A stretch of 64,000 bases of DNA from Pseudonocardia benzenivorans CB1190 (lineage in GTDB: Bacteria; Actinomycetota; Actinomycetes; Mycobacteriales; Pseudonocardiaceae). The stretch is taken from the NCBI RefSeq assembly GCF_000196675.2, contig NC_015312.1, positions 1,178,001-1,242,000 on the forward strand, read 5' to 3'. This document shows, piece by piece, positions 1 to 64,000 of this stretch; position 1 is the first letter of the stretch; each line of letters begins with the position of its first letter. The notes below the pieces were generated by a model. That model searched no databases, was not told the DNA's origin, and saw nothing but the letters and a program-made list of their open reading frames with translations. Both the position numbers and the translations under genes were made by a program.

Positions 1-1
1 G

Positions 2-508
2 CTGCAGCTGGCCAACCTCGTCTTCGGCGGCTACTTCTCCTCGCGCTGGATGGAGAACATCCGCGAGGACAAGGGGTACACCTACGGCGCGCACTCCGGC
101 ACGGAGTTCGTGCCGGGCGGCGCGCTGCTGGGCGTCGAGACCGACGTCGCGAGCGACGTCACCGCCGCGGCGCTGCTGGAGACCCGCTACGAGCTCGGCC
201 GGATGACGGCGGTGCCGCCGTCGGCCGACGAGGTGGAAGCGGCCCGCGCCTACGCCATCGGGTCGTTGCTGATCTCGCTCGACAGCCAGGGCGGGCTCGC
301 GGGGATGCTCACCTCGCTGGCCGCCGACGGCCTCGACGTCGACTGGCTGCGCGCGCACCCGGGGCGGCTGACGGCCGTCACCACGGAGCAGGTCGCCGCG
401 GCGGCGCTCGAGTTCTTCGCGCCCAGCACGTTCACCGGCGTCGTCGTGGGCGACGCCGAGGTGATCGGGGCCGGGGTCCGCGCGCTCGGCGGGATCGAGG
501 GCCCGTGA
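2..508 (+). CDS. M16-family zinc peptidase, C-terminal part (5' end outside window)
   Basis: The reading frame is open from base 2 and ends at the TGA at 506-508, so only the last 168 or so residues are present. The segment around LVFGGYFSSRWMENIRED-KGYTYGAHS is the hallmark of the C-terminal (non-catalytic) half of M16/insulinase-like peptidases, the Arg-Tyr region that helps bind substrate. The HxxEH zinc site would lie in the missing N-terminal part, so activity cannot be judged. In actinobacteria such proteins are often encoded as two adjacent M16 genes. The stop overlaps the GTG start of nudC by four bases (GTGA), which suggests translational coupling. Confidence 0.85.
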   Translation: MQLANLVFGGYFSSRWMENIREDKGYTYGAHSGTEFVPGGALLGVETDVASDVTAAALLETRYELGRMTAVPPSADEVEAARAYAIGSLLISLDSQGGLAGMLTSLAADGLDVDWLRAHPGRLTAVTTEQVAAAALEFFAPSTFTGVVVGDAEVIGAGVRALGGIEGP

Positions 509-1503
509 CCGGCTTCGCACTGCACACCCCGCCGCTGCTGTCCCGGGCCGCGGCGCTGCGCGACGAGCCGCTGCGCACCGACGCGGCCCGCCAGCTCGCC
601 GGCTGGCCGACCGCGCGGCTGGTCGTCGTCGACGACAAGGGGCGCACCCCCGTCAGCTGGGACTCGGCCCCGGAGGCCGCCTTCCGCGAGGGTGACGCCG
701 CCGCCTGGGACGCCGCGTCCGGCTCGGGCGTGCGGCTGCGCACCCGTCCGACGACGGGCGACGCGCCGCCCCCGGGGGCGGTGCTGCTCGGCGAGGCCGA
801 GGGCGTCGCCTACTGGGCCGTGCGCGGGATGCCCGACCTCGTCGCGGGCGACGACCCGGCCGAGTGGGCCGACCTGCGTGCCGTCGGCGCGGAGCTCGAC
901 GCGCTGGGCGCGGGCCTGATGACGACGGCCGTCGCGTCGCTCAACTGGCACGAGACCGCCCGGTTCTGCTCCCGGGACGGCTCGCCGACGCACGCGCACA
1001 ACGGCGGCTGGGTCCGCCGCTGCGAGGCGAACGACCACGAGGAGTACCCGCGGACCGATCCGGCCGTCATCTGCCTCGTGCACGACGGCGCGGACAAGGT
1101 CCTGCTGGCCCGCCAGCCCGTGTGGCCGCCCGGCCGCTACTCGGTGCTCGCCGGGTTCGTCGAGGCGGGGGAGTCGCTGGAGGCGTGCGTCGCCCGCGAG
1201 ATCGGCGAGGAGGTCGGCGTCGAGGTCACCGACATCGGCTACCTGGGCAGCCAGGCCTGGCCGTTCCCGCGGTCGCTGATGGTCGGCTTCCAGGCCGTCG
1301 CGGACCCGGCACAGCCGCTGTTCCCGGCCGACGGCGAGATCGAGGACGCCGTCTGGATCACCCGCGAGGAGCTGCGCGCGGGCCTGGCCCGCGGCGACTG
1401 GGCGGGCGATCCCACGGCCGTGAGCGGGAGCAAGGTCGTCCTGCTGCCGGGCCGGGTCTCGATCGCCCGGTCGATGTTGGAGTCGTGGGCGGCGCTGGAC
1501 TGA
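505..1503 (+). CDS. nudC: NADH pyrophosphatase NudC (Nudix hydrolase)
   Basis: A 332-residue cytosolic Nudix hydrolase predicted to split NAD(H) and NAD-capped RNA 5' ends. The Nudix box (G-x5-E-x7-REIGEEVGV) is intact near residues 222-244, followed by SQAWPFPRS, the NudC signature (SQPWPFPxS) that separates it from other Nudix enzymes. The zinc-ribbon zone just upstream reads FCSRDGSPT...RRCEAND, where family members usually have CxxC twice; here only the first cysteine of each pair remains, so zinc binding is doubtful. The GTG start sits in a GTGA overlap with the upstream peptidase gene. The neighbours mrx1 and uvrD2 match the arrangement I recall in mycobacteria. Confidence 0.93.
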   Translation: MTGFALHTPPLLSRAAALRDEPLRTDAARQLAGWPTARLVVVDDKGRTPVSWDSAPEAAFREGDAAAWDAASGSGVRLRTRPTTGDAPPPGAVLLGEAEGVAYWAVRGMPDLVAGDDPAEWADLRAVGAELDALGAGLMTTAVASLNWHETARFCSRDGSPTHAHNGGWVRRCEANDHEEYPRTDPAVICLVHDGADKVLLARQPVWPPGRYSVLAGFVEAGESLEACVAREIGEEVGVEVTDIGYLGSQAWPFPRSLMVGFQAVADPAQPLFPADGEIEDAVWITREELRAGLARGDWAGDPTAVSGSKVVLLPGRVSIARSMLESWAALD

Positions 1504-1533
1504 CTGTGAGGGTGGTCAAGCCGGACCGACGTG

Positions 1534-1566
1534 GACCGGCCCGGCGCCGCAGGCGCCGGGCCGGTC
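1534..1566. terminator. Bidirectional hairpin terminator between nudC and mrx1
   Basis: A perfect 15-bp inverted repeat (1534-1548 with 1552-1566) and a 3-nt loop, lying between the convergent nudC and mrx1 genes. There is no T-run, as is common for actinobacterial hairpin terminators. Confidence 0.75.
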
Positions 1567-1575
1567 ACGGGACGA

Positions 1576-1824
1576 TCAGGCGGCCTCGGCCTCCAGCTTG
1601 GCCTTGACCTGCGCGAACGAGGGGTTCGTCGCGGTCGTCTCGTCGGGGAACAGGACCGTCGGCACGGTCTGGTTCCCGCCGTTGACGCCCTCGACGAAGC
1701 GCGCCGCGTCGGCGTTGCGCTCGATGTCGATCTCCCTGTACTCGATGCCCGCCTCGTCGAGCTGGAGCTTGAGGCGGCGGCAGTAGCCGCACCACGTGGT
1801 CGAGTACACAGTCAACTGGGCCAT
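1576..1824 (-). CDS. mrx1: Mycoredoxin (glutaredoxin-fold, mycothiol-dependent)
   Basis: An 82-residue glutaredoxin-like protein beginning [15 protein letters not shown]. The CGYC active site at residues 12-15 and the later TVPT cis-proline loop (around residue 53) are those of mycoredoxin-1, which reduces protein-mycothiol mixed disulfides with the mycothiol/Mtr/NADPH chain. I chose the internal ATG at 1822-1824 because the product then has the usual length of the family; the open frame continues upstream without homology and overlaps uvrD2 antisense. It is divergent from uvrD2 and convergent with nudC. Confidence 0.93.
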
Positions 1825-1957
1825 GTCCTGGTCAACGGCCTGGCGCGGACATTGCTTCCGCCGCATGTGTGTGCCGCATCTCACCCGTGCCCGCACCGGG
1901 CCGCCGCCCACGCGGGAGGTCTCCGGAAGCGTCGGGGAGGCCTGCGAGGATGGGGCC

Positions 1958-4006
1958 GTGACCGCCGATCCGCTGCACGATCTCGACGAGGAGCAGCTCG
2001 CGGCGGTGACGGCGCCGCGCGGCCCGGTGTGCGTCCTCGCCGGCGCGGGCACCGGCAAGACCCGCACGATCACCCGGCGGATCGCGCATCTCGTCGCGAC
2101 GGGGCACGTCGCACCCGGCCAGGTCCTGGCGGTCACGTTCACCGCGCGGGCGGCGGGTGAGCTGCGGACGCGGCTGCGCGCGCTGGGCGCGGCCGGTGTG
2201 CAGGCCCGCACGTTCCACGCCGCCGCGCTGCGCCAGCTGCGCTACTTCTGGCCGCAGGTCGTCGGCGACCGGCAGTGGCAGCTGCTCGAGCACAAGTTCC
2301 GTGCCGTCGGCCAGGCCGCGGTCCGGGCCCGCGCGGGCACCGACCAGGACGCGGTGCGCGACCTCGCGACCGAGATCGAATGGGCCAAGTCCAGCCTGAT
2401 CACGCCGGCCGAGTACCCGGCCGCGGTCGCCCGGCTGCGCCGCGACACCCCGGGCCCGGCCGAGCAGGTCGCCGCGGTCTACGCGCAGTACGAGGAACTC
2501 AAGAACCAGGCCGAGATGCTCGACTTCGACGACCTGCTGCTGCACACCGCGGCGATACTCGAGGACCACGTGGGCGTCGCCGAGGAGTTCCGCGACCGGT
2601 ACCGCTGCTTCGTCGTCGACGAGTACCAGGACGTCACGGCGCTGCAGCAGCGGGTGCTCGACGCGTGGCTCGGCGAGCGCGACGACCTCACCGTCGTCGG
2701 CGACGCGAACCAGACCATCTACACGTTCGCGGGCGCGACGCCCCGCCACCTGCTCGACTTCCCGCGGCGCTTCCCCGAGGCGGTCGTCGTCCGGCTGCAG
2801 CGCGACTACCGGTCGACGCCGCAGGTCGTCGCCGCCGCGAACACGCTGATCTCGGCGGCGCGCGGGCGCGTGGCCGGCTCCCGGCTGCGGCTGGAGGGGC
2901 AGCTGCCCCCCGGTCCCGACCCCGACTTCACCGAGCACGACGACGAGCCCGCCGAGGCCGCCGCCGTCGCCCGCCGGATCCGGAAGCTCATCGCCGACGG
3001 CACCCCCGCCGCCGAGATCGCCGTCCTCTTCCGGATCAACGCCCAGTCCGAGGCCTACGAGCAGGCGCTGGCCGAGGCGGGCATCCCGTTCCAGGTCCGC
3101 GGCGGGGAGCGGTTCTTCCAGCGGCCCGAGATCCGACGTGCGGTGTCGGTGCTGCGCATGGCGGGCGGCCGGGCGGCCGACGACGACCTCGTCGGCACCG
3201 TCCGGGCACTGCTCGCGCCCGTCGGCCTCACCGACGAGCCACCCGCCGGCGCGAGTGCGCGTACGCAGTGGGAGTCGCTGCTGGCCCTCGTCGGCCTGGC
3301 CGAGGAGCTCGTCGCGGTGCGCGAGGGGCTCGACCTGCCGGGATTCGTGGCCGAGCTCGACGCACGCGCCGACGCCGCCCACCCGCCGACGGTGCAGGGC
3401 GTCACGCTGGCCTCGCTGCACGCCGCCAAGGGGCTGGAGTGGGACGTCGTGTTCCTCGTGGGGCTCGTCGACGGGACGCTGCCGATCCAGCACGCCGAGG
3501 GCGACGACGACGCGATCGAGGAGGAGCGCCGGCTGCTCTACGTCGGCATCACCCGGGCCCGCCGGGTCCTGGCGCTGTCGTGGGCGCTGTCGCGCAGCCC
3601 GGGCAAGGGCCGGCAGCGCCGTCGCAGCCGGTTCCTCCACGGCCTGATCCCCGACCACCACCCGGCGTCGCGGATCGCGGAGTCACGTACGGGCGGCAGC
3701 AAACCGCGGTGCCGCGTCTGCGGTTCGCCGCTGCTGGGCGCCGAGGCGATGAAGATGCGCCGCTGCGGCGACTGTCCGTCCGATGTGGACATGGAGCTGC
3801 TCGACCGGCTGCGTTCGTGGCGGGCGTCGACGGCGAAGGAACAGCAGGTCCCGGCCTATGTCGTGTTCACCGACGCCACCCTCGCCGCGATCGCGGAGCA
3901 CCGTCCCGCCGACGTCGCCGCGCTCGTGGGCATCCCCGGCATCGGCGCCCGCAAGCTCGACCGCTACGGCTCCGACGTCCTCGCGCTGGTCGCCGACCGC
4001 CGATGA
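1958..4006 (+). CDS. uvrD2: UvrD2-type superfamily 1A DNA helicase with HRDC domain
   Basis: A 682-residue ATP-dependent 3'-5' helicase of the actinobacterial UvrD2 type. Visible SF1 motifs are Walker A GAGTGKT near residue 25, motif II DEYQDV, motif [16 protein letters not shown] and motif VI with GITRARR. After the helicase core comes a tetracysteine knuckle (CRVC...CGDC), then a C-terminal HRDC domain containing [14 protein letters not shown], the diagnostic UvrD2 layout. The GTG at 1958 is preferred over an upstream ATG at 1796 because homology starts at once ([21 protein letters not shown]) and the extra 54 residues look non-coding and overlap the mrx1 promoter region. Confidence 0.94.
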
Positions 4007-4020
4007 TTCTCCATGCAACC

Positions 4021-4061
4021 TTTTAAATAGGTTGTGCCCGGCGTCGCGGCCCTTCTAAGGT
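4021..4061 (+). promoter_or_regulatory. Candidate WhiB7-autoregulated promoter
   Basis: An AT-rich patch (4021-4029, TTTTAAATA) lies directly upstream of a -35-like TTGTGC (4032-4037). An 18-bp spacer separates this from a -10-like TAAGGT (4056-4061). WhiB7-dependent promoters are known to carry an AT-rich block just upstream of the -35, read by the AT-hook of WhiB7. Position upstream of the whiB7 leader supports autoregulation. The call is by pattern only. Confidence 0.55.
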
Positions 4062-4123
4062 CGATGCACCGAACGGGAACAGCCCGTCGTCACCCGCGCG
4101 AGCGCGCGAAGGAGGTGCCCCTG

Positions 4124-4327
4124 ATGAACACGATCATGACGATCGACGGTTTCGGCACCTCCGCCTGCGCCGGCACCCGTATCAGCGGTGCCCGTCTGCG
4201 CCTCGTGGAGTGGGCCGTCGCGCGGACCGAGCAGTTCGGGCTGCCGGTCGTGCAGCGCGCGGCGCTGCCGACGCTCGTCGACAACAACACAGGTGTGTCC
4301 GTTTCAGGGAGCCGACACCGAACGTAG
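4124..4327 (+). CDS. Leader uORF of whiB7 (67 codons)
   Basis: An ATG with a very good ribosome binding site (AAGGAGGTG, 8-9 nt upstream) opens a 67-codon frame with no recognisable domain. It ends 31 bp before a strong rho-independent terminator that precedes whiB7. This uORF-terminator-whiB7 order is the layout known for ribosome-mediated attenuation of whiB7: stalling on the uORF by ribosome-targeting drugs prevents the terminator from forming. Bases 4290-4298 inside the uORF are complementary to 4373-4381 inside the terminator loop, offering an alternative pairing. The peptide itself probably matters little. Confidence 0.65.
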   Translation: MNTIMTIDGFGTSACAGTRISGARLRLVEWAVARTEQFGLPVVQRAALPTLVDNNTGVSVSGSRHRT

Positions 4328-4358
4328 GCCTCGCTCCCATCGGCCGATTCTCGAAAGA

Positions 4359-4400
4359 GGGCCGCGGAACCCACACACCTGGGGACCGCGGCCCTTTTTC
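4359..4400 (+). terminator. Rho-independent terminator (attenuator) in the whiB7 leader
   Basis: A 9-bp GC stem (4359-4367 with 4386-4394), an inner CCC/GGG extension, then a run of five T (4395-4399). It is one of the few canonical T-tailed terminators in the window and lies between the leader uORF and whiB7, so it should stop most transcripts before whiB7 unless the leader refolds. Confidence 0.85.
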
Positions 4401-4451
4401 GTTGTGTCAGTTCACTTTTCCATCGATCACATCTCTCACCAGGAGGTAGTG

Positions 4452-4829
4452 GTGCTAGGCAGATCAGTTCCGTTGGAGAGCGGAGCGATCAGCCCCGAGC
4501 TGGCAGGTGGCGACACCGCCTCCGGCGTGGGGACCTTGCTGGACGCGGCTCCGGCCGCCGGTCTCGACCTGCCCTGTCGCAGCGGCGACGCGGACCTGTG
4601 GTTCGCCGAGTCGCCGCGGGAGCTGGAGCAGGCCAAGGCGCTCTGCGGGGGGTGTCCGATCCGGGTCGAGTGCCTGGCGGGCGCGCTGAGCAGGGAAGAG
4701 CCCTGGGGCGTCTGGGGCGGCGAGATCTTCGAGCGTGGCGCGGTGATCCCGCGCAAGCGCCCGAGGGGACGCCCCCGCAAGACCGACCTGGAGCGCGACC
4801 GCGCGTACTACGCGGCGCTCGGCGCCTGA
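4452..4829 (+). CDS. whiB7: WhiB7 redox-sensing transcription factor (intrinsic antibiotic resistance)
   Basis: A 125-residue Wbl protein that binds a 4Fe-4S cluster and partners with the primary sigma factor. The four cluster cysteines are visible (C in LPCRSG, then CGGC, then C in VECLAG), followed by the GVWGGE turn. The C-terminal AT-hook RGRPRK is what separates WhiB7 from other Wbl proteins. The GTG at 4452 follows AGGAGG by 5 nt. The gene lies downstream of a uORF and terminator (see those entries), so expression is probably induced by translation inhibitors. It adjoins uvrD2 as in mycobacteria. Confidence 0.95.
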   Translation: MLGRSVPLESGAISPELAGGDTASGVGTLLDAAPAAGLDLPCRSGDADLWFAESPRELEQAKALCGGCPIRVECLAGALSREEPWGVWGGEIFERGAVIPRKRPRGRPRKTDLERDRAYYAALGA

Positions 4830-4876
4830 CCGTTCCGATCACGCACACCGATTCCACCGATCCCGAGGAGACCGAG

Positions 4877-5140
4877 ATGAACGACCTCAACCCGGCAGTC
4901 GCCGTGGACACCCCCGACATCGTGACCGACGGCCGGCGACCGGCCGGGATCTCCGAGGGAGCCCAGATGCTCATCCATGAAGCCATGGCCCGATCGCGAA
5001 GGCAGGAGGCCGAGGAACAAGCCCGCCGACACAGGCTGGTGCGTTCCGTGGCCGCGGGTCGACGCTGGGCGCGGCTGGCTCGATACGCCGAGCAGCGCGC
5101 CCGGCGCAGCGCCGAGCGCGCCCGCGCCGCCGCCGGCTGA
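4877..5140 (+). CDS. Small Arg/Ala-rich protein downstream of whiB7
   Basis: An 87-residue protein with a good GAGGAGA ribosome binding site. The first 45 residues are acidic and neutral (MNDLNPAVAVDTPD...), the remainder is a strongly basic, alanine/arginine-rich helix (RSRRQEAEEQARRHRLVRS...). No domain recognised; it may bind nucleic acid, but this is speculation. It follows whiB7 by 47 bp without an intervening terminator and is closed by a strong hairpin at 5184-5225, so it is likely co-transcribed with whiB7. Confidence 0.6.
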   Translation: MNDLNPAVAVDTPDIVTDGRRPAGISEGAQMLIHEAMARSRRQEAEEQARRHRLVRSVAAGRRWARLARYAEQRARRSAERARAAAG

Positions 5141-5183
5141 CCCGCGGGCCCACGGCGCACCTGCTACCGGCGCCGTGACGCGA

Positions 5184-5225
5184 CGACGCCCGCCCCCGTG
5201 ACCATCCGGTCGGGGGCGGGCGTCG
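5184..5225 (+). terminator. Hairpin terminator after the whiB7 unit
   Basis: A perfect 14-bp GC-rich inverted repeat (5184-5197 with 5212-5225) with a 14-nt loop, 43 bp downstream of the small gene's stop. Confidence 0.7.
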
Positions 5226-5253
5226 ACACGTCTCGGGGTCCTGCCCCGGATTG

Positions 5254-5302
5254 CAGGAACGGCACTTTCCCGCAACTAGGTTGCGGGAAAGTGCCGTTCC
5301 TG
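5254..5302. repeat. Perfect 23-bp palindromic hairpin
   Basis: Bases 5254-5276 are exactly complementary to 5280-5302 with a TAG spacer. The motif CAGGAACGGCACTTTCCCGC is less GC-biased than its surroundings. It lies between the convergent whiB7 unit and the ABC1 kinase gene and can act as a terminator for both, but the long exact arms also fit a dispersed palindromic repeat. Only one copy occurs in this window. Confidence 0.75.
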
Positions 5303-5342
5303 ACGAACCGGAGCGGCTCGGCGACGCCCGAATCGGAGCGGC

Positions 5343-6677
5343 TCAGCCCCCCGCGACGGGCGTGTCGTCGGCGAACAGCTCGGGCTGCCAATGTCCGACG
5401 ATGCCGCGCAGCGGGACCTGCGCCCCGAGCTGGCAGAGCACGCCCAGTGTGCCGAGGGTGACCCGGTGCACCAGCAGGTACTGCGGCGGGAGGTTGAGGA
5501 ACCGGCCGGTGTCGAAGTCGGGGCTGCGCAGGTCGCCCACGCGCTCGGCCTGCGCACGCAGCCAGGCGCGACTGAAGGTGAAGGTCGGGGTGCGCAGCGG
5601 GTCGGTGAACGGCGAGAGGTAGGCGATCGCCTCCTCGGCCGTGACGCCCGTGTCCGGCTTCACGAAGCCCTCGGCGACCATGAGGTCCATCAGGTCGTCG
5701 GGCCGCTGCTGCAGCGCGTAGCGCGTCATGATCGTCAGCTCGCGGGGTAGCCCACCGGGCAGTCGCGCGACGGCGCCGTAGTCGAGCACGAGCAGTCGGC
5801 CGTCGTCGACGACCTGGAAGTTGCCCGGGTGCGGGTCGGCGTGCAGCAGCCCGAGCCGCGCGGGTGCCGAGTAGTGGAACTCGGCGAGCAGGGCCCCGGC
5901 CTGGTCGCGGCGCTCCGTGCTGCCGTCGCGGATGATCGACGACATCGGGGTGCCCGTGACCCATTCGGTGACCATCGCGCGCGGCGCCGAGGCGACGACC
6001 TTGGGCACCCGGACCTTGTCGTCGCCGTCGAACTCGGCGGCGAACTTCCGCTGGTTGTCGGCCTCGTCGCGGTAGTCGAGCTCCTCGACCATCCGCTCGC
6101 GCATCTCCTCGATGAGCGGCTTGATCTCCATGCCCGGCGCCAGCGGCTGCAGCAGCCGGCTCATCCGCGACAGCTGCCGCAGGTCCGACAGGACGGCCTC
6201 CTCGGCGCCCGGGTACTGCACCTTGACGGCGACGTCGCGCCCGTCGCGCCAGACGGCGCGGTGTACCTGGCCGATGCTCGCCGCGGCGGCCGGCGTCTCG
6301 TCGAACTCCTGGAAGCGGCTGGGCCAGTTGCGTCCGAACTGCTCGGCGAGCATCCGCTCGACGTCGGCGAACGGCATCGGTGGCGCGGCCGACTGGAGCT
6401 TGGTCAGCGCTTCCCGGTAGGGCCCGGCGAGCTCCTCCGGAACGGCCGCCTCGAACACACTCAGTGCCTGGCCGAACTTCATCGCGCCGCCCTTGAGCTC
6501 GCCGAGGACGGCGAACAGCTGCTCGGCGCTCTTGGCCATGAGCTGGGCGGAGATCTGCTCGGCGTCGCCGCCCACGAGCCGGCGTCCCCAGCCCGCGGCG
6601 GCCCGGCCGGCGACGCCGAGCGGGAGCCCGGCGAGCTTCGCGGTCCGCGACACGGTCCGGCGGGGGATGTCAGTCAC
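5343..6677 (-). CDS. ABC1/UbiB-family atypical kinase
   Basis: A 444-residue ABC1 (AarF/UbiB/ADCK) family protein. It shows the family KxGQ motif (MKFGQALS), the alanine-rich nucleotide loop (AAAASIGQVHRA), the VAVKVQYPG lysine, the EELDYRDEADNQ segment, the catalytic LLHADPHPGNF and a metal-binding LDYG in place of DFG. Members act as ATPases or kinases in quinone or lipid homeostasis; the actinobacterial substrate is unknown. I chose the GTG at 6675-6677, which overlaps the stop of the upstream gene by 4 bp (GTGA); the open frame extends further upstream without homology. Convergent with the whiB7 unit. Confidence 0.9.
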   Translation of the reverse strand: MTDIPRRTVSRTAKLAGLPLGVAGRAAAGWGRRLVGGDAEQISAQLMAKSAEQLFAVLGELKGGAMKFGQALSVFEAAVPEELAGPYREALTKLQSAAPPMPFADVERMLAEQFGRNWPSRFQEFDETPAAAASIGQVHRAVWRDGRDVAVKVQYPGAEEAVLSDLRQLSRMSRLLQPLAPGMEIKPLIEEMRERMVEELDYRDEADNQRKFAAEFDGDDKVRVPKVVASAPRAMVTEWVTGTPMSSIIRDGSTERRDQAGALLAEFHYSAPARLGLLHADPHPGNFQVVDDGRLLVLDYGAVARLPGGLPRELTIMTRYALQQRPDDLMDLMVAEGFVKPDTGVTAEEAIAYLSPFTDPLRTPTFTFSRAWLRAQAERVGDLRSPDFDTGRFLNLPPQYLLVHRVTLGTLGVLCQLGAQVPLRGIVGHWQPELFADDTPVAGG

Positions 6678-7783
6678 ACGTCGATTGTCTCCCGACGGGG
6701 GCCCCTCGTGCATTCCGCGTCCCGGCGCGCCCGGGGTACCGGGATGCCCGGCACAGCCGCGGTACCCGTCGAGCAGGGGCATTCCTGATGACGTGACCAG
6801 CGACGACGCGTCGTCCGGGCCGTCGCGGCGTCGATCTCGACGGTCGCGTCCAACGTGGCGGGCGGCACTCTCGCGCCGTCGACGACGGCGAGTACCTGGG
6901 CCGTCGCGACGCCGATCGTCGCCACGACGGCGGCGGCGTCGGCCGTGCCGCGGACCCGGGCGATGCCTGCCGCGACCCCGGCCCACCCGGGCTCACGCGC
7001 TGCCCGGTGCCGGTCGAGGCACTCGAGGCACGCGCTGCGGCCCGGCAGCACCAGTGGGCCGACGACCCCGCGACCGTCGCGCGTGCGGACCTGCAGGTGC
7101 GTCGTCCCTCTCGCGACGAGGTCACGGACCGTGAGTGGATCGGCGCCGGCCGCGTCGGCGAGCACGACGAGGTCCGGCCGCGCCCGGTGCGGCAACCGGA
7201 CGGCGACGCGCGCGGCCACCCGGCGCAGCGCGTCGGCCGCCGCGGCGGCCCGCGGATGGCCGCGGTCGGCCTCCAGCCAACCGGTCCCGACGTCGTCGGC
7301 CAGGACGACGCCGTCGGCGCGCACCTCGACGGTGCCGACGCCCGCGGCCGCGAGCCCGCAGGCCACCCCGATCGCCAACGGTCCGTCGCCGACGACGCGG
7401 ACGCTGCTCGTCGCCCGGCGCCGCGCGATCCGGGCGGGCGCACCGGCGTCGACGACCGCGCCCCGGGCCAGCAGGTCGGCCAGCAGCGCCCTCGCCTCGC
7501 GCGGGTCGGCGCCCGCGGCGACGGCCCCGACCAGGACCCGGTCGGGATCGGCGGGGCGGGCGAAGGCGTCGAGCATCGCCGCGAGCGGCGGCGTCAGGTC
7601 CTCGACGACGACGGCCGTTCCGGGCGCGAGGCCGATCACGCGGGTGCCGGGCGCGGGCGCGAGCAACGGCCGGTGCGGGTCGACGACGAGCACGTCGGGA
7701 AGGTGCGGGATCACGGGCCGATGGTGCGCCGCGACGGCTGCCGCCCGCGGGAGGACGGGTGGCCCCGTTGCGGGTGCGACCAC
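6674..7783 (-). CDS. ThiF/cyclodehydratase-docking-like protein
   Basis: A protein of up to 369 residues, rich in Ala/Val/Arg, with a glycine-rich nucleotide-type segment (SSVRVVGDGPLAIGVACGLAAAGVGTVEV) resembling the Rossmann start of E1/ThiF-like enzymes, and a CLECLDRHR cysteine pair further on. This arrangement resembles the inactive ThiF-like or RiPP-recognition proteins of actinobacteria and occupies the place of Rv3196 next to the ABC1 gene. No RiPP precursor or YcaO gene is visible nearby, so a bacteriocin role is not supported. The start is uncertain: GTG 7783 gives 75 bp to the divergent gene; GTG 7714 is an alternative. Translationally coupled to the ABC1 kinase gene. Confidence 0.7.
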   Translation of the reverse strand: MVAPATGPPVLPRAAAVAAHHRPVIPHLPDVLVVDPHRPLLAPAPGTRVIGLAPGTAVVVEDLTPPLAAMLDAFARPADPDRVLVGAVAAGADPREARALLADLLARGAVVDAGAPARIARRRATSSVRVVGDGPLAIGVACGLAAAGVGTVEVRADGVVLADDVGTGWLEADRGHPRAAAAADALRRVAARVAVRLPHRARPDLVVLADAAGADPLTVRDLVARGTTHLQVRTRDGRGVVGPLVLPGRSACLECLDRHRAAREPGWAGVAAGIARVRGTADAAAVVATIGVATAQVLAVVDGARVPPATLDATVEIDAATARTTRRRWSRHQECPCSTGTAAVPGIPVPRARRDAECTRGPRRETIDV

Positions 7784-7858
7784 CCCGCGGCCGCCCCGGC
7801 GAGCCGTCCGGACCGGTGACGTGACGACGTGGGCCGCCGACGGGATTAGTCTTGACCC

Positions 7859-8503
7859 ATGGCGGGACCCTCAGCCGTCGAGGTCCGTAGGAGCGACCGG
7901 CGGCGGCGGATGGTGAGCGCTCGGCGAGAAGGCGACACGGTCATCGTCTTCATCCCGGGCTGGATGAGCGAGTCCGAGGAACGGCGGTGGGTGGACGAGA
8001 TGGTCCGCCGCCTCGAACGCAGCGAGGCGCGTCGGCGGTCCCCGGCCCGCAGCGGCAACGAGGCGCTCCACCGGCGCAGCCTCGAGCTCGCCCGTCGGTA
8101 CCTGGGGCCCGAGACCGTCCCGACGTCGGTGCGCTGGGTCGCGCCCATGCGCACCCGGTGGGCGTCGTGCACGCCCGCCGACGGGACGATCCGGGTCAGC
8201 GAGCGGCTGCGGGACGTGCCGGGCTGGGTCGTCGACTACGTGCTCGTCCACGAGCTGGCGCACCTGCTCGTGCCCGGGCACGACGACGAGTTCTGGGCAC
8301 TCGTGCGGCGCTATCCGCGCACCGAGCGGGCGATGGGCTACCTCGAGGGGCTGTCGGCCGCCGCGGGCCTGGGGCTCGTCGGGACCGACGGGGACGCGAC
8401 CGACGATCCCGCCGACGACGCGGATGCCGAGCCCGACGCCGCGCTGGGCGGCGGGCTCGACGGGATCGCCGCGATCGACGACGGGGACGCCGCCGCCGGC
8501 TGA
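7859..8503 (+). CDS. YgjP/SprT-like (DUF45) metallopeptidase
   Basis: A 214-residue protein of the YgjP-like zincin group. The zinc motif HELAHLLVPGHDDEFW contains HExxH plus the downstream GH, preceded by the family segment RWASC-TPADGTIRVSERL. The C-terminal 45 residues are an acidic, low-complexity tail (DATDDPADDADAEPDAA). Family members are soluble metallopeptidases of unknown substrate. The ATG at 7859 is the only reasonable start; it is divergent from the ThiF-like gene and convergent with the DUF2342 gene 4 bp downstream. Confidence 0.88.
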   Translation: MAGPSAVEVRRSDRRRRMVSARREGDTVIVFIPGWMSESEERRWVDEMVRRLERSEARRRSPARSGNEALHRRSLELARRYLGPETVPTSVRWVAPMRTRWASCTPADGTIRVSERLRDVPGWVVDYVLVHELAHLLVPGHDDEFWALVRRYPRTERAMGYLEGLSAAAGLGLVGTDGDATDDPADDADAEPDAALGGGLDGIAAIDDGDAAAG

Positions 8504-8507
8504 CGGG

Positions 8508-10052
8508 TCAGCGCTGCGCCGGCCCCTCGCCGGGGTCGCCGTCGGAGTCGTCGGTCTTCTCGCCGGTCTTGTCGTCGGTCTTGTCGCCGGTCGTGTCGTC
8601 GTCCTGCTCCGCGGCGGCCTCGGTCTCCCCGGCCGCCTTGCGACGCTCGGCGGCCTCCTTGGCCGCGTCCATGGCCGCGTCGGCGTCGCGGTCGCGCTGG
8701 AGCTGCCGCTCGATCTCGGCGATCGGGTCGACGTCGTCGGAACCGGCGACGAAGGCCGCGGGGTCGTCGAGGTCGTCGGTGGTGGGGACCAGGTCGGGGT
8801 GCGCCCACAGCGCGTCGCGGCCCGCGGTGCCGCGCTGCTCGCCGAGGAGCTTCCACAGCTCCGCGGCCGCCCGCAGCCGACGTGGCCGCAGCTCCAGCCC
8901 GACGAGGGTCGCGAACGCCTGCTCGGCGGGCCCCCCGGAGGCGCGCCGGCGGCGCAGGGTCTCGCGCAGGGCCTCGGCGCCGGGCAGCCGCTCGCCGACG
9001 GCCTCGGCGACGACGGCGTCGACCCAGCCCTCGATGAGCGCGAGCAGCGTCTCCAGGCGGGCCAGCGCGGCCTTCTGCTCCGGCGTCGTCTGCGGCTCGA
9101 ACATGCCGCCCTGCATGGCCTGCTGGATCGACTCGGGGTTGGACGGGTCGATCGACGAGGCCAGCTCCTCGATCCGCGACGTGTCGACGGTGATGCCCTG
9201 CGCGTACTGCTCGACCGCGCCGAGCAGCCGCTCCCGCAGCCACGGCACGTGGGTGAACAGCCGCTGATGGGCGGCCTCGCGGGCGGCCAGGAAGATCATG
9301 ACCTCGCCGGCCGGGCGGTCGAGCCCGGTGGTGAACTTCTCGATCGCCTCGGGCAGCAGCGCGGCCGTGCCTGCGGGGCCGACCGGGAAGCCGACGTCGG
9401 TGGAGGTGAGCACCTCGGCCGCGAGCTCGCCCAGCCCGCTGCCGAGCTGGCTGCCGAAGGCGAGGCCGCCCATCTGGCCGACCATGGCGAGCATCGGGCC
9501 CGCGGCCTGCTTCGCCTGTTCCGGCAGGCCCTCCACCCAGGCGCCGGAGACGCGGCGCGCGACCGGGTCGCACAGCCGCTTCCACGTCGGCATGCTCGCC
9601 TTGACCCAGTCGGTCGGCGTCCAGGCCACCGCGTCCGTCGCGCCCGCGGGGAAGTCGGTGGCCGCGTCGAGCCACAGCTCGGCGAGCTTCACGGCGTCGG
9701 CGGCGGCGGTGCGCTGCGCGTCGGTCAACGACGACGTCCTCTGCGCCAGCGCCTGCGTCGCGATCTGGGTGGCGAGCTCGTAGTTGACGGGGCCGTCGCC
9801 GCCGCTCTGTGCGTGGCTGAGCATCTGCCCCAGCTGCGTGAACATCTGACCGAGCTGGCTCATGTCGAAGCCCCCCGGGCCGCCCATCCCGGGCATCCCC
9901 GGCATGCCGGGGAAGCCGCCGGGCGGCATGCCCGGCAGGTTGCCGAGGCCGAAGGGGTCCTGGGGCCCCTGCGGCTCCGAGCCCTCGCCGTCGGGCCGGT
10001 CGCGGTCCTTGTCGCGGTCTGCGGGTCCGAAGCCGAACGGGACGTCACTCAT
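8508..10052 (-). CDS. DUF2342 'zinc-dependent metalloprotease' family protein
   Basis: A 514-residue protein. The N-terminus is a Gly/Pro/Met-rich low-complexity stretch (LPGMPPGGFPGMPGMPGMGG), followed by the helical DUF2342 core with GEVMIFLAAREAAHQRLF and IEGWVDAVVAEAVGERLPG, and a highly charged Asp/Glu/Lys tail with TGDKTDDKTGEKTDD repeats. The family is annotated as a metalloprotease by model, but no HExxH is present; ExxH in the REAAHQRLF segment is the nearest candidate. ATG 10050-10052 is chosen; the frame continues upstream into the divergent promoter region. It is divergent from the UPF0182 gene, as in mycobacteria. Confidence 0.85.
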   Translation of the reverse strand: MSDVPFGFGPADRDKDRDRPDGEGSEPQGPQDPFGLGNLPGMPPGGFPGMPGMPGMGGPGGFDMSQLGQMFTQLGQMLSHAQSGGDGPVNYELATQIATQALAQRTSSLTDAQRTAAADAVKLAELWLDAATDFPAGATDAVAWTPTDWVKASMPTWKRLCDPVARRVSGAWVEGLPEQAKQAAGPMLAMVGQMGGLAFGSQLGSGLGELAAEVLTSTDVGFPVGPAGTAALLPEAIEKFTTGLDRPAGEVMIFLAAREAAHQRLFTHVPWLRERLLGAVEQYAQGITVDTSRIEELASSIDPSNPESIQQAMQGGMFEPQTTPEQKAALARLETLLALIEGWVDAVVAEAVGERLPGAEALRETLRRRRASGGPAEQAFATLVGLELRPRRLRAAAELWKLLGEQRGTAGRDALWAHPDLVPTTDDLDDPAAFVAGSDDVDPIAEIERQLQRDRDADAAMDAAKEAAERRKAAGETEAAAEQDDDTTGDKTDDKTGEKTDDSDGDPGEGPAQR

Positions 10053-10333
10053 GGCTCCACGGTACGCGGACCGGACAACCTCGGTGACGTGGAGCGTCGC
10101 TGTTCGCCGAGGGCGTGGCGGCGTGCGGGAGGTATCCGAATCGTCACGATTGGCCAACTCGGCCCGCGCAACGGGAACCACACGCCCCTTCCGTAGAGTT
10201 GGCTCGTCAGGCGCACCGCCGTGCGGCTGCGACGACACCGTCCGACGACCCCGTCCGACGACGACGCCGTCACCGCCGCGTCCGGTCCGTGGCGGCGCCC
10301 GGCAGTTCGCACCCGACGTCAGGAGCGTGTCCC

Positions 10334-13243
10334 GTGGCCATGCGGCCCCCGGTGGGAGTCCCCTCGTTACCCCGCCGCACCCGGATCCTGCTGATCATCG
10401 CCGCGGTGGTGGTCGTGCTCCTCTTCGGCGGGTCGCGGCTCATCGACTTCTACGTCAACTGGCTGTGGTTCGGTGAGGTCGGCTTCCGCGAGGTGTTCAC
10501 GACGGTGCTGTTCACCCGCACCGTGCAGTTCGTGCTCGGCGGCCTGCTCCTCGGCGGGCTCGTCTGGCTGTCGATGTGGCTGGCCTACCGCTTCCGCCCG
10601 GTCTTCGTCCCGGTCAGCGGCCCCGAGGACCCGATCGCCCGCTACCGCACCGTCGTCATCCAGCGGTTGCGGCTCTTCGCGATCGGCATCCCGGTGATCG
10701 TCGGCATCATCGCGGGGCTCGCGGCGCAGGGCGACTGGCAGACCGTCCAGATGTTCCTGCACGGCACGTCCTTCGGCCAGACGGACCCGGTGTTCGGCAA
10801 GGACGTCAGCTTCTACGCGTTCGACCTGCCCTTCTACCGGCTGCTGCTCGACTGGGTGATGGTCGGCGTCGCGATCTCGTTCGTCTTCGCCCTCATCACC
10901 CACTACCTGTTCGGCGGCATCCGGCTCTCCGGCCGGTCGGGCCAGATCTCCTCCGCGGCGCGCGCCCACCTGGCCACGCTGGCCGGTGTGTTCGTCCTGC
11001 TCAAGGCGCTCGCGTACTTCTTCGACCGCTACGAGCTGCTCTTCTCCGACCGCAACGCCAACTTCAACGGCGCGACCTACACCGACCTGAACGCGGTCAT
11101 GCCGGCCAAGCTGATCCTGCTGTTCATCTCGATCATCTGTGCCATCGCGTTCTTCGTGTCGATCTTCCGGCGCAACCTGCAGCTGCCCGCCATCGCGCTC
11201 GTGCTGCTGGTGCTGTCGAGCATCCTGATCGGCGCGGCGTGGCCCGCGATCCTGCAGCAGTTCGTCGTCGGCCCGAACGCCAACGAGCGCGAGGCGACGT
11301 CGATCTCGCGCAACATCGAGGCGACGAGACAGGCGTTCGGGCTCACCGACGACAAGGTGACGATCGAGCCGTACTCGGGGACGTCGACGGCCACACCGGC
11401 CCAGGTGCGCTCCGACACCAGCACGATCCCGAACATCCGGCTGCTCGACCCGAACAAGCTGACCAAGACGTTCACGCAGCTCCAGCAGCGCCGCAACTTC
11501 TACGGCTTCCCGCAGAAGCTCGACATCGACCGCTACGACGTCAACGGGCAGACGCAGGACTACGTCGTCGCCGCGCGCGAGCTCGACAGCAGCGCGCTCG
11601 TCGGCAACCAGACCGACTGGATCAACCGGCACCTCGTCTACACCCACGGCAACGGCTTCGTCGCCGCGCCGGCCAACCAGGTCAACGCCGCGCTCGAGGA
11701 CACCGGCGGTCAGGGCGGTCTGCCGCAGTTCACCGTCAGCGACACGTCGACGAAGGGCGCCATCCCCGTCGACGAGCCACGGATCTACTACGGCGAGCTG
11801 ATCACCGACTACTCGATCGTCGGGGCGCCGGAGGGCGCGGCGCCGCGCGAGTACGACTCGGACTCGCAGCAGTACACGTACGAGGGCAAGGGCGGGGTCT
11901 CGATCGGGAACCTGTTCAACCGCCTCGTGTTCGCCATCAACTACGGCGAGACGCGCATCCTCTTCAACGGGTCGATCAACAGCGACTCGAAGATCATGTA
12001 CTACCGCGACCCGCTGCAGCGGGTGAAGAACGTCGCGCCGTGGCTGACCCTCGACGGCGACCCGTACCCGGCGGTCGTCGACGGCCGCATCCAGTGGATC
12101 GTCGACGGCTACACGACGCTGCAGAACTACCCGTACGCCCAGCAGGTCCCGCTCGGCACCGCGACGCGCGACAGCCTGCAGGGCGGCGTGCAGCGGCTGC
12201 CGGACACCAACGTCAGCTACCTGCGGAACTCGGTGAAGGCCACCGTCGACGCCTACGACGGCACCGTCACCCTCTACGCCTTCGACGACACCGATCCCGT
12301 GCTCAAGACCTGGGAGAAGGTCTTCCCGGGCACGGTGGAGCCGTCGTCGGCGATCAGTCCGGACCTGCGCGCGCACTTCCGGTACCCGGAGGACCAGTTC
12401 AAGGTCCAGCGCGAGCTGCTGACGCGCTACCACGTCGACAACCCGAGCGAGTTCTTCTCGACGGTGTCGTTCTGGGACGTGCCGTCCGACCCGACGGTCC
12501 AGGGCAACACGGGGGCGGGCCAGGAGGCGCAGCCGCCGTACTACCTGCTGACCGGCCTGCCCAACCAACCGGGGGCGACGTTCCAGCTCACCAGCGCGCT
12601 CGTGAGCCTGCAGAGACAGTTCCTCGCCGCCTACATGACGGCGAGCTCCGATCCCGCGACCTACGGCAAGATCACGGTCCTGCAGCTACCCGCGGACACC
12701 CAGACACTCGGGCCGCAACAGGTGCAGGCCCAGTTCCTCGGCTCGCCCAGCGTGTCCCAGGAGCTGAACCTGTTGCGACAGAACCAGACCACGATCGACT
12801 ACGGCAACCTGCTGACGCTGCCCGTCGCGGGCGGGCTGCTCTACGTCGAACCGGTCTACATCGAGAGAGCCGGGCAGGACTCGTCCTATCCGCAGCTCGC
12901 GAGAGTGCTCGTGAGCTACGGGGGCCGGGTCGGCTACAGCCCCAACCTCGCGACCGCGCTCGACCAGGTCTTCGGTGCGGGCGCCGGCTCCGGCGCGACA
13001 CAGACCGGTCAGGGTGGCGGTTCGCCGCCGCCGCCGACCACAGCCACCAGCCCACCGCCTGCCGCGGGCGGTGGCGGGGGTGGCGGCTCGAACCCGGCGG
13101 CCGTCGCAGCGGCCAACGAGATCGAGCAGGCGTTGACCCAGCTGAAGTCGGCCCAGCAGTCCGGCGACTTCGCGGCCCAGGGGCAGGCGCTCGCCGCGCT
13201 CGACGCCGCGGTGAAGAAGTTCCAGGCGGCACAAGGCGGCTGA
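10334..13243 (+). CDS. UPF0182 family large integral membrane protein
   Basis: A 969-residue protein. About seven hydrophobic helices fill the first 330 residues (for example ILLIIAAVVVVLLFGG, FVLGGLLLGGLVWL, LLLVLSSILIGAAWP), then comes a long extracytoplasmic domain, a Pro/Gly-rich linker (SPPPPTTATSPPP) and a short C-terminal helix rich in Ala and Gln. Function is unknown; the family is conserved across actinobacteria. The GTG at 10334 lies 8 nt after AGGAG and is preferred; ATG 10340 is possible. The frame is open upstream but covers the divergent promoter. Confidence 0.92.
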   Translation: MAMRPPVGVPSLPRRTRILLIIAAVVVVLLFGGSRLIDFYVNWLWFGEVGFREVFTTVLFTRTVQFVLGGLLLGGLVWLSMWLAYRFRPVFVPVSGPEDPIARYRTVVIQRLRLFAIGIPVIVGIIAGLAAQGDWQTVQMFLHGTSFGQTDPVFGKDVSFYAFDLPFYRLLLDWVMVGVAISFVFALITHYLFGGIRLSGRSGQISSAARAHLATLAGVFVLLKALAYFFDRYELLFSDRNANFNGATYTDLNAVMPAKLILLFISIICAIAFFVSIFRRNLQLPAIALVLLVLSSILIGAAWPAILQQFVVGPNANEREATSISRNIEATRQAFGLTDDKVTIEPYSGTSTATPAQVRSDTSTIPNIRLLDPNKLTKTFTQLQQRRNFYGFPQKLDIDRYDVNGQTQDYVVAARELDSSALVGNQTDWINRHLVYTHGNGFVAAPANQVNAALEDTGGQGGLPQFTVSDTSTKGAIPVDEPRIYYGELITDYSIVGAPEGAAPREYDSDSQQYTYEGKGGVSIGNLFNRLVFAINYGETRILFNGSINSDSKIMYYRDPLQRVKNVAPWLTLDGDPYPAVVDGRIQWIVDGYTTLQNYPYAQQVPLGTATRDSLQGGVQRLPDTNVSYLRNSVKATVDAYDGTVTLYAFDDTDPVLKTWEKVFPGTVEPSSAISPDLRAHFRYPEDQFKVQRELLTRYHVDNPSEFFSTVSFWDVPSDPTVQGNTGAGQEAQPPYYLLTGLPNQPGATFQLTSALVSLQRQFLAAYMTASSDPATYGKITVLQLPADTQTLGPQQVQAQFLGSPSVSQELNLLRQNQTTIDYGNLLTLPVAGGLLYVEPVYIERAGQDSSYPQLARVLVSYGGRVGYSPNLATALDQVFGAGAGSGATQTGQGGGSPPPPTTATSPPPAAGGGGGGGSNPAAVAAANEIEQALTQLKSAQQSGDFAAQGQALAALDAAVKKFQAAQGG

Positions 13244-13249
13244 CGCCCA

Positions 13250-13299
13250 CGACGACGCCCCGCCACCGGCCCGCAACGGGCCGGGGCGGGGCGTCGTCG
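13250..13299. terminator. Hairpin terminator after the UPF0182 gene
   Basis: A perfect 15-bp inverted repeat (13250-13264 with 13285-13299) with a second small inverted repeat in the loop. It starts 6 bp after the stop codon. Confidence 0.75.
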
Positions 13300-13502
13300 C
13301 GTTCGGCCGGCCGGCGGTCCTCCGTCACCGGCCGACGGGTGTGACCGGGAGCACGAAAGATCATCGGGCCGCGATGTGGACGAGTTTCGCCCCGTCCGGG
13401 CCCGTCGTCGCAGGTCGGAGGGGTCGTGTGGGTGGTTGCCCCCCCGGATGCGGGGACGTTTCGGGCCGGTGTACTGTTCTCACTACAACAGCAACACAGC
13501 AA

Positions 13503-13576
13503 CGCGGGGTGGAGCAGCTCGGTAGCTCGCTGGGCTCATAACCCAGAGGTCGTAGGTTCGAATCCTACCCCCGCTA
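13503..13576 (+). tRNA. Initiator tRNA-fMet (CAT)
   Basis: A 74-nt cloverleaf. The acceptor CGCGGGG pairs with CCCCGC except for the first position (C1 opposite U72), the unpaired end typical of initiators. The anticodon arm is CTGGG-CTCATAA-CCCAG, with anticodon CAT followed by GG/CC pairs. The T arm is GTAGG-TTCGAAT-CCTAC. CCA is not encoded. The 3' half from 13535 is duplicated at 26226 and forms the attachment site of the integrated element, so the functional 3' half here was most likely supplied by the element. Confidence 0.95.
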
Positions 13577-13620
13577 CTACAACAGAGGGCCCCTGACCAG
13601 CATGGTCAGGGGCCCTCTGG
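13535..13620 (+). repeat. attL: tRNA-fMet 3' half plus terminator
   Basis: This 86-bp segment aligns with 26226-26311 with five mismatches (offset 12,691). It includes the tRNA anticodon loop to 3' end and the hairpin terminator that follows it. Identity begins at CTCATAACCCAGAGGTCG. Confidence 0.88.
13583..13619 (+). terminator. Hairpin terminator after tRNA-fMet and integrase
   Basis: An inverted repeat AGAGGGCCCCTGACCA with TGGTCAGGGGCCCTCT around a GCA loop, a perfect stem of about 16 bp. It lies between the tRNA and the convergent integrase gene, is included in the att duplication and is followed by a short T-rich tract. Confidence 0.8.
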
Positions 13621-13632
13621 CTTTTCGTGCGC

Positions 13633-14973
13633 TCACGTGAGCGGTGATTCGGCCCCAATGGTCACGGCCGTGGTCACGGAGATCGTCTGCGGCCCCAGGA
13701 TCGCCGTCGCGGCGACCTGTGCGGCGTGCTCGTCCATCCCCGGGATGACGTGCATGTAGGTGTCCTGAGTGAACGAGACCGACGAGTGCCCCAGCCGCTC
13801 GCTGACGACCTTCACCGGCACGCCGGCCCGCAACGCCGCCGTGGCGTAGCTGTGTCGGACGTCGTGGAGGCGGATCGGCGGTAGGCCGGCCTCCCAGCTC
13901 AGCCGGGCGAACCACTCGGTGATCGTGTCCGGGTGGATCGGCCGGCCGTCGGGATGGCAGAACAGGTGCTGCCCGTTGTGCCCGAACTCCTGTTTCAGCT
14001 CATCCCACCGGACCAGGAACTCACGCAACGCGTCGACGGTGACGGGGTCGAGCGCGAGCGTGCGCCGGCTGTCGTCGGATTTCCCGTCCGAGTCGGTGGC
14101 CTGGCCGCCCACGACCACGCGGGTCTCCCCGGATGTCAGCCGGCCGTTCGCGAGGTCCAGATCAGCGCGCCGCAGCCCGGCCAGCTCGCTGCGCCGCAGC
14201 CCGGTCGTGCAGACGAGCAGCCAGAGCGCCGCGTGATGATCGGATCGGGCGTGCTCGACGAACCGGCGCAGCTCGTCGGTCGACCAGATGGCGTGCGACC
14301 GCCGGCGAACCCGCGGCGGTCTGGCGTCGGTTGCCGGGTTGCGCTGCAACAGGTTCCACCGGACCGCATCGGCCAGCGCACCGTGCAGCATCACGTGGAC
14401 ATTGCGCACGGTCTTGGGCGCGAGCCCGCCGTCATGCTGGCGGGGCGTCTGGCCGCGTTGGTAGCGAATGAGCGCCTTGCGGCCGGCGTCGTAGGTGACG
14501 CCGCCGGCCTCGGCCAGAGCCTTTGCTTTCGGCTCGTGTCCGGCGGCGATCTCTGCGAGGTAGAACGCATGCATCTGGGCGTCGCGGTCTACCTTCCGGC
14601 GCCCCTGTTCGAGCAGGTGCACGTAGAGCAGGTTGAGCCGGATCGTGTCGAGGTCCTGTAGGGGAGTGGTGCCGACGGTCGGGAGGACGTAGGCGTCGAG
14701 GTAGTCCCGGTAGCCGCGCCAGGCGGACGGCTTCATGTCGAGCTTGCGCGAGGTGATCCAGTCCTCCATGAACTCGGTGACGGTCTTGCGGCTGGTCCGG
14801 ACGAGCTGACCGCGCCGCGCGTTCTCCAACGCTTCATTGCAGGCGTTCTGCGCCTCGCGCTTGGTGCGGTAGCCGCCCTTGGTGAGCTGCCGGCGCTTGC
14901 CGGTGAGCGGGTCTGGTCCAAGGTCGATCCGGTACCGCCAGGTCGGCCCGTGCTTCTTGACGCTGCCGTTCAC
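13633..14973 (-). CDS. int: Tyrosine site-specific integrase of the AICE
   Basis: A 446-residue tyrosine recombinase that should join attP to the tRNA-fMet attB. Catalytic residues are visible: R260 (TTGLRRSEL), a lysine in the KSDDSRR loop near 298, H370-x-x-R373 (LHDVRHSY), H396 (LGHSS) and the nucleophile Y406 (DTYMH). The N-terminal 60 residues form an AP2-like arm-binding domain (YRIDLGPDPLTGKRRQLTKG). A 55-residue insertion around 125-185 in the core-binding domain is unusual. Its 3' end lies 13 bp inside attL, and its ATG overlaps the stop of the xis gene by 4 bp. Confidence 0.96.
   Translation of the reverse strand: MNGSVKKHGPTWRYRIDLGPDPLTGKRRQLTKGGYRTKREAQNACNEALENARRGQLVRTSRKTVTEFMEDWITSRKLDMKPSAWRGYRDYLDAYVLPTVGTTPLQDLDTIRLNLLYVHLLEQGRRKVDRDAQMHAFYLAEIAAGHEPKAKALAEAGGVTYDAGRKALIRYQRGQTPRQHDGGLAPKTVRNVHVMLHGALADAVRWNLLQRNPATDARPPRVRRRSHAIWSTDELRRFVEHARSDHHAALWLLVCTTGLRRSELAGLRRADLDLANGRLTSGETRVVVGGQATDSDGKSDDSRRTLALDPVTVDALREFLVRWDELKQEFGHNGQHLFCHPDGRPIHPDTITEWFARLSWEAGLPPIRLHDVRHSYATAALRAGVPVKVVSERLGHSSVSFTQDTYMHVIPGMDEHAAQVAATAILGPQTISVTTAVTIGAESPLT
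13659..13679. promoter_or_regulatory. Putative integrase arm-type site, left
   Basis: Two tandem GGTCACGG units separated by C-CGT. The same 21 bp occurs at 26067-26087 with one change, in the same orientation, just inside the other end. Its position next to the core on both sides fits P/P' arm sites of a tyrosine integrase; it lies within the 3' end of int. Confidence 0.5.
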
Positions 14974-15251
14974 GCAGCCTCCCCGGGCAGCGCCGGCGCG
15001 GTTCCCGACTCGTCGTCGAACAGGGCCCGGATGCGATGGGTGATCACGTAGACGCGGCGGCCGAACCGCTTGGTCGGCAGCTCGCCGGCGGCGGCGTAGC
15101 GATACGCGGATGCCCGACTGAGCCCGAGCAGATCGGCAGCACGGGGGATGGTGATGAGGGCCGGCAGGTCGGCAGTGAGGGAACGGATGTCCACGGTGCT
15201 CCTCGATGCGGTCGGGTCGACGTCGGTCGGGTGGGCGGCGGGGCTGCTCAT
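14970..15251 (-). CDS. xis: Excisionase / MerR-like helix-turn-helix protein
   Basis: A 93-residue protein whose central part (LITIPRAADLLGLSRASAYRYAAAGELPTKRFG) is the winged-helix excisionase-type DNA-binding domain (HTH_17). Such proteins bend the att arms and steer the integrase to excision. The stop overlaps the start of int (ATGA), so both are translated together. The N-terminal 25 residues are low complexity. Confidence 0.9.
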   Translation of the reverse strand: MSSPAAHPTDVDPTASRSTVDIRSLTADLPALITIPRAADLLGLSRASAYRYAAAGELPTKRFGRRVYVITHRIRALFDDESGTAPALPGEAA

Positions 15252-15267
15252 CGGTTCTCCCGGCTCG

Positions 15268-15505
15268 GAGTGACAGTCACTCGACTGTCACTCGGGGTGT
15301 CACAGGTGTTTGCGCAGGTCACGGGCGGCGGGGTGACGAGGTGACAGCAGTTGGTCCCGGACGGCGGTCCGCGGGTGTCACACACGGGCTACTCCCGGTC
15401 AGGACGGTTCTGCCTGGTCAAGGGCATCGGCGTGACGTAGTGACAGCAGTGACGGCGGTTCCAGACCGGTGGTGTCACGGCTGTCACCGGTGTCACCGCC
15501 GGCCG
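15268..15505. repeat. Cluster of TGTCAC/GTGACA repeats
   Basis: About ten copies of TGTCAC or its complement lie in 240 bp, including GTGACAGTCAC near 15269, CTGTCACTC, GTGTCACAGG, GGTGACAGCAG, GTAGTGACAGCAG and a triplet GTGTCACGGC-TGTCACCGG-TGTCACC near 15474. The right part runs into the 3' end of the RepA-like gene. In pSAM2-type elements the replication origin lies next to the rep genes, so iterons or Xis/integrase sites are both possible. Confidence 0.55.
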
Positions 15506-16535
15506 GGCTGTACTGGCCGCCGGGTGTGGCATGGAGCTGCCCGTCGGCGACCATCCGCCGGCAGGTCTGCCGCACCGTCGTGGCGTCGAGCTGCAACGCC
15601 TCGGCGATCTGCTTCGGCCGCTGGCCCGGGTAGTCACGGAGGAAGCGCATGATCTGCGCGCGGGTGTCCCGCATGAGGTAGTCCGCGGTCGGCCCGTCGA
15701 GGACCTGCCACGCGCCGGCCTGCGAGTCGAACGCCAGCGGGTAGTCGGTCTCGTCCACGTCGCGGCCCGTGACGTGCAGGACCCCATCGGCTTGCGCCCG
15801 AGCACGTTCGAGCACCAGCACGGCGTCGGCGGCGCCGGCGAGCCCGTTGGTTCCCGATACGGTGGCGAGGAAGTCCTCGGCGGCGGCCTTGCGGACGTGG
15901 TGGACGAGCAGGACGGCGACGCCGTGGCGGTCGGCGACCCGTTTGATCCGGCCCATGGCGGCGTAGTCGGCGTCGTAGGCGGCGACGCCGGTGGGTGGGT
16001 TGCCGCGGACCTTGGCGAACACGTCGATCACGACCAGGCGGGCGCCGGGGTGGGCGGTGAGCCAGGCGTCGACCTGTTCGTCCCCGCCGGCGGGCATCGG
16101 GTCGCACGCGATCGAGAGCGTGAGCCCGGCCGGTGCCGGCCGCCCGGCGAGCACGGTGCGCATCCGCGATTGCAGCCGGCGCGGGGTGTCCTCCAATGCG
16201 AGGTAGAGCACCGGCCCGGCTTCGACCGGGATGGAGCCGAGCGCGGGTCGGCCGGCGGCGATGTCGAGCGCGAGGTTGAGCGACAGCCACGACTTGCCGA
16301 CCTTGGGCGGGCCGGCGAGCAGGGTGACGCCCTCGCAGACGATCCCCGGCACGGCCCACCGCGGCGGCGCGAACGTCATCGTCATCAGCTCCTCGGCATC
16401 CCAGTGCGTGCGGGAAGGTGGGGGTACGGCTTCCAGTCGGCCCCGATCCCGGCTGGTCACAGGGCCACTCATGGGGCCCTGAGCGGCGTTCTGCGGGCCG
16501 TTCGGGTCGGGGGTGAGGTGGTTGGCCGGGCTCAT
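15399..16535 (-). CDS. RepA-like hexameric helicase/ATPase (AAA_25)
   Basis: A 378-residue RecA-fold ATPase. Walker A is GPPKVGKS (residues 75-82), Walker B is in ARLVVIDVFAKV, with the VLLVHHVRK sensor segment near residue 210. The last 100 residues contain a winged-helix-like segment (RPKQIAEALQLDATTVRQTCRRM). Proteins of this RepA/RSF1010-like class unwind DNA in plasmid and AICE replication. It overlaps the prim-pol gene by 4 bp, so the two form a replication module resembling a split RepAM initiator. Confidence 0.85.
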   Translation of the reverse strand: MSPANHLTPDPNGPQNAAQGPMSGPVTSRDRGRLEAVPPPSRTHWDAEELMTMTFAPPRWAVPGIVCEGVTLLAGPPKVGKSWLSLNLALDIAAGRPALGSIPVEAGPVLYLALEDTPRRLQSRMRTVLAGRPAPAGLTLSIACDPMPAGGDEQVDAWLTAHPGARLVVIDVFAKVRGNPPTGVAAYDADYAAMGRIKRVADRHGVAVLLVHHVRKAAAEDFLATVSGTNGLAGAADAVLVLERARAQADGVLHVTGRDVDETDYPLAFDSQAGAWQVLDGPTADYLMRDTRAQIMRFLRDYPGQRPKQIAEALQLDATTVRQTCRRMVADGQLHATPGGQYSPAGGDTGDSRDTTGLEPPSLLSLRHADALDQAEPS

Positions 16536-17479
16536 GCGGCGTCCTCGATCCGGCGCGGTCGCTTCGCGCCGGCGCGGAGGCCGGAGGTGATCGTCTGCTC
16601 GGCTTGGCGGGGGCTGTAGGCGCGCAGCGCGAGGTGCCGGGCTGCCGCGTTGGTGAGCACGGCGCGGGCGTCGGGTTCGGTGAGGGAGCCGCCGGCGACG
16701 AGCTGTCCGAGCGCGACTGCGGCGACGTAGAGGGAGGCGTTGCGCTGTGAGGCCGGGGCGTCGTGCACCCGTGCTGTTTCAGCCCGTAGTGCGGCGTCGA
16801 GGTAGCGGGCCCGCCGTCCGGTCCCGGTGCGGATCGGCCCGGTCGGGATCACGGGTGGCGGTGGTGGGCGCAGGCGTGCGAACAGCCAGCCGGGCAGCTC
16901 GACCGGGTCACGGGCGTCGGTGATCGTGTAGGCGCCGGCGGGGGTGGTCGAGCCGGCGGCGACGACGTAGCCGCCGTGGGCACGGCTGTCGATCTTCCAG
17001 CCGAGCAGCCCGGCCGTGTTCCGCAGCTCGTCGCAGGCGGGGGCGCGGTAGTAGAAGTGAGTCCCGCCGGAGGGGGTGGCGACGGTGAACGTCGCCGGCA
17101 GCGCGCCGGCCTGGTCGGCGAGCCGGTGCAGGACGTCGAGCCCGCCGCCGGCGCCAGCCCACTGCGCCCTCGGCGCCCCGTCGGTGTCGGTGTCGCAGTC
17201 GATGACGACGAGCCCGGCCGGGCCGGTGGCCAGGCCGATGTTGAACGCTCGGCCGGCGGCCCACGCGGTGTGGATGCGGTCGGGGTCGGTGGTGGCGCGC
17301 TGTTCCCATCCGAGGTGCCCGTCGGCGCCGGCGCACGGGCCGGTGCGGGGGCAGTGGGCGTGGCCGTGCAGGGCCGGGCGCTTGGTGGCGGGGTGCAGCG
17401 GGAACACCGGCCACCCGCGGCCGGCGGCGTCGAGCGCGGCGGCCAGCAGGCCGGCCAGGTGGTGACTGTGCGTGGACAT
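16532..17479 (-). CDS. Bifunctional DNA primase/polymerase (prim-pol)
   Basis: A 315-residue archaeo-eukaryotic primase-type enzyme. Metal-binding D94-x-D96 (VVIDCDTD) and the following PSGGTHFYY (S-x3-H motif) are intact, then GGYVVAAGST. This N-terminal catalytic domain is typical of AICE and phage replication proteins; the C-terminal third (residues 220-315) is helical and without known motifs. The ATG at 17479 has GGAG 6 nt upstream and is preferred over 17500. Downstream overlap with the RepA-like gene. Confidence 0.87.
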   Translation of the reverse strand: MSTHSHHLAGLLAAALDAAGRGWPVFPLHPATKRPALHGHAHCPRTGPCAGADGHLGWEQRATTDPDRIHTAWAAGRAFNIGLATGPAGLVVIDCDTDTDGAPRAQWAGAGGGLDVLHRLADQAGALPATFTVATPSGGTHFYYRAPACDELRNTAGLLGWKIDSRAHGGYVVAAGSTTPAGAYTITDARDPVELPGWLFARLRPPPPPVIPTGPIRTGTGRRARYLDAALRAETARVHDAPASQRNASLYVAAVALGQLVAGGSLTEPDARAVLTNAAARHLALRAYSPRQAEQTITSGLRAGAKRPRRIEDAA

Positions 17480-17678
17480 TGAGGCTCCTGATTTCGGCAT
17501 GGGTCTAGCGGCGCGGCACCCGTCGGGATGCCGTGTGGAGGGTGTTGGGAGGGTGTTTGTGCTGGTGGCGCTAGGTTGCTAGCGGGCTGATCAGATGCGG
17601 TGCCGGGCGCTAGCGGTGGGTGCTAGGTCTAGCGGGCCCGGCCGCTAGCAGCGGCCGGCAGCCGGGCCCGCCGATCGG

Positions 17679-19928
17679 TCACCGGTTGTCACCGTCGGTG
17701 CGGCGCCGGCGCCGCTCGGTCTCCTCCCATGCGGTGGTGATGGCGTCGCGCAGGTAGCCGCGCCGGTTGCGTCCGGTGCCGGTCTCGTCGGTGCCCCACA
17801 CCTGCGCCGGCGCCAGGCCGTAGGGCTTCAACAGCGCGGCCAGGGTGGCCGGGGTGGTGCCCGGGTAGGTCGTGGGCCACTGCTGCACCAGCCGCGCCGC
17901 GATCGTGTCGGACCACAGCCGGTCCTCGCCCGGGGCGAACACTGCGGCGACGTCGGCCAGGATCGAGCGGGCCGGGCGGTCGTCGGTGCGGGTCTCGCCG
18001 GCGGCGTGGCCGGTGATCGTGCCGGCCAGCTCCCGCAGGGCGCGGGCGCGGCCGGCGATGGCCTCGGCGGTCGGGCCGTCGATGTAGGCCGAGCGCACGA
18101 TCTGGGGCTCGTCGGCGGCGCCGAGCAGGTAGCCGATGCCCTTGTCCCGCGGCCCGAACGTCGTCGCCCGAATCCCGTTCTTGTACGCCGACGTGCCGAG
18201 CACCATGTCGTTCTCCGTCTGCCCCATCACCCGCAGGCAGAACCGAATCCCCACGTTCGAGGACACCCCGGTCGGGAGGGACTTCGCGTCCGGCCGCTGC
18301 GTGGCCAGGATCAGGATCACGCCCATCGCCGGGCCGCGCTTGATGATCCCGGTGGCCAGCCGGTCGGCCTCGTCCTTGTGGTCGGGGTGGGAGAACAGTT
18401 CCTGGCACTCGTCGATGGCCACCACCAGCGGGAACAGCCCCAGCTCACGACGGGCGGCAAGCTCGGGCGTGACCTTGTTTTCCGGGCACAGCTCCCGCGG
18501 CAGGCCCGCGATCCGCTTGGCCCGGGTGTTGAGTTCGGCGTAGACCTCGCGCAGCGACTCCATCGCGGCGTCGATGGTCTGGTCGTCGGCACCGCTCGCG
18601 TAGTGGTGGCAGCAGCCCTCGAGCGGGGACAGGTCGCCGGTGCCCTTCAGCTCGAAGATGCGCAGCTGCGCGTTGGGGTCGAGGGCGGCGGCGAGCAGCA
18701 GCACCCGTAGCGCGAAGGTCTTGCCGAAGCGGGGCATGGCGCCGATGAGGACGTTGGCGAACATGAGCAGGATCGACACCAGCCGCCCGCGCTGGTCCAT
18801 CCCGAACGGGACGGCCCGGAACAGGTCGGCCTGACCGTGCGCGGCGAGCGGCCAGGGGCGGGGCTTGGCCTGGCTCATGTCCTGATCGCCCACCCACAGC
18901 ACCAGCCGGCCGGCGTGCGCGTCGTGCGCCGGCTCGGGCCATACACAGCCGAGCGGACGCCGGAGCCCGGAGGCGAGCCGGTCGCGGCGCTCAACGATGT
19001 CGGACACGGTCACCCCGTACGGGAGGTCGACGTCGGCGCGCCAGCCGGGGCCGTCGCGGGTGATCGGGGCGGGGAAGGTGATCCCGTTGGCGCCCTTCGA
19101 CATGGCCTTGTTGATCTCACCCAATCCCAAGGCGCCCAACGCCCGCACCACGAGATCGGACGTGAGCCGGGTCGGCTTGTGCGCCACCACCGACCGGCCG
19201 GTGACCGGCTTGTCCGGGGTGGTTCCGACCCGCCCGAGCAGCAGCACCGCGGCGACGGCGAGCAGCCCGAGCAGCCAGCCGGGCGCCCACGTGTCCAGCG
19301 CGACCAGCCCGGCCGCGCCGGCCAGCACCGCGACCACGGCGAGCCGGCGCCGAGCCCGGACCCGCTCGGCCCGCGCCGCAGCCAAGCGGAGGAACTGGTC
19401 GGCCTCGCGGCCGCGGATCGCGCCGTCGCGTAGGGGCTTGGACTCCGCGTCGCCCACCCAGCGGCCCGCGTTCGCGAGCGCCACCACTGCACCCCGCGGG
19501 GATCGTGCGGCCAACCGCGCCGCGTAGAGCGGAGCCCGGACGGTGTGGAACCCGGCGGCATGCCAAGCCCATCCGGTGGCCCAGCGGGCGGCGTCGCGGA
19601 TGTCGTCGCGGTGGCGCAGCCACGGCGCGATGATCGGCCGGCGCTCGATCTCCCGACCAATCCACGGCAACACCCCGTCGGGCCGGCGCGGGGCCGGCGC
19701 ATCGACCAGCACCGGCCGGCCGCCGCCGGCATCGTCGGGGTGGTTCACGATCTCGCCGGTAAGGAACCGGTCCCGCTCCAACACGGCCGGCTCGTCGGCG
19801 GGCGCGGTGAGCTCGACAGGGCGGGCGGGGAAGTCGAGCACCCGGCCACCGTCGCCGGCCTCCTGCTCGGCCTGGTCGGCGTTCGCGTTCTCATCGTTCG
19901 GGTGCGGGTTCATGGGCTGCTCGCTCAT
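17679..19928 (-). CDS. FtsK/SpoIIIE-type conjugative DNA translocase (TraB-like)
   Basis: A 749-residue protein. An N-terminal variable region carries a hydrophobic hairpin (LAVVAVLAGAAGLVALDTW and GLLAVAAVLLLG, roughly residues 190-235) that anchors it to the membrane. A FtsK motor follows, with Walker A GAMPRFGKT (lysine about 403) and Walker B VVAIDECQELF. AICE transfer needs only this double-stranded DNA pump. No relaxase gene is present, which agrees. GTG 19931 is an alternative start. The start overlaps the stop of the upstream gene. The C-terminal 100 residues hold a winged-helix-like region that would read clt-type repeats. Confidence 0.9.
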   Translation of the reverse strand: MSEQPMNPHPNDENANADQAEQEAGDGGRVLDFPARPVELTAPADEPAVLERDRFLTGEIVNHPDDAGGGRPVLVDAPAPRRPDGVLPWIGREIERRPIIAPWLRHRDDIRDAARWATGWAWHAAGFHTVRAPLYAARLAARSPRGAVVALANAGRWVGDAESKPLRDGAIRGREADQFLRLAAARAERVRARRRLAVVAVLAGAAGLVALDTWAPGWLLGLLAVAAVLLLGRVGTTPDKPVTGRSVVAHKPTRLTSDLVVRALGALGLGEINKAMSKGANGITFPAPITRDGPGWRADVDLPYGVTVSDIVERRDRLASGLRRPLGCVWPEPAHDAHAGRLVLWVGDQDMSQAKPRPWPLAAHGQADLFRAVPFGMDQRGRLVSILLMFANVLIGAMPRFGKTFALRVLLLAAALDPNAQLRIFELKGTGDLSPLEGCCHHYASGADDQTIDAAMESLREVYAELNTRAKRIAGLPRELCPENKVTPELAARRELGLFPLVVAIDECQELFSHPDHKDEADRLATGIIKRGPAMGVILILATQRPDAKSLPTGVSSNVGIRFCLRVMGQTENDMVLGTSAYKNGIRATTFGPRDKGIGYLLGAADEPQIVRSAYIDGPTAEAIAGRARALRELAGTITGHAAGETRTDDRPARSILADVAAVFAPGEDRLWSDTIAARLVQQWPTTYPGTTPATLAALLKPYGLAPAQVWGTDETGTGRNRRGYLRDAITTAWEETERRRRRTDGDNR

Positions 19929-20890
19929 CACGCGGCCACCTCCTCACCGGCGCCGGGCCGGCCGTTGCGGGACGGAAGATCGGACGGGACAGCGGTCGGG
20001 GCAGGGGTGGGCTGGTCGGTGCGGAGGGCGGCGGCGAGCTTGACCGAGGTGCCGGCCGAGCAGCCCGTCACCTGCCGGCACCAGGTCGGTGACGGCTCCA
20101 CTACCTCGCCGGCGGCGTGGGCGGTGTGCAGGGCGGTGCGGGCGTCGGCGAGGTAGTCGGCCAGCAGCCGGCGCGGCACCGGCCGGGCCGGCCGACGCGG
20201 CGCACGACGGGCCGCCGGCCGCGTGACCGCCGCGGGGACGGGCTCGGCGGCGGGTTCACGAACCGGCTCGGCCGGCTGCTCGTGAACCGCGACGTCAGTC
20301 GTCGGCGCGCCCGCCGTATCGCCCCCTGTCGAGCCCTCCCCCGCCGCATGCTCGGTCAGCGCACGCCGGACCGCCTCGGTGAGTCGGTCGCGTAGGCCGG
20401 GGCCGCTCTCGGCGGTGGCGAACACGACCAGCGGCGGGACCGAGTGCAGTACCACCCCCGACCAGGACAGCGGCGCGCCGGCCAGCCCCCACGACGTCCA
20501 CGTGTTCATCACGTACGTGGCCGCGAACGTGAGCCACTTCGTCCGCCGGCCCCATGCCGGCAGGGCGACCTGGTAGCGGGCGGTGACCTGCTCGGCCCGA
20601 AGAACGGCGAGCAGGACCAGCGACACCATCGGATCGAGCAACCAGGCCACCCACCAGGCGGCGGCGAACGGGTCCGCGCCGCCGGCGGCGAACGATTGGA
20701 CGTTGACCATCGTGAATGCCAGCCCGAGCACGATCCCCGCCCACAGCAGGGCGTCGACCTGCGACCGGATGCGCTCGACGCGCAGCGCGATCACATCGGG
20801 GTGAGTGGTCAAGGCACGCACCGCGGCGGCGTCGGCGGCCTGCTCGGCGAGCCGATCCACCCGGCCCGTGCTCCTCGCCAGGGCGGTCAT
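19928..20890 (-). CDS. DUF2637-like membrane protein with C-terminal DNA-binding-like tail
   Basis: A 320-residue protein with four hydrophobic helices between residues 45 and 165 (ALLWAGIVLGLAFTMVNV, WVAWLLDPMVSLVLLAVL, WLTFAATYVMNTWTSWGL and GVVLHSVPPLVVFATA), then a Pro/Ala/Arg linker and a terminal segment (WCRQVTGCSAGTSVKLAAALR) that resembles a helix-turn-helix. DUF2637 proteins are common in Streptomyces-type mobile elements, where they probably help plasmid spread with TraB. It overlaps both neighbours by 1-4 bp, placing it in the transfer operon. Confidence 0.75.
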   Translation of the reverse strand: MTALARSTGRVDRLAEQAADAAAVRALTTHPDVIALRVERIRSQVDALLWAGIVLGLAFTMVNVQSFAAGGADPFAAAWWVAWLLDPMVSLVLLAVLRAEQVTARYQVALPAWGRRTKWLTFAATYVMNTWTSWGLAGAPLSWSGVVLHSVPPLVVFATAESGPGLRDRLTEAVRRALTEHAAGEGSTGGDTAGAPTTDVAVHEQPAEPVREPAAEPVPAAVTRPAARRAPRRPARPVPRRLLADYLADARTALHTAHAAGEVVEPSPTWCRQVTGCSAGTSVKLAAALRTDQPTPAPTAVPSDLPSRNGRPGAGEEVAA

Positions 20891-21210
20891 CGGATGCTCC
20901 CTCGGGACACACGCAGCACGTCCGCCGGACCGGCGAGAAGCCGGGCCACCGTGTTCCCCGACAGCACGGCCGGGACGCCGAGCACGGCGGCGATGGCGAC
21001 GACGTCGGTGGTCATGCGGACCACCACCCACTGCACCGCCACGACCGCGACCGCGATGGCCAGGGAGCGGCCGGCGATACCGCCGGCGCGGCCGGCCTGG
21101 TGCATCGTGTTCGCCACGGCGCGCCCGGCCTTGGCGCCGGCGACCCAGGACCAGACCAGCCCGATCCCCGCGGCGATCAGGAGCAGGACGACGATCGTGG
21201 ACCCGCTCAT
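20887..21210 (-). CDS. Small membrane protein, Spd-like
   Basis: A 107-residue protein with an N-terminal hydrophobic helix (TIVVLLLIAAGIGLVWSWVAG) and a second one (SLAIAVAVVAVQWVVVRM) followed by a third weaker stretch (VVAIAAVLGVPAVLSG). No domain name can be given. It sits in a chain of overlapping genes (ATGA at both ends) with the DUF2637 and TraB-like genes, which suggests a role in intramycelial spread. The ATG at 21210 is preferred over an upstream continuation that lacks homology. Confidence 0.65.
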   Translation of the reverse strand: MSGSTIVVLLLIAAGIGLVWSWVAGAKAGRAVANTMHQAGRAGGIAGRSLAIAVAVVAVQWVVVRMTTDVVAIAAVLGVPAVLSGNTVARLLAGPADVLRVSRGSIR

Positions 21211-21368
21211 CGGGCACCACCGGAGCTGTTCGCCGGGGTCGGGGTCGGCTCTACCATCGCAGTCTCCTTGGTTGCCTTGTGGTGGTTGGGGAGAGCCGGC
21301 CCGGCGGATGCGTCTTGGCGGATGTGGCCGCCGGGCTGGTCCTCGGTGGTCGCGACTTCGCCGTTCAT
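21207..21368 (-). CDS. Candidate 53-residue operon peptide
   Basis: An ORF starting MNGEVATTEDQPGG and ending NSSGGAR fits exactly between two genes: its ATG overlaps the stop of the 67-residue gene upstream (ATGA), and its stop overlaps the ATG of the Spd-like gene. An internal ATG at 21257, with AAGGAG at a 5-nt spacing, could instead give a 16-residue product. No domain is visible. The overlaps are the main support. Confidence 0.4.
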   Translation of the reverse strand: MNGEVATTEDQPGGHIRQDASAGPALPNHHKATKETAMVEPTPTPANSSGGAR

Positions 21369-21568
21369 GCGGCTTCGCCCCCAGCAGGGACGAAGGTGCC
21401 AACCCGGCGCACCGGCAGAGGGATCACCGCGGCACGTCCGTCCCGACGCGCGCGACTCACCCGCGACCGAGTCGCCCGGCGGACCGGCAAGGCCGCTCCG
21501 GTCTCGATGAGCAGAGCGTCGATGACGACCTCGGTCAGACCGTCCGGGTAGTGGTTCTGGGTGATCAC
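21365..21568 (-). CDS. Small hypothetical AICE protein
   Basis: A 67-residue protein starting at GTG 21568, 4-5 nt after GGAGG. It begins VITQNHYPDGLTEVVIDALLI and has an arginine-rich centre (RRATRSRVSRARRDGR). No family recognised. First gene of the leftward transfer operon, divergent from the GntR-type regulator gene. Confidence 0.5.
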   Translation of the reverse strand: MITQNHYPDGLTEVVIDALLIETGAALPVRRATRSRVSRARRDGRAAVIPLPVRRVGTFVPAGGEAA

Positions 21569-21614
21569 GCTGCCTCCGATCGTTCGGCCCCGCTGCTGCG
21601 GCGACGACGAGAAG

Positions 21615-21712
21615 CTAACAGTTGTACTGATCACCGGTCAACTGTTAGGTCAACGAGACTCGCAAACTGGCGTCTGACCTGGGGTGACTCCGCTCGACCC
21701 ACTGTTAGGTCA
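21615..21712. promoter_or_regulatory. Operator-like repeats between the transfer operon and the GntR gene
   Basis: A perfect 10-bp inverted repeat (21615-21624 with 21639-21648, CTAACAGTTG type) and a 12-bp direct repeat ACTGTTAGGTCA at 21641-21652 and 21701-21712, start points exactly 60 bp apart. They fill the 190-bp divergent intergenic region and are the best candidates for binding by the adjacent GntR protein, which would then control both directions. Confidence 0.6.
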
Positions 21713-21759
21713 CTGATAGGATCGGCTGGTCAGTCGCCTCCTACCCCGACGGAGCGTCC

Positions 21760-22617
21760 ATGTCACCCGGCGACCGGTCCGCACGCATCTCTCGATCGGA
21801 GTCCCTGCACCAGCAGGTAGCGCGCAACATCCGCAACGACATCGCCGCCGGCGTCCTTCGCGACGGGCAGCCCCTGCCGTCTACCCGTGACCTGGCGAGC
21901 CAGTGGGGCGTCAGCGTCTTCACGATCAACGAGGCCATGCGCGTGCTGATCGACGAGGGTGTGGTCGTGAGCAAGGCCCGTGCCGGCCGGTTTGTTCACG
22001 CACCCGAGCAGGCCCGCCGCAACGAGGTCAGGACCACCCGGCCGAACGTCCTCATGGTCGGTGGATACGCAGGCTGCGGGAAGTCTGAGCTTGGCCGGAT
22101 GCTGGCCCGAGAGACTGGCTGGCCGATGCTCGATAAGGACACCATCACTCGCGCCGTGGTCGAGGTCGCCTTGGTCGCCCTTGGGCTATCGGCAAACGAC
22201 CGCGAGTCTCAGCAGTACCTCACGGAGATTCGTCCGCGTGAGTATGAATGCCTGACGAATGCGATGCTGGAGAACCTGCAATGTGGCAGCAGCGTGATCG
22301 TGACGGCCCCCTTCGTCAAGGAGTTTCACGACGAAGCGTGGGTGAACAGGACACGCGCCACATGTGCCGACATGAACGCCCACCTCACCCTTGTCTGGGT
22401 CTACTGCGATGCCGAGACGATGCTGACCTACATCCGCCATCGAGGTGCAGCACGCGACGCATCCAAGATCGAAGATTGGCCGGCGTACCTTACGTCGCTT
22501 GATCTTCAGTTCCGGCCGCCAGGGGACCACTATCTCATCGACAACAGCGCGTCCGGCGAACCTCTCCAGACCCAGGCAAAGGCGCTGCTCGCCGCCGCTC
22601 TCGAAAAGGTGCAGTAG
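21760..22617 (+). CDS. GntR-type regulator fused to a P-loop kinase-like domain
   Basis: A 285-residue fusion. Residues 12-80 form a GntR winged helix (LHQQVARNIRNDIAAG...LPSTRDLASQWGVSVFTINEAMRVL). Residues 95-285 form a P-loop domain with Walker A GGYAGCGKS (101-109) and a mononucleotide-kinase-like layout, not the usual FCD/UTRA ligand domain. It could act as the AICE master switch, sensing a nucleotide or phosphorylated ligand (inference). Its stop is overlapped by the GTG of the next gene (TAGTG), so the two P-loop proteins are made together. Confidence 0.8.
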   Translation: MSPGDRSARISRSESLHQQVARNIRNDIAAGVLRDGQPLPSTRDLASQWGVSVFTINEAMRVLIDEGVVVSKARAGRFVHAPEQARRNEVRTTRPNVLMVGGYAGCGKSELGRMLARETGWPMLDKDTITRAVVEVALVALGLSANDRESQQYLTEIRPREYECLTNAMLENLQCGSSVIVTAPFVKEFHDEAWVNRTRATCADMNAHLTLVWVYCDAETMLTYIRHRGAARDASKIEDWPAYLTSLDLQFRPPGDHYLIDNSASGEPLQTQAKALLAAALEKVQ

Positions 22618-23171
22618 TGGCGTCAACGTCGCTCGGAGTCATCCTCTACGGCCCGCCGGCGTCTGGGAAGGACACCGTCACTGGAGCGCTGCGCCGTCTT
22701 AACCCTCGCTACGAGCTGTTCCGCAGGCTCAAGGTAGGCGGTGGACGTACCGCGGGCTATCGCCTCACCGACCAGGCCACGATCGATGCCTTACGTGAGC
22801 AAGGCGAAATAATCTGGGAGAATCAGCGTTACGACGCGCTCTACGCTATTGATCGGCAAACGCTCGTTGAGTACTTAGACCGAGGCGTGCCAGTCGTGCA
22901 TGCCGGCCAGCCGGAGGTCATCGATGCTGTGGTTGCCGCCATACCCGGTGCCCACTGGCTCGTCGTTGCGCTATCTTGTCCGCGCGAAGTCGCCGAACAG
23001 CGCATCATCGCACGTGCGACAGGCGACACGACCGAGCGGTTGTGGCTTTGGGATCGGACGCCCGTGCTCATGCAGCCAGTGGTCGCGATTGACACCAGCC
23101 TCTACTGCCCGGATGCAGCCGCTGAGCTGATCAACGGTCAGGCGACGGTTCATGTGGCGAAGGCGCGGTAG
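22617..23171 (+). CDS. Guanylate-kinase-like P-loop protein
   Basis: A 184-residue protein with Walker A YGPPASGKDT (residues 10-19), a RRLKVGGGRTAGYRLTD segment and an ENQRYDALYAID stretch similar to the GMP-binding region of guanylate kinases. LVVALSCPREVAEQRIIAR follows, an LID-like arginine segment. It is shorter than housekeeping Gmk and sits in an AICE directly after the GntR-P-loop fusion, so a regulatory or modification role is more likely than bulk GMP phosphorylation. GTG start in a TAGTG overlap. Confidence 0.7.
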   Translation: MASTSLGVILYGPPASGKDTVTGALRRLNPRYELFRRLKVGGGRTAGYRLTDQATIDALREQGEIIWENQRYDALYAIDRQTLVEYLDRGVPVVHAGQPEVIDAVVAAIPGAHWLVVALSCPREVAEQRIIARATGDTTERLWLWDRTPVLMQPVVAIDTSLYCPDAAAELINGQATVHVAKAR

Positions 23172-23359
23172 CGCGAATGGATCTGGGTTTGGTACTGAGG
23201 CGATCGTTTCAGTGTTGTCAGAGTGGCCCGCGCACGCGTCCCTGCATGAATCAGATAGGCTAAATAGCCCATTCAGGATAGGGCCAAATGGTCGCTCGCT
23301 AGGAGGTTTGATACCGGTGATGGGGTCGAAGGTTCGGGAGCGTAGGATCGGCAGTCACC

Positions 23360-24118
23360 ATGGCGAGCGACAGTGTCAATGTCTACATTGACGAGACGGG
23401 TGATCGAGGTCCTGGCTCGACGTCCAGTCCGATCTTCGGTATGGCTGCCGTCTTAGTTGACTCTGTTGGCTCGCTGAACCTGAGACGCGCGGTATTACAG
23501 TTGCGCTCCGACTTTAACGTCCCGGAGAATTCGGTCATGTCGTGGAAGGAGAACCTGAAGAGTCATGATCGGCGGAAGCGTGCAGTCGAGGTTCTAGGTT
23601 CAGTTGCGGGTTTGAAGGTTTGTTATGTCTATGTCGTGAAGTCGGCACTCAAAGCAGACAGCTATCTAACCGATAACCAGCGGTTCTACAACTACATCGC
23701 TTTCAAAGCCTACAAGGCCAGTCTCTGGGCGGCTCGCAACTGGAAAGGTCAAGACGCGCGAGTCTGGACCCGGTACGGGCACGTTAAGGGACACGATCAT
23801 CGGACGACCGAGACCTACATCCGCCGTGAGGCCTCATTGGATCCCAGGGTGCCATTCCATATGGAGCAAGGTCTCCGCTGGGTGGCTTCAGATACCTATC
23901 TTGAGAGTCAGGCGGCGGACATCTACGGCGGATTCTTAAAGGCTGCGACCTGGCCTTCCGGAGACTTTGGGTACGTCGAGCCTTCGTACTTGCTGGGCAT
24001 CTGGCATCAGCTCCGCAACAGTGAGCAATGCGCGATACCTCTCGGCATTATGTCGATGCCGGACAGCGGTATAATCAGGAAAGCCCGCTGGTTTCCGTGC
24101 CTACATTGCACGAAGTAG
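23360..24118 (+). CDS. DUF3800 domain protein
   Basis: A 252-residue protein starting MASDSVNVYIDETGDRG; the YIDETGD motif is the conserved first acidic motif of DUF3800, a family with an RNase-H-like fold that is frequent on mobile elements and in defence neighbourhoods. Further acidic residues (SWKENLKSHDRRKR and near WVASDTYLESQAADIYGG) could complete a nuclease site. GC content is clearly lower than in the element backbone. The last 20 residues (KARWFPCLHCTK) are cysteine-containing and atypical. A 190-bp AT-richer spacer separates it from the previous gene. Confidence 0.75.
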   Translation: MASDSVNVYIDETGDRGPGSTSSPIFGMAAVLVDSVGSLNLRRAVLQLRSDFNVPENSVMSWKENLKSHDRRKRAVEVLGSVAGLKVCYVYVVKSALKADSYLTDNQRFYNYIAFKAYKASLWAARNWKGQDARVWTRYGHVKGHDHRTTETYIRREASLDPRVPFHMEQGLRWVASDTYLESQAADIYGGFLKAATWPSGDFGYVEPSYLLGIWHQLRNSEQCAIPLGIMSMPDSGIIRKARWFPCLHCTK

Positions 24119-24314
24119 TCGAGGACCTTAGGGGCCTCCGGGGGCCGATCCACTGAAGGAGAGCGATGGCAGCACCGCTGGCGATCCCCGGCAGGCTCCT
24201 AAGGGCCCCGGCGGAGACAGTGTAGCCTACGCCCTTGATTCCGTAAACGCAGGTCGGAAGGGCTGCAGGGGAGGACAGTGGACTCGCGTCACCCCTTGTG
24301 ATCCTCAGAAGGTT

Positions 24315-24557
24315 CTAGTTGCTTAGGGCGGCGCGGGAAGCGAGCTGTGCGAAGTTCTCAAAGTACCGCGCATGGGTCCGGGGCAAGTCGTCGGCCGAGT
24401 CGGCCGAAAGAATCACGACTTCGACGTCGGGGTTTCCTCGATACCTATCTTCTGCGGCGAGCCGAGCCGCGCCCGAAGATGTTGCTGTGGCGTTGACGCT
24501 CGTCAGCTCCAAGGGTTGACCTAAACGCCGATCGAATACTAGAAGAAACTTGCTCAT
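24315..24557 (-). CDS. Small protein overlapping the 3' end of the RelA/SpoT-like gene
   Basis: An 80-residue protein starting MSKFLLVFDRRLGQPLELTSV, with a strong purine-rich ribosome binding site (GGAGGGAGGGG) directly upstream. Its first 113 bp overlap the end of the ppGpp-synthetase-like gene in another frame. The sequence resembles no family I can name, though VEVVILSADSADDLPRTHARYF has alternating beta-alpha character. The tight overlap means co-expression; an antitoxin or immunity role for the synthetase is a hypothesis only. Confidence 0.6.
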   Translation of the reverse strand: MSKFLLVFDRRLGQPLELTSVNATATSSGAARLAAEDRYRGNPDVEVVILSADSADDLPRTHARYFENFAQLASRAALSN

Positions 24558-25569
24558 TCGTTGCCCCTCCCTCCGGGATTCCCGACATAGCTCTAAGGAT
24601 GAGTCTCGCAACTTCCTCAGATTCGATTCTACCTTTTTCGGATTCTACCAGCTTCTTGCGCGCTGCGCTAGTAATCTCTTCTATGAATTTCTGGATTCCC
24701 ATCGGATCGCGGCGAGATTTCTTTAGGTACCTCCGCGTCAGGCGGTTTAGGCGGCGCCGGGCGATGTATCTATTTCCGAGACGCAATAGAGCTTCGCGGG
24801 TCCGCAGATAGGCGTCATGAACAACCTGATCCTGCTCAGGTGGATATCTTCCGACCGTCGTGTATGCCTGGCCGACCTCCTCCAGTCCTGCGATCGCTTC
24901 ACGTCGTTCAAAAGAGATCGCTTCTCCATCTTCAATGGAATCAATGACCTCGCTGAGGCGGTAAAATACACCGAGTATGTAGGCCTTGGTGTGCATTGGA
25001 ATCCTGACTGCTTGGCCGGGATCGGGCGCCTCTCCGTACCGTATGCGTCGCCCCCACTGGTCAGCGAGGCGTTCGAAGATCTGAGCCCAGGCGTCCTGAA
25101 GATCGGTTCTGACCTGTATCTCGACAGGAAATCCTTCAGGGTAGACAATGACGTGAACTGCTCGGTATCCGAAACTTGGTTGAGTCCTGCGATCGAGCAC
25201 CACGGGCTGCTTCTCGCAGTCTAGAAATGCTGAGCAGATGTTCTGCACCGCTTGATCCTGATCAAGGCGGCTGCCATCAATGACGATCCTGGCTCCGGCG
25301 AGATCATTGATTCGAGTGAGCTGCATGCCGTGCTCGCGTATGAGCTTATCAATCAACGTCCCGGTCGTTTTGACTCGCGCCGTTGGTCGAAATCCATGTT
25401 CTGTCAGCGTCAGTGCTACACGGTCGAGTAGCATCTGGTAATAGTCGATGACATCTGAAAAGAGGTCGCGGTCGTCGACGGGCAGCCTGCCGGCGGCCGC
25501 AATTCGGCGACCGAGCTTGTCGAGCTGCTTTCGAGACGCGGGCAGAGTCACGGTCGCACCGTACCTCAA
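24445..25569 (-). CDS. RelA/SpoT-domain (p)ppGpp-synthetase-like protein
   Basis: A protein of about 374 residues with a RelA/SpoT nucleotidyltransferase domain at residues 40-170. Key motifs are intact: R65-x-K67...K75 (RVKTTGTLIDK), D89-x2-G-x-R94, GYRAVH (134-139) and EIQVRT (150-155). There is no HD hydrolase, TGS or ACT domain, so it is not the housekeeping Rel. The C-terminal half is helical and basic (RRRLNRLTRRYLKKSRRD). Stand-alone synthetases on mobile DNA include ToxSAS toxins and CapRel-type defence proteins. TTG 25569 or GTG 25551 are the likely starts. GC is lower than average. Confidence 0.78.
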   Translation of the reverse strand: MRYGATVTLPASRKQLDKLGRRIAAAGRLPVDDRDLFSDVIDYYQMLLDRVALTLTEHGFRPTARVKTTGTLIDKLIREHGMQLTRINDLAGARIVIDGSRLDQDQAVQNICSAFLDCEKQPVVLDRRTQPSFGYRAVHVIVYPEGFPVEIQVRTDLQDAWAQIFERLADQWGRRIRYGEAPDPGQAVRIPMHTKAYILGVFYRLSEVIDSIEDGEAISFERREAIAGLEEVGQAYTTVGRYPPEQDQVVHDAYLRTREALLRLGNRYIARRRLNRLTRRYLKKSRRDPMGIQKFIEEITSAARKKLVESEKGRIESEEVARLILRAMSGIPEGGATNEQVSSSIRSAFRSTLGADERQRHSNIFGRGSARRRR

Positions 25570-26066
25570 GTATGCAATTCGGGGCCCGCGGCGTAGCGTT
25601 GCGGTTCACGGTGTTCATCGCTGTGCGGAGCGCTTGCAGGCGCGGGGAGGATCGGCGCCGTGCCCGCTGCGCGCGGAGGTCTGAGGCCTCCTCAATACTG
25701 CAAGGGTCGGAGACGCGGTGGTTGTCGCGTGAATCGCGCGCGCAGCGCGCGCCCCAAACCCTTGTCGCGAGGTCGCTTAGGATGTCGGGCTCTGCACAAC
25801 GGCGTTCACTTGGAAGTGGCCGCCCGTGTGACTCTCGGTTCAACCCGCTGGCCTCGCGATGAGCAAGACCCGGGATGTGACTGAGCGGCGCGGTGGCGCG
25901 AGGACGGGAGGTCCTTTACCCCCTTTGTCACTATGTACCTGCAGGAGGCCTGAACTGGGAGAACAGTTGTGACACCGGCTGTGACAGGCCTCAATATCTG
26001 TCACTCTGCCCGGCCCATCGCTCTGGCTTGGCCAGTGACCCTTGCTCGGCGATCCGAGGCGCCGCG
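25570..26066. other. No gene seen; right-end noncoding region of the AICE
   Basis: About 500 bp without a convincing ORF. It contains scattered TGTCAC/GTGACA motifs (for example near 25927, 25968, 25979 and 26000) like those near the rep module, and an inverted CGCGCGCAGCGCGCGC stretch near 25737. The region could hold integrase or Xis arm sites. Confidence 0.5.
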
Positions 26067-26087
26067 TGGTCACGGCAGTGGTCACGG
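26067..26087. promoter_or_regulatory. Putative integrase arm-type site, right
   Basis: A 21-bp copy (one mismatch) of the 13659-13679 sequence, with two GGTCACGG units, 139 bp inside the right attachment site. Confidence 0.5.
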
Positions 26088-26225
26088 GCTGTCGGCTGAT
26101 GGGGCGCTGAGGATGAGACGAGGCGCGCGATGCGCGCGTCCGGCTGGAGCACGCTTTGCTGCTCGTGGCGTCGAGGACGTAACGGCCAAGAGCGGCTGGA
26201 ACAGCCGGAGAGTATGCCCGATCGC

Positions 26226-26311
26226 CTCATAACCCAGAGGTCGCAGGTTCGAATCCTGCCCCCGCTACTACACCAGAGGGCCCCTGACCAGCATGGTCGG
26301 GGGCCCTCCGG
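26226..26311 (+). repeat. attR: displaced tRNA-fMet 3' half
   Basis: Begins CTCATAACCCAGAGGTCG and continues through the tRNA 3' end and its hairpin terminator. Compared with attL it differs at both members of a T-stem base pair (C-G here, T-A in attL), in one base after the tRNA, and in two terminator bases. No 5' tRNA half precedes it, so it is not a functional tRNA. Confidence 0.88.
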
Positions 26312-26343
26312 CATTCGTGTGCGCGGGTCGGGCCGCGGTCTCG

Positions 26344-27819
26344 TCAGACGCCCTCCAGCGCCTCCAGCCGCCCGGATCGGATCGCCTTCACGAACTCCTC
26401 GTAGTCCTGCTCGTTCTGGTCCGCGTACCGCTCGGAGAAGTCGGTGATCGACCGGTCGAACGCGTCGTCGTCGCCGAGGTACTCGGAGATGGCGATCGGG
26501 TCGCCGGATCGGGCGTGCGCCCGCGCCAGGGTCCACCCGCACGTGCGCGCGTAGAAGGTGAGCCCGAGCGGTGACATCGCCTCCACGACGGCGGAACCCT
26601 TCATGTCGCGCAGCTGCCGCCAGTAGAAGTGCCGCTGCACGTCGACGCCCCGGGTCCAGCCGAGGAAGATGTCGCTCGAGGCCTGCATCATCCGCTGGCC
26701 GCGTACGACCCGCTCGCCGTGCTGCTTGTAGCGGCTGCGTGGCAGGTGGGCTTCGAGCACCGACGCGGTGGCCTCCTTGACCTGGAGGAACAGTGGGTCG
26801 TCGGCGTCGCGGCCCTGCAGCAGGACGATGAACGCCCGGGTGCCCACGCTGCCGACGCCGACCACCTTGCGCGCCACGTCGACCACCTCGAAGCGTTCCA
26901 GCAGGTGGCGATGGTCGTCCTGCAGGGTCGCCCGGTAGGCGCGGAGCTGTTCGCGGATCGTGCGCTCGACGTCGTCGGGGGACATGCCGTACGTGGGGGC
27001 CAGCTCGCGTGCGGGGACGACGATCGGCGGCTGGCTGACGATGCGGTACCGCCCGTCGACCAGCTCCCCGAGCTTGGACAGCGCCTGCAGGCTGTCGCGG
27101 GTGTGCGCCTTGGCCATGTTCTTCTCGGCGGTCTTCGCCGCCCGTCTGGCCTCCTTCGCCGCGATCTTCTCCTTCTTCGCCTGCTTTCCCTTCGTGTCCT
27201 TCCCCCGCTTCTCGGACTCGGCCACGACGCCGCGGACGGCGTTCATCAGCGTGTCCTCATCCATGCGCGCGTACCAGATGTCCATCGTGCGCATCTGCGC
27301 GAACTCGGCCATCGCCTCCCGATAGGCCGTGACGGACGCAATTGTCGACGCCCGGGCGTCCGCGGCCGAGAAACCGTTGTTCCGACCGGCGATCGTGAAG
27401 CTCGCCGCCATCCGCTTCACGTCGTACTCGAACGGCCCAGGCAGCGTCTCGTCGAAATCGTTCACATCGAACAGCAGCCTCCGTTCGGGGGAGGCGAACG
27501 CTCCGAAGTTCGACAGGTGCGCGTCGCCGCACAGCTGCACGTCCAGACCGGCGGTCGGCGTGTCCTTGAGGTCGACCGCCATGATCTTCGCCCCGCCCCG
27601 GTAGAACGTGAACGGCGACGCCATCATCCGGCCGTGACGGACCGGCACCAGGTCGGGCTCGCGGGTGGCGTCCTGCTCCTCGAGCAGCGAGACAGGGTTC
27701 GGCCGGTCCGTCGCCGGGCGCCAACCGGAGTGGGCCGACGGCTCCGACCGGTCCCGGGCCATCAGCCCCTGGGCCTCACGGTCCGCGATGCTGGGATGCA
27801 CGATCATCTTGGCGACCAC
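26344..27819 (-). CDS. DUF2252 family protein
   Basis: A 491-residue protein of the DUF2252 family, which resembles aminoglycoside-phosphotransferase-like folds. Conserved segments include MASPFTFYRGGAKIMA, QLCGDAHLSNFGAFASPER (phosphotransferase-like GDAHxxNFG), DVNDFDETLPGPFEYDVKR and the C-terminal ARTCGWTLARAHARSGD. A Lys/Ala-rich insertion (about residues 205-245, KGKQAKKEKIAAKEARRAAK) is charged and probably coiled. Function is unknown. GTG 27819 is chosen because AGGAGG lies 8 nt upstream. This is the first chromosomal gene to the right of the AICE. Confidence 0.87.
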   Translation of the reverse strand: MVAKMIVHPSIADREAQGLMARDRSEPSAHSGWRPATDRPNPVSLLEEQDATREPDLVPVRHGRMMASPFTFYRGGAKIMAVDLKDTPTAGLDVQLCGDAHLSNFGAFASPERRLLFDVNDFDETLPGPFEYDVKRMAASFTIAGRNNGFSAADARASTIASVTAYREAMAEFAQMRTMDIWYARMDEDTLMNAVRGVVAESEKRGKDTKGKQAKKEKIAAKEARRAAKTAEKNMAKAHTRDSLQALSKLGELVDGRYRIVSQPPIVVPARELAPTYGMSPDDVERTIREQLRAYRATLQDDHRHLLERFEVVDVARKVVGVGSVGTRAFIVLLQGRDADDPLFLQVKEATASVLEAHLPRSRYKQHGERVVRGQRMMQASSDIFLGWTRGVDVQRHFYWRQLRDMKGSAVVEAMSPLGLTFYARTCGWTLARAHARSGDPIAISEYLGDDDAFDRSITDFSERYADQNEQDYEEFVKAIRSGRLEALEGV

Positions 27820-27942
27820 TCGCCACACCTCCTGTACAGAGATCGGTTCCCGGAATACCTGGTGCAGCCCTGTCCCGGCTCACCCGCGGGGTGCGAATCC
27901 GTCGGACCCCGTGACCAGGCCGGGGACCCCTCTGCTCCTCGC

Positions 27943-28500
27943 TCAGTGATCGTTCTTCGTCCGACCGCGCTTGACGGCACCGACGATGACCCTGATGCCG
28001 ATGCCGAGGACCACGAGGTTGGTGATCATCTGCACGGTGACCAGGACACGTGCCGGCTGCGTATGGGCGGTGATGTCGCCGAAGCCCACGGTGCTGAACA
28101 CCGTCACCGTGAAGTACAGACTGTCGGTGTGGGTCAGGGGCCGTCCGAAGCTGTCCGGGGCCAGCGCGGCCAGTGCGATGTAGCTGGCGGCGAACAGCAA
28201 CAGGAAGAACGGCACGCTCGTGGCCAGCGCCTCGACACCACGCAGGGTGGGGAACTGTGACCGGAGGATCCAGCGGACCTGTACGGAGACCAGGACGGCG
28301 AAGCCCGCCAGCCCGATCAGCAGCATGGTCAGCGCCGCCGGGACGGACGAGTGATCGAGGGGCAGTACGTAGTAGAGGGTCAGCAGCGCGGCGACCGAGG
28401 CGGCCACCCGCACGGCGGTCCAGACGATCCGGCCGGCCGACGGACCGGCGTCCGGCCGGGCCGGGGGCACCGTCCCGTCGGGATCGATCACGACGTCCAC
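27943..28500 (-). CDS. Two-TM-type potassium/ion channel protein
   Basis: About 185 residues with four hydrophobic stretches: AVRVAASVAALLTLYYVL, LTMLLIGLAGFAVLVSVQV, a helix before the pore (FFLLLFAASYIALAALA) and a last helix (VQMITNLVVLGIGIRVIVG). Between the last two lies the pore loop TVTVFSTVGFGDITAH, the TVGFGD potassium selectivity filter. No RCK or cyclic-nucleotide domain. The start is uncertain: GTG 28500 is used, although the frame stays open upstream without homology. Confidence 0.82.
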   Translation of the reverse strand: MDVVIDPDGTVPPARPDAGPSAGRIVWTAVRVAASVAALLTLYYVLPLDHSSVPAALTMLLIGLAGFAVLVSVQVRWILRSQFPTLRGVEALATSVPFFLLLFAASYIALAALAPDSFGRPLTHTDSLYFTVTVFSTVGFGDITAHTQPARVLVTVQMITNLVVLGIGIRVIVGAVKRGRTKNDH

Positions 28501-28893
28501 CGCACGAATGCCGCCCCCCTGCTCGTCTCCCACGCAGGCGGCCGAACTCGCGTCGGTGCGGCGCGACCCGTTGGTGCGCGGCACGCTCCGTCGTCGCCGC
28601 CGACACGGGTGCCGGTGCCCGCTTCCCGTGGGCGTCGGATTCTGCGGGGGAAGCCTTGCCGGGGGCTCACTCGATTCAGGTGATGCACGGGCGCGCCCGG
28701 CCCGGAGGATGGCGTTTCGCCCGCTCCGCCCAGGGCGCGCGATCGGTTTCCCCGCGGATCCGGCGGCATCTCGACCGCATTTCGCGGAGCGGCGGTACAT
28801 GTCGCGATGACGTACGCCGGGGCCGGTGCGCGCACGTCGATCTGTCAGGACCGGAAGTCGGATGACCCGCGCGTGCAGGACGAGGAGGGCGAC

Positions 28894-29817
28894 GTGCCGA
28901 GCGACGAACTGCTGGTCGTCATCAACTCGTTCGGCCTGTTGTTCGCGATCTTGAATTCCTTCACCCTCGGCCTGCGTCTCGAGGTGGGGCACATTCTGGG
29001 ACATTTCTTCCAGAACTGGCGGGCGGCCGTCCGGGTGCTGCTCATCAACTTCGTGATTCTCCCGGCGCTCCTCATCGGGTTCGCCGCCATAGCGCCCGTG
29101 GACTCCGACATCAAGATCGGTTTCTGCATCGTCGCGCTGGCGGCCGGTGCGCCGTTCGCCCCGGCGATCACCCGCCTGGCCAGGGGCGACGTCGCCATGT
29201 CCACGTCGCTGTTCCTGGTCATGGTGGTGGTGACGGTCGTCCTCGTGCCGGTGGTGCTGCCGATCGCCGTGTCCGCCGTCGTGCCCGATGTGCAGCGGAT
29301 CGGGATCTGGAGCATCGCCTGGCCACTGCTCGCGTTCGTGATCCTTCCGCTGCTCGTCGGCTGTCTGATGCGCCTTCGCTACGAAGAGGTGGTGGCGAGC
29401 TGGGTGCGTCCGCTGCTCGTCGTCCAGCTCACCTGCCTGGTTCTGTACGTGAATCTCTTCATCTTCGCGTTCACGAGCCTCTTCGCCGAGGTGTGGTGGG
29501 GCGCCTATGTCGCGGCGATCGCCGTCCCGGTCCTCGGTATCGCACTCGGCAGCCTCATCAGTCGCAGGAGTACGGCGACCAGGCACGCATCGATAATCAC
29601 GACCGCGCAGCGCAGTATCACGGGCGCGATCGTCGTGACGATCTTCAACTACACGCAGCCCCTGGCGAACGTGTCGGTGACGGTCATCAACACGATCGGG
29701 ATCGTCATCCTTCTGGTGCTCGCCATCGAGTGGGGACGGGCGCGACCCCGGAAGAAGTCCGAACCGGCTCCGACCGCCGCGCCACCGACCCCTGAAGGCG
29801 CCGGACACATGCCGTGA
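28894..29817 (+). CDS. Bile acid:sodium symporter (BASS/SBF) family transporter
   Basis: A 307-residue integral membrane protein with about nine to ten helices, including INSFGLLFAILNSFTLGL, the FVILPALLIGFAAIAP segment, the AGAPFAPAITRLARGD signature loop and a late TAQRSITGAIVVTIFNYTQP stretch. This belongs to the SBF/BASS superfamily; the substrate (organic anion) is unknown. GTG 28894 follows GAGGAGGGC and removes an unlikely hydrophilic N-terminal extension. Divergent from the ion channel gene. Confidence 0.82.
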   Translation: MPSDELLVVINSFGLLFAILNSFTLGLRLEVGHILGHFFQNWRAAVRVLLINFVILPALLIGFAAIAPVDSDIKIGFCIVALAAGAPFAPAITRLARGDVAMSTSLFLVMVVVTVVLVPVVLPIAVSAVVPDVQRIGIWSIAWPLLAFVILPLLVGCLMRLRYEEVVASWVRPLLVVQLTCLVLYVNLFIFAFTSLFAEVWWGAYVAAIAVPVLGIALGSLISRRSTATRHASIITTAQRSITGAIVVTIFNYTQPLANVSVTVINTIGIVILLVLAIEWGRARPRKKSEPAPTAAPPTPEGAGHMP

Positions 29818-30072
29818 CGGAAGGTGCTGTCCCGAGGCCGAAGCTCGGGCTGTTCGGGACGAACGCCGGCAACGGGCTCACGATGACCGTGAGTGCGTCG
29901 AGACCGACACGTGGGCGGGCGGGCGTCGCCCGGACGACCGAGGACATCGTGAGGTCAGGCAGGCGATCCTCGCGACGGCGGGGCGCCGCCCGTTCCGTTC
30001 CTGCGCCCCGCGGCGCGCTGCCGCGGGCGTGCGGTCCGGCATCCTCGTCCGGAGGGCGCGACCGGCGCGCGT

Positions 30073-31119
30073 TCAGAAGCCGACGGCCTCCCGCAGCAGC
30101 AGGACCGTGACCCGGCCCGGACGCTGCTCGGCGTTGAGCACGAGCAGGCTGTTGACGGCGCTGGGCCAACCGTAGGCCGCCTCGGTGCGGGCGCTCTCCA
30201 GCGGCAGGGCGTGGTCCTCGGTCCGGCGCAGCGCGGTCGCGAGGTCGGGCACCACCTTCTGCGCCCCGACCACCCAGATCGCGCTGCCCGCCCCGCCTGC
30301 GCAAGCCGGGACCTGGCTGCCGCTGCCCGACGCGACGACGATCGAGCCGGTCTCGGTGACCGCGGCGACGCTGCCCACCACGACGTCCGGGACAGAGATC
30401 AGACGTCGGATCTCGTCGGCGGCGGTCGCGCGGTCCATGGCCAGGACACGCGGCTTGACGGGGGAGTACCGGCTGCCGGTGTTGACGTCGGCGTCGATGC
30501 CGGAGAGCCGCAGCGTCTCGCTCGCGGACGTGAACACCGCCGCTCCCTCGGGAAGCAGGTCCCGGACCCGGCGGCGCGCAGCTGCGGTGTCGTCGAGGAT
30601 CTCCACGCCGAAGCCGTTGGCGGCCAGGGCCGCGGCCGCCTTCTCGAGACGCTCGGCGGGCACCGCCTCGGCGAACGACGCGGCCGGCCCCGGCGCGGCG
30701 CCACCGAGAGCTGTGGTGTCGAGGTAGCGGACCTCGTAGACGCGCTCGGCGAACTTCCAGCCGTCGTCCGTGCGCCGGTAGCGGTCGTGGTAGATCGCGA
30801 AGTTCACCCCCTCCCGGCCGTCGAGGGTGCGGGCGAGCTCCTGGACGTGGGCGCGACCGGTCGCGACGTCGCCGTCCAGCCGGATGGAGCCCGGGTGCGT
30901 CGTCTGGACGAAGAAGTCCCAGTTCGCCTGGAGGCGTTCCCCGCCGGTGCGGATCTCGTCGCGTCCGGTCAGCTCGACCGGGACGTTCGGCATCCGCAGC
31001 ACACCGTCGGCGGTGAAGAGGGATGCGAGGCGCGCGCGGTCGCGCATCATCACCGCGTCGCTGTACTCGCCCCGCAGCGCCTCGATCTCGACGCGGTCGG
31101 CGATGGCCTGGTCGGTCAT
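30073..31119 (-). CDS. SnoaL-like/LUD-domain fusion protein
   Basis: A 348-residue protein. Residues 1-135 are a SnoaL-like (NTF2-fold) domain (EIEALRGEYSDAVMMRDRARLASLFTADG, with RTDDGWKFAERVYEVRYLD). Residues 145-348 are a LUD domain of the LutC type (VEILDDTAAARRRVRDLLPEGAAVFTSASETL... and VVGSVAAVTETGSIVVASGSGSQ). LutC proteins take part in lactate oxidation with LutAB, which are absent here. The fusion is unusual. The ATG at 31119 has GAGGAGA upstream. Divergent from the ECF41-type sigma factor gene, whose own C-terminus is also SnoaL-like. Confidence 0.8.
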   Translation of the reverse strand: MTDQAIADRVEIEALRGEYSDAVMMRDRARLASLFTADGVLRMPNVPVELTGRDEIRTGGERLQANWDFFVQTTHPGSIRLDGDVATGRAHVQELARTLDGREGVNFAIYHDRYRRTDDGWKFAERVYEVRYLDTTALGGAAPGPAASFAEAVPAERLEKAAAALAANGFGVEILDDTAAARRRVRDLLPEGAAVFTSASETLRLSGIDADVNTGSRYSPVKPRVLAMDRATAADEIRRLISVPDVVVGSVAAVTETGSIVVASGSGSQVPACAGGAGSAIWVVGAQKVVPDLATALRRTEDHALPLESARTEAAYGWPSAVNSLLVLNAEQRPGRVTVLLLREAVGF

Positions 31120-31183
31120 GTCTCTCCTCGGGTGTCCTGGAGCCGTGCGGCTCACCCGGGTTCGACGACGCAGTGGGCCGCTT

Positions 31184-31202
31184 TGTGAGGTGGCGCCTCA
31201 CA
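31184..31202. promoter_or_regulatory. Inverted repeat in the divergent LUD/sigma promoter region
   Basis: TGTGAGG and CCTCACA arms separated by 5 bp, 54 bp upstream of the sigma factor start and 65 bp upstream of the fusion gene. A candidate operator; no regulator can be assigned. Confidence 0.35.
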
Positions 31203-31255
31203 GAACGCCGGTCCGGCGCGTCGAGTAGGGAAGTGTGGACACGACGGGAGGGCCC

Positions 31256-32143
31256 ATGACAGACGGTACGGATCCCGCGATCGACGTGGTCGTGCGCGAG
31301 CGACGGCAGCTGCTCAACCTCGCCTACCGCCTGCTGGGCTCGCTCGCCGAGGCCGAGGACGCGGTGCAGGAGACCTACGCACGCTGGTACGGCCTTTCCG
31401 ACGAGGGCCGCCGCGGCATCGGGAACCCGGGCGCCTGGCTGACCCGGGTCGCCGGGCGGGTGTGCCTGGACCAGCTCCGCTCGGCGCGGGCCGCCCGCGA
31501 GACGTACGTCGGGGACTGGGTCCCCGAGCCGCTGCCCGAACCCGCCGACCCGGCCGATCCCGCTTCACAGGTGACGCTCGACGAGTCCGTGACGATGGCG
31601 TTCCTGGTGGTGCTCGACGCCATGACCCCGGCCGAGCGGGTCGCGTTCGTCCTGCACGACGTGTTCCGCTACCCGTTCGCCGAGGTCGCCGAGGTCGTCG
31701 GGCGCACCCCGGCGGCCTGCCGGCAGCTGGCGACGTCCGCCCGGCGCCGGATCGGGGCGGCCCCGGCCGCGGTCTCCGGGGCGGCCGGACAGGCCGCGGT
31801 CGTCCGGGACTTCCGGCGGGCGTGGGAGGCCAAGGACATCGCCGCGCTCGTCGGGCTCCTCGACCCGGACGTGGTGGCGGTCGCCGACGGCGGCGGAGTC
31901 GTGCCCGCGCACCGGGAGCCGATCCGTGGCGGTGAGCAGGTGGCCCGCGCCTACGTCGAGATCTCCCGCGTGGCGCCCGGAGTGACGCTGCTGGAACGCA
32001 CCGTCAACGGCCTGCCCGGCCTGGTCGCCCGGAAGGACGGGGCGACCCTCACGGTCTTCGCCTTCGACGTCGTGGCCGGCCGGATCACGCGCATCTGGGC
32101 GGTCCGCAACCCCGCGAAGCTCCGGACGTGGGCCCCGGCCTGA
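31256..32143 (+). CDS. sigJ: ECF41 / SigJ-family sigma factor with SnoaL-like C-terminus
   Basis: A 295-residue extracytoplasmic-function sigma factor. Region 2 (RRQLLNLAYRLLGSLAEAEDAVQETYARW) and region 4 (TPAERVAFVLHDVFRYPFAEVAEVVGRTPAACRQLATSARRRI) are clear. A SnoaL-like domain follows (residues 185-295), the defining trait of ECF41 factors, in which it acts as a built-in regulator instead of an anti-sigma factor. ATG 31256 after GGGAGG is preferred over GTG 31235. Divergent from the SnoaL-LUD gene, its probable target (inference). Confidence 0.9.
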   Translation: MTDGTDPAIDVVVRERRQLLNLAYRLLGSLAEAEDAVQETYARWYGLSDEGRRGIGNPGAWLTRVAGRVCLDQLRSARAARETYVGDWVPEPLPEPADPADPASQVTLDESVTMAFLVVLDAMTPAERVAFVLHDVFRYPFAEVAEVVGRTPAACRQLATSARRRIGAAPAAVSGAAGQAAVVRDFRRAWEAKDIAALVGLLDPDVVAVADGGGVVPAHREPIRGGEQVARAYVEISRVAPGVTLLERTVNGLPGLVARKDGATLTVFAFDVVAGRITRIWAVRNPAKLRTWAPA

Positions 32144-32197
32144 ACGGCACGGCCACCGGCTCGCCAGTGGCCTGAACGGCACGGCCACCGGCTCGCC
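32137..32197 (+). repeat. 29-bp tandem duplication at the end of sigJ
   Basis: GGCCTGAACGGCACGGCCAC-type units at 32137-32165 and 32169-32197 are identical, separated by AGT. The first unit covers the stop codon of the sigma factor gene, so the coding product is not altered. Confidence 0.85.
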
Positions 32198-32221
32198 GGG
32201 GACCGATCGGCGGGGGAGGAC

Positions 32222-32800
32222 TCAGGGGTGGAGCGTCGGGCGGTAGACGAGCTCCTGGATGTGGCGGTCGAGCGTGCGCTGCGAGACGAGCTCGAGGTCG
32301 AAGTCCGCCGCGCCCGCGAAGATCGGGCCCAGCCCCGTGCGGCCGGTGATCACGGGGAACAGCGTCACCTGGACGAGGTCGACCAGGCCCGCGCCCATCA
32401 GCGCCCGGTTCATCGCGAGGCTGCCGTGCGAGCGCAGCGGCACGTCGGACTCCTTCTTGAGCCGGGCGACGACGTCGACGGCGTCACCGCTGACGACCGT
32501 CGCGTCCGGCCAGTCGAGGGGCTCCCGCAGCGTCGTCGAGACGACGGTCGCCGGCATCGTCGTCATCCGCGTCACCCACGGGTCGCGGACCTCGTCGATC
32601 CCGGAATCCGGGGCCAGCATCTGGGTGAACGCGCGGAACGTGTTGGCGCCGAACACCATCCGCTGTTCCTCGCGGTACAGGTCGAGGCGGTGGTCGAGGA
32701 GCTCGGGGCCCTGCTTGCCCCAGTAGCCGGTCCAGTCGCCGCCCGCTGCGCCGAAGCCGTCGAGGCTGGAGAAGACGTCGAAGGTGTACGTGGCGGTCAT
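32222..32800 (-). CDS. Dihydrofolate-reductase-like (RibD C-terminal) family protein
   Basis: A 192-residue protein beginning MTATYTFDVFSSLDGFGAAGGDW; the SLDGF segment and later GSLAMNRALMGAGLVDLVQVTLFPVITGRTG are typical of the DHFR-like YyaP/YwjB group. These proteins are NADPH-dependent reductases of unknown substrate and not folA. ATG 32800 has a GGGGGA upstream. Convergent with the sigma factor gene. Confidence 0.85.
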   Translation of the reverse strand: MTATYTFDVFSSLDGFGAAGGDWTGYWGKQGPELLDHRLDLYREEQRMVFGANTFRAFTQMLAPDSGIDEVRDPWVTRMTTMPATVVSTTLREPLDWPDATVVSGDAVDVVARLKKESDVPLRSHGSLAMNRALMGAGLVDLVQVTLFPVITGRTGLGPIFAGAADFDLELVSQRTLDRHIQELVYRPTLHP

Positions 32801-33109
32801 GATGGTCCCCCAGGATGTGGTCCCGTTCGGTGTCGAGATGCAGACCCACGACCGCATCGGAACTCATCTGTGAGTCTCGGATTTGGTGCTCCGGGATGGA
32901 GAACCACCCGGCTCGGTGCTGGTGACCACGGCATGACTCCGAACTCATCTGGCCGTTCCAGCGTGCCTTTCGAACCGACGTGTCTGGCGTGGTTGCCGGC
33001 ACCGGCCTGGCCCACCAGGTTGGCCTGATCAGAAGCCCTGTCCGCCCTGCGGCGTGACCCGTCACAGATGTGCCACTCGGTGACTCCAGCCAGGCCGGTG
33101 CCGACGTGA
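32801..33109. other. Intergenic region before the IS cluster; nothing recognised
   Basis: About 310 bp upstream of the DHFR-like gene that run into an IS110-type relic. No gene or repeat could be supported. Confidence 0.4.
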
Positions 33110-33962
33110 CCCCGTCCCCTTGCCGCACTGCTCGCCTGGGTCCTCGAGCACTCACCGGGACCTCGGCTCGCGATCTCGATCGAGGGAACGCGCAGTTACG
33201 GGGTCGGGCTGGCGCGTGCAGCCACCGCGGCCGGGCTGCTGGTCATCGAGTGCGCACACCCACCGCGCGGCCCGTCGCGGGCGCGGCGAGTCCGACTCCA
33301 TCGACGCGCACCTGCCCGTGCTCACCGCGCTGCGTTGTGACCCTGACCGGGTCCCGACCCCACGCGCGGACGGCGACCGTGAAGCGCTTCGAATCCTGCT
33401 CGGCGCCCGCCAGGACCTCATCCGGAGCCATACCGCGCAGACCAACCGGCTGCGGGCCCTGTTGCTGGGCGGGGATGACGCCGACCGCGGAATTGCTCGT
33501 GGCCGACTCAACGGCGCCGTACTGGCTGCGGTGGCCCGGCGGCGATGTCGTGTCGGCACCGATCGCGCCGATGCCGTGCGTCACGGCGAGTTGCGCCGCC
33601 TGGCTGTTGCGGTCCGCGAGGGCGCTCACGCGTTGGAGCGCAACCGCGGCCAACTCCGGGTAATCGTTGACGATCTCGTCCCGGGCCTGACTGATCGTCG
33701 TGGCGTCGGACCTGTCAGCGCAGCTCAGGTGATCGTCAGCTTCTCTCATCCCGGGCGGTGTCGAAACTATGCTGCGTTCGCGGCGCCTGCCGGAACGAGT
33801 CCGCTGCAGGCCAGCAGCGGGCGCACTGTTCGGCACCGGCTCAACCGAGGCGGTGACAGGGCCCTCAACCACGCCGTGCACACCATCGCGCTCACACGGT
33901 TGCGTTGCTGTGACACCACTCGGGCCTATGTCGCTCGACGCGTCGCTGCGGGGAAGACTCCG
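33110..33962 (+). pseudogene. IS110-family transposase relic (frameshifted, truncated)
   Basis: The DEDD-type N-terminal piece (LAISIEGTRSYGVGLARAA, about 33165-33225) and the rest (ESDSIDAHLPVLTAL onward) lie in different frames, with the shift near 33290. The C-terminal transposase_20 region is recognisable (HRLNRGGDRALNHAVHTIAL) but ends abruptly after AYVARRVAAGKTPR, where the left end of an IS256-type element begins. No intact start is present, so it is inactive. Confidence 0.8.
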
Positions 33963-34084
33963 CGCAGTGGCGTCCACCAGGGTGGTGTGCGACCCGGCCC
34001 TGGTGAGGGGCGGGCGTAGACGGGGAGGGCGGCCATCGCGTGATCTTCTGGAGACCTTCCACAGTGCTTCAGGAGTTCCACGCG

Positions 34085-34354
34085 ATGACCGCACCCTCCA
34101 GTATCGACCCGACCCATTTCCTGCACGAGCAGCTGTCCCAGGCGAGTCCCGACCTGCTGCGACAGATGTTGACCACGTTCATCAACACGCTCATGTCCGC
34201 CGATGCCGACGCCGTCTGCGGGGCGGCGTGGGGCGAGCGTTCCGAGCAGCGCACGAACACCCGCAACGGCTACCGTCACCGCGACTTCGACACCCGCACC
34301 GGCACGATCGACGTGGCGATCCCGAAGCTGCGCAACGGCTCCTACTTCCCCGAC
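34085..34354 (+). pseudogene. IS256-type transposase, N-terminal piece
   Basis: Ninety residues from MTAPSSIDPTHFLHEQ to KLRNGSYFPD, the standard N-terminus of actinobacterial mutator transposases (RNGYRHRDFDTRTGTIDVAIPKL). The reading frame is cut after YFPD, where the left end of an IS110-type element enters. Confidence 0.85.
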
Positions 34355-35656
34355 AGTGAGAATGATCAGCGAGAGCAGGCCGCTCGCGTCTGACTCGTTC
34401 CCTGACTGACCGCGGTGTCTTCAGCCAGATCCGTCGACGGGACCGCGGCCTGCTCTCGCACTGGCCCGGGCGGGCGTCGTGACCTCATAGGAGCTTGACC
34501 CCAGCGCCCCGTCACTGTCTTGTCCGCCGCCCGTCCGGGCCCGTGGCATCGGGTTCGCACGAGAGAACGGCAGGACGAGCGTGGCCAGCACGGCGGAAGA
34601 GATCTACGGCGGTGTCGACACCCACGGCAGGACCCACCATGCCGCCGCCGTCGACGGGCTCGGCCGAGTCCTCGGCGACAGGGAGTTCCCGGCCACCAGA
34701 GCCGGCTACGCCCAGCTGATCGGCTGGCTCAAGTCCTTCGGGCCCGTCGCTCTGGTCGGCGTGGAAGGAACTGGCGCCTACGGCGCCGGGCTGGCCACGG
34801 CCCTGTCAGAGCACCGGGTGCAGGTAGTCGAGGTCGACCGGCCCCACCGCCGTGCTCGGCGACGGCAGGGCAAGTCTGATCCGCTCGACGCGCTGGCGGC
34901 AGCCCGGGCCGCGCTGTCCGGAGAGGCCAGCGGAGTGCCCAAGACCCACGGTGGGCCGGTCGAAGCGATCCGCGCCCTGCGCGTGGCACGACGCGGCGCG
35001 GTCAAGGCCCGCACGGCCGCGCTCAACCAGCTCCACGGCCTGCTCGTCACCGCTCCTGCCCCTTTGCGCGAGAGCCTGTCCGGGCTCTCGTCGATGATGC
35101 TGGTCCGTCGCTGCGCAGGATTTCGCATCGACGACTCTCGACTCGCCGACCCGACGATGGCGACCAAGGCAGCCCTCCGGGCGGTCGCTCGACGCGTCCA
35201 GGCGCTCCTGGAGGAGGTGGCCGCCGCGGACCGTCAGCTGCGGCCGCTGACCCAGCGCACCGCGCCGCGGACCACTGGGCTGCTGGGCATCAGCACTGAG
35301 ATCGCCGGCCAGCTGCTGGTCACCGCTGGCGACAACCCGGACCGGCTGCGCAGCGAGGCCGCGTTCGCACACCTGTGTGGGGCCGCCCCGATCCCGGCGA
35401 GCTCCGGGCGTCGCGATCGCCACCGTCTCAACCGAGGTGGCGACCGGGCGGCGAACGCGGCCCTGCACATGGCGCTGGTGACCCGCCTGCGCTACCACGA
35501 ACCCCACCCGGGCCTACGTCGCGCGACGCACCGCTCAAGGTCTGTCCAAGAAGGACATCATGCGGTGTCTGAAGCGCTTCCTCGTCCGCGAGGTCCACGC
35601 GGCCGTCCTCGCCGACTTCTCCGCATCCCGCGCCCTTGACAGTGCATAGGAGCATC
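34355..35656 (+). mobile_element. IS110-type element A inserted in the IS256 transposase
   Basis: A 1.3-kb insertion whose flanks rejoin the IS256 transposase between YFPD and WLLERRRRAERAL. It carries one transposase gene and, as usual in the family, no obvious terminal inverted repeats. The 225-bp stretch before the gene is the place for the guide (bridge) RNA known in IS110 elements; I cannot fold it reliably. Confidence 0.75.
34581..35649 (+). pseudogene. IS110-type transposase A (frameshift near its 3' end)
   Basis: A DEDD recombinase: the N-terminal domain starts YGGVDTHGRTHHAA, with GVEGTGAYGAGL and KSDPLDALAAARAAL. The C-terminal Tnp20 domain has LLGISTEIAGQLLVTAGDNPDR and HRLNRGGDRAANAALHMAL. 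Near 35502 an extra C in a CCCC run shifts the frame. In the alternative frame the expected end (TRAYVARRTAQGLSKKDIMR...) continues to a TAG at 35647-35649. As given, the product ends out of frame at 35639. Sequencing error or true inactivation cannot be told apart. Confidence 0.8.
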
Positions 35657-36140
35657 TGGCTGCTCGAACGCCGCCGCCGCGCCGAACGAGCCCTCACCAC
35701 GCGCCACCTGCTACCTGCTCGGGGTCTCCACCCGCCGAATGGAAAAGCTCGTCGAGTCCCTCGGGATCACCCGGCTGTCGAGGTCGCAGGTCTCGACCAT
35801 GGCCCAGGAGCTGGACGCCCAGGTCGAGGAGTTCCGGTCCCGCCCGCTCGATCAGGGCCCCTACACCTTTGTCGCCGCGGACGCCCTGGTGCTCAAGGTC
35901 CGTGAGGGCGGGCGGGTGGTCAACGTGCACGCCCTGCTCGCCACGGGTGTGAACGCCGATGGGCATCGAGAGATCCTCGGGCTGCAGGTCACCTCCGCCG
36001 AGGACGGCGCCGGCTGGCTCGGGTTCTTCCGCGACCTCACCGCCCGAGGGCTCAGTGGTGTCCGGCTGGTCACCTCCGACGCCCACGCCGGCCTGGTCGC
36101 CGCGATCGGGGCGACCCTGCCCGGGACCGCCTGGCAGCGG
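35657..36140 (+). pseudogene. IS256-type transposase, central piece
   Basis: Resumes with WLLERRRRAERALTT, shifts frame near 35700, then continues ATCYLLGVSTRRMEKLVES to ATLPGTAWQR. It includes the catalytic-core segment with VAADALVLKVREGGRVVNVHA, where the first aspartate of the DDE triad lies, and LVTSDAHAGL with the second. It is interrupted at 36140 by a second, different IS110-type element. Confidence 0.82.
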
Positions 36141-37690
36141 TCATCCGTCAACATCAGCAGCGGCGGGAAGTTCCCGCTGGTCCACCTCCACCACCGGGAG
36201 AGGACCTTGGCAGCGTGACCCTTGAGGTCCAGCGGCAGACTCGTCCCTCCCGGTGGTGGTCGTTCCTCGATCGGCCAGTGGGAGTCGTGCCACGAGCACC
36301 TGGATGAGCGCCCGAAGGGGATCGGCCCGGAGCGGACCCGTCACCCGAAGGGGCACGTCTTGTCCGATCGAGACAACTCGCGGGACTGGCCGGCGTTCGC
36401 CGGCGTCGACTGGGGCGGCAGCGAACACCAACTCTGCGTCCTCGACGCCACTGGAACGCGGCTGACCCAGCAGCGCGTCACACACGACGTCGCCGGGCTG
36501 ACCGAGCTCGACACCGCGCTCGCCCAGCACGGGAGGGCTTTGCCGATCGCCGTCGAGCGCGCCGAGGGGCTGCTCGTCGAGCATCTGCAGGCCCGCGGCC
36601 ACACCGTGTTTCCGGTGTCCCCGCGCATCGCCGCCCGGGCGCGGGAGCGCTACCGGGTCGCCGCGGTCAAAGACGACCGGTTCGACGCGTTCGTGCTGGC
36701 CGACACGCTGCGCCACGAGCACCCGCACTGGCGGGCCTTGACCCCGCCCTCGCCGCTGCTGGCCGAGATCAAAGCGTTGACCCGCGACCGGGACCGTCTC
36801 CAGCAGACCCAGCAGGCCACCGAGTCCCAGCTGCGGGCGATCCTCGAGGCCTACCACCCCGCGCCCGCGCGGCTGTTCTCCTCGGTCGACCGGCAGATCA
36901 CCTTGCACTTCGTGCTCGACTACCCGACCCCGGCGGCGGCGTCACGGATCAAGACCACCCGGATGAACGGGTTCCTGAGCCGCCACCGCTATACCGGCCG
37001 GGTTCCCGGCCAGGTCCTCGCCGAGCGGCTGCGCGAGAACCTGCTCGCTGCCTCGACCGGCACTGTCGCGGGCAAGTCCTACTCCGCCCAGTCCTTCGCC
37101 CGGCTGCTGCAGTTGCTCAACACCCAACTCGCCGAGTACGACGACGCCATCGCCGCCGCGGTCACCGAGCACCCCGACATGCCAATCTTCGCCAGCTTCC
37201 CCGGCGTCGGGCCAGTCCTCACCGGAACGCTGCTCGCCGAGATCGGTGAGGACCGCGCCCGGTTCCCGACGCCGGCGACGTTGCTCGCCGAGTCCGGGCT
37301 GGCTCCGGTCACCCGCGCCTCCGGCCGATCGCGCAAGGTCCGCTTCCGCTACGCGGCCAACACGATCCTGCGCGAGGCCGCGATGTGGTGGGCCTACAAC
37401 TCGATGAAGGAAGCACCCTGGGCCAAGGCGGCGTTCCGCGACGCTCGTGACCAGCGCGGCCAGCACTACCACCGCGCACTTCGCGGCCTCGCCGCCCGCT
37501 GGATGCGCGTGCTCTGGACCTGCTGGAGCACTCACACCCCCTACGACCCGAAACGCCACACCACCGCCCAGGCCGCACTCACCACAGGCTGACCAGCGCC
37601 CTTCTTCAGCCGCCGGCGAGCAGGCCGCGCGGCCGCCAATGCTGCGCCGATCCAGAAGATCGAATAGCTCGCAGGTTGACAGTGGAAGTC
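36141..37690 (+). mobile_element. IS110-type element B inserted in the IS256 transposase
   Basis: A 1.55-kb insertion between TAWQR and CRTHYAAN of the IS256 transposase. It contains one full-length transposase gene of a subgroup different from element A. About 220 bp of noncoding sequence precede the gene and 98 bp follow it. Confidence 0.75.
36360..37592 (+). CDS. IS110-family transposase B
   Basis: A 410-residue protein. The N-terminal RuvC-like DEDD domain begins WPAFAGVDWGGSEHQLCVLD, with IAVERAEGLLVEHL and KDDRFDAFVLADTL. The C-terminal domain has FASFPGVGPVLTGTLLAEIGEDRARF, then LAPVTRASGRSRKVRFRYAAN with the catalytic serine region. Length and motifs are complete, so it may be active. 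TTG 36360 is preferred as start because GAAGGGG lies 6 nt upstream; the frame is open further 5'. Confidence 0.88.
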   Translation: MSDRDNSRDWPAFAGVDWGGSEHQLCVLDATGTRLTQQRVTHDVAGLTELDTALAQHGRALPIAVERAEGLLVEHLQARGHTVFPVSPRIAARARERYRVAAVKDDRFDAFVLADTLRHEHPHWRALTPPSPLLAEIKALTRDRDRLQQTQQATESQLRAILEAYHPAPARLFSSVDRQITLHFVLDYPTPAAASRIKTTRMNGFLSRHRYTGRVPGQVLAERLRENLLAASTGTVAGKSYSAQSFARLLQLLNTQLAEYDDAIAAAVTEHPDMPIFASFPGVGPVLTGTLLAEIGEDRARFPTPATLLAESGLAPVTRASGRSRKVRFRYAANTILREAAMWWAYNSMKEAPWAKAAFRDARDQRGQHYHRALRGLAARWMRVLWTCWSTHTPYDPKRHTTAQAALTTG

Positions 37691-38005
37691 TGCAGGACGC
37701 ACTATGCGGCCAACCTGATGGCCGCGACCCCGAAGGCGTCCTGGCCGTGGGTGCGGGCGCTGCTGCACTCGGTCTACGACCAGCCCGACGCCGTCTCGGT
37801 GCACGCCCAGTTCGACCGCGTCCTCGACGCCGTCGCCGACAAGTTGCCGAATGTGGCCGAGCACCTCGACGACGCCCGCGCCGACGTCCTGGCGTTCGCG
37901 AGCTTCCCGAAGGAGCTCTGGCGCCAGATCTGGTCGAACAACCCCTCCGAGCGGCTGAACAGGGAGACCCGGCGCCGCACCGACGTGGTTGGGATCTTCC
38001 CGTGA
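37691..38005 (+). pseudogene. IS256-type transposase, C-terminal piece (truncated)
   Basis: Continues CRTHYAANLMAATPKASW through LWRQIWSNNPSERLNRE to RRRTDVVGIFP, which includes the region of the last catalytic acidic residue. It then stops at the left end of the IS21-type element, so the normal final 60 residues are missing. Confidence 0.85.
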
Positions 38006-38132
38006 CAGCGGCCAGTCCAAACTCCCCGTAGGCGGCCATTTACCGCCCCACTGATGGCCAGCGATCTCCCCGCTGGCGGCCAGATATCTCCCCGGTGATC
38101 AAGCATCCGATGCCGGTGGTGAGGGTCTGCCG

Positions 38133-39719
38133 GTGAAGCGAGACGAGGAGATCATGGAGATCCTGGAGGCGTTCGACCTCACGGGCAGTTACCGCGCCGC
38201 CGCGGAGTTGGCCGGTTGTGATCACCACACCGTCGCCCGCTATGTGGCGCTGCGGGAGGCCGGTCAACCCCCGGTCGCTCGCGAGCACCGGGCACGACCG
38301 ATCGATGAGTACCTGGACAAGATCGAAGAACTGGTGGTGCGCTCCGACGGGCGGGTGCGCGCCGACGTGGTGCACGAGCGGCTGCTCGCGATGGGCTTCA
38401 CCGGCGGGGAGCGCACCACCCGCCGCACCGTCGCGCAGGTGAAGGCCCGGCTGCGGGCCGGGCAGCGGCGGGTGTTTCGGCCGTGGGTGGTCGAGCCGGG
38501 GCTGTGGCTGCAGTGGGACTGGGGCGAGGGCCCCCGCGTTGCCGGGCGCCGCACGAATCTGTGGTGCGCGTGGCTGGCCTGGTCGCGGTTCCGGGTCGTG
38601 CTCGCGGTCTTCGACCGCACCCTGCCCACGATCGTGGCCTGCATCGACACCACGCTGCGCCGGCTGGGCGGGGTGCCGACCTACGCGCTGACCGACAACG
38701 AACGCACCGTGTCGGTCGATCATGTCGCGGGGATCGCGGTGCGCCACCCGGAGATCGTCGCGGTCGGGCGGCACTACGGGATGACGATCCGCACCTGCGT
38801 GCCGGCGGACCCGCAGTCCAAGGGCGGGTCCGAAGCGACGGTGCGGATCTCCAAGGCCGACCTCGTCCCGACCGCGGCGAACCTGCTCGAGGAGTACCGC
38901 ACCTTCGCTCAGCTTGAGACGGCGTGTCGAAGCTTCTGCGAGCAGGTCAACGCGCGGCCGCATCGGGAGACCCGCCGCCCGCCGGTCGAGGCGTTGGCCG
39001 AGGAACGCACCCGGCTGCATCCGTTGCCCGATCGGCCGTTCACCGTCGCGTTCGGCACGACCCGGCGGGTGAACTGGGACGCCACCGTCTCGGTCGACGG
39101 GGTGCGCTACTCGGTGCCGCATCAGCTGGTCGACACTCGAGTCTGGGTCCGGTTCCACGGCGACGACCTGGTCATCACCGCCGTCGATGCCCCGTTGGAG
39201 GGGCACGGACCCGGCAGCGGCCCCACAGAGGTCGCCCGCCATGCCCGCTCGACGCCGGGCACGCCCTCGATCCGCGACGAGCATTACCCGCCACCCACCA
39301 CGGCCGCGAACGCCGCCGGAGAACGCACCCCACGCGCGGGCAGTGCCGCGGAGGCCGAGTTCCTGGCGCTCGGCCCGGGCGCAGCGTCCTGGCTGGTCGA
39401 GGCGGCCGGGGCGGGTGCGCGCGGGGTGCGCCGGAAGATGGCCGAAGCGGTCGCGCTGGCGAAGCTGCACCCACCCGGCGAGGTCGACCGCGCGCTGGGC
39501 ACGGCCGCGGTCGCGGGCCGGTTCGCCGAGAACGACGTCCTGCGCATCCTCGCCCACCAAGCCGGCCGCAACGTCAACAAGCCCACCATCCGCGCCAGCG
39601 AGGACCACAGCTTGCAACCCGGCACTTCCGCCTGGTCCGGCTTCGGCATCACCCCACCACCCGAAACCGACCCGTCAGGGCTCGACCCGGCAGGGCTCGA
39701 CCCGGCAGGGCCGTCATGA
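38133..39719 (+). CDS. istA: IS21 transposase IstA
   Basis: A 528-residue transposase. It has an N-terminal helix-turn-helix (MEILEAFDLTGSYRAAAELAGCDHHTVARYV) and a DDE integrase core (WLQWDWGEGP with the first aspartate, YALTDNERTVSV with the second and PQSKGGSEATVRISKADLV with the glutamate). The C-terminal part ends in a tandem GLDPAGLDPAGPS. GTG start. The stop overlaps the ATG of istB (ATGA). It looks intact. Confidence 0.93.
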   Translation: MKRDEEIMEILEAFDLTGSYRAAAELAGCDHHTVARYVALREAGQPPVAREHRARPIDEYLDKIEELVVRSDGRVRADVVHERLLAMGFTGGERTTRRTVAQVKARLRAGQRRVFRPWVVEPGLWLQWDWGEGPRVAGRRTNLWCAWLAWSRFRVVLAVFDRTLPTIVACIDTTLRRLGGVPTYALTDNERTVSVDHVAGIAVRHPEIVAVGRHYGMTIRTCVPADPQSKGGSEATVRISKADLVPTAANLLEEYRTFAQLETACRSFCEQVNARPHRETRRPPVEALAEERTRLHPLPDRPFTVAFGTTRRVNWDATVSVDGVRYSVPHQLVDTRVWVRFHGDDLVITAVDAPLEGHGPGSGPTEVARHARSTPGTPSIRDEHYPPPTTAANAAGERTPRAGSAAEAEFLALGPGAASWLVEAAGAGARGVRRKMAEAVALAKLHPPGEVDRALGTAAVAGRFAENDVLRILAHQAGRNVNKPTIRASEDHSLQPGTSAWSGFGITPPPETDPSGLDPAGLDPAGPS

Positions 39720-40507
39720 ACGCGGCCACCGGATCAGTGCCGGCATCGGGCGGGGACCCGCTCGCCGAGGCCGTCGCGCTGACGCGGCGGTTGAAGCTGC
39801 CCCACATCCGCCGCCACCTCGTCGAACTCGTGCCCACCGCGCGAGCACAACGCTGGGACCATGCCGAGCTCGTCCGGGTGCTGCTGGCCGAGGAAGCCGC
39901 CGGCCGCGACGCGACGAACCTGCGCACCCGCCGCCAACGAGCTGGGTTCCCCGCCGGCAAGACGTTGCACGACTGGGACGCGGGCGCGTCCTGCATCCCG
40001 CGCCCCACCCAAGACGCCCTCACCTCGCTGGAGTGGGTCAGCCGGCGGGAGAACCTCTGCGTCTGCGGGCCGTCCGGGACCGGGAAGTCCCACTTCTGCG
40101 AAGCCCTCGGTCAGGCCGCGGTCGAGACGGGGATGACCGTGGCCTGGTTCACCATCGAAGACCTCGGCGCCCTCGTGCGTCGTCACCGCGCCGACGACTC
40201 GATCACCCGCGCACTCGCGAGACTGATCCGCACGGACCTGATCATCGTCGACGACATCGGGCTCCTGCCGGTCAGCCCGGACGCCGCGGAAGGGTTCTAC
40301 CGGCTCGTCGATGCCGCCTACGAACGCCGCTCCCTGGCCATCTCCAGCAACCTGCACCCGTCAGGATTCGACGAGATCATGCCCAAGACCCTGGCCACCG
40401 CCACGGTCGACCGGCTCCTGCACCACGCCCACATCGTCGTCACCGACGGTGACAGCTACCGGCTCGCACAAGCCACCGCCGGCAAGGGGGTGAGCCCGTT
40501 GAGCTGA
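39716..40507 (+). CDS. istB: IS21 helper ATPase IstB
   Basis: A 263-residue AAA+ ATPase related to DnaA/DnaC that controls target choice and activates IstA. Walker A is GPSGTGKS (near residues 119-126), Walker B is LIIVDDIGLL, and SSNLHPSGFDEIMPK with the arginine-finger region follows. Translation is coupled to istA. Confidence 0.94.
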   Translation: MNAATGSVPASGGDPLAEAVALTRRLKLPHIRRHLVELVPTARAQRWDHAELVRVLLAEEAAGRDATNLRTRRQRAGFPAGKTLHDWDAGASCIPRPTQDALTSLEWVSRRENLCVCGPSGTGKSHFCEALGQAAVETGMTVAWFTIEDLGALVRRHRADDSITRALARLIRTDLIIVDDIGLLPVSPDAAEGFYRLVDAAYERRSLAISSNLHPSGFDEIMPKTLATATVDRLLHHAHIVVTDGDSYRLAQATAGKGVSPLS

Positions 40508-40689
40508 CCACGCACGACCGAGGCGGGGAAATATCTGGCCGCCGTCGGGGAGAAGTATCTGGCCACCAGTGGGGAGAACTACTGGCCGCCAGCGGGGAGA
40601 TCAAGCTGGCCGTTGACACGACAGGTAACGGGCGAGCAAGCCTGGCCGGCGCCTCGGAGATCATGGCTGCAGACCTGATCTCCTGCCGA

Positions 40690-40985
40690 GATCAAACAAG
40701 TTGGTAACGGGGGGCTACTCGCCGCGGGTCCTGATGATGTGGCCCAACGCCCGGATCTCGGTCATGGACGGCGAGCCGGCCGCCACCGTACTCGACACGG
40801 TCGGGCCGGGCGCGGGCAACGCAGACACGGCGGCGCAGGAGGAGCTCAAGGAACGGATTCGCGCCCCGTACGAGAACCCCGGGGCACCCCTACGACTCCA
40901 CCGCACCGGCCAGGGGACAACGGCATGATCGACGCCGCCGACACCCGCAGGGTCTTGCCGACTGGGCTGAGGAGGACGCGGAGCT
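40690..40985 (+). pseudogene. Acyl-CoA carboxylase carboxyltransferase (beta) fragment
   Basis: Residues [22 protein letters not shown] match the C-terminal part of propionyl/methylcrotonyl-CoA carboxylase beta subunits ([22 protein letters not shown] in typical members). Then comes [17 protein letters not shown], a frameshift near 40900, and [13 protein letters not shown], the equivalent of DGVIDPADTRRVLGL. Only about 95 of the usual 510-540 residues remain. It abuts the right end of the IS21-type element. Confidence 0.75.
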
Positions 40986-41072
40986 GCCGTGGACGCGGCT
41001 GGGACGCGCCCGCGGCGAGACCTTCGACCCCTACGGCACCGGGTGCAGCGGACCGCCCACGCTAGATGGTGG

Positions 41073-41705
41073 CTACACCTGTCCGGCCAGTGTCCGTTTG
41101 ACGTCCTCGACCACAGCTGGAGGTGCGGTGGCGGCCGATCCGGCGGAGAACGGCGGTTGGGGGTCGTACTCGATGATCAGCTGGACGGCTTGTGCGCCGT
41201 CCTCACCAGCGAGGCGGCTTGCGAGCGTGAGTGCGGCGTCGATACCGGCCGACACGCCCGCACCGATCACGTACTTGCCGTCGACGACGACTCGCTCGTC
41301 AGTCGGGATGACACCGAACTCTGCCAGCTGGTCAAGCGCCAGCCAGTACGTTGTTGCTCGTCGGCCCTTGAGGATGCCCGCGGCGGCAAGGATGAGGGAG
41401 CCGGTGCAGACAGACATCGTCCAGGTCGTGGTCTGGTCGACTGCTCGCAGCCATTCATGCAGCTTCCCGTCGGACATCTGGTCTAGCTGACCGGGGCCGC
41501 CACCGATGACGACGACATCAGGGCTGGTGACCTCGTCCAGGCAGGACACCGCGTTCAGTGAGAGGCTGCCGAGATCGTTGGTGACGAGTCCGGGCTCTTC
41601 GGCGACGAAGACAACCTCTGTTCCGGGCAGTCGGGCCAACACCTCGTATGGTCCGACGATGTCGAGTGCGGTATACCCGGGATACAGAACAATTGCGATC
41701 TGCAT
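41073..41705 (-). CDS. DJ-1/PfpI family protein, isonitrile-hydratase-like
   Basis: A 210-residue class-I glutamine-amidotransferase-like protein. It begins MQIAIVLYPGYTALDIVGPYEVL, and the catalytic cysteine lies in SVCTGSLILAAAGILKGRRATTYW, the nucleophile elbow typical of isonitrile (isocyanide) hydratases and related AraC-type GATase1 domains. VVVIGGGPGQLDQM precedes it. No AraC DNA-binding domain follows, so it is likely an enzyme. ATG 41705 has AGAGGAA 8-9 nt upstream. Confidence 0.82.
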   Translation of the reverse strand: MQIAIVLYPGYTALDIVGPYEVLARLPGTEVVFVAEEPGLVTNDLGSLSLNAVSCLDEVTSPDVVVIGGGPGQLDQMSDGKLHEWLRAVDQTTTWTMSVCTGSLILAAAGILKGRRATTYWLALDQLAEFGVIPTDERVVVDGKYVIGAGVSAGIDAALTLASRLAGEDGAQAVQLIIEYDPQPPFSAGSAATAPPAVVEDVKRTLAGQV

Positions 41706-42429
41706 AATCACGTTCCTCTGAGGATGGTAGTGGTCGCGAGAGCCCACCATTGCGAATGTGGGCAGGTACCTTCGTGGGGGAACTGTCGAAGCCGTCGACG
41801 GCACGCTGACCAGCTGTAGCGCTGCCCTATGCGTCCGCGTCGGCCAGCACGACGGTCAGGTTCGTAATCCCCGGTTGCTCGCTCTGATCGCGAGCCAGCG
41901 GCCGCTGGTCCCGGTGCCGGCCGGGGGTGGCAGTTCGGCAGCTCACGCGGCCCGGGGACCGACGCGCGACGTTCAGGCCGGGGCCCTGTCGCCCGCCCCG
42001 GTCAAGGGTTCAGTCCATGCTGTAGGAGAACCTCCACTCTGGCGTGAGGGTAGACACTAACCGATACAGGTCGATGTGTCGATAAATAACGACATATGAG
42101 TGTCGGCGTGTCGGGCCAATTAGGTCACAGTGGCCTGCGTGTTCGGCGCCTATGCAAGATCGAACTATCGGACTGTGACCGATGGGCGCCGGCGGTCGAC
42201 ATCCGCACCGAGTGCGCGACCAGACCGCCTGCGGCGCGTTCAATCTGTGGGCAACCCGCCGAGTCGACAGCGTCTTGCCCTGGGCGCGTCGAGGGCGGGG
42301 GAGTCGATCGTGCTGAAGGCCAGTTCCGGGCCAGCTGCTGATGCCGCCGTGGAACACGCCACGGCACACGACCCATGACGCCGTCCCAACCGGTTGTCGC
42401 GCCTTCACCCCGGTCGAGCTCCCACCGGC
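41706..42429. other. About 720 bp without a recognised gene
   Basis: Short frames on both strands show no homology I can name. An AT-rich patch at 42056-42110 (TGTCGATAAATAACGACATATG with short TGTCG/CGACA arms) is the only regulatory-looking point. The stretch lies between the IS cluster and the catabolic locus and is probably decayed DNA. Confidence 0.5.
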
Positions 42430-42640
42430 TATTCGCTGACCCGCCCCGACCAGGCGGACCTGGCGCGGGACAAGGCGCCCGACCCGGGCTGCGCGACCGA
42501 CGAGCTGCTGCGCTGCCTCACGTGCAGGTCGACGGCGGCCGGCGGCCGCCGGGGATGTCGAGTGGCGCGGGAGCGTCGGCATCGGGTCCTGGTCGCGATC
42601 CTGCTCGGCTGCCGCTCTGAGCACACCTTGCTCGGCATGC
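42430..42640 (+). pseudogene. Probable cytochrome P450 relic
   Basis: LTRPDQADLARDKAPDPGCA followed by TDELLRCLT resembles the I-to-K-helix stretch of bacterial P450s (hPDQ...ADP...AVEELLRYLT). Parts of the next strands (VQVDGGRRPPGM and VLVAILLGCR) appear in different frames. No heme-binding cysteine loop or start is present. The call rests on partial similarity only. Confidence 0.4.
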
Positions 42641-42812
42641 GGCGGTGGGATGCCGTCATCGCGAGCTCTCTATCGAACCCCGAACGGCAGGTCGTCGGCG
42701 ACGAGCAGCGCCCGGAGCAGCGGAGTGGACAGCGGACGATCGACGACGATCGCGGCTTGCTCGCCCCTGTGACGAAGGTCAGCGACACGCCGCGGTGGTG
42801 CCACCGCGCTGA

Positions 42813-43760
42813 TCAAGCAACAGGCGGCAGCCACCTCGACGCACTGGTCGCACGCTGCACGCACCGCTCCGATCGCAACGAACCAGCCCCGCGGCGCCGG
42901 TCCCCGACGAGCCGCGCGACGGTTGCGGTCCGATCGCACGCGAGCCGCAGCTGCGACTGCTCGCAGCGGGCGTGCAGATCGGTCGCCGCCGCAGCCGACC
43001 TCACGGCCGTGACCGCCACCGAAACCGCGCTCAGCACAGCGGTATCCTGGCTCGCCGCGACGGTGGCCGCGGCCAGCACCTCCACGCACCGGACGAGATG
43101 CGCCCGCCGCACGACCTCCTCGACCAGCGGCTCCACGCCCTCAGCGAGACGACGGACCGACATGCCGTCGAACCGGGCGCGGGCTGTCGGCCGCGTGAGG
43201 TCCGGCCCCGGTTCGCGAACCGCCGACGCCGGTCTGTCGACGGCCAGGAGCGTGACTTTGTCCTCCGCGGTCCGGGCGACGACGAGCCAGCGGTCCGCGT
43301 CGATTCCGTGCAGGACGTTCGTGACTTCGCCGTGCACAACGGTGTCCCACTCACCGTCGCCCTCGACCCGGCCTCCGAAGGCAACCGCGACCACGCTGTC
43401 GCCGGTGGCGATCTCGGTGAGCAGACCACGCTCGCCGAGCGCGATCGCGACCAACGGAGCGATGATCGCCGTGGACAGGAACGGAACCGGCGCCGGAATC
43501 CGCGACAGTGCCCACGCCACGGAGAGACTACGGCTGAGGCTCGCCCCCTGCCCCCCGCATTCCGTCGGCACGAGCAGTCCGCTGATCCCGTGGCCGCACA
43601 GGGCGTCCCAGGCGTCGCGAACCGCGAACGCGTTGACGCCGGGGGCGTCCGACTCCTCGGCCGGGGACCACAAGGCCGGCAGGTGCGTGAGGAGCGCGTC
43701 GATGATGTCGAACTCGGCCGGGTCGGCCGACGGGAACGGGCGCAGGTCGTCGTTCTTCAT
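42813..43760 (-). CDS. Acyl-CoA dehydrogenase-like protein, C-terminus apparently degenerate
   Basis: A 315-residue frame. The first 220 residues match the N-terminal and beta domains of acyl-CoA dehydrogenases (GISGLLVPTECGGQGASLSRSLSVAWALS, GDSVVAVAFGG and ADRWLVVARTAEDKVTLLAVDRP). The expected four-helix C-domain with the RxFGxPI and LHGG motifs is not visible; instead AVRAACDQCVEVAAAC occurs in another frame that stays open to 42670. A frameshift near 42880 is likely. ATG 43760 has AGAGGTGA upstream. Last gene of the leftward arm of the catabolic locus. Confidence 0.62.
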   Translation of the reverse strand: MKNDDLRPFPSADPAEFDIIDALLTHLPALWSPAEESDAPGVNAFAVRDAWDALCGHGISGLLVPTECGGQGASLSRSLSVAWALSRIPAPVPFLSTAIIAPLVAIALGERGLLTEIATGDSVVAVAFGGRVEGDGEWDTVVHGEVTNVLHGIDADRWLVVARTAEDKVTLLAVDRPASAVREPGPDLTRPTARARFDGMSVRRLAEGVEPLVEEVVRRAHLVRCVEVLAAATVAASQDTAVLSAVSVAVTAVRSAAAATDLHARCEQSQLRLACDRTATVARLVGDRRRGAGSLRSERCVQRATSASRWLPPVA

Positions 43761-43786
43761 GGTCACCTCTCGGCGGTCGTCGACGA

Positions 43787-45262
43787 TCACGTCGGCGGGA
43801 ACGGGTGCGAGATGTATTTCGTCTCCAGGTACTCCTGCATTCCGACGTCGCTGCCCTCGCGTCCGAGGCCCGACTGCTTCATCCCGCCGAACGGAGCGGA
43901 CGCGTCGGACACGAGGCCACGGTTGAGCCCAACCATGCCGCACTCGAGGGCATGGGCGGCTCGCGTGAGCCGCGCCGCGTCCCGCGACCAGGCGAACCCG
44001 ACGAGACCCGCGTCCGTGTCCGATGCGAGCTGCAACGCTTCCTCCTCGGAGTCGACGACGCGGACGGGCGCGACCGGCGCGAAGACCTCTTCACGCCAGA
44101 CCGCCGAATCCGTGCACACGTCGGTCAGGAGGACCGGCCGCAGGAACGCTGTCCCGGGCTCGGGATCGTCGGACAGGACCGGTGTCGCGCCGTCGGCGAT
44201 CGCGTCCCGGACGAGCCCGGCCGCGCGGTCGCGTTGTCTGGTGTTGATCATCGGGCCGAGGGTCGTCGCCGGATCGGCACCGTGCCCAACGACCTGGGCC
44301 CGCAGCCGGTCGGCGAACGCCGCGACGAACTCGTCGGCGACACGGCGATCAACGATGAACCGGTTCGCTGCGACGCAGCTCTGTCCGCCGTTGCGGAGCT
44401 TGGCGACGACCGCGCCTTCGACCGCGGCGTCGAGGTCCGCGTCGGCGAAGACGACGAACGGGGCGTTGCCGCCCAGTTCCATCGAGGTCCGCAGCACGCC
44501 GTTCGCCGAGGCCGCGAGCAGGCGGCGGCCGACCTCGGTGGAGCCGGTGAAGGAGAGCTTCCGAATGCGATGGTCGTCGAGCATGCGGGCCACGACCTGC
44601 CCCGGCCGCGACGTCGTGAGCACGTTGACCACCCCCGGCGGCACGCCGACCTCGACGAGGAGGTTGGCGAACAGGAGGGCGGTGAGGGGTGTCTCCTCGG
44701 CCGGTTTGACGACGACCGTGCACCCCGCGGCGAGGGCAGGCGCGATCTTGCGGGTCAGCATCGCCAGTGGGAAGTTCCACGGGGTGATCAGCAACGACGG
44801 CCCGACCGGCTGCCTGATCGTCGTGTGGAACGCCGCGCCGTCGGGGGCGGTCCGCGTCGTTCCCGTGGCGCGCACCGCCTCCTCGGCGTACCAGCGGAGG
44901 AACTCTCCGCCGTATGCCACCTCCGCCCGCGACTCCGCGAGCGGCTTGCCCATCTCGCTCGTGATCACCGACGCGAACGCGCCGGCCCGGGCCATCAGGA
45001 GGTCGTAGGCCGCACGCAACAGCTCCCCCCTGTACCGCGGCGCGGTCCTCGACCAGCTGTCGAAGGCCGTCGCCGCGGCGTCGACGGCGTCGACCGCGTC
45101 CTCCGGGGCGGCGTCGGCGATCTCGGCGAGGGTCGCCCCGGTCGCGGGGTCCGTCACGACCAGCGGCGCGCCCTCTGTCCGCGGATCGCGCCAATCACCC
45201 GCGATCAGCAGCTGCGTCGGCGCGGCGCCCACGGCCGGCGCCAGGAGGGCCGTCGTGTTCAT
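43787..45262 (-). CDS. NAD(P)-dependent succinate-semialdehyde-type aldehyde dehydrogenase
   Basis: A 491-residue aldehyde dehydrogenase. General base E262 (MELGGNAPF) and nucleophile C296 (GGQSCVAANRF) are present, as are LLITPWNFPLAM, the cofactor turn SFTGSTEVGR and the SSADH-like end ASAPFGGMKQSGLGREG. Closest by motif to GabD. In a lactam or cyclic-amine pathway it would oxidise an omega-oxo acid such as succinate semialdehyde to the diacid (inference). Its ATG overlaps the stop of the permease gene (ATGA), and the acyl-CoA dehydrogenase gene follows by 26 bp. Confidence 0.88.
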   Translation of the reverse strand: MNTTALLAPAVGAAPTQLLIAGDWRDPRTEGAPLVVTDPATGATLAEIADAAPEDAVDAVDAAATAFDSWSRTAPRYRGELLRAAYDLLMARAGAFASVITSEMGKPLAESRAEVAYGGEFLRWYAEEAVRATGTTRTAPDGAAFHTTIRQPVGPSLLITPWNFPLAMLTRKIAPALAAGCTVVVKPAEETPLTALLFANLLVEVGVPPGVVNVLTTSRPGQVVARMLDDHRIRKLSFTGSTEVGRRLLAASANGVLRTSMELGGNAPFVVFADADLDAAVEGAVVAKLRNGGQSCVAANRFIVDRRVADEFVAAFADRLRAQVVGHGADPATTLGPMINTRQRDRAAGLVRDAIADGATPVLSDDPEPGTAFLRPVLLTDVCTDSAVWREEVFAPVAPVRVVDSEEEALQLASDTDAGLVGFAWSRDAARLTRAAHALECGMVGLNRGLVSDASAPFGGMKQSGLGREGSDVGMQEYLETKYISHPFPPT

Positions 45263-46923
45263 GCCCGCGGCTCCGGGGCCTTCGGGGCGGCGTCCACCGC
45301 GACCGGTGTCGTCGGCACCGTCCGCGCCTCGGCGTAGGCGGCACGCAGGTAGGCGTTGTCGTTGCTGCCGCATTCGCCACAGATCGGAGCGTGGCCGGGG
45401 GTCGCCGGGTTCCGATCCATCTCCTGGGCGATGTAGGACCGTTCGCACGAGGCGCACTCCACCCGTGCCTCCCACGGGTCGTCGACCTCGAAGCGGGGAT
45501 CGTGGGGGCGGATCAGCCGGACGTGGCGCTCCCCAGTGAGGTACCGGCCGATCGCGTAGAGGACGCCCGCGATCACGAAGGCGAACGGTGGTGCCCATGT
45601 CGCCCCGAACGATCCGCCGGCCTCGACCATGACGATCCCGGTCATCGATGCGACGAGCCACGAGCCGAGACCGACGACGTTGAACGCGGGGACCCGTCCG
45701 GGACGGAACTCGAACTCCTCGGAGGGGCGACGGTCACGCCGCGCGAATGCGAGATAGACGAGCGCGATCGCAACCCAGGCAACGACGACGACACCCTGCC
45801 ACTGGAGCGCCTTCAGCAGGTAGGAGATGGCGTTCGTCAGCATCAGCGCGAAGACCGCGACACCTGCCAGGACCACCCAGACCCGGCGCGGGAGCCTGAT
45901 GCGGAACACGCGGGCGAAGAAGCTCTCTGCGTTGATACTCGCCAGGTAGTAGTTGGCCGTGTTGATCCTGGTCTGGCTGACCCAGACCAGCGCGACGCCG
46001 AAGATTCCGGTGAGGCCGACGATCGCCTGCACCGCAGAGAGCTCGGTCAGGGTCGTGCCAGCGGTGAGGCTGTGCGCGAGGAAGATGCCGACGACCGCGT
46101 TCACGCCCAGGGTCAGTGTGTAGAACAGCGGGCCGAAGGTGAGCCACTTGTGGAAGGTGGCGTCGGCGGTCTTTGCGAGCCGGGCATAATCCCACGTGAA
46201 GGGCTTCATGATCCACACGCCCATGTAGACCGAGAAGGCGAAGACCCAGCCGGGCGCATAGAAGTTCGCCTGCGGGTCAACGGGGCCGGCGGTGAGCCAG
46301 TCGTTGCTGTAACCGTTGACGACGATCGTCCAGACGACGGCGACGGTGAGGCCGATGTAGTAGAACGGCAGCAGGACGCCGTTCAGTTTGTCGAGCCAGG
46401 TGCGCACGCCGCCGATGACGATCGGAATGCTGTACGCGGCGACGATCAGGTACCAGATCTGAATGTTGCCCCACCCCGTGTACTGGTGGAACACCTCGGC
46501 GACGACGGAGCCTTCGAAAACTGCGTAGTAGAGCGCCGTCGCTCCGACGATCAATGGTGCTACCGCGGCTCCGAGATAGCCGAACAAGGCGCGCGAGAAC
46601 AGTGCACTCGATATTCCGGTACGTGCCGCGTGCCTGCCGAGGAGCGTGCCGAACACGCTGTACGCGATGATCGACAGTCCCAGGCCGATCAGGGTGTCTC
46701 GCGTTCCGACGGCGAGCGACACCGTCGCCCCGACGATCAGCCAGAACATGGCGCTCGCGAACGCGTACCACGCCATCAGCAGCGATACCCGTCCTGACCT
46801 CCAAGTCCTCGGGGCGACGTGGAGCGCGTAATCCTCTGTTCCCGCGCTCCTGACCACGCGCGGGTCGTCCTCGTACGACACCCGAAGTGGCGCCAAGGAA
46901 CCTGTTCTATCTTCCCCACTCAT
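45259..46923 (-). CDS. NCS1-family transporter with C-terminal CxxC-CxxC ribbon
   Basis: A 554-residue membrane protein with twelve predicted helices. The N-terminal segment SLLMAWYAFASAMFWLIVG and the following GTRDTLIGLGLSIIAYSVFG are typical of nucleobase-cation symporter-1 proteins, which import cytosine, uracil, allantoin, hydantoins and related ring compounds. After the last helix (about 470) an extra soluble tail carries C490-x2-C493 and C515-x2-C518, a probable zinc ribbon that standard NCS1 proteins lack. First gene of the leftward arm; ATGA overlap with the aldehyde dehydrogenase gene. Confidence 0.87.
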   Translation of the reverse strand: MSGEDRTGSLAPLRVSYEDDPRVVRSAGTEDYALHVAPRTWRSGRVSLLMAWYAFASAMFWLIVGATVSLAVGTRDTLIGLGLSIIAYSVFGTLLGRHAARTGISSALFSRALFGYLGAAVAPLIVGATALYYAVFEGSVVAEVFHQYTGWGNIQIWYLIVAAYSIPIVIGGVRTWLDKLNGVLLPFYYIGLTVAVVWTIVVNGYSNDWLTAGPVDPQANFYAPGWVFAFSVYMGVWIMKPFTWDYARLAKTADATFHKWLTFGPLFYTLTLGVNAVVGIFLAHSLTAGTTLTELSAVQAIVGLTGIFGVALVWVSQTRINTANYYLASINAESFFARVFRIRLPRRVWVVLAGVAVFALMLTNAISYLLKALQWQGVVVVAWVAIALVYLAFARRDRRPSEEFEFRPGRVPAFNVVGLGSWLVASMTGIVMVEAGGSFGATWAPPFAFVIAGVLYAIGRYLTGERHVRLIRPHDPRFEVDDPWEARVECASCERSYIAQEMDRNPATPGHAPICGECGSNDNAYLRAAYAEARTVPTTPVAVDAAPKAPEPRA

Positions 46924-47421
46924 GATATGCCTCCGAGGATCTGTCGGCGAGATGGCCGGTATTGCGCATCCGCGGCGGGTCGTTTCGTATGTCGCGACCC
47001 TCGAGCCGCACGGAGCGGTAGATTATTTGCATGCCCGTGGGGGCGGTTCAAGCAGAGTTTTCGACAATCCGCGGCGCCTGTTCTGGAGTACTGACAGGCG
47101 CCGCCGGTCGCAGTTCCTGTGGGTCCTCCAATCAGGCGGCGGCCCGTTTGGATATCGGATGACGGCTGGGCCGCCAGGTCCTTGCCGGTGCTCCGAACGG
47201 CCGCCGGACCGGGCCGCATACGCAGCGCCGGCTCCTCGCGTGTGAGGGTTGGGGGCCGCCGGGCACCGGAGCCGGCGAGGGGGTCCGGAGCGACGACAAG
47301 TCGGGGGCTCGCGTCTCTCACTAGTTCCTATTGCTCTCGTCGGACCGGCTGAGCCAGATTGACAGGGCCGCGGGGCCGACGCCCCGCCGCACTGACACGA
47401 CGAGTCAGGAGGAGGTGCACC
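46924..47421. promoter_or_regulatory. Divergent control region of the catabolic locus
   Basis: 498 bp without a gene between the permease and HyuA genes. It must hold both promoters. An exact 11-bp inverted repeat (47071-47081 with 47094-47104, 12-bp spacer, GCGGCGCCTGT arms) is the best operator candidate, for instance for the PucR-type regulator encoded downstream. An AT-richer stretch at 47020-47035 (TAGATTATTTGCAT) may contain a -10 element of the leftward promoter. Confidence 0.5.
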
Positions 47422-49458
47422 GTGGGACAACGCGTTGCCGTCGACGTCGGGGGCACCTTCACCGACGTCTGCGTCGTCGGTGGTGACGACGGCCTCGTCG
47501 TCGCGAAGGTCCCGACCACGGAGCACGCGGTCGAGGGTGTCCTGCACGGTCTCGGGGAGGCCGACGTGGACCTGGGCCGCGTCGAGTTCTTCTCCCACGG
47601 GACGACCGCCGCGACCAACGCCCTGCTCAACCGCCGTTTCCCGAAGGCGGCGCTGGTCACCACGCACGGGTTCCGGGACGTGCTCGAGATCGGGCGCGGC
47701 ACGAAGAGCGACCTGTGGGACGCCTACGCCGACGTCGCCCCGCCCTACATCGCGCGCCGCGACCGGCTCGTCGTGACGGAGCGGATCGACGGCATGGGTC
47801 GGGTCATCACCCCGCTGGACGTGCGCGAGGCCGAGGCGGTGATCGAGACGCTGCGCCGCCGCGAGGTCGAGACGGTCGCGGTCTGCTTCCTCAACTCCTA
47901 TGTCAACCCGGCCCACGAGCAGGAGATGGAGCGCCTGATCAGGGCAGCACTGCCGCACGTGGTCGTGTCGGTATCCAGCACCGTCCTGCCCGAGATCCAG
48001 GAGCACGAGCGCTTCTCGACCACCGTCGTGAACGCGCTGTTGTCGCCGCTGGTCAAGCAGTACACGACCGGTCTGGAGTACGAGCTCGGCCGGGCCGGAT
48101 ACCGGGGCAGGCTGCAGCTCCTGCACGGCGGTGGCGGTCTCATGTCGTCCCAGACCGCGGAGCGGTACGCCGGGCGCCTCGCCTCCTCCGGGGTCGCGGC
48201 GGGGGCGATCGCCGGCAAGCACATCGCGCTGGCCTGCGGCTTCGAGAACTCCATCGGCCTGGACATCGGCGGCACCAGTGCCGACATCTCGATCGTGTTC
48301 GACGGCGAGTCCCGGATCGTGCGCAACTGGCACGTCGACTACGGACACCCGATCTGCTTCCCGTCGCTGGAGGTGCTGACTATCGGCGCAGGCGGCGGCT
48401 CGCTGGCCTGGGTCGACGACGGTGGCGCCCTGCGTGTCGGCCCGCAGTCGGCGGGCGCCAACCCCGGACCAGCTTGCTACGGCCTCGGCGGTACGTCGGC
48501 GACCACCACCGACGCTCAGTTGGTACTGGGCCGGATCGGGACGTCGCTGGCCGGCGGGACGCGGATCCTCGATCCCGATGCGGCTGCACGGGCGGTCGGG
48601 CTGGTCGCGGCCGAGCTCGGCTGCTCCACCGAGGAGGCAGCCGTCGGGATCGTCCGTGTGACGTCGGCGAACATGGCCGACGCGCTGCGCATCATGTCGG
48701 TCCGGCGAGGACACGACCCGCGCGAGTTCGCGCTCGTCGCGTTCGGCGGGGCCGGGCCGCTGCACGCGGTGGAGCTCGCTCGCGAGCTGGGGATCCCCGA
48801 GATCGTAGTTCCGCCACACCCCGGTACGACCTCCGCCCTCGGGTGCCTGCTCGTCGACACCCGCCACGACCTCAGCACGATGTTCATCCGCGGTGTCGAC
48901 TCCGCCGACCCTTTCGAGGTCGAGTCGGCGTTCCTCGAGCTCGAGGCGTCGTCACGGGACAGCCTGGTGGACGACCACGTCGCACCCGAACGAATGAGCC
49001 TGCAGCGCTTCGTGGAGATGCGCTACCGCGGGCAGTACCGGTCGCTGTCGATCCCGGTCGACGGACCGGTGCGCGGCCTGGACGGGCTCACCGCCAAGTT
49101 CCACACCCAGCACCACCGCGAGTTCGGGTTCAGCCAGCCCGAGGCTGAGGTCGAGCTGTACCAGCTCTCCGTCTCCGCGCTCGGCGTGATCGACAAGCCC
49201 GAGGTACGCCCCGGCAGCTGGGGTTCCCCACCGCTCACGCCTGCGACCCACCGGCGGGTCCGGTCGGTCGAGACGGGCAGCTGGATCGACACCCCCGTGT
49301 TCGACCGGACGGATCTCTTCCCAGGGGCTCGTATCGACGGGCCCGCACTGGTCTCACAGTCGGATTCGACGACCCTGCTCCCGCCCGGGGCCGGCGCCGT
49401 CGTCGACGACATGCTGAACCTGCGCGTCACCCCGCGCCAGGAGGTGTCGGCCCGATGA
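47422..49458 (+). CDS. hyuA: Hydantoinase/oxoprolinase family subunit A
   Basis: A 678-residue protein of the HyuA/5-oxoprolinase N-terminal class. The first phosphate-binding loop VDVGGTFTDVCVVGG (residues 7-21) and the second, GLDIGGTSADISIVFDG (about 280-296), mark the ASKHA-like ATPase fold that phosphorylates and opens an amide or lactam ring, or activates a ketone. SHGTTAATNALLNRR and CFLNSYVNPAHEQEMERLI are also typical. GTG 47422 lies after AGGAGGAGG. HyuB overlaps by 4 bp. No third (gamma) subunit as in acetone carboxylase is found, which favours an amidohydrolase. Confidence 0.9.
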   Translation: MGQRVAVDVGGTFTDVCVVGGDDGLVVAKVPTTEHAVEGVLHGLGEADVDLGRVEFFSHGTTAATNALLNRRFPKAALVTTHGFRDVLEIGRGTKSDLWDAYADVAPPYIARRDRLVVTERIDGMGRVITPLDVREAEAVIETLRRREVETVAVCFLNSYVNPAHEQEMERLIRAALPHVVVSVSSTVLPEIQEHERFSTTVVNALLSPLVKQYTTGLEYELGRAGYRGRLQLLHGGGGLMSSQTAERYAGRLASSGVAAGAIAGKHIALACGFENSIGLDIGGTSADISIVFDGESRIVRNWHVDYGHPICFPSLEVLTIGAGGGSLAWVDDGGALRVGPQSAGANPGPACYGLGGTSATTTDAQLVLGRIGTSLAGGTRILDPDAAARAVGLVAAELGCSTEEAAVGIVRVTSANMADALRIMSVRRGHDPREFALVAFGGAGPLHAVELARELGIPEIVVPPHPGTTSALGCLLVDTRHDLSTMFIRGVDSADPFEVESAFLELEASSRDSLVDDHVAPERMSLQRFVEMRYRGQYRSLSIPVDGPVRGLDGLTAKFHTQHHREFGFSQPEAEVELYQLSVSALGVIDKPEVRPGSWGSPPLTPATHRRVRSVETGSWIDTPVFDRTDLFPGARIDGPALVSQSDSTTLLPPGAGAVVDDMLNLRVTPRQEVSAR

Positions 49459-51461
49459 CCGCTTCCGAGCCGGCAATCGCCAAGCCCGCGGCGGTCGCCC
49501 CGTCCGACGGTCCCGTGCTCGACCCCATCACGAGTGAGGTGCTGCGCAACGCCTTCGTGACCGCCGTCGACCTGATGGCCGAACAGCTGCTGCGGACCTC
49601 GCACTCGTTCGTCATCCACGCGCGCGACTTCTCCGGGGCCCTCAGCGACGCCAACGGCGATACCGTCGCGCAGGGCAGCCAGGACGTGGCCGTCCAGGTC
49701 GGGACACTGCACTTCTCCGCGAAGGCCGTGCTCGACGCGTTCCCCGGTGACATCTGCGACGGCGACGTGTTCGTCCTCAATGACCCCTACGCCGGCGGCA
49801 CCCACTTCAACGACGTCCGCGTCCTCCGCCCGATCTTCGACGACGGCGTCCTGATCGCCATGGCCCAGAGCAACGGGCACTGGGCCGACGTCGGCGGGTC
49901 GGCCCCGGGGTCGTTCGACACGACCGCGGTCGAACACTTCGGCGAAGGACTCCGGATCACACCGGTCCGCGTGTGGCACCGCGGCAGGTACCTCGCCGAC
50001 GTGGCTCGGCTCATCGCCTCGAACACCCGGGCACCCGAGGATGCCGAGGGCGACCTGCTGTCCCAGGCCGAAGCCACACGGGTCTGCGAGCGCGAGGTCC
50101 TGCGGCTCACGGCCAAGTACGGCAGGGAGGCCGTCCTCGCCGCGTTCGAGGAGTCGCAGGCCTACGTCGAGCGCGTCGTCCGCCGCCGCGTCGGTGCGCT
50201 CCCGGACGGCTACTGGGAGGCGGAGGACTACATCGATGTCGACCCGAACCAGGGCGACGGGCTCGTCCCGATCCGCGTCGGGATGCACATCGCGGGCGAC
50301 GCGATCCGATACGACCTCAGTGGCTCCCACCCAGCCATCGGCAGCTTCCTGAACTCGGCCTTCGGCGGGACGTTCTCCGCCATCGTCGCCGGCACCAAGA
50401 CGTTCTTCCCCGACGTCCCGCTGAACTCCGGCTTCTACCGGCCGTTGCTCGTCGACTTCGGGCCACCGGGGACCGTGGTGAACGCGTCGTGGCCCACTGC
50501 GGTCACCGGGTTCTACGCCGGCCCCTACGAGAAGATCGTCAGCGCGATCTTCCAGATCTGGTCGGAGATCGTCCCGCAGCGGGCGATCAGCACGTCCTTC
50601 AACCTCGAGTACCTCCTGCTCGGCGGCCGCGACGTGCGCCGGGGCAGGCAGGGCCGGTTCATGTACTACGACTGGATGGCCGGCGGGTGGGGCGGCCGCA
50701 ACGGCAAGGACGGCTCGAACGCGACGGCCTCGATCTTCGGTGTCGGCCACGCCATCCAGTCGATCGAGATGCAGGAACGCTCCTCCCCGGTCCTTACCGG
50801 CCGGTGCGAGCTCCGGACCGACTCCGCCGGACCGGGCGAGTTCCGCGGCGGGCTCGGGCTGGTCAAGGAGGTGACGTTGACCGACGGCGACGGCGTCGTC
50901 CTGTCCTACTGCTCCGACCGGGCACGGTCGGTCATCACCGGCACCGGCGGCGGTCTACCGAGCTGCCCGCACGGCCTGTCCATCAACCCACGCTCGGCCG
51001 GGGCCCGCTACCTCGGCGCGCTCGCCTCACGCCTCACGATCGTCCCGGGGGACTCACTCGAGCGGCCGTCGGCCGGGGGCGGCGGGTTCGGCGACCCTTT
51101 GTGCCGCGACCCGGAGCGCGTGCTCGCCGACGTCGTCGACGACTACGTATCCGTAGACCGGGCCCGCAAGGACTACGGCGTCGTCGTCCGCAACGACCCC
51201 GAGGATCCGGACTCCTTCCAGGTCGACGACGTCGGCACCGCAGCCGAGCGGCGGCGCTTGCGCGGCCACCGCGTCGACGCGCTCCATGCCGATCCCGCCG
51301 CGGTCGCGGAGATGTACGTGAACGGCGAGCTCGATGAGTTCGACCTCGTCCGTCAGTTCGGCGTCATCCTCGACTGGGGCAGCGGCCGGCTGCTAGTCCG
51401 GACGACCGAGCAGTTCCGCGACATCTTCCAGCGCCGATGCGTGCGGTTCTGGCCCGCCTGA
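49455..51461 (+). CDS. hyuB: Hydantoinase/oxoprolinase family subunit B
   Basis: A 668-residue HyuB protein, partner of HyuA. Conserved blocks are DPITSEVLRNAFVTAVDLMAEQL, FVIHARDFSGALSDANGDTVAQG, GDVFVLNDPYAGGTHFNDVRV (metal-binding NDPY..GTH) and the late RPSAGGGGFGDPL. Together HyuAB would form an ATP-dependent ring-opening amidohydrolase, as in N-methylhydantoinase, caprolactamase and the N-methylpyrrolidone pathway. Overlaps hyuA (ATGA). The diiron monooxygenase genes follow after 85 bp in the same direction, suggesting one operon. Confidence 0.9.
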   Translation: MTASEPAIAKPAAVAPSDGPVLDPITSEVLRNAFVTAVDLMAEQLLRTSHSFVIHARDFSGALSDANGDTVAQGSQDVAVQVGTLHFSAKAVLDAFPGDICDGDVFVLNDPYAGGTHFNDVRVLRPIFDDGVLIAMAQSNGHWADVGGSAPGSFDTTAVEHFGEGLRITPVRVWHRGRYLADVARLIASNTRAPEDAEGDLLSQAEATRVCEREVLRLTAKYGREAVLAAFEESQAYVERVVRRRVGALPDGYWEAEDYIDVDPNQGDGLVPIRVGMHIAGDAIRYDLSGSHPAIGSFLNSAFGGTFSAIVAGTKTFFPDVPLNSGFYRPLLVDFGPPGTVVNASWPTAVTGFYAGPYEKIVSAIFQIWSEIVPQRAISTSFNLEYLLLGGRDVRRGRQGRFMYYDWMAGGWGGRNGKDGSNATASIFGVGHAIQSIEMQERSSPVLTGRCELRTDSAGPGEFRGGLGLVKEVTLTDGDGVVLSYCSDRARSVITGTGGGLPSCPHGLSINPRSAGARYLGALASRLTIVPGDSLERPSAGGGGFGDPLCRDPERVLADVVDDYVSVDRARKDYGVVVRNDPEDPDSFQVDDVGTAAERRRLRGHRVDALHADPAAVAEMYVNGELDEFDLVRQFGVILDWGSGRLLVRTTEQFRDIFQRRCVRFWPA

Positions 51462-51546
51462 ACCGACTCCTCCTCGCGCTGCGTTCCGCGCCGCCGACCC
51501 TTCCCGCGAACTTACGATCCGAAACCGAACGAGAGGAACCCGAACA

Positions 51547-53064
51547 ATGCCGCTCCTGGAGCGATCCGCGTGGTACGACATCGCACGCGACACGAACTGG
51601 ACGCCGAAGTACGTCGAGGTCGACGAGCTGTTCCCGCCGGACCAGAGCGACCCGTACGGAATCCCTGTCGCCGAGTGGGAGACGTTCGATGAGCCGTACA
51701 AGGTCTCCTACCGGGAGTACGTCAGCGTTCAGCGGGAGAAGGACGCCGGCGCCTACTCGGTGAAGGCGGCCCTGGCGCGCTCGAGCTACTACGAGGACGC
51801 CGACCCGGCGTACCTCAGCATGCTGAAGCTCCACTACGGAGCCATCGCGCTCTCCGAGTACGCCGCCTGCCAGTCCGACGCCCGGATGACGCGCTTCTCC
51901 AAGGCCCCCGGAATGCGCAACATGGCGACCTTCGGAATGCTCGACGAGCTCCGACATGGCCAGATCCAGCTCTACTTTCCGCATCAGCTCGTGTCCCTGG
52001 ACCGCCAGTTCGATTGGGCCCACCAGGCTCACCACAGCAAGAACTGGGCCGCGATCGCCGGCCGCCATGCGCTCGACGACGTGATGATGACCCGCGATGC
52101 CGTCACCACCTCGGTGATGCTGAACTTCGCGTTCGAGACGGGTCTGACCAACATCCAGATGATTGGCCTGTCGGCCGACGCGGCCAACATGGGCGACTTC
52201 ACGTTCTCAAACCTGATCACCAGCATCCAGTCCGACGAGGCCAGGCACGCCCAGATCGGGACGCCTGTCCTTGAAATCATGGTGCGCAACGGCAGGAAGG
52301 CCGAGGCGCAACAGGCGGTCGACATCGCGTTCTGGAGGATCCACCGCATCTTCGCGATCCTCACCGGCATCCCGATGGACTACTGGATCCCGCTGGAGAA
52401 GCGCGACCGATCGTTCAAGGAGTACATGACCGAATTCGTCGGCGAACAGTTCGAGCGCCAGCTGCTCGACCTCGGCCTCGAGCGGCCCTGGTACTGGGAC
52501 ATCTTCCTCGAAGACGTCGAGACCCACCACCACTGCCAAGCCGCAGCCACGTGGGCGTGGCGCAACACCCTGTGGTGGAACCCGACCGGCAACGTCGGCC
52601 CCCGCGAGCGGGCGTGGCTGGAGGAGAAGTATCCCGGTTGGAACGACACGTTCGGAATGTACTGGGACGTTATGATCGAGAACATCCGCGCAGGTCATCC
52701 CGAGAAGTCCGAGGCGGTCGGCATGCCGGCCATGTGCAACATGTGCCAGATCCCGATCTCCAACAAGGGCGGGACCGTCTGGCAGGCCCGGGCCTACCAG
52801 CTCGAGTACGAGGGCCGGCTCTACAGCTTCTGCAGCACCGTCTGCAAGTGGATCTTCGAGCTCGAGCCCAGCCGGTACAAGACGTTCAACACGATTGCCG
52901 ACCGCATGTACAACGGCGAGATCTCACCGAACACGCCGGAGAGCATCTTGCAGTACATGGGTTCCGGTGTGATCAGCCAGGGGGGACGGGACGCCCACGA
53001 CCTCGCCTGGGTCAGGGCCTACGACGAGCCCGGCGCGACACCGAGGCTCGTCGCGGGCAGCTGA
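51547..53064 (+). CDS. tmoA: Diiron monooxygenase hydroxylase alpha subunit (TmoA-like)
   Basis: A 505-residue large subunit of a four-component soluble diiron monooxygenase. All six iron ligands fall at the T4MO positions: E104, E134, H137, E197, E231 and H234 (SEYAA, DELRHG, FETG, DEARH), plus catalytic T201. Pocket and channel residues differ from toluene-4-monooxygenase (G103S, F176L, F205M, E214N, D285K). The C-terminal domain keeps C397-x2-C400 and C429-x3-C433, a YHS/zinc-type site that T4MO has lost. The symbol names the family, not the substrate. ATG 51547 follows GAGAGGAA. Confidence 0.95.
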   Translation: MPLLERSAWYDIARDTNWTPKYVEVDELFPPDQSDPYGIPVAEWETFDEPYKVSYREYVSVQREKDAGAYSVKAALARSSYYEDADPAYLSMLKLHYGAIALSEYAACQSDARMTRFSKAPGMRNMATFGMLDELRHGQIQLYFPHQLVSLDRQFDWAHQAHHSKNWAAIAGRHALDDVMMTRDAVTTSVMLNFAFETGLTNIQMIGLSADAANMGDFTFSNLITSIQSDEARHAQIGTPVLEIMVRNGRKAEAQQAVDIAFWRIHRIFAILTGIPMDYWIPLEKRDRSFKEYMTEFVGEQFERQLLDLGLERPWYWDIFLEDVETHHHCQAAATWAWRNTLWWNPTGNVGPRERAWLEEKYPGWNDTFGMYWDVMIENIRAGHPEKSEAVGMPAMCNMCQIPISNKGGTVWQARAYQLEYEGRLYSFCSTVCKWIFELEPSRYKTFNTIADRMYNGEISPNTPESILQYMGSGVISQGGRDAHDLAWVRAYDEPGATPRLVAGS

Positions 53065-53112
53065 TCCAGGGGATCCCCCAACCGGCACCACCCACGGAAA
53101 CGGAGGTTGACG

Positions 53113-53385
53113 ATGAGTTCCCTCGCAGTGATCGGACGTCTCGAGAAGGACGCCCACACCCGAATCATCGACGTCGACACGGACTTCACGATGGACCAGG
53201 TCGTCGAGGCCTGTCTCGCACCGGCAGTGGGCTACCAGGCTCGTCACCCGAAGCCCGGCGCGATGCTGCGGGTGCGGCCGACCACCGACACCGACGACGC
53301 GGACCCGTTCCCGCGATCGATGACGGTGGCGGAGGCGCGGCTGCGGCACTTCCAGCAGATCGACATCTACGTCTCGGACGACTGA
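53113..53385 (+). CDS. tmoB: Diiron monooxygenase gamma subunit (TmoB-like)
   Basis: A 90-residue ubiquitin-fold subunit of the hydroxylase. It aligns with TmoB along its whole length (DVDTDFTMDQVVEACLAP...MLRVRP...LFPR-type FPRSMTVAEARL...IDIYVSDD). ATG 53113 lies 6 nt after GGAGG; the TTG at 53107 is less likely. A 13-bp hairpin follows 6 bp after the stop. Confidence 0.9.
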   Translation: MSSLAVIGRLEKDAHTRIIDVDTDFTMDQVVEACLAPAVGYQARHPKPGAMLRVRPTTDTDDADPFPRSMTVAEARLRHFQQIDIYVSDD

Positions 53386-53391
53386 CCCGAC

Positions 53392-53425
53392 GTGGTCCCT
53401 CCGGTTCGCGGACCGGAGGGACCAC
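53392..53425 (+). promoter_or_regulatory. Intra-operon hairpin between tmoB and tmoC
   Basis: A perfect 13-bp inverted repeat (53392-53404 with 53413-53425) with an 8-nt loop and no T-run. Its position inside the operon points to partial termination or mRNA-end protection that would make more hydroxylase alpha/gamma than the downstream components. Confidence 0.6.
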
Positions 53426-53444
53426 AGGGAAGGGAAGGACGGGC

Positions 53445-53798
53445 ATGTCCCAACCGCCTCCGCCGCACTTCCACCAGGTGTGCCCTGCAGACGACCTCTG
53501 GGCCGGCGAGATGCAGGAATTCACCGTCGGTGAGACCCCGGTCCTGCTGCTACGCACGGACGACGGTGCCGTCCGCGCGGTGCAGTACACCTGCCCGCAC
53601 CAGGACTTCCCGCTGAGCGACGGCGACTTTGACGGGTGCACGCTCACCTGCGGCGCCCATCTGTGGGAGTTCGACGCACAAACCGGCCGGAGCATAAACC
53701 CGGACGACGCGAAACTGGCGTTGTACCCCGTCGAAGAACGCGACGGATTCGTATTCGTCGCCGTCGACGGCATCGATCCATTCCATTCACACGCCTGA
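53445..53798 (+). CDS. tmoC: Rieske ferredoxin component (TmoC-like)
   Basis: A 117-residue Rieske 2Fe-2S protein that passes electrons from a reductase to the hydroxylase. Cluster ligands are C50-x-H52 (CPH) and C69-x2-H72 (CGAH), spaced as in T4moC. EFTVGETPVLLLRTDDGAVRAVQ precedes them. ATG 53445 has AGGGAAGG upstream. Its usual electron donor TmoF is not encoded in the window. Confidence 0.94.
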   Translation: MSQPPPPHFHQVCPADDLWAGEMQEFTVGETPVLLLRTDDGAVRAVQYTCPHQDFPLSDGDFDGCTLTCGAHLWEFDAQTGRSINPDDAKLALYPVEERDGFVFVAVDGIDPFHSHA

Positions 53799-53820
53799 CG
53801 GCGTGGTTCGGCTCGACAGG

Positions 53821-54135
53821 ATGGGCACCAGAATGACAGAAACGACCACCCGGTCCTCGCTGCGAGCAGGCCCGCTCCTACGGGGCGGGGAGATCTCCGT
53901 CGTCGCCGTCGACGCGATCGCGGAGGACAACCCGGGCAAGGAGATCCACGTCGACGACCACCGCACCTACGTGCGGGTGGAGGCCGAGGGGGGCCTCGTC
54001 ATCCGTCGCGCGACCATGGAACGACTCCTCGGCCGTCCGTTCGCCATGCAGGAACTCGAGGTCAATCTGACCGGCTATTCCGGACAGATCGACACGCATG
54101 ACGAGTATATGCGCTGGTACTTCATCAAGCATTAG
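53821..54135 (+). CDS. tmoD: Catalytic effector protein (TmoD-like)
   Basis: About 104 residues with the effector signature DNPGKEIHVDDHRTYVRVEAEG and LGRPFAMQELEVNLTGYSGQI, matching T4moD. Such proteins bind the hydroxylase near the diiron site and gate oxygen and substrate. The start is uncertain (ATG 53821 or ATG 53833; GTG 53803 is also in frame), as no strong ribosome binding site is visible; the gene is 22 bp downstream of tmoC, so coupling is likely. Confidence 0.9.
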   Translation: MGTRMTETTTRSSLRAGPLLRGGEISVVAVDAIAEDNPGKEIHVDDHRTYVRVEAEGGLVIRRATMERLLGRPFAMQELEVNLTGYSGQIDTHDEYMRWYFIKH

Positions 54136-54165
54136 CGATACGGAAGAAGGATTGGAGCCACAACA

Positions 54166-55185
54166 ATGGCTGTCGAGCACGAAAGCGATTTCGCACCCCT
54201 TAAGACCTGGAGCCACCTCGCCAAGAACCGGCGGCGCCCGACCGAGTACGAGATCGTCTCGACGAACCTGCTCTGGAGTACCGACGACGACGCCCCGTGG
54301 GCAATGGGACCCGACGTTCCGCTGAGCCGCTGGTACATCAAGTACCGCAACAACAGCCCGCTCCGCCACGGGGACTGGGACGGCTTCCGCGACCCCGACC
54401 AGTTGGTCTACCGCACGTACAATATGATCCAGGATGGCCAGGAGTCACACGTCGACGCCCTGCTCGAGGACCACAGCGGCAACGAGCACGACGAAGGGTT
54501 GACCACCGAGTGGGTAGGCCGGCTCGCGACGTTCTACACGCCGGCCAAGTACCTCCTGCATACGGTCCAGATGGCGGCGGCCTACCTCGCCGCGTTGTCG
54601 CCGTCGAGCACCATCGAGAACTGCTTCATCTTCGAGTCGGGTGACCAGCTCCGGTGGGTGTCACGCACTGCCTACCGCACCGCGGAGCTGCGTTCCACGC
54701 ACCCGGATGTCGGCTTCGGCAGCCAGGAGCGCGCGACCTGGGAGAATCACCCCGCCTGGCAGGGCTTCCGCGAGCTCATGGAGAAGACCCTCGTCACGTG
54801 GGACTGGGCCGAGCAGTTCGTCGCGCTCAACCTGGTGGCGAAGCCTGCGATCGACGCCGCGCTGCTGCGCACCCTGTCGACCGTCGCGCACGACAACGGC
54901 GACACCCTGCTCGCCCTCCTCTGCCGAGCTCAGCTCATCGACAGTGAGCGGACGGTCCGATGGTCCGAGGCGCTGCTGCGGTACGCGCTGGACTCGCCGG
55001 AGCACGGAGACGACAACCGCGACCTGGTGCAGTCGTGGTTCAACAAGTGGGCCCCGTTGGCCGATGCCGCCGTCACCGCCTACTGCAGTGCGCTGGCACA
55101 GGCGGTCGACGCCGGTGAGGTCGCCCGGGAGCTTGCGAACCACCGTGAGTCGCTGCTGACACCGGCAGCCGTCGCTAGCCTCTGA
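54166..55185 (+). CDS. tmoE: Diiron monooxygenase hydroxylase beta subunit (TmoE-like)
   Basis: A 339-residue structural subunit of the hydroxylase. Matches to TmoE run through the whole length: KTWSHLAKNRRRPTEYEIVS, WYIKYRNNSPLRHGDWDGF, DPDQLVYRTYNMIQDGQES, LRWVSRTAYRTAEL and WQGFRELMEKTL. It is the last monooxygenase gene; the next gene is the PucR-type regulator, so the reductase expected here in tmoABCDEF is missing. Confidence 0.94.
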   Translation: MAVEHESDFAPLKTWSHLAKNRRRPTEYEIVSTNLLWSTDDDAPWAMGPDVPLSRWYIKYRNNSPLRHGDWDGFRDPDQLVYRTYNMIQDGQESHVDALLEDHSGNEHDEGLTTEWVGRLATFYTPAKYLLHTVQMAAAYLAALSPSSTIENCFIFESGDQLRWVSRTAYRTAELRSTHPDVGFGSQERATWENHPAWQGFRELMEKTLVTWDWAEQFVALNLVAKPAIDAALLRTLSTVAHDNGDTLLALLCRAQLIDSERTVRWSEALLRYALDSPEHGDDNRDLVQSWFNKWAPLADAAVTAYCSALAQAVDAGEVARELANHRESLLTPAAVASL

Positions 55186-55327
55186 GCCGGCGGGCACCGG
55201 AGCACCGTCGCGGTGCGCAGCGGCCGGATAGGGTCGATGGGCGCCGCGACGGTCGGCTCCGTTGTGCGACGATCTCAGGACTTCCACCCACGGTAAGGCC
55301 CCGACGATGCGGCACTGGGGAGGACCG

Positions 55328-56965
55328 ATGACGCTCACCCTGCGCGACGTACTCCAGCAGGACGACCTCGACCTGCAGCTCGTCGTCGGAGGCGACGAGG
55401 CGCTCGAGACCGAGGTAGCCGGCTCCGCGTTCCTCCAGCTCGGCGAGCAGCCGCGCACCGACCGCCACCACAACCTGCTGCTGCTGACCAGTGGTGGCCC
55501 CGTCGGCCCCGACGAGGCGGCCGACCGCCGTCTAATCGCCGCAGCCCGGCGTGCAGGCGCCGCGGGCATCGTGCGTGCCGTCGTGAACGGCGACGAGGTC
55601 CCCCGGGCGCTGCGTGACGCGGCGGAACAGCACGACCTCGTCCTGCTCGTCGCTGGGTCGAGCGCCTCGCTGCGCGACGTCCAGGACGCCATCAACGAGC
55701 GCGTCACCCGTGCCGACCTGCAGCTCTACCAGCGCCTCCTGACACTGCAGTCGAGCCTCATCGCCGCCGTCTCTGCGCCTGACCCGACGGGCTCGCTCCT
55801 CCGCCAGCTCGGTGCCGTCGTCCACAGCACGGTGATCCTCTACTACCCGGACGGGCGGGTCCTCTCCGTGACCGGCGACGGACCCACGGAGGTCATCTGG
55901 CGCAACATCGACAAGAGCAGGCACACACGGCAGCGGTTCGCCGTCGGGCAGTGGCACGTCGTCGCCTCGCTGATCACCGGCTCCGACGAGACCCACCGAT
56001 GGATCGTCCTCGCCAAGCGCGGGGCAGCGACGTCGGACGACATCGTCTCCCCGCTGATCGCCACGGTCGAGCAGCTCCTAGACGTCATCGCGCTGAGCCG
56101 GCGGGCCGCGGCGAACGAGGAGGCCCTCCAGCGCGCCGACGTCCTCACTCGCCTGATCACCGGGAACGAGCACGAGCGCTTCGGCTGGGACTACCTCCGT
56201 CCCTTTGGGTTCGTCCCGCACGGCCCCTGCTACGTCGCCGCGATCGCGCAGGCGCAGTGGACGGGAAAGCGCCTCGATCCGGAGGTGCACAGGCACCAGC
56301 TACGGGAGTCCACGCAGATCACCCGGGGCCTAGCGGCGAACTCGACGGCGCCAAACCTCGTCGCCGCGATCGACGGCCTCATCGTGCTGCTCGTCCAGGC
56401 CCCCGATCCGCAGATCGTCCAGGAGTGTGTCGAAGTGCTCGGCGGCCGCGGCTTCCCCGCGTCGGCGGGCGTCGGGCGCAAGGTCGCGTCCCTCGACCAG
56501 GTCGTCAACAGCTATCGCGACGCGCGGCTAGCCCTGACCCGCGCGCTGACCCGGCCGGACGGACCGGGTGCGGTCCAGCGGTTCGAGGACTTCACCGTTG
56601 CCGACATCGCGATCAGCACGGCGAGCGAGGACCAGCTCCGCGGCCGCGCTCGCGACCTCCTGGCCAGGCTGGACGGCAGCGGACCGATCCTGGAGACGTT
56701 GATGGCCTATCTCGACAGCAGCCTGAGCATCAACGACACCGCTAATGGCCTCCACATCCACCCGAACTCCGTGCGATACCGCATCAGTCGTGCCGAAGAG
56801 CTGATCGGGAGCTCACTGCGGGACCTGTCCACCATCGTCGACATCTACCTGGCCGTGCAGATCATGGCGCGGACGCGGTCGTCGACAGCGGGTTCGACGC
56901 CGTCCGCGGGCGCCGACGAGAGCTCGGTGGCCGAGCGTCAGCGGGTGACCCGGCGGTCGATGTAG
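55328..56965 (+). CDS. PucR/CdaR-type transcriptional regulator
   Basis: A 545-residue regulator. It has an N-terminal PucR-like sensory domain (TLRDVLQQDDLDLQLVVGG...), a middle region including SAGVGRKVASLDQVVNSYRDARLALTRA (the GGDEF-like/CdaR part) and a C-terminal helix-turn-helix (LMAYLDSSLSINDTANGLHIHPNSVRYRISRAEELIG). Family members control purine, allantoin and other nitrogen or acid catabolic operons, often as activators. ATG 55328 with GGGGAGG at 4-5 nt is preferred over 55262. It lies 142 bp after tmoE in the same direction and is the probable local regulator. Confidence 0.9.
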   Translation: MTLTLRDVLQQDDLDLQLVVGGDEALETEVAGSAFLQLGEQPRTDRHHNLLLLTSGGPVGPDEAADRRLIAAARRAGAAGIVRAVVNGDEVPRALRDAAEQHDLVLLVAGSSASLRDVQDAINERVTRADLQLYQRLLTLQSSLIAAVSAPDPTGSLLRQLGAVVHSTVILYYPDGRVLSVTGDGPTEVIWRNIDKSRHTRQRFAVGQWHVVASLITGSDETHRWIVLAKRGAATSDDIVSPLIATVEQLLDVIALSRRAAANEEALQRADVLTRLITGNEHERFGWDYLRPFGFVPHGPCYVAAIAQAQWTGKRLDPEVHRHQLRESTQITRGLAANSTAPNLVAAIDGLIVLLVQAPDPQIVQECVEVLGGRGFPASAGVGRKVASLDQVVNSYRDARLALTRALTRPDGPGAVQRFEDFTVADIAISTASEDQLRGRARDLLARLDGSGPILETLMAYLDSSLSINDTANGLHIHPNSVRYRISRAEELIGSSLRDLSTIVDIYLAVQIMARTRSSTAGSTPSAGADESSVAERQRVTRRSM

Positions 56966-56992
56966 CGCGCCGCCGCTGTCACCGTGTCGCTC

Positions 56993-57063
56993 AGACCGCC
57001 ACTGATCTCGACATCAGCGAGCAGACGATCTACGTCTGGCGCCGCCAAGAACTCATCGGACGG
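56993..57063 (+). pseudogene. Tiny IS3-type OrfA relic
   Basis: The frame reads QTATDLDISEQTIYVWRRQE, very close to the helix-turn-helix of IS3-family OrfA proteins (AADLGISEQTIYTWRRQ). Only about 23 codons remain, between the PucR and LysR genes. Confidence 0.55.
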
Positions 57064-57912
57064 TCAGAGCCGCGCCGCGCTCCGGACGAGGTCGGCGACG
57101 GCGCGCGACCGGCTCTGCGGGGGCCAGGCGATCACCGTGGTCACCGAAGGTGCGTCGACCAGGGGGACGGCGACGACGTCGTCGCGCAGGTGGACGCGGA
57201 CCGACTCGGGCAGCACCGCGAGCGTCCGGCCGAGGGCGATCAGCTGCAGGAGCTGGGAGTGGTCGCGGACCTCCGGACCGGGGCCCGCCGGGTAGGTGCC
57301 GTCGCGGCGGGGCCAGCGCGGCTGCGGGAGCCCGCGCACCGCGGCGACGTCGTCGGTGCGCAGCCGACTGTGGCTGGTCAGCGGGTGTCCCGCGGGCAGG
57401 AGCACCACCTGCCCCTCGGTGTGCAGGTCCTCGTAGTCGAATCCGGTCGTCGAGTCGAAGGGCCGGTGCAGGAGGGCGACGTCGGCGCGGCCGTCGCGCA
57501 GCATCGGCTCCTGTTCGCCGCGTCCGCAGAGCACGACCTCGACGGGGACGGCGCCGGGCTCGGCCGCGTAGGCGTCGAGCAGCTTCGCCAGCAGCTCGTT
57601 CGACGCGCCCGCCTTCGTGACGAGCACCAGCCCGGCGTCGCCGCTCCCGGCTGCCGCGCGGCGGGTGCGGCGCTCGGCGGCGTCGATCGCGGCGAGCGCG
57701 GCGCGGCCCTCGCGCAGGAGCACCTCCCCGGCCTCGGTCAGCGTCACGGAGCGGCTGGTCCGCTCGAGCAACGTCGCTCCGAGCCTGCGCTCGAGCAGCC
57801 CGATCGCCCGTGACAGCGGGGGCTGGGCGATCCCGAGGCGCCGGGCCGCCCGCCCGAAGTGCAGCTCCTCGGCGACGGCGACGAAGTACCGCAGCTCCCG
57901 TGTCTCCACCAC
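57064..57912 (-). CDS. LysR-family transcriptional regulator
   Basis: A 282-residue LysR protein. The winged helix is at residues 5-62 (LRYFVAVAEELHFGRAARRLGIAQPPLSRAIGLLERRLG). The effector-binding domain begins about residue 92 (LVLVTKAGASNELLAKLLDAY). GTG 57912 is chosen (VVETRELRYF). It is divergent from an SDR gene with a T-N11-A type box between them, so this SDR is the likely target. Confidence 0.92.
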   Translation of the reverse strand: MVETRELRYFVAVAEELHFGRAARRLGIAQPPLSRAIGLLERRLGATLLERTSRSVTLTEAGEVLLREGRAALAAIDAAERRTRRAAAGSGDAGLVLVTKAGASNELLAKLLDAYAAEPGAVPVEVVLCGRGEQEPMLRDGRADVALLHRPFDSTTGFDYEDLHTEGQVVLLPAGHPLTSHSRLRTDDVAAVRGLPQPRWPRRDGTYPAGPGPEVRDHSQLLQLIALGRTLAVLPESVRVHLRDDVVAVPLVDAPSVTTVIAWPPQSRSRAVADLVRSAARL

Positions 57913-57936
57913 ACCCACAGTACCCGTGTGGACCTG

Positions 57937-57961
57937 CGTCGATACCGCGGTGATATCGACG
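57937..57961. promoter_or_regulatory. LysR-type operator (T-N11-A)
   Basis: CGTCGAT and ATCGACG arms separated by exactly 11 bp, 25 bp from the LysR start and 54 bp from the SDR start, fitting the canonical LysR box. Confidence 0.65.
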
Positions 57962-58014
57962 GCGACCCGATCGGTGTTGGAGCGCGCGACCACTCCGGGC
58001 GCACTGTGGACCGC

Positions 58015-58737
58015 ATGAGCGAACGCACGATCGCGCTGGTCACCGGCGCGAACAAGGGGATCGGGTACGAGATCGCGGCGGGCCTCGGCGCGCGCGGGAT
58101 GTCGGTCGGGGTCGGTGCGCGTGACGACGGGCGTCGCGCCGTGGCCGTCGAGAAGCTCCGGGCCGCGGGCGTCGACGCGTTCGGTGTACCGCTGGACGTC
58201 ACCGACGACGAGAGCGTCGCCGCTGCGGCCCGGCTGCTCGAGGAGCGGGCCGGTCGGCTGGACGTGCTGGTCAACAACGCGGCCATCACCGGCGGTGGGC
58301 CGCAGGAGCCGACGGTCGTCGACCTCGCGACGGTGCGGACGGTCGTCGAGACCAACGTGCTCGGGGTCATCCGCGTCACCAACGCGATGCTGCCGCTGCT
58401 GCGGCGATCCACGTCGCCACGGATCGTGAACATGTCCAGCGGTGTCGCCTCGCTGACACGCCAGAGCCAGGGGGGCGACGTCGGCCCGATCTCGGCCGCG
58501 TACGCGCCGTCGAAGACCTTCCTCAACGCGGTGACCATCCAGTACGTCAAAGAGCTGCAGGGAACGAACATCCTGGTCAACGCCGCGTGCCCCGGCTACG
58601 TCGCGACGGATCTCAACGGCCACCGTGGCCACCGGACACCGGAGCAGGGCGCGGCGACGGCCATCCGGCTCGCGACGCTGCCCGACGGCGGGCCGACGGG
58701 CGGGTTCTTCGAGGACGCGGGTGTCGTGCCCTGGTGA
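58015..58737 (+). CDS. Short-chain dehydrogenase/reductase
   Basis: A 240-residue classical SDR. The NAD(P) motif TGANKGIG (residues 10-17), NNAA, the catalytic serine in IVNMSSG and Y-x3-K in YAPSKTFLN are all present. LNAVTIQYVKELQGTNILVNAACPG is close to carbonyl-reductase-like SDRs of actinobacteria. Start ATG 58015. Divergent from the LysR gene. Confidence 0.92.
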   Translation: MSERTIALVTGANKGIGYEIAAGLGARGMSVGVGARDDGRRAVAVEKLRAAGVDAFGVPLDVTDDESVAAAARLLEERAGRLDVLVNNAAITGGGPQEPTVVDLATVRTVVETNVLGVIRVTNAMLPLLRRSTSPRIVNMSSGVASLTRQSQGGDVGPISAAYAPSKTFLNAVTIQYVKELQGTNILVNAACPGYVATDLNGHRGHRTPEQGAATAIRLATLPDGGPTGGFFEDAGVVPW

Positions 58738-58740
58738 GCG

Positions 58741-58770
58741 TTGACACGCAAGTGGTGACTTGCGTATAAA
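58741..58770 (+). promoter_or_regulatory. ArsR promoter with embedded operator
   Basis: -35 TTGACA (58741-58746) and -10 TATAAA (58765-58770) with an 18-bp spacer. A perfect 8-bp inverted repeat (58746-58753 with 58758-58765, ACGCAAGT arms) fills the spacer, as expected for autorepression. The start point would fall around 58777, at the GTG codons, so the transcript is probably leaderless. Confidence 0.75.
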
Positions 58771-58774
58771 TCCG

Positions 58775-59068
58775 GTGGTGGACGCCGACCTGTTCAAGGC
58801 GCTCGGCGACGCGACGCGACGAACGATCCTCGACGAGCTGATCGAGAGGGACGGCCAGACCCTCTTCGAGCTGTGCGGCCGGCTGGTCATGCGGCACGGC
58901 CTCACCTCGTCGCGGCAGGCGATCTCGCAGCACCTCGCCGTCCTCGAGCAGGCCGGCCTGGTGCACACCCGGCGCCAGGGCCGGTACAAGTTCCACCACA
59001 TCGACACCAGCCCGTTGCGGGCGATCGTCGAGCGGTGGCCCGTCGAGAGGGAGGCAACCGACCCGTGA
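58775..59068 (+). CDS. ArsR-family repressor
   Basis: A 97-residue winged-helix protein (ADLFKALGDATRRTILDELIERDGQTLFELC...SSRQAISQHLAVLEQAGLVHTRRQGRYKFHHID). No metal-binding ELCVCDL motif, so it belongs to the non-metal ArsR type often paired with glyoxalase-fold or SRPBCC genes. GTG 58775 or 58778 is the start; the TTG at 58760 lies inside the promoter. It overlaps the next gene (GTGA). Confidence 0.9.
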   Translation: MVDADLFKALGDATRRTILDELIERDGQTLFELCGRLVMRHGLTSSRQAISQHLAVLEQAGLVHTRRQGRYKFHHIDTSPLRAIVERWPVEREATDP

Positions 59069-59454
59069 TCAGGATCAACCTCGCCAGCGTGTGGGTCGAC
59101 GACCAGGCGAAGGCGCTGGCCTTCTACACGGAGAAACTCGGGTTCCTCAAGAAGACCGACGTGCCGATGGGCGAGGCGCGGTGGCTCACCGTCGTCTCGC
59201 CCGCGGTGCCGGACGGGGTCGAGCTGCTGCTGGAGCCCGACGGGCACCCCGCCGCGAAGCCGCTGAAGGAGGCGCTCGTCGCCGACGGCATCCCGTTCAC
59301 GCAGTTCGCGGTCGACGACGTGTACGCCGAGCACGAGCGGCTGACCGGGCTGGGCGTGGTGTTCACCCAGGAGCCCACCGACTTCGGGCCCGTCGTCACC
59401 GCGGTACTCGACGACACCTGCGGCAACCTCATCCAGCTCGCGACGATGAAGTAG
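59065..59454 (+). CDS. Glyoxalase/VOC-superfamily protein
   Basis: A 129-residue vicinal-oxygen-chelate protein (INLASVWVDDQAKALAFYTEKLGF, then VELLLEPDG and GNLIQLATMK with the last acidic/polar metal region). It is a single-module VOC enzyme or binding protein; the substrate is unknown. It is translated together with the ArsR gene (GTGA overlap), which should repress both. Confidence 0.9.
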   Translation: MIRINLASVWVDDQAKALAFYTEKLGFLKKTDVPMGEARWLTVVSPAVPDGVELLLEPDGHPAAKPLKEALVADGIPFTQFAVDDVYAEHERLTGLGVVFTQEPTDFGPVVTAVLDDTCGNLIQLATMK

Positions 59455-59490
59455 CCGGGCGGTCCCGGCCGTGGTGCGCAGGTGCAGCCG

Positions 59491-59830
59491 TCAGCCGACG
59501 CGCGCGTCCCACTCGATGTGGTGGCCGAACAGCCACTCGCTCGGGCCTGCACCGGTCCGTGCCGCCCGGGCGGCGACCAGCGGCATGATCACCTTGTCGC
59601 GGATGACCCGCGTGACCGGCCCGGCGGTCTTGCCCGACCCGTTGCGCCTGCCCTGCCTGACGACCTTCTCCACCCGCTCGCGGCGCTGCGACTCGTACCC
59701 GGCGAAAGCCGAGTCGATCGACGGATGGTCGCGCAGGCAGCGGGCCAGCGTCACGGCGTCCTCGATCGCCATCGCGGTCGTCGACTGGTTCATGACCGAG
59801 GCCGCCGCGCTCCAGCAGAAGGCGACGGCC
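59491..59830 (-). pseudogene. FAD-dependent monooxygenase remnant, C-terminal part
   Basis: Only the FAD-hydroxylase motif region and tail are recognisable: NQSTTAMAIEDAVTLARCLRD (normally GDAAH...GQGASMAIEDA) and YESQRRERVEKVVRQGRR, ending SEWLFGHHIEWDARVG. The GDAAHAM part is scrambled, and upstream frames show no Rossmann fold. The 290 bp up to the DivIVA-like gene hold further debris without a gene. Confidence 0.65.
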
Positions 59831-60119
59831 GAGCTGGCCGGCGACACGACGGCGACACCGGGCCGGGGGGTGGACGAGCGGCGCCACCGACGGTGACCCG
59901 CCGCGCGGGACCGGACGGCCCGCGACGGGCGCGCCGACCCCGGCGGGCCGCACCCGGGTCGCGCAGCTCGGCGGCATCCCGGCGTAGGGCCTGCCGGCGC
60001 TGCAGGGCATGGGGCCCAGGGCGATCCGGATCTCGGGCGGCGCTCGCGGACCGCGGCACGCCGGCCCGACACGTCGCGGCGCCGGTACCCGTCGGGAACC
60101 GGCGCCGCGATCGTCGGCG

Positions 60120-60917
60120 TCAGGTGGCGGCGGCCTGCGAGGCGTGGGCGCCGCGGCGGCCGGGGACGGACCCTGAGCCCTCGCGCGGTGCCGGGGCCGG
60201 CTGTCCCAGCTCCTTGCCGAGCACGCCGGCGAGCCGGCTCAGCTCGGCGCGGACGTCGGCCTGCACGGCCGTGAGGCGCTCGACCTCCTGGTTCGCCTTC
60301 TCCTCGCGACGCCGCGCAGCCTGCTCGGCCACCTTGCGGGCCTCCTCGGCTGCGGCCTCGGACTCCTGACGCAGCCGCTCGGCGACCCGGGCGGCGTTGG
60401 CGTGCAGCTCGTCGGCCTGCTCACGGGCGGCGGCCAGCTGGTCGGCGATCTGCTGCTCGCGGTCCTGCAGCTCCGACGCGCGCTGCGCGGCCTGCTGCTC
60501 CATCGCCGAGGCCCGGCTGATCAGACTCTGCTCCACCTCGTGGCGGTGCTGCTCGGCCTCGGTGCGCGCCTTCTCGACGATGCCGGACGCCTCCCGGGAG
60601 GCGTTGGCGCGCAACTCCGTCGCCTCCTGCTCGGCCATGCGCAACAGCTTCTCCGCGCGGAAGCCGAAACCCTCCTCGGTCGGCGCGGCCGGCTCCGGAG
60701 CCGGCCGGTTGCGGGCCTCGCGCAGCTCGCGCTCGGTGGCCTCGGCATGTTCGGTCGCGAGGCGGAGCTTGCGCTGTCCCTCGGCGATCTCGGTACGCAT
60801 GCGCCCGAGCTTCTCGACGAGCCCGGCGACGTACTCGTCGACCTGCCTGCGCTCGTACCCGCGCATGGCGACCGGGAATTCGGGCACGTTCTCGGTCGTG
60901 GGGATCGGTCCGGTCAC
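60120..60917 (-). CDS. DivIVA-domain coiled-coil protein
   Basis: A 265-residue protein. Residues 10-40 hold a DivIVA-like head (FPVAMRGYERRQVDEYVAGL), followed by about 190 residues of continuous Glu/Ala/Arg/Gln-rich coiled coil (QEATELRANASREASGIVEKARTEAEQ and similar) and a short Pro/Gly tail. Such proteins organise polar growth or cell-envelope synthesis in actinobacteria. GTG 60917 with AGGAGG 9 nt upstream is preferred over the longer frame. Divergent from the larA-like gene. Confidence 0.82.
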   Translation of the reverse strand: MTGPIPTTENVPEFPVAMRGYERRQVDEYVAGLVEKLGRMRTEIAEGQRKLRLATEHAEATERELREARNRPAPEPAAPTEEGFGFRAEKLLRMAEQEATELRANASREASGIVEKARTEAEQHRHEVEQSLISRASAMEQQAAQRASELQDREQQIADQLAAAREQADELHANAARVAERLRQESEAAAEEARKVAEQAARRREEKANQEVERLTAVQADVRAELSRLAGVLGKELGQPAPAPREGSGSVPGRRGAHASQAAAT

Positions 60918-61231
60918 AGAGGTTTTCCTCCTGGAGGGCGGGGTGCCGAGCACCTCGCGCGTCGGACGTGCGGAAAACGGACATGGAGCGGTGACGGCGG
61001 GCTGACCTGCCTGTCGTCGGGTGCGTCGCCTGGGGAGCGGCACGGGACCGGGGAAATCCGGTTCCGTGAGGGATGTCGGGCGTGGGCGCCGTTACGTTAT
61101 CCACGTCGCGCACGGCGGCCACCAGGTCCGTTCGGCGGAATCGCCGGTGCGACGAATGGCCCCACCGTCGCAGCGTCGTCCCGGATACGGCAGCCTGTCG
61201 TCGATGGACGGTTGCCGGGAGGGGAACAACG

Positions 61232-62512
61232 GTGGGTGAGCGCACGGTCCGACTCGCATACGGCCACAGCGGCTTGGAGGTGGACCTACCGGCCGGCCGG
61301 ACGACGGTCGTCGAGCCACGGCACCTGACGGTGACGACGCGACCGGAGCAGCTCGTCCGCGACGCGCTGCGCAACCCGGTCGCAGGGCCGCCGCTGCGGG
61401 AGGTCGTCCGGCCGGGGCAGCGCGTCGCGATCTCGATCTGCGACGGCACCCGCCCGCAGCCGCGCGAGCTGATGCTCACCGAGATCTTCGCCGAGCTCGA
61501 CGGGATCGTCGCACCCGACGACGTGACGATCATGGTGGCCACCGGCACCCACCGCGGCAACACCGACGACGAGCTGCTCGCCATGCTGGGCAAGGAGATC
61601 CTCGGGACCTACCGGGTCGTCAACCACGACGCGCGCGACGAGTCCACCCTGGTGTGGCGCGGTCGCCACGGCGCCGACGTGCCCGTCTGGCTCGCCCGCG
61701 ACTGGGTGGAGGCCGACGTCCGGCTCACGACCGGTTTCGTGGAACCACACTTCTTCGCCGGCTTCAGCGGCGGTCCGAAGCTCGTCGCGCCGGGGCTCGC
61801 GGCGCTGGAGACCGTCCTGACGCTGCACGACGCCCGGCGGATCGGGGACCCGAAGGCGATCTGGGGGATCTGTGAGGGCAACCCCGTCCACGACGACGTG
61901 CGCGCCATCGCCGCGGCGACCGGCGTCGACTTCGCCTGCGACGTCATCCTCGACCGCGACCAGCGCGTCGTCGCCGCGTTCGGCGGGGAGGTGCTCGCGA
62001 TGCACGCCGTCGCGCGGGAGGAGGCGCGCCGCGTCGCCATGGTCCCGGTCGACGGGCTGTTCGACGTCGTCGTCACCACCAACGCCGGGCACCCCCTCGA
62101 CCAGAACCTCTACCAGGCGGTCAAGGGCATGTCGGCGGCCGCGACCGTCGTGCGCCCCGGCGGGCGGATCGTCTGCGCCGCGGAGTGCCGCGACGGTTTC
62201 CCCGACCACGGCTCGTTCCGCGAGGTGCTGGCCTCCGCCGACTCCCCGCGCGCGCTGCTGGAGTCGATCGCCGCCCGCGAGCGGACCGTCCCGGACCAGT
62301 GGCAGGTGCAGGTGCTGGCCCGCGTCCTCGACCGGGCGCAGGTGGCGGTCCGCACCGACTTCCTCGACGCCGACGACCTGCGCTCGGCGCACCTGCTGCC
62401 GTGCGAGGACGTCCGCGCCACCGTCGACGAGGCCCTCGCCGCCGCGGGTCCCGACGCGCGTGTGTGCGTGCTCCCGGAGGGCCCGCTGACCCTGCCCTAC
62501 GTCGCCGCCTGA
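61232..62512 (+). CDS. larA: LarA-family nickel-pincer racemase/epimerase homologue
   Basis: A 426-residue LarA-like protein. The N-terminal part has VAISICDGTRPQP and IMVATGTHRGNTDDEL (first catalytic histidine), and the C-terminal hinge has TTGFVEPHFFAGFSGGPKLVAPG (second histidine and the lysine that binds the pincer cofactor). FDVVVTTNAGHPLDQNLYQAVKG follows. LarA enzymes racemise or epimerise 2-hydroxy acids with a nickel-pincer nucleotide. LarB, LarC and LarE are not in the window, so substrate and cofactor loading are open. GTG 61232 follows GGGAGGGG. Confidence 0.87.
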   Translation: MGERTVRLAYGHSGLEVDLPAGRTTVVEPRHLTVTTRPEQLVRDALRNPVAGPPLREVVRPGQRVAISICDGTRPQPRELMLTEIFAELDGIVAPDDVTIMVATGTHRGNTDDELLAMLGKEILGTYRVVNHDARDESTLVWRGRHGADVPVWLARDWVEADVRLTTGFVEPHFFAGFSGGPKLVAPGLAALETVLTLHDARRIGDPKAIWGICEGNPVHDDVRAIAAATGVDFACDVILDRDQRVVAAFGGEVLAMHAVAREEARRVAMVPVDGLFDVVVTTNAGHPLDQNLYQAVKGMSAAATVVRPGGRIVCAAECRDGFPDHGSFREVLASADSPRALLESIAARERTVPDQWQVQVLARVLDRAQVAVRTDFLDADDLRSAHLLPCEDVRATVDEALAAAGPDARVCVLPEGPLTLPYVAA

Positions 62513-62545
62513 GGCGACCGGCACGCCTCCGCCAGCCACGCACGG

Positions 62546-63388
62546 TCAGCGCATCGCGCGTGCGGCCATGATGCTGCTCAGCCGCGTCATCCCCGCGGGG
62601 GAGAGGCGGGTCAACCGCCACATCAGGCCCGCGTACCGGGGCACGGCCACGAGCGCCCTGTTGCGGTCGACGGCGCGCAGCACGTCGGCGGCCAGCGTGT
62701 CGGCGTCGTAGAGCTTCCCGCCGCTCATCTTCGTGATCATCCTGCGGGTGTCGACAGTGTCGTCGGACGGGATGCGCGGCAGATCGGACGGCGAGCCCTT
62801 GTCGAGCAACGGGGTGTCCACTCCCGCCGGGCACACGACCGTGACGCGTACGCCGTACCGGGCGGCCTCGGCGCGCAGGCTCAGCGACAGCCCGACGACC
62901 CCCCACTTCGTCGTCGCGTAGGAGGTCAGCCCCGGGCACGGGACGAGCCCGGCCATCGACGCCGTGTTGACGATGTGCCCGCGCCGCTGCTCGACCATGA
63001 CGGGATAGGCCGCGTGCACCCCGTGCACGACGCCCCGCAGGTTGACGTCGACGACGCGGTCCCAGTGGGCGGACGTCAGCTCCTCGACGGGGCCGCCGAT
63101 GCCGAGCCCGGCGTTGTTGACCATGATGTCGAGCCCGCCGCGGGCGTCGACGGTGTCGGCGACCAGCTTCTCGACGGCCGACCCGTCGCGGACGTCGAGC
63201 TCGGTGGCCACGGCGGTCCCGGGACCGCGGGCGGACATGGCGTCCGCGGCCGACGTCGCCCCCTCGATGTCGACGTCGGCCAGCACGACGGTGTCGCCGC
63301 GGGTGACGAGTGCCGCGCCGAGGGCCCTCCCGATTCCCGACGCGCCGCCCGTCACGATCGCGATCCGTGCTCTGCGCGGGTTCGTCAT
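62546..63388 (-). CDS. Short-chain dehydrogenase/reductase
   Basis: A 280-residue classical SDR. It has TGGASGIG (residues 13-20), NNAGLGIGGP, serine in IVNTASMAG and Y-x3-K (YATTKWG), then a longer C-terminal part with WRLTRLSPAGMTRLSSIM typical of the subgroup with hydrophobic substrates. ATG 63388. Convergent with larA. Confidence 0.91.
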   Translation of the reverse strand: MTNPRRARIAIVTGGASGIGRALGAALVTRGDTVVLADVDIEGATSAADAMSARGPGTAVATELDVRDGSAVEKLVADTVDARGGLDIMVNNAGLGIGGPVEELTSAHWDRVVDVNLRGVVHGVHAAYPVMVEQRRGHIVNTASMAGLVPCPGLTSYATTKWGVVGLSLSLRAEAARYGVRVTVVCPAGVDTPLLDKGSPSDLPRIPSDDTVDTRRMITKMSGGKLYDADTLAADVLRAVDRNRALVAVPRYAGLMWRLTRLSPAGMTRLSSIMAARAMR

Positions 63389-63474
63389 GCCGTCCACCCT
63401 GCCGGGCACGGCCGCGGCCTCACCAGGGCCCAAACTCCTCCGGGGGCGCGAGCCGAGGCCGCCGAGGGGCGCCC

Positions 63475-63636
63475 CTAGTCGGGGACGATCTCGATCCAGC
63501 CGCGCACGACCTCCGGTGTCACCGATCCCTGCAGGTCGGGGTGGTCGGACCGGACGTGGTCGAGCACCGCCGTCACGACGGGCCCCTCCTGGGCGTCGCG
63601 GGTCTGGAAACCGCACTCGCAGGTCACCTGGTTCAC
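63475..63636 (-). CDS. DUF1059 small protein
   Basis: A 53-residue protein (VNQVTCECGFQTRDAQEGPVV...LDHVRSDHPD). The CxCGF motif and the HVRSDHP histidines are the conserved DUF1059 residues and could bind metal. GTG 63636 has GGAGC upstream. Same strand as the SDR gene, 86 bp upstream of it. Confidence 0.8.
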   Translation of the reverse strand: MNQVTCECGFQTRDAQEGPVVTAVLDHVRSDHPDLQGSVTPEVVRGWIEIVPD

Positions 63637-63735
63637 AGCTGCTCCGATCGTCGGACTCCGCGGCGCCGGCTCCGGCGCCCTTGCCGATCCGAAAGTATTG
63701 ACACCGACCCTGCCGAAAACCTGCAATTGTGCGTC

Positions 63736-64000
63736 GTGGTCCGGATCCAGCTGCACGGACGCTTCGCGCTCGCGGTCGACGGCAGGTCCGTCGAGCAGGC
63801 CTTGCCCGGCCGGCGCGGCAGGCTGCTGGTCGCGCTGCTGGCCGATGCGCGGCACGGCCCGGTCGACCGCAGGACGATCGTGGAACGGCTGTGGGCACCG
63901 GCGACCCCGCCCGACGGCGCCTCTGCGACGTTCACCGCGCTGCTGTCCAAGGTCCGGGCCCTGGCCGCGCCCGCGGAGATCCGGGGCCGGTCCGGTCTGC
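63736..64000 (+). CDS. SARP/AfsR-type regulator, N-terminal part (runs off the window)
   Basis: The frame opens with GTG 63736 (VVRIQLHGRFALAVDGRSVEQ...) and continues to the end of the window. It matches the OmpR-like winged helix that starts SARP/BTAD regulators (LPGRRGRLLVALLADARHGPVDRRTIVERLW followed by the SKVRAL recognition helix). The BTAD and any ATPase part are outside the window. Confidence 0.78.
   Translation, partial: MVRIQLHGRFALAVDGRSVEQALPGRRGRLLVALLADARHGPVDRRTIVERLWAPATPPDGASATFTALLSKVRALAAPAEIRGRSGL

Follow-up and report, generated by a model that had tools for sequence, protein, structure and literature searches.

A TmoA-like diiron monooxygenase of a distinct L200/M205 clade, conserved beside hydantoinase-type genes in Pseudonocardia benzenivorans CB1190, with a possible role in N-heterocycle breakdown

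The window analysed here is a 64,000-nucleotide stretch of the Pseudonocardia benzenivorans CB1190 genome (contig NC_015312.1, positions 1,178,001 to 1,242,000). It contains a cassette in which the genes of a four-component diiron monooxygenase stand beside those of a hydantoinase-type enzyme; positions are those of the window:

43787-45262, minus strand: aldehyde dehydrogenase, succinate-semialdehyde dehydrogenase (SSADH)-like, 491 aa (TIGR01780)
45259-46923, minus strand: polytopic membrane permease, 554 aa, with weak resemblance to the NCS1 (cytosine/purine/allantoin) family
47359-49458, plus strand: HyuA, hydantoinase A/caprolactamase alpha-like, 699 aa (PF01968, PF05378, PF19278)
49455-51461, plus strand: HyuB, hydantoinase B/caprolactamase beta-like, 668 aa (PF02538), with a D/H/D/H metal tetrad
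51547-53064, plus strand: tmoA-like SDIMO hydroxylase alpha subunit, 505 aa, intact ORF
53107-53385, plus strand: tmoB-like gamma subunit, 92 aa (PF06234, E 7.1e-27)
53445-53798, plus strand: tmoC-like Rieske ferredoxin, 117 aa (PF00355), with the CxH...CxxH motif
53803-54135, plus strand: tmoD-like effector protein, 110 aa (PF02406)
54166-55185, plus strand: tmoE-like hydroxylase beta subunit, 339 aa (PF02332)
55262-56965, plus strand: PucR-type transcriptional regulator, 567 aa (PF07905, PF17853, PF13556)

The HyuA and HyuB genes overlap by 4 nt and HyuB is separated from tmoA by 85 nt on the same strand; the permease and aldehyde dehydrogenase genes lie upstream and are divergent from hyuAB-tmoABCDE. 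The gamma subunit, Rieske ferredoxin, effector and beta subunit are encoded in one operon (TmoB, Rieske, MmoB/DmpM and Phenol_Hydrox Pfam matches), and the set of hydroxylase, effector and ferredoxin is complete. No PF00970 match that would indicate a tmoF-type reductase was found anywhere in the 64-kb window; the oxygenase is group 2-like in its architecture, without a reductase gene of its own. Upstream of the cassette, at 33000-40500, several transposase-like ORFs were recognised by eye (IS110-like, and an IstA/IstB pair), suggesting that the neighbourhood is mobile.

The alpha subunit was aligned globally with T4moH, the sequence of PDB entry 3dhg providing the numbering used throughout. 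The alignment is gap-free through residue 488 and 269 of the 500 aligned residues are identical (54% identity; 56% to TouA of ToMO). The preliminary description, made from the sequence alone, had placed the diiron ligands and the conserved threonine at their T4moH numbers, and E104, E134, H137, E197, E231, H234 and T201 do all coincide, as does Q228; the protein thus carries, intact, the six ligands and T201 by which a group 2 SDIMO alpha subunit is recognised. A structure model had been named as a check. The AlphaFold2 model (mean pLDDT 82.3, pTM 0.84) superposes with its residues 2-492 on residues 2-492 of T4moH (5tdv; Z 48.9, 2.0 Å), and over residues 2-492 on ToMO also (Z 48-49 and 2.0 Å for T4moH and ToMO); since the same residue ranges superpose, the T4moH numbering also holds in the structure. 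The C-terminal part of the protein is a YHS domain with C397, C400, C429 and C433. The fold, the diiron ligands, the T201/N202/Q228 triad and the tmoABCDE gene order are all shared with the T4moH/TmoABCDE system of Pseudomonas mendocina KR1, but the window, unlike that system, has no tmoF reductase nearby and the neighbours are instead HyuAB, the SSADH-like dehydrogenase, the permease and PucR.

In its pocket the window protein has S103, L176, L200 and M205, and in the channel N214 and K285. The five differences from T4moH listed in the preliminary description (103 G/S, 176 F/L, 205 F/M, 214 E/N and 285 D/K, T4moH residue first) are all real in the 3dhg alignment, and to them can be added F200L and, from the same alignment, 180 I/M. 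TouA has the fold, M180 and L192 in common with the window protein, but differs from it in its gene neighbourhood and in bearing E103, F176, F200, F205, E214 and S285 (1t0q).

How diagnostic these residues are was judged from an alignment of 101 alpha subunits, of which two distant rows (L006 and L026) were left out of the tally to leave 99 (18 from the clade of the window protein and 81 others); many rows are close relatives, and the counts are of sequences rather than of independent events. It is clear that position 205 separates the two sets, with Met in 18/18 clade members and Phe in 81/81 of the others. Position 200, adjoining T201, does so equally well (Leu in 18/18 inside; Phe or Tyr in 81/81 outside), and the change of F200 to Leu is a signature residue that the preliminary description overlooked. 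At position 176, Phe is found in 80 of the 81 outside sequences and Leu in the remaining one, and the clade itself has nine Leu, seven Met, one Ile and one Phe (n = 18), Leu176 marking an inner subclade of the Met205 clade. Position 214 is Glu in 53/81 and Asn in 13/81 outside the clade, Asn214 being common in the sister clade. Outside the clade, position 103 is occupied by G, V, A, E, Q or P, and position 285 by H, V, S, D, K, Q and others; since both positions are hypervariable across the family, the differences there are ordinary and mean little alone. Nine sequences, from Actinomycetota and Alphaproteobacteria, share the full set S103/L176/M205/N214/K285, which is more than chance would give. 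The expectation that the residues of the window protein would be uncommon among toluene- and isoprene-type alpha subunits therefore held for M205 (0/81) and L176 (1/81), but not for the variable positions 103 and 285 or for Asn214.

It had further been argued that these pocket positions set regiospecificity, and that toluene is in consequence unlikely to be the natural substrate. In ToMO, the changes F176I/L/T shift regioselectivity with 2-phenylethanol, to p-tyrosol, E103G alone has little effect on regioselectivity and position 285, at the tunnel entrance, alters the rate but not regio- or enantioselectivity (PMC3962191). A literature search returned no report on F205 variants. Because of these variant effects the pocket residues alone do not exclude toluene. 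The conclusion itself is likely to be right: the clade, the cassette and the rarity of L176 and M205 all speak against toluene, with neighbourhood and phylogeny weighing more than the pocket. The conserved HyuAB/SSADH/permease cassette, of which the preliminary description made no use, is a stronger argument than the pocket residues.

A tree of 64 alpha subunits, also named as a check, was built with IQ-TREE after removal of the five pocket columns; the alpha gene of Pseudonocardia sp. SCN 73-27 (L010/L054) was left out because, at a contig end, its C-terminal quarter derives from a different operon. The window protein groups with four Actinomadura proteins (support 100/100) inside a 17-row clade (again 100/100) whose other members are Pseudomonadota, nearly all alphaproteobacterial metagenome bins. 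T4moH and TouA fall in a separate supported clade, and the F176/F205 pocket of the toluene/o-xylene monooxygenases proper is absent from the window protein, which has L176 and M205. Sister to the clade (one long-branched row, L122, being set aside) is a group of actinobacterial proteins that have V103 and, for the most part, A192. XamoA and an IsoA-like row (L020), which has D141 and V196 (residues mapped from PMC12917321), lie on a distant supported branch, in a region that is unsure where long branches meet. Horizontal transfer is suggested by the position of the actinobacterial genes, which are nested within an alphaproteobacterial set. No further clade members were found in the other 394 genomes of the class that were sampled (E 1e-180), and the subfamily is rare.

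Elsewhere in the family, a large actinobacterial TmoA-like clade (L065-L081, L011-L014) has V103, A192, N/K214 and mostly V285, and its Rieske gene is placed after tmoE and not after tmoB. Three alphaproteobacterial relatives each have two adjacent, diverged alpha genes (L055, 5259-6752 and 7104-8939; L056, 544-2037 and 2366-4180; L057, 9001-10500 on the plus and 7261-8859 on the minus strand). The iron ligands are complete and Met205 is present in every one of these genes; the two alphas of L055, and likewise those of L056, form one run with a single tmoC, tmoD and tmoE, a hint that the hydroxylases may be mixed or alternative. On a Rhodococcus koreensis plasmid (L143, 8001-16754) a TmoA-like cluster occurs with serine hydroxymethyltransferase and succinate-semialdehyde dehydrogenase, and the CB1190 genome has two alpha subunits of this branch (L002 and L004). 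CB1190 has seven diiron monooxygenase loci altogether; three other TmoA-type loci among them are each near a ferredoxin reductase of the glutathione-reductase type.

The cassette was found in six genomes, two of Pseudonocardia and four of Actinomadura, with the PucR gene conserved in position. In Pseudonocardia sp. SCN 73-27 the DNA is 93% identical over window positions 42649-56978, split over two contigs. The four Actinomadura species have the same order of dehydrogenase, permease, HyuA, HyuB, tmoABCDE and PucR, with identities to the window of 92-94% for the alpha subunit, 76-78% for HyuB, 74-77% for the permease and 66-68% for HyuA. Since no further genes, upstream or downstream, are common to the window and Actinomadura, the cassette looks self-contained; the six cassettes in two genera may stem from a single transfer event. 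The dehydrogenase gene of Actinomadura adjoins one for a ferredoxin reductase of the AndAa/HcaD (glutathione-reductase) type; this reductase has no counterpart in the window and only paralogues of at most 47% identity elsewhere in the CB1190 genome. A further observation concerns L010/L039/L054 (the end of contig C62 of SCN 73-27) and L040. The C62 alpha is near-identical to that of the window up to about residue 370; beyond this point it continues as the C-terminus of a different TmoA-like operon, whose next genes come after it, and the window-type C-terminus ends contig C34. The C62 alpha arose either by recombination or through a join made in the assembly.

Outside the actinobacterial group, none of the loci read, some of the alphaproteobacterial ones being short contigs, had HyuA or HyuB next to the oxygenase. 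The pocket signature and the lactamase are not strictly linked, since the proteobacterial clade members L052, L053 and L057 have an identical signature without adjacent HyuAB. Adjacency aside, HyuB paralogues are many in the genomes of proteobacterial clade members (53-58% in 5/6; the best in a Rhizobium MAG is 38%), which says little about linkage.

HyuA scores 469.4 bits against the CapA NCBIfam model and HyuB 321.9 bits against CapB, both below the curated cut-offs of 1000; scores against the carboxylase families are lower still (HyuA, ApcC 265 and ApcA 140 bits; HyuB, ApcD 100 bits). The best solved structures for the pair are N-methylhydantoinase and CapB. The motifs are complete, HyuA having DVGGTFTD, DIGGT and GANPGP and the D, H, D and H of HyuB aligning with CapB 41, 99, 102 and 124; ATP motifs and an Asp-His-Asp-His metal site of this kind have been described for the hydantoinase/caprolactamase enzymes (PMC8453981). 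In sequence and subunit architecture, therefore, HyuAB appears closest to caprolactamase CapAB and N-methylhydantoinase, and not to the acetone and acetophenone carboxylases. To our knowledge, no oxygenase is part of caprolactam catabolism.

For the aldehyde dehydrogenase, TIGR01780 was the best of 43 families (512.9 bits against a cut-off of 646.35), and SSADHs lead its characterised PDB matches. The permease, with about 10-13 hydrophobic segments, gave a near full-length but subthreshold match to PF02133 (E 0.18, 11 bits against a gathering threshold of 23.5), its best Actinomadura homologue reaching E 0.0011, and had no relevant match among solved structures. Beyond the membrane part it ends in a conserved C-terminal CxxC...CxxC tail about 40 residues long, which is unusual for such transporters.

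The alpha subunit is the diiron hydroxylase subunit of a group 2 four-component enzyme of the TmoABCDE type, from the distinct L200/M205 clade, and we propose that it serves a route from an N-heterocycle through a lactam to a semialdehyde; the explanation as a whole we put at about an even chance. The permease would import a small N-heterocycle, our best guess being a five-membered ring, for example pyrrole, 2-pyrrolidone or similar. The Rieske protein, with a ferredoxin reductase encoded elsewhere in the genome, would feed electrons to the diiron enzyme, which would insert one oxygen atom next to the nitrogen; the resulting hydroxy-heterocycle would be a lactam or would tautomerise to one. 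HyuAB would then open the lactam, spending ATP, and the opened product would fall apart to a C4 semialdehyde for oxidation by the dehydrogenase, in the simplest case from succinate semialdehyde to succinate. A five-membered ring is favoured because succinate semialdehyde is the simplest substrate for that dehydrogenase. PucR may sense the substrate or a product.

The oxygenase would act before HyuAB in this scheme. An analogy for the proposed route may be drawn from indole metabolism. T4MO-type enzymes oxidise indole to products that include oxindole, a lactam, and in the breakdown of indoleacetate the hydantoinase-like, ATP-dependent IaaCE opens an oxindole-type lactam. IaaCE has been listed among the homologues of CapAB (PMC8453981). 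A literature search gave no report of an oxygenase-plus-ATP-lactamase route, of diiron enzymes that degrade pyrrole or N-methylpyrrolidone, or of this CB1190 locus. More tentatively, and at rather less than an even chance, the cassette could constitute an undescribed catabolic module for five-membered N-heterocycles, in which an L200/M205 diiron monooxygenase makes a lactam, a hydantoinase-type ATP enzyme opens it and an SSADH-like enzyme finishes the route to succinate.

Six-membered rings might be the substrates instead, attacked as in the HpdABCDE system (2-hydroxypyridine 5-monooxygenase) or as in PmlABCDEF, which forms N-oxides; HyuAB would then work on an intermediate further along the route. 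We know of no lactamase neighbours in either system. Both are SDIMOs on N-heteroaromatics and, compared by description only, are possible functional analogues; oxidation of pyridines and pyrazines by SDIMOs is known (PMC8313251). However, no dihydroxypyridine dioxygenase was seen in the cassette and a dehydrogenase for a C4 semialdehyde is easier to reconcile with a five-membered ring, which makes this route rather unlikely. A diverged toluene/benzene-type monooxygenase with an aromatic hydrocarbon as its natural substrate, HyuAB then being an unrelated transcription unit, would agree with the common fold and ligands and the 54-56% identity to T4moH and ToMO, and variants of ToMO/T4MO at 103, 176, 214 and 285 stay active as aromatic hydroxylases (PMC3962191). 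The conserved cassette, however, has no ring-cleavage, catechol or aromatic-pathway genes, HyuAB is kept on the same strand beside tmoA in six genomes of two genera, and the alpha subunit lies outside the T4moH/TouA clade; we consider an aromatic substrate unlikely.

Alternatively, HyuAB could be a ketone carboxylase of the acetone/acetophenone type, with which it shares its superfamily and ATP/metal motifs, the oxygenase making or removing the ketone. The presence of only two subunits, as in CapAB, and the higher scores with CapA (469 against 265 and 140 bits) and CapB (322 against 100) argue against this, and the SSADH-like dehydrogenase and PucR fit a lactam better, so that a carboxylase seems improbable. 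TmoA-like enzymes also epoxidise alkenes, and an isoprene or propene epoxidase has to be weighed. XamoA and IsoA are members of the same SDIMO superfamily (PMC12917321) and have the same iron ligands. However, the window protein is only about 43% identical to XamoA and branches far from it and from the IsoA-like row, it has Q141 and F196 where IsoA has D141 and V196 (PMC12917321), and the genes annotated in the cassette include neither a glutathione transferase nor any for coenzyme M; an alkene epoxidase is highly improbable.

Oxidation of an N-heterocycle, the reading that we prefer, assigns to one of CB1190's seven diiron monooxygenases a concrete and testable proposed role in N-heterocycle breakdown. 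The clade is coherent, and TmoA-like enzymes of this kind are often annotated as toluene monooxygenase; the two-residue L200/M205 signature could keep genomes and metagenomes from being wrongly credited with the degradation of toluene or isoprene.
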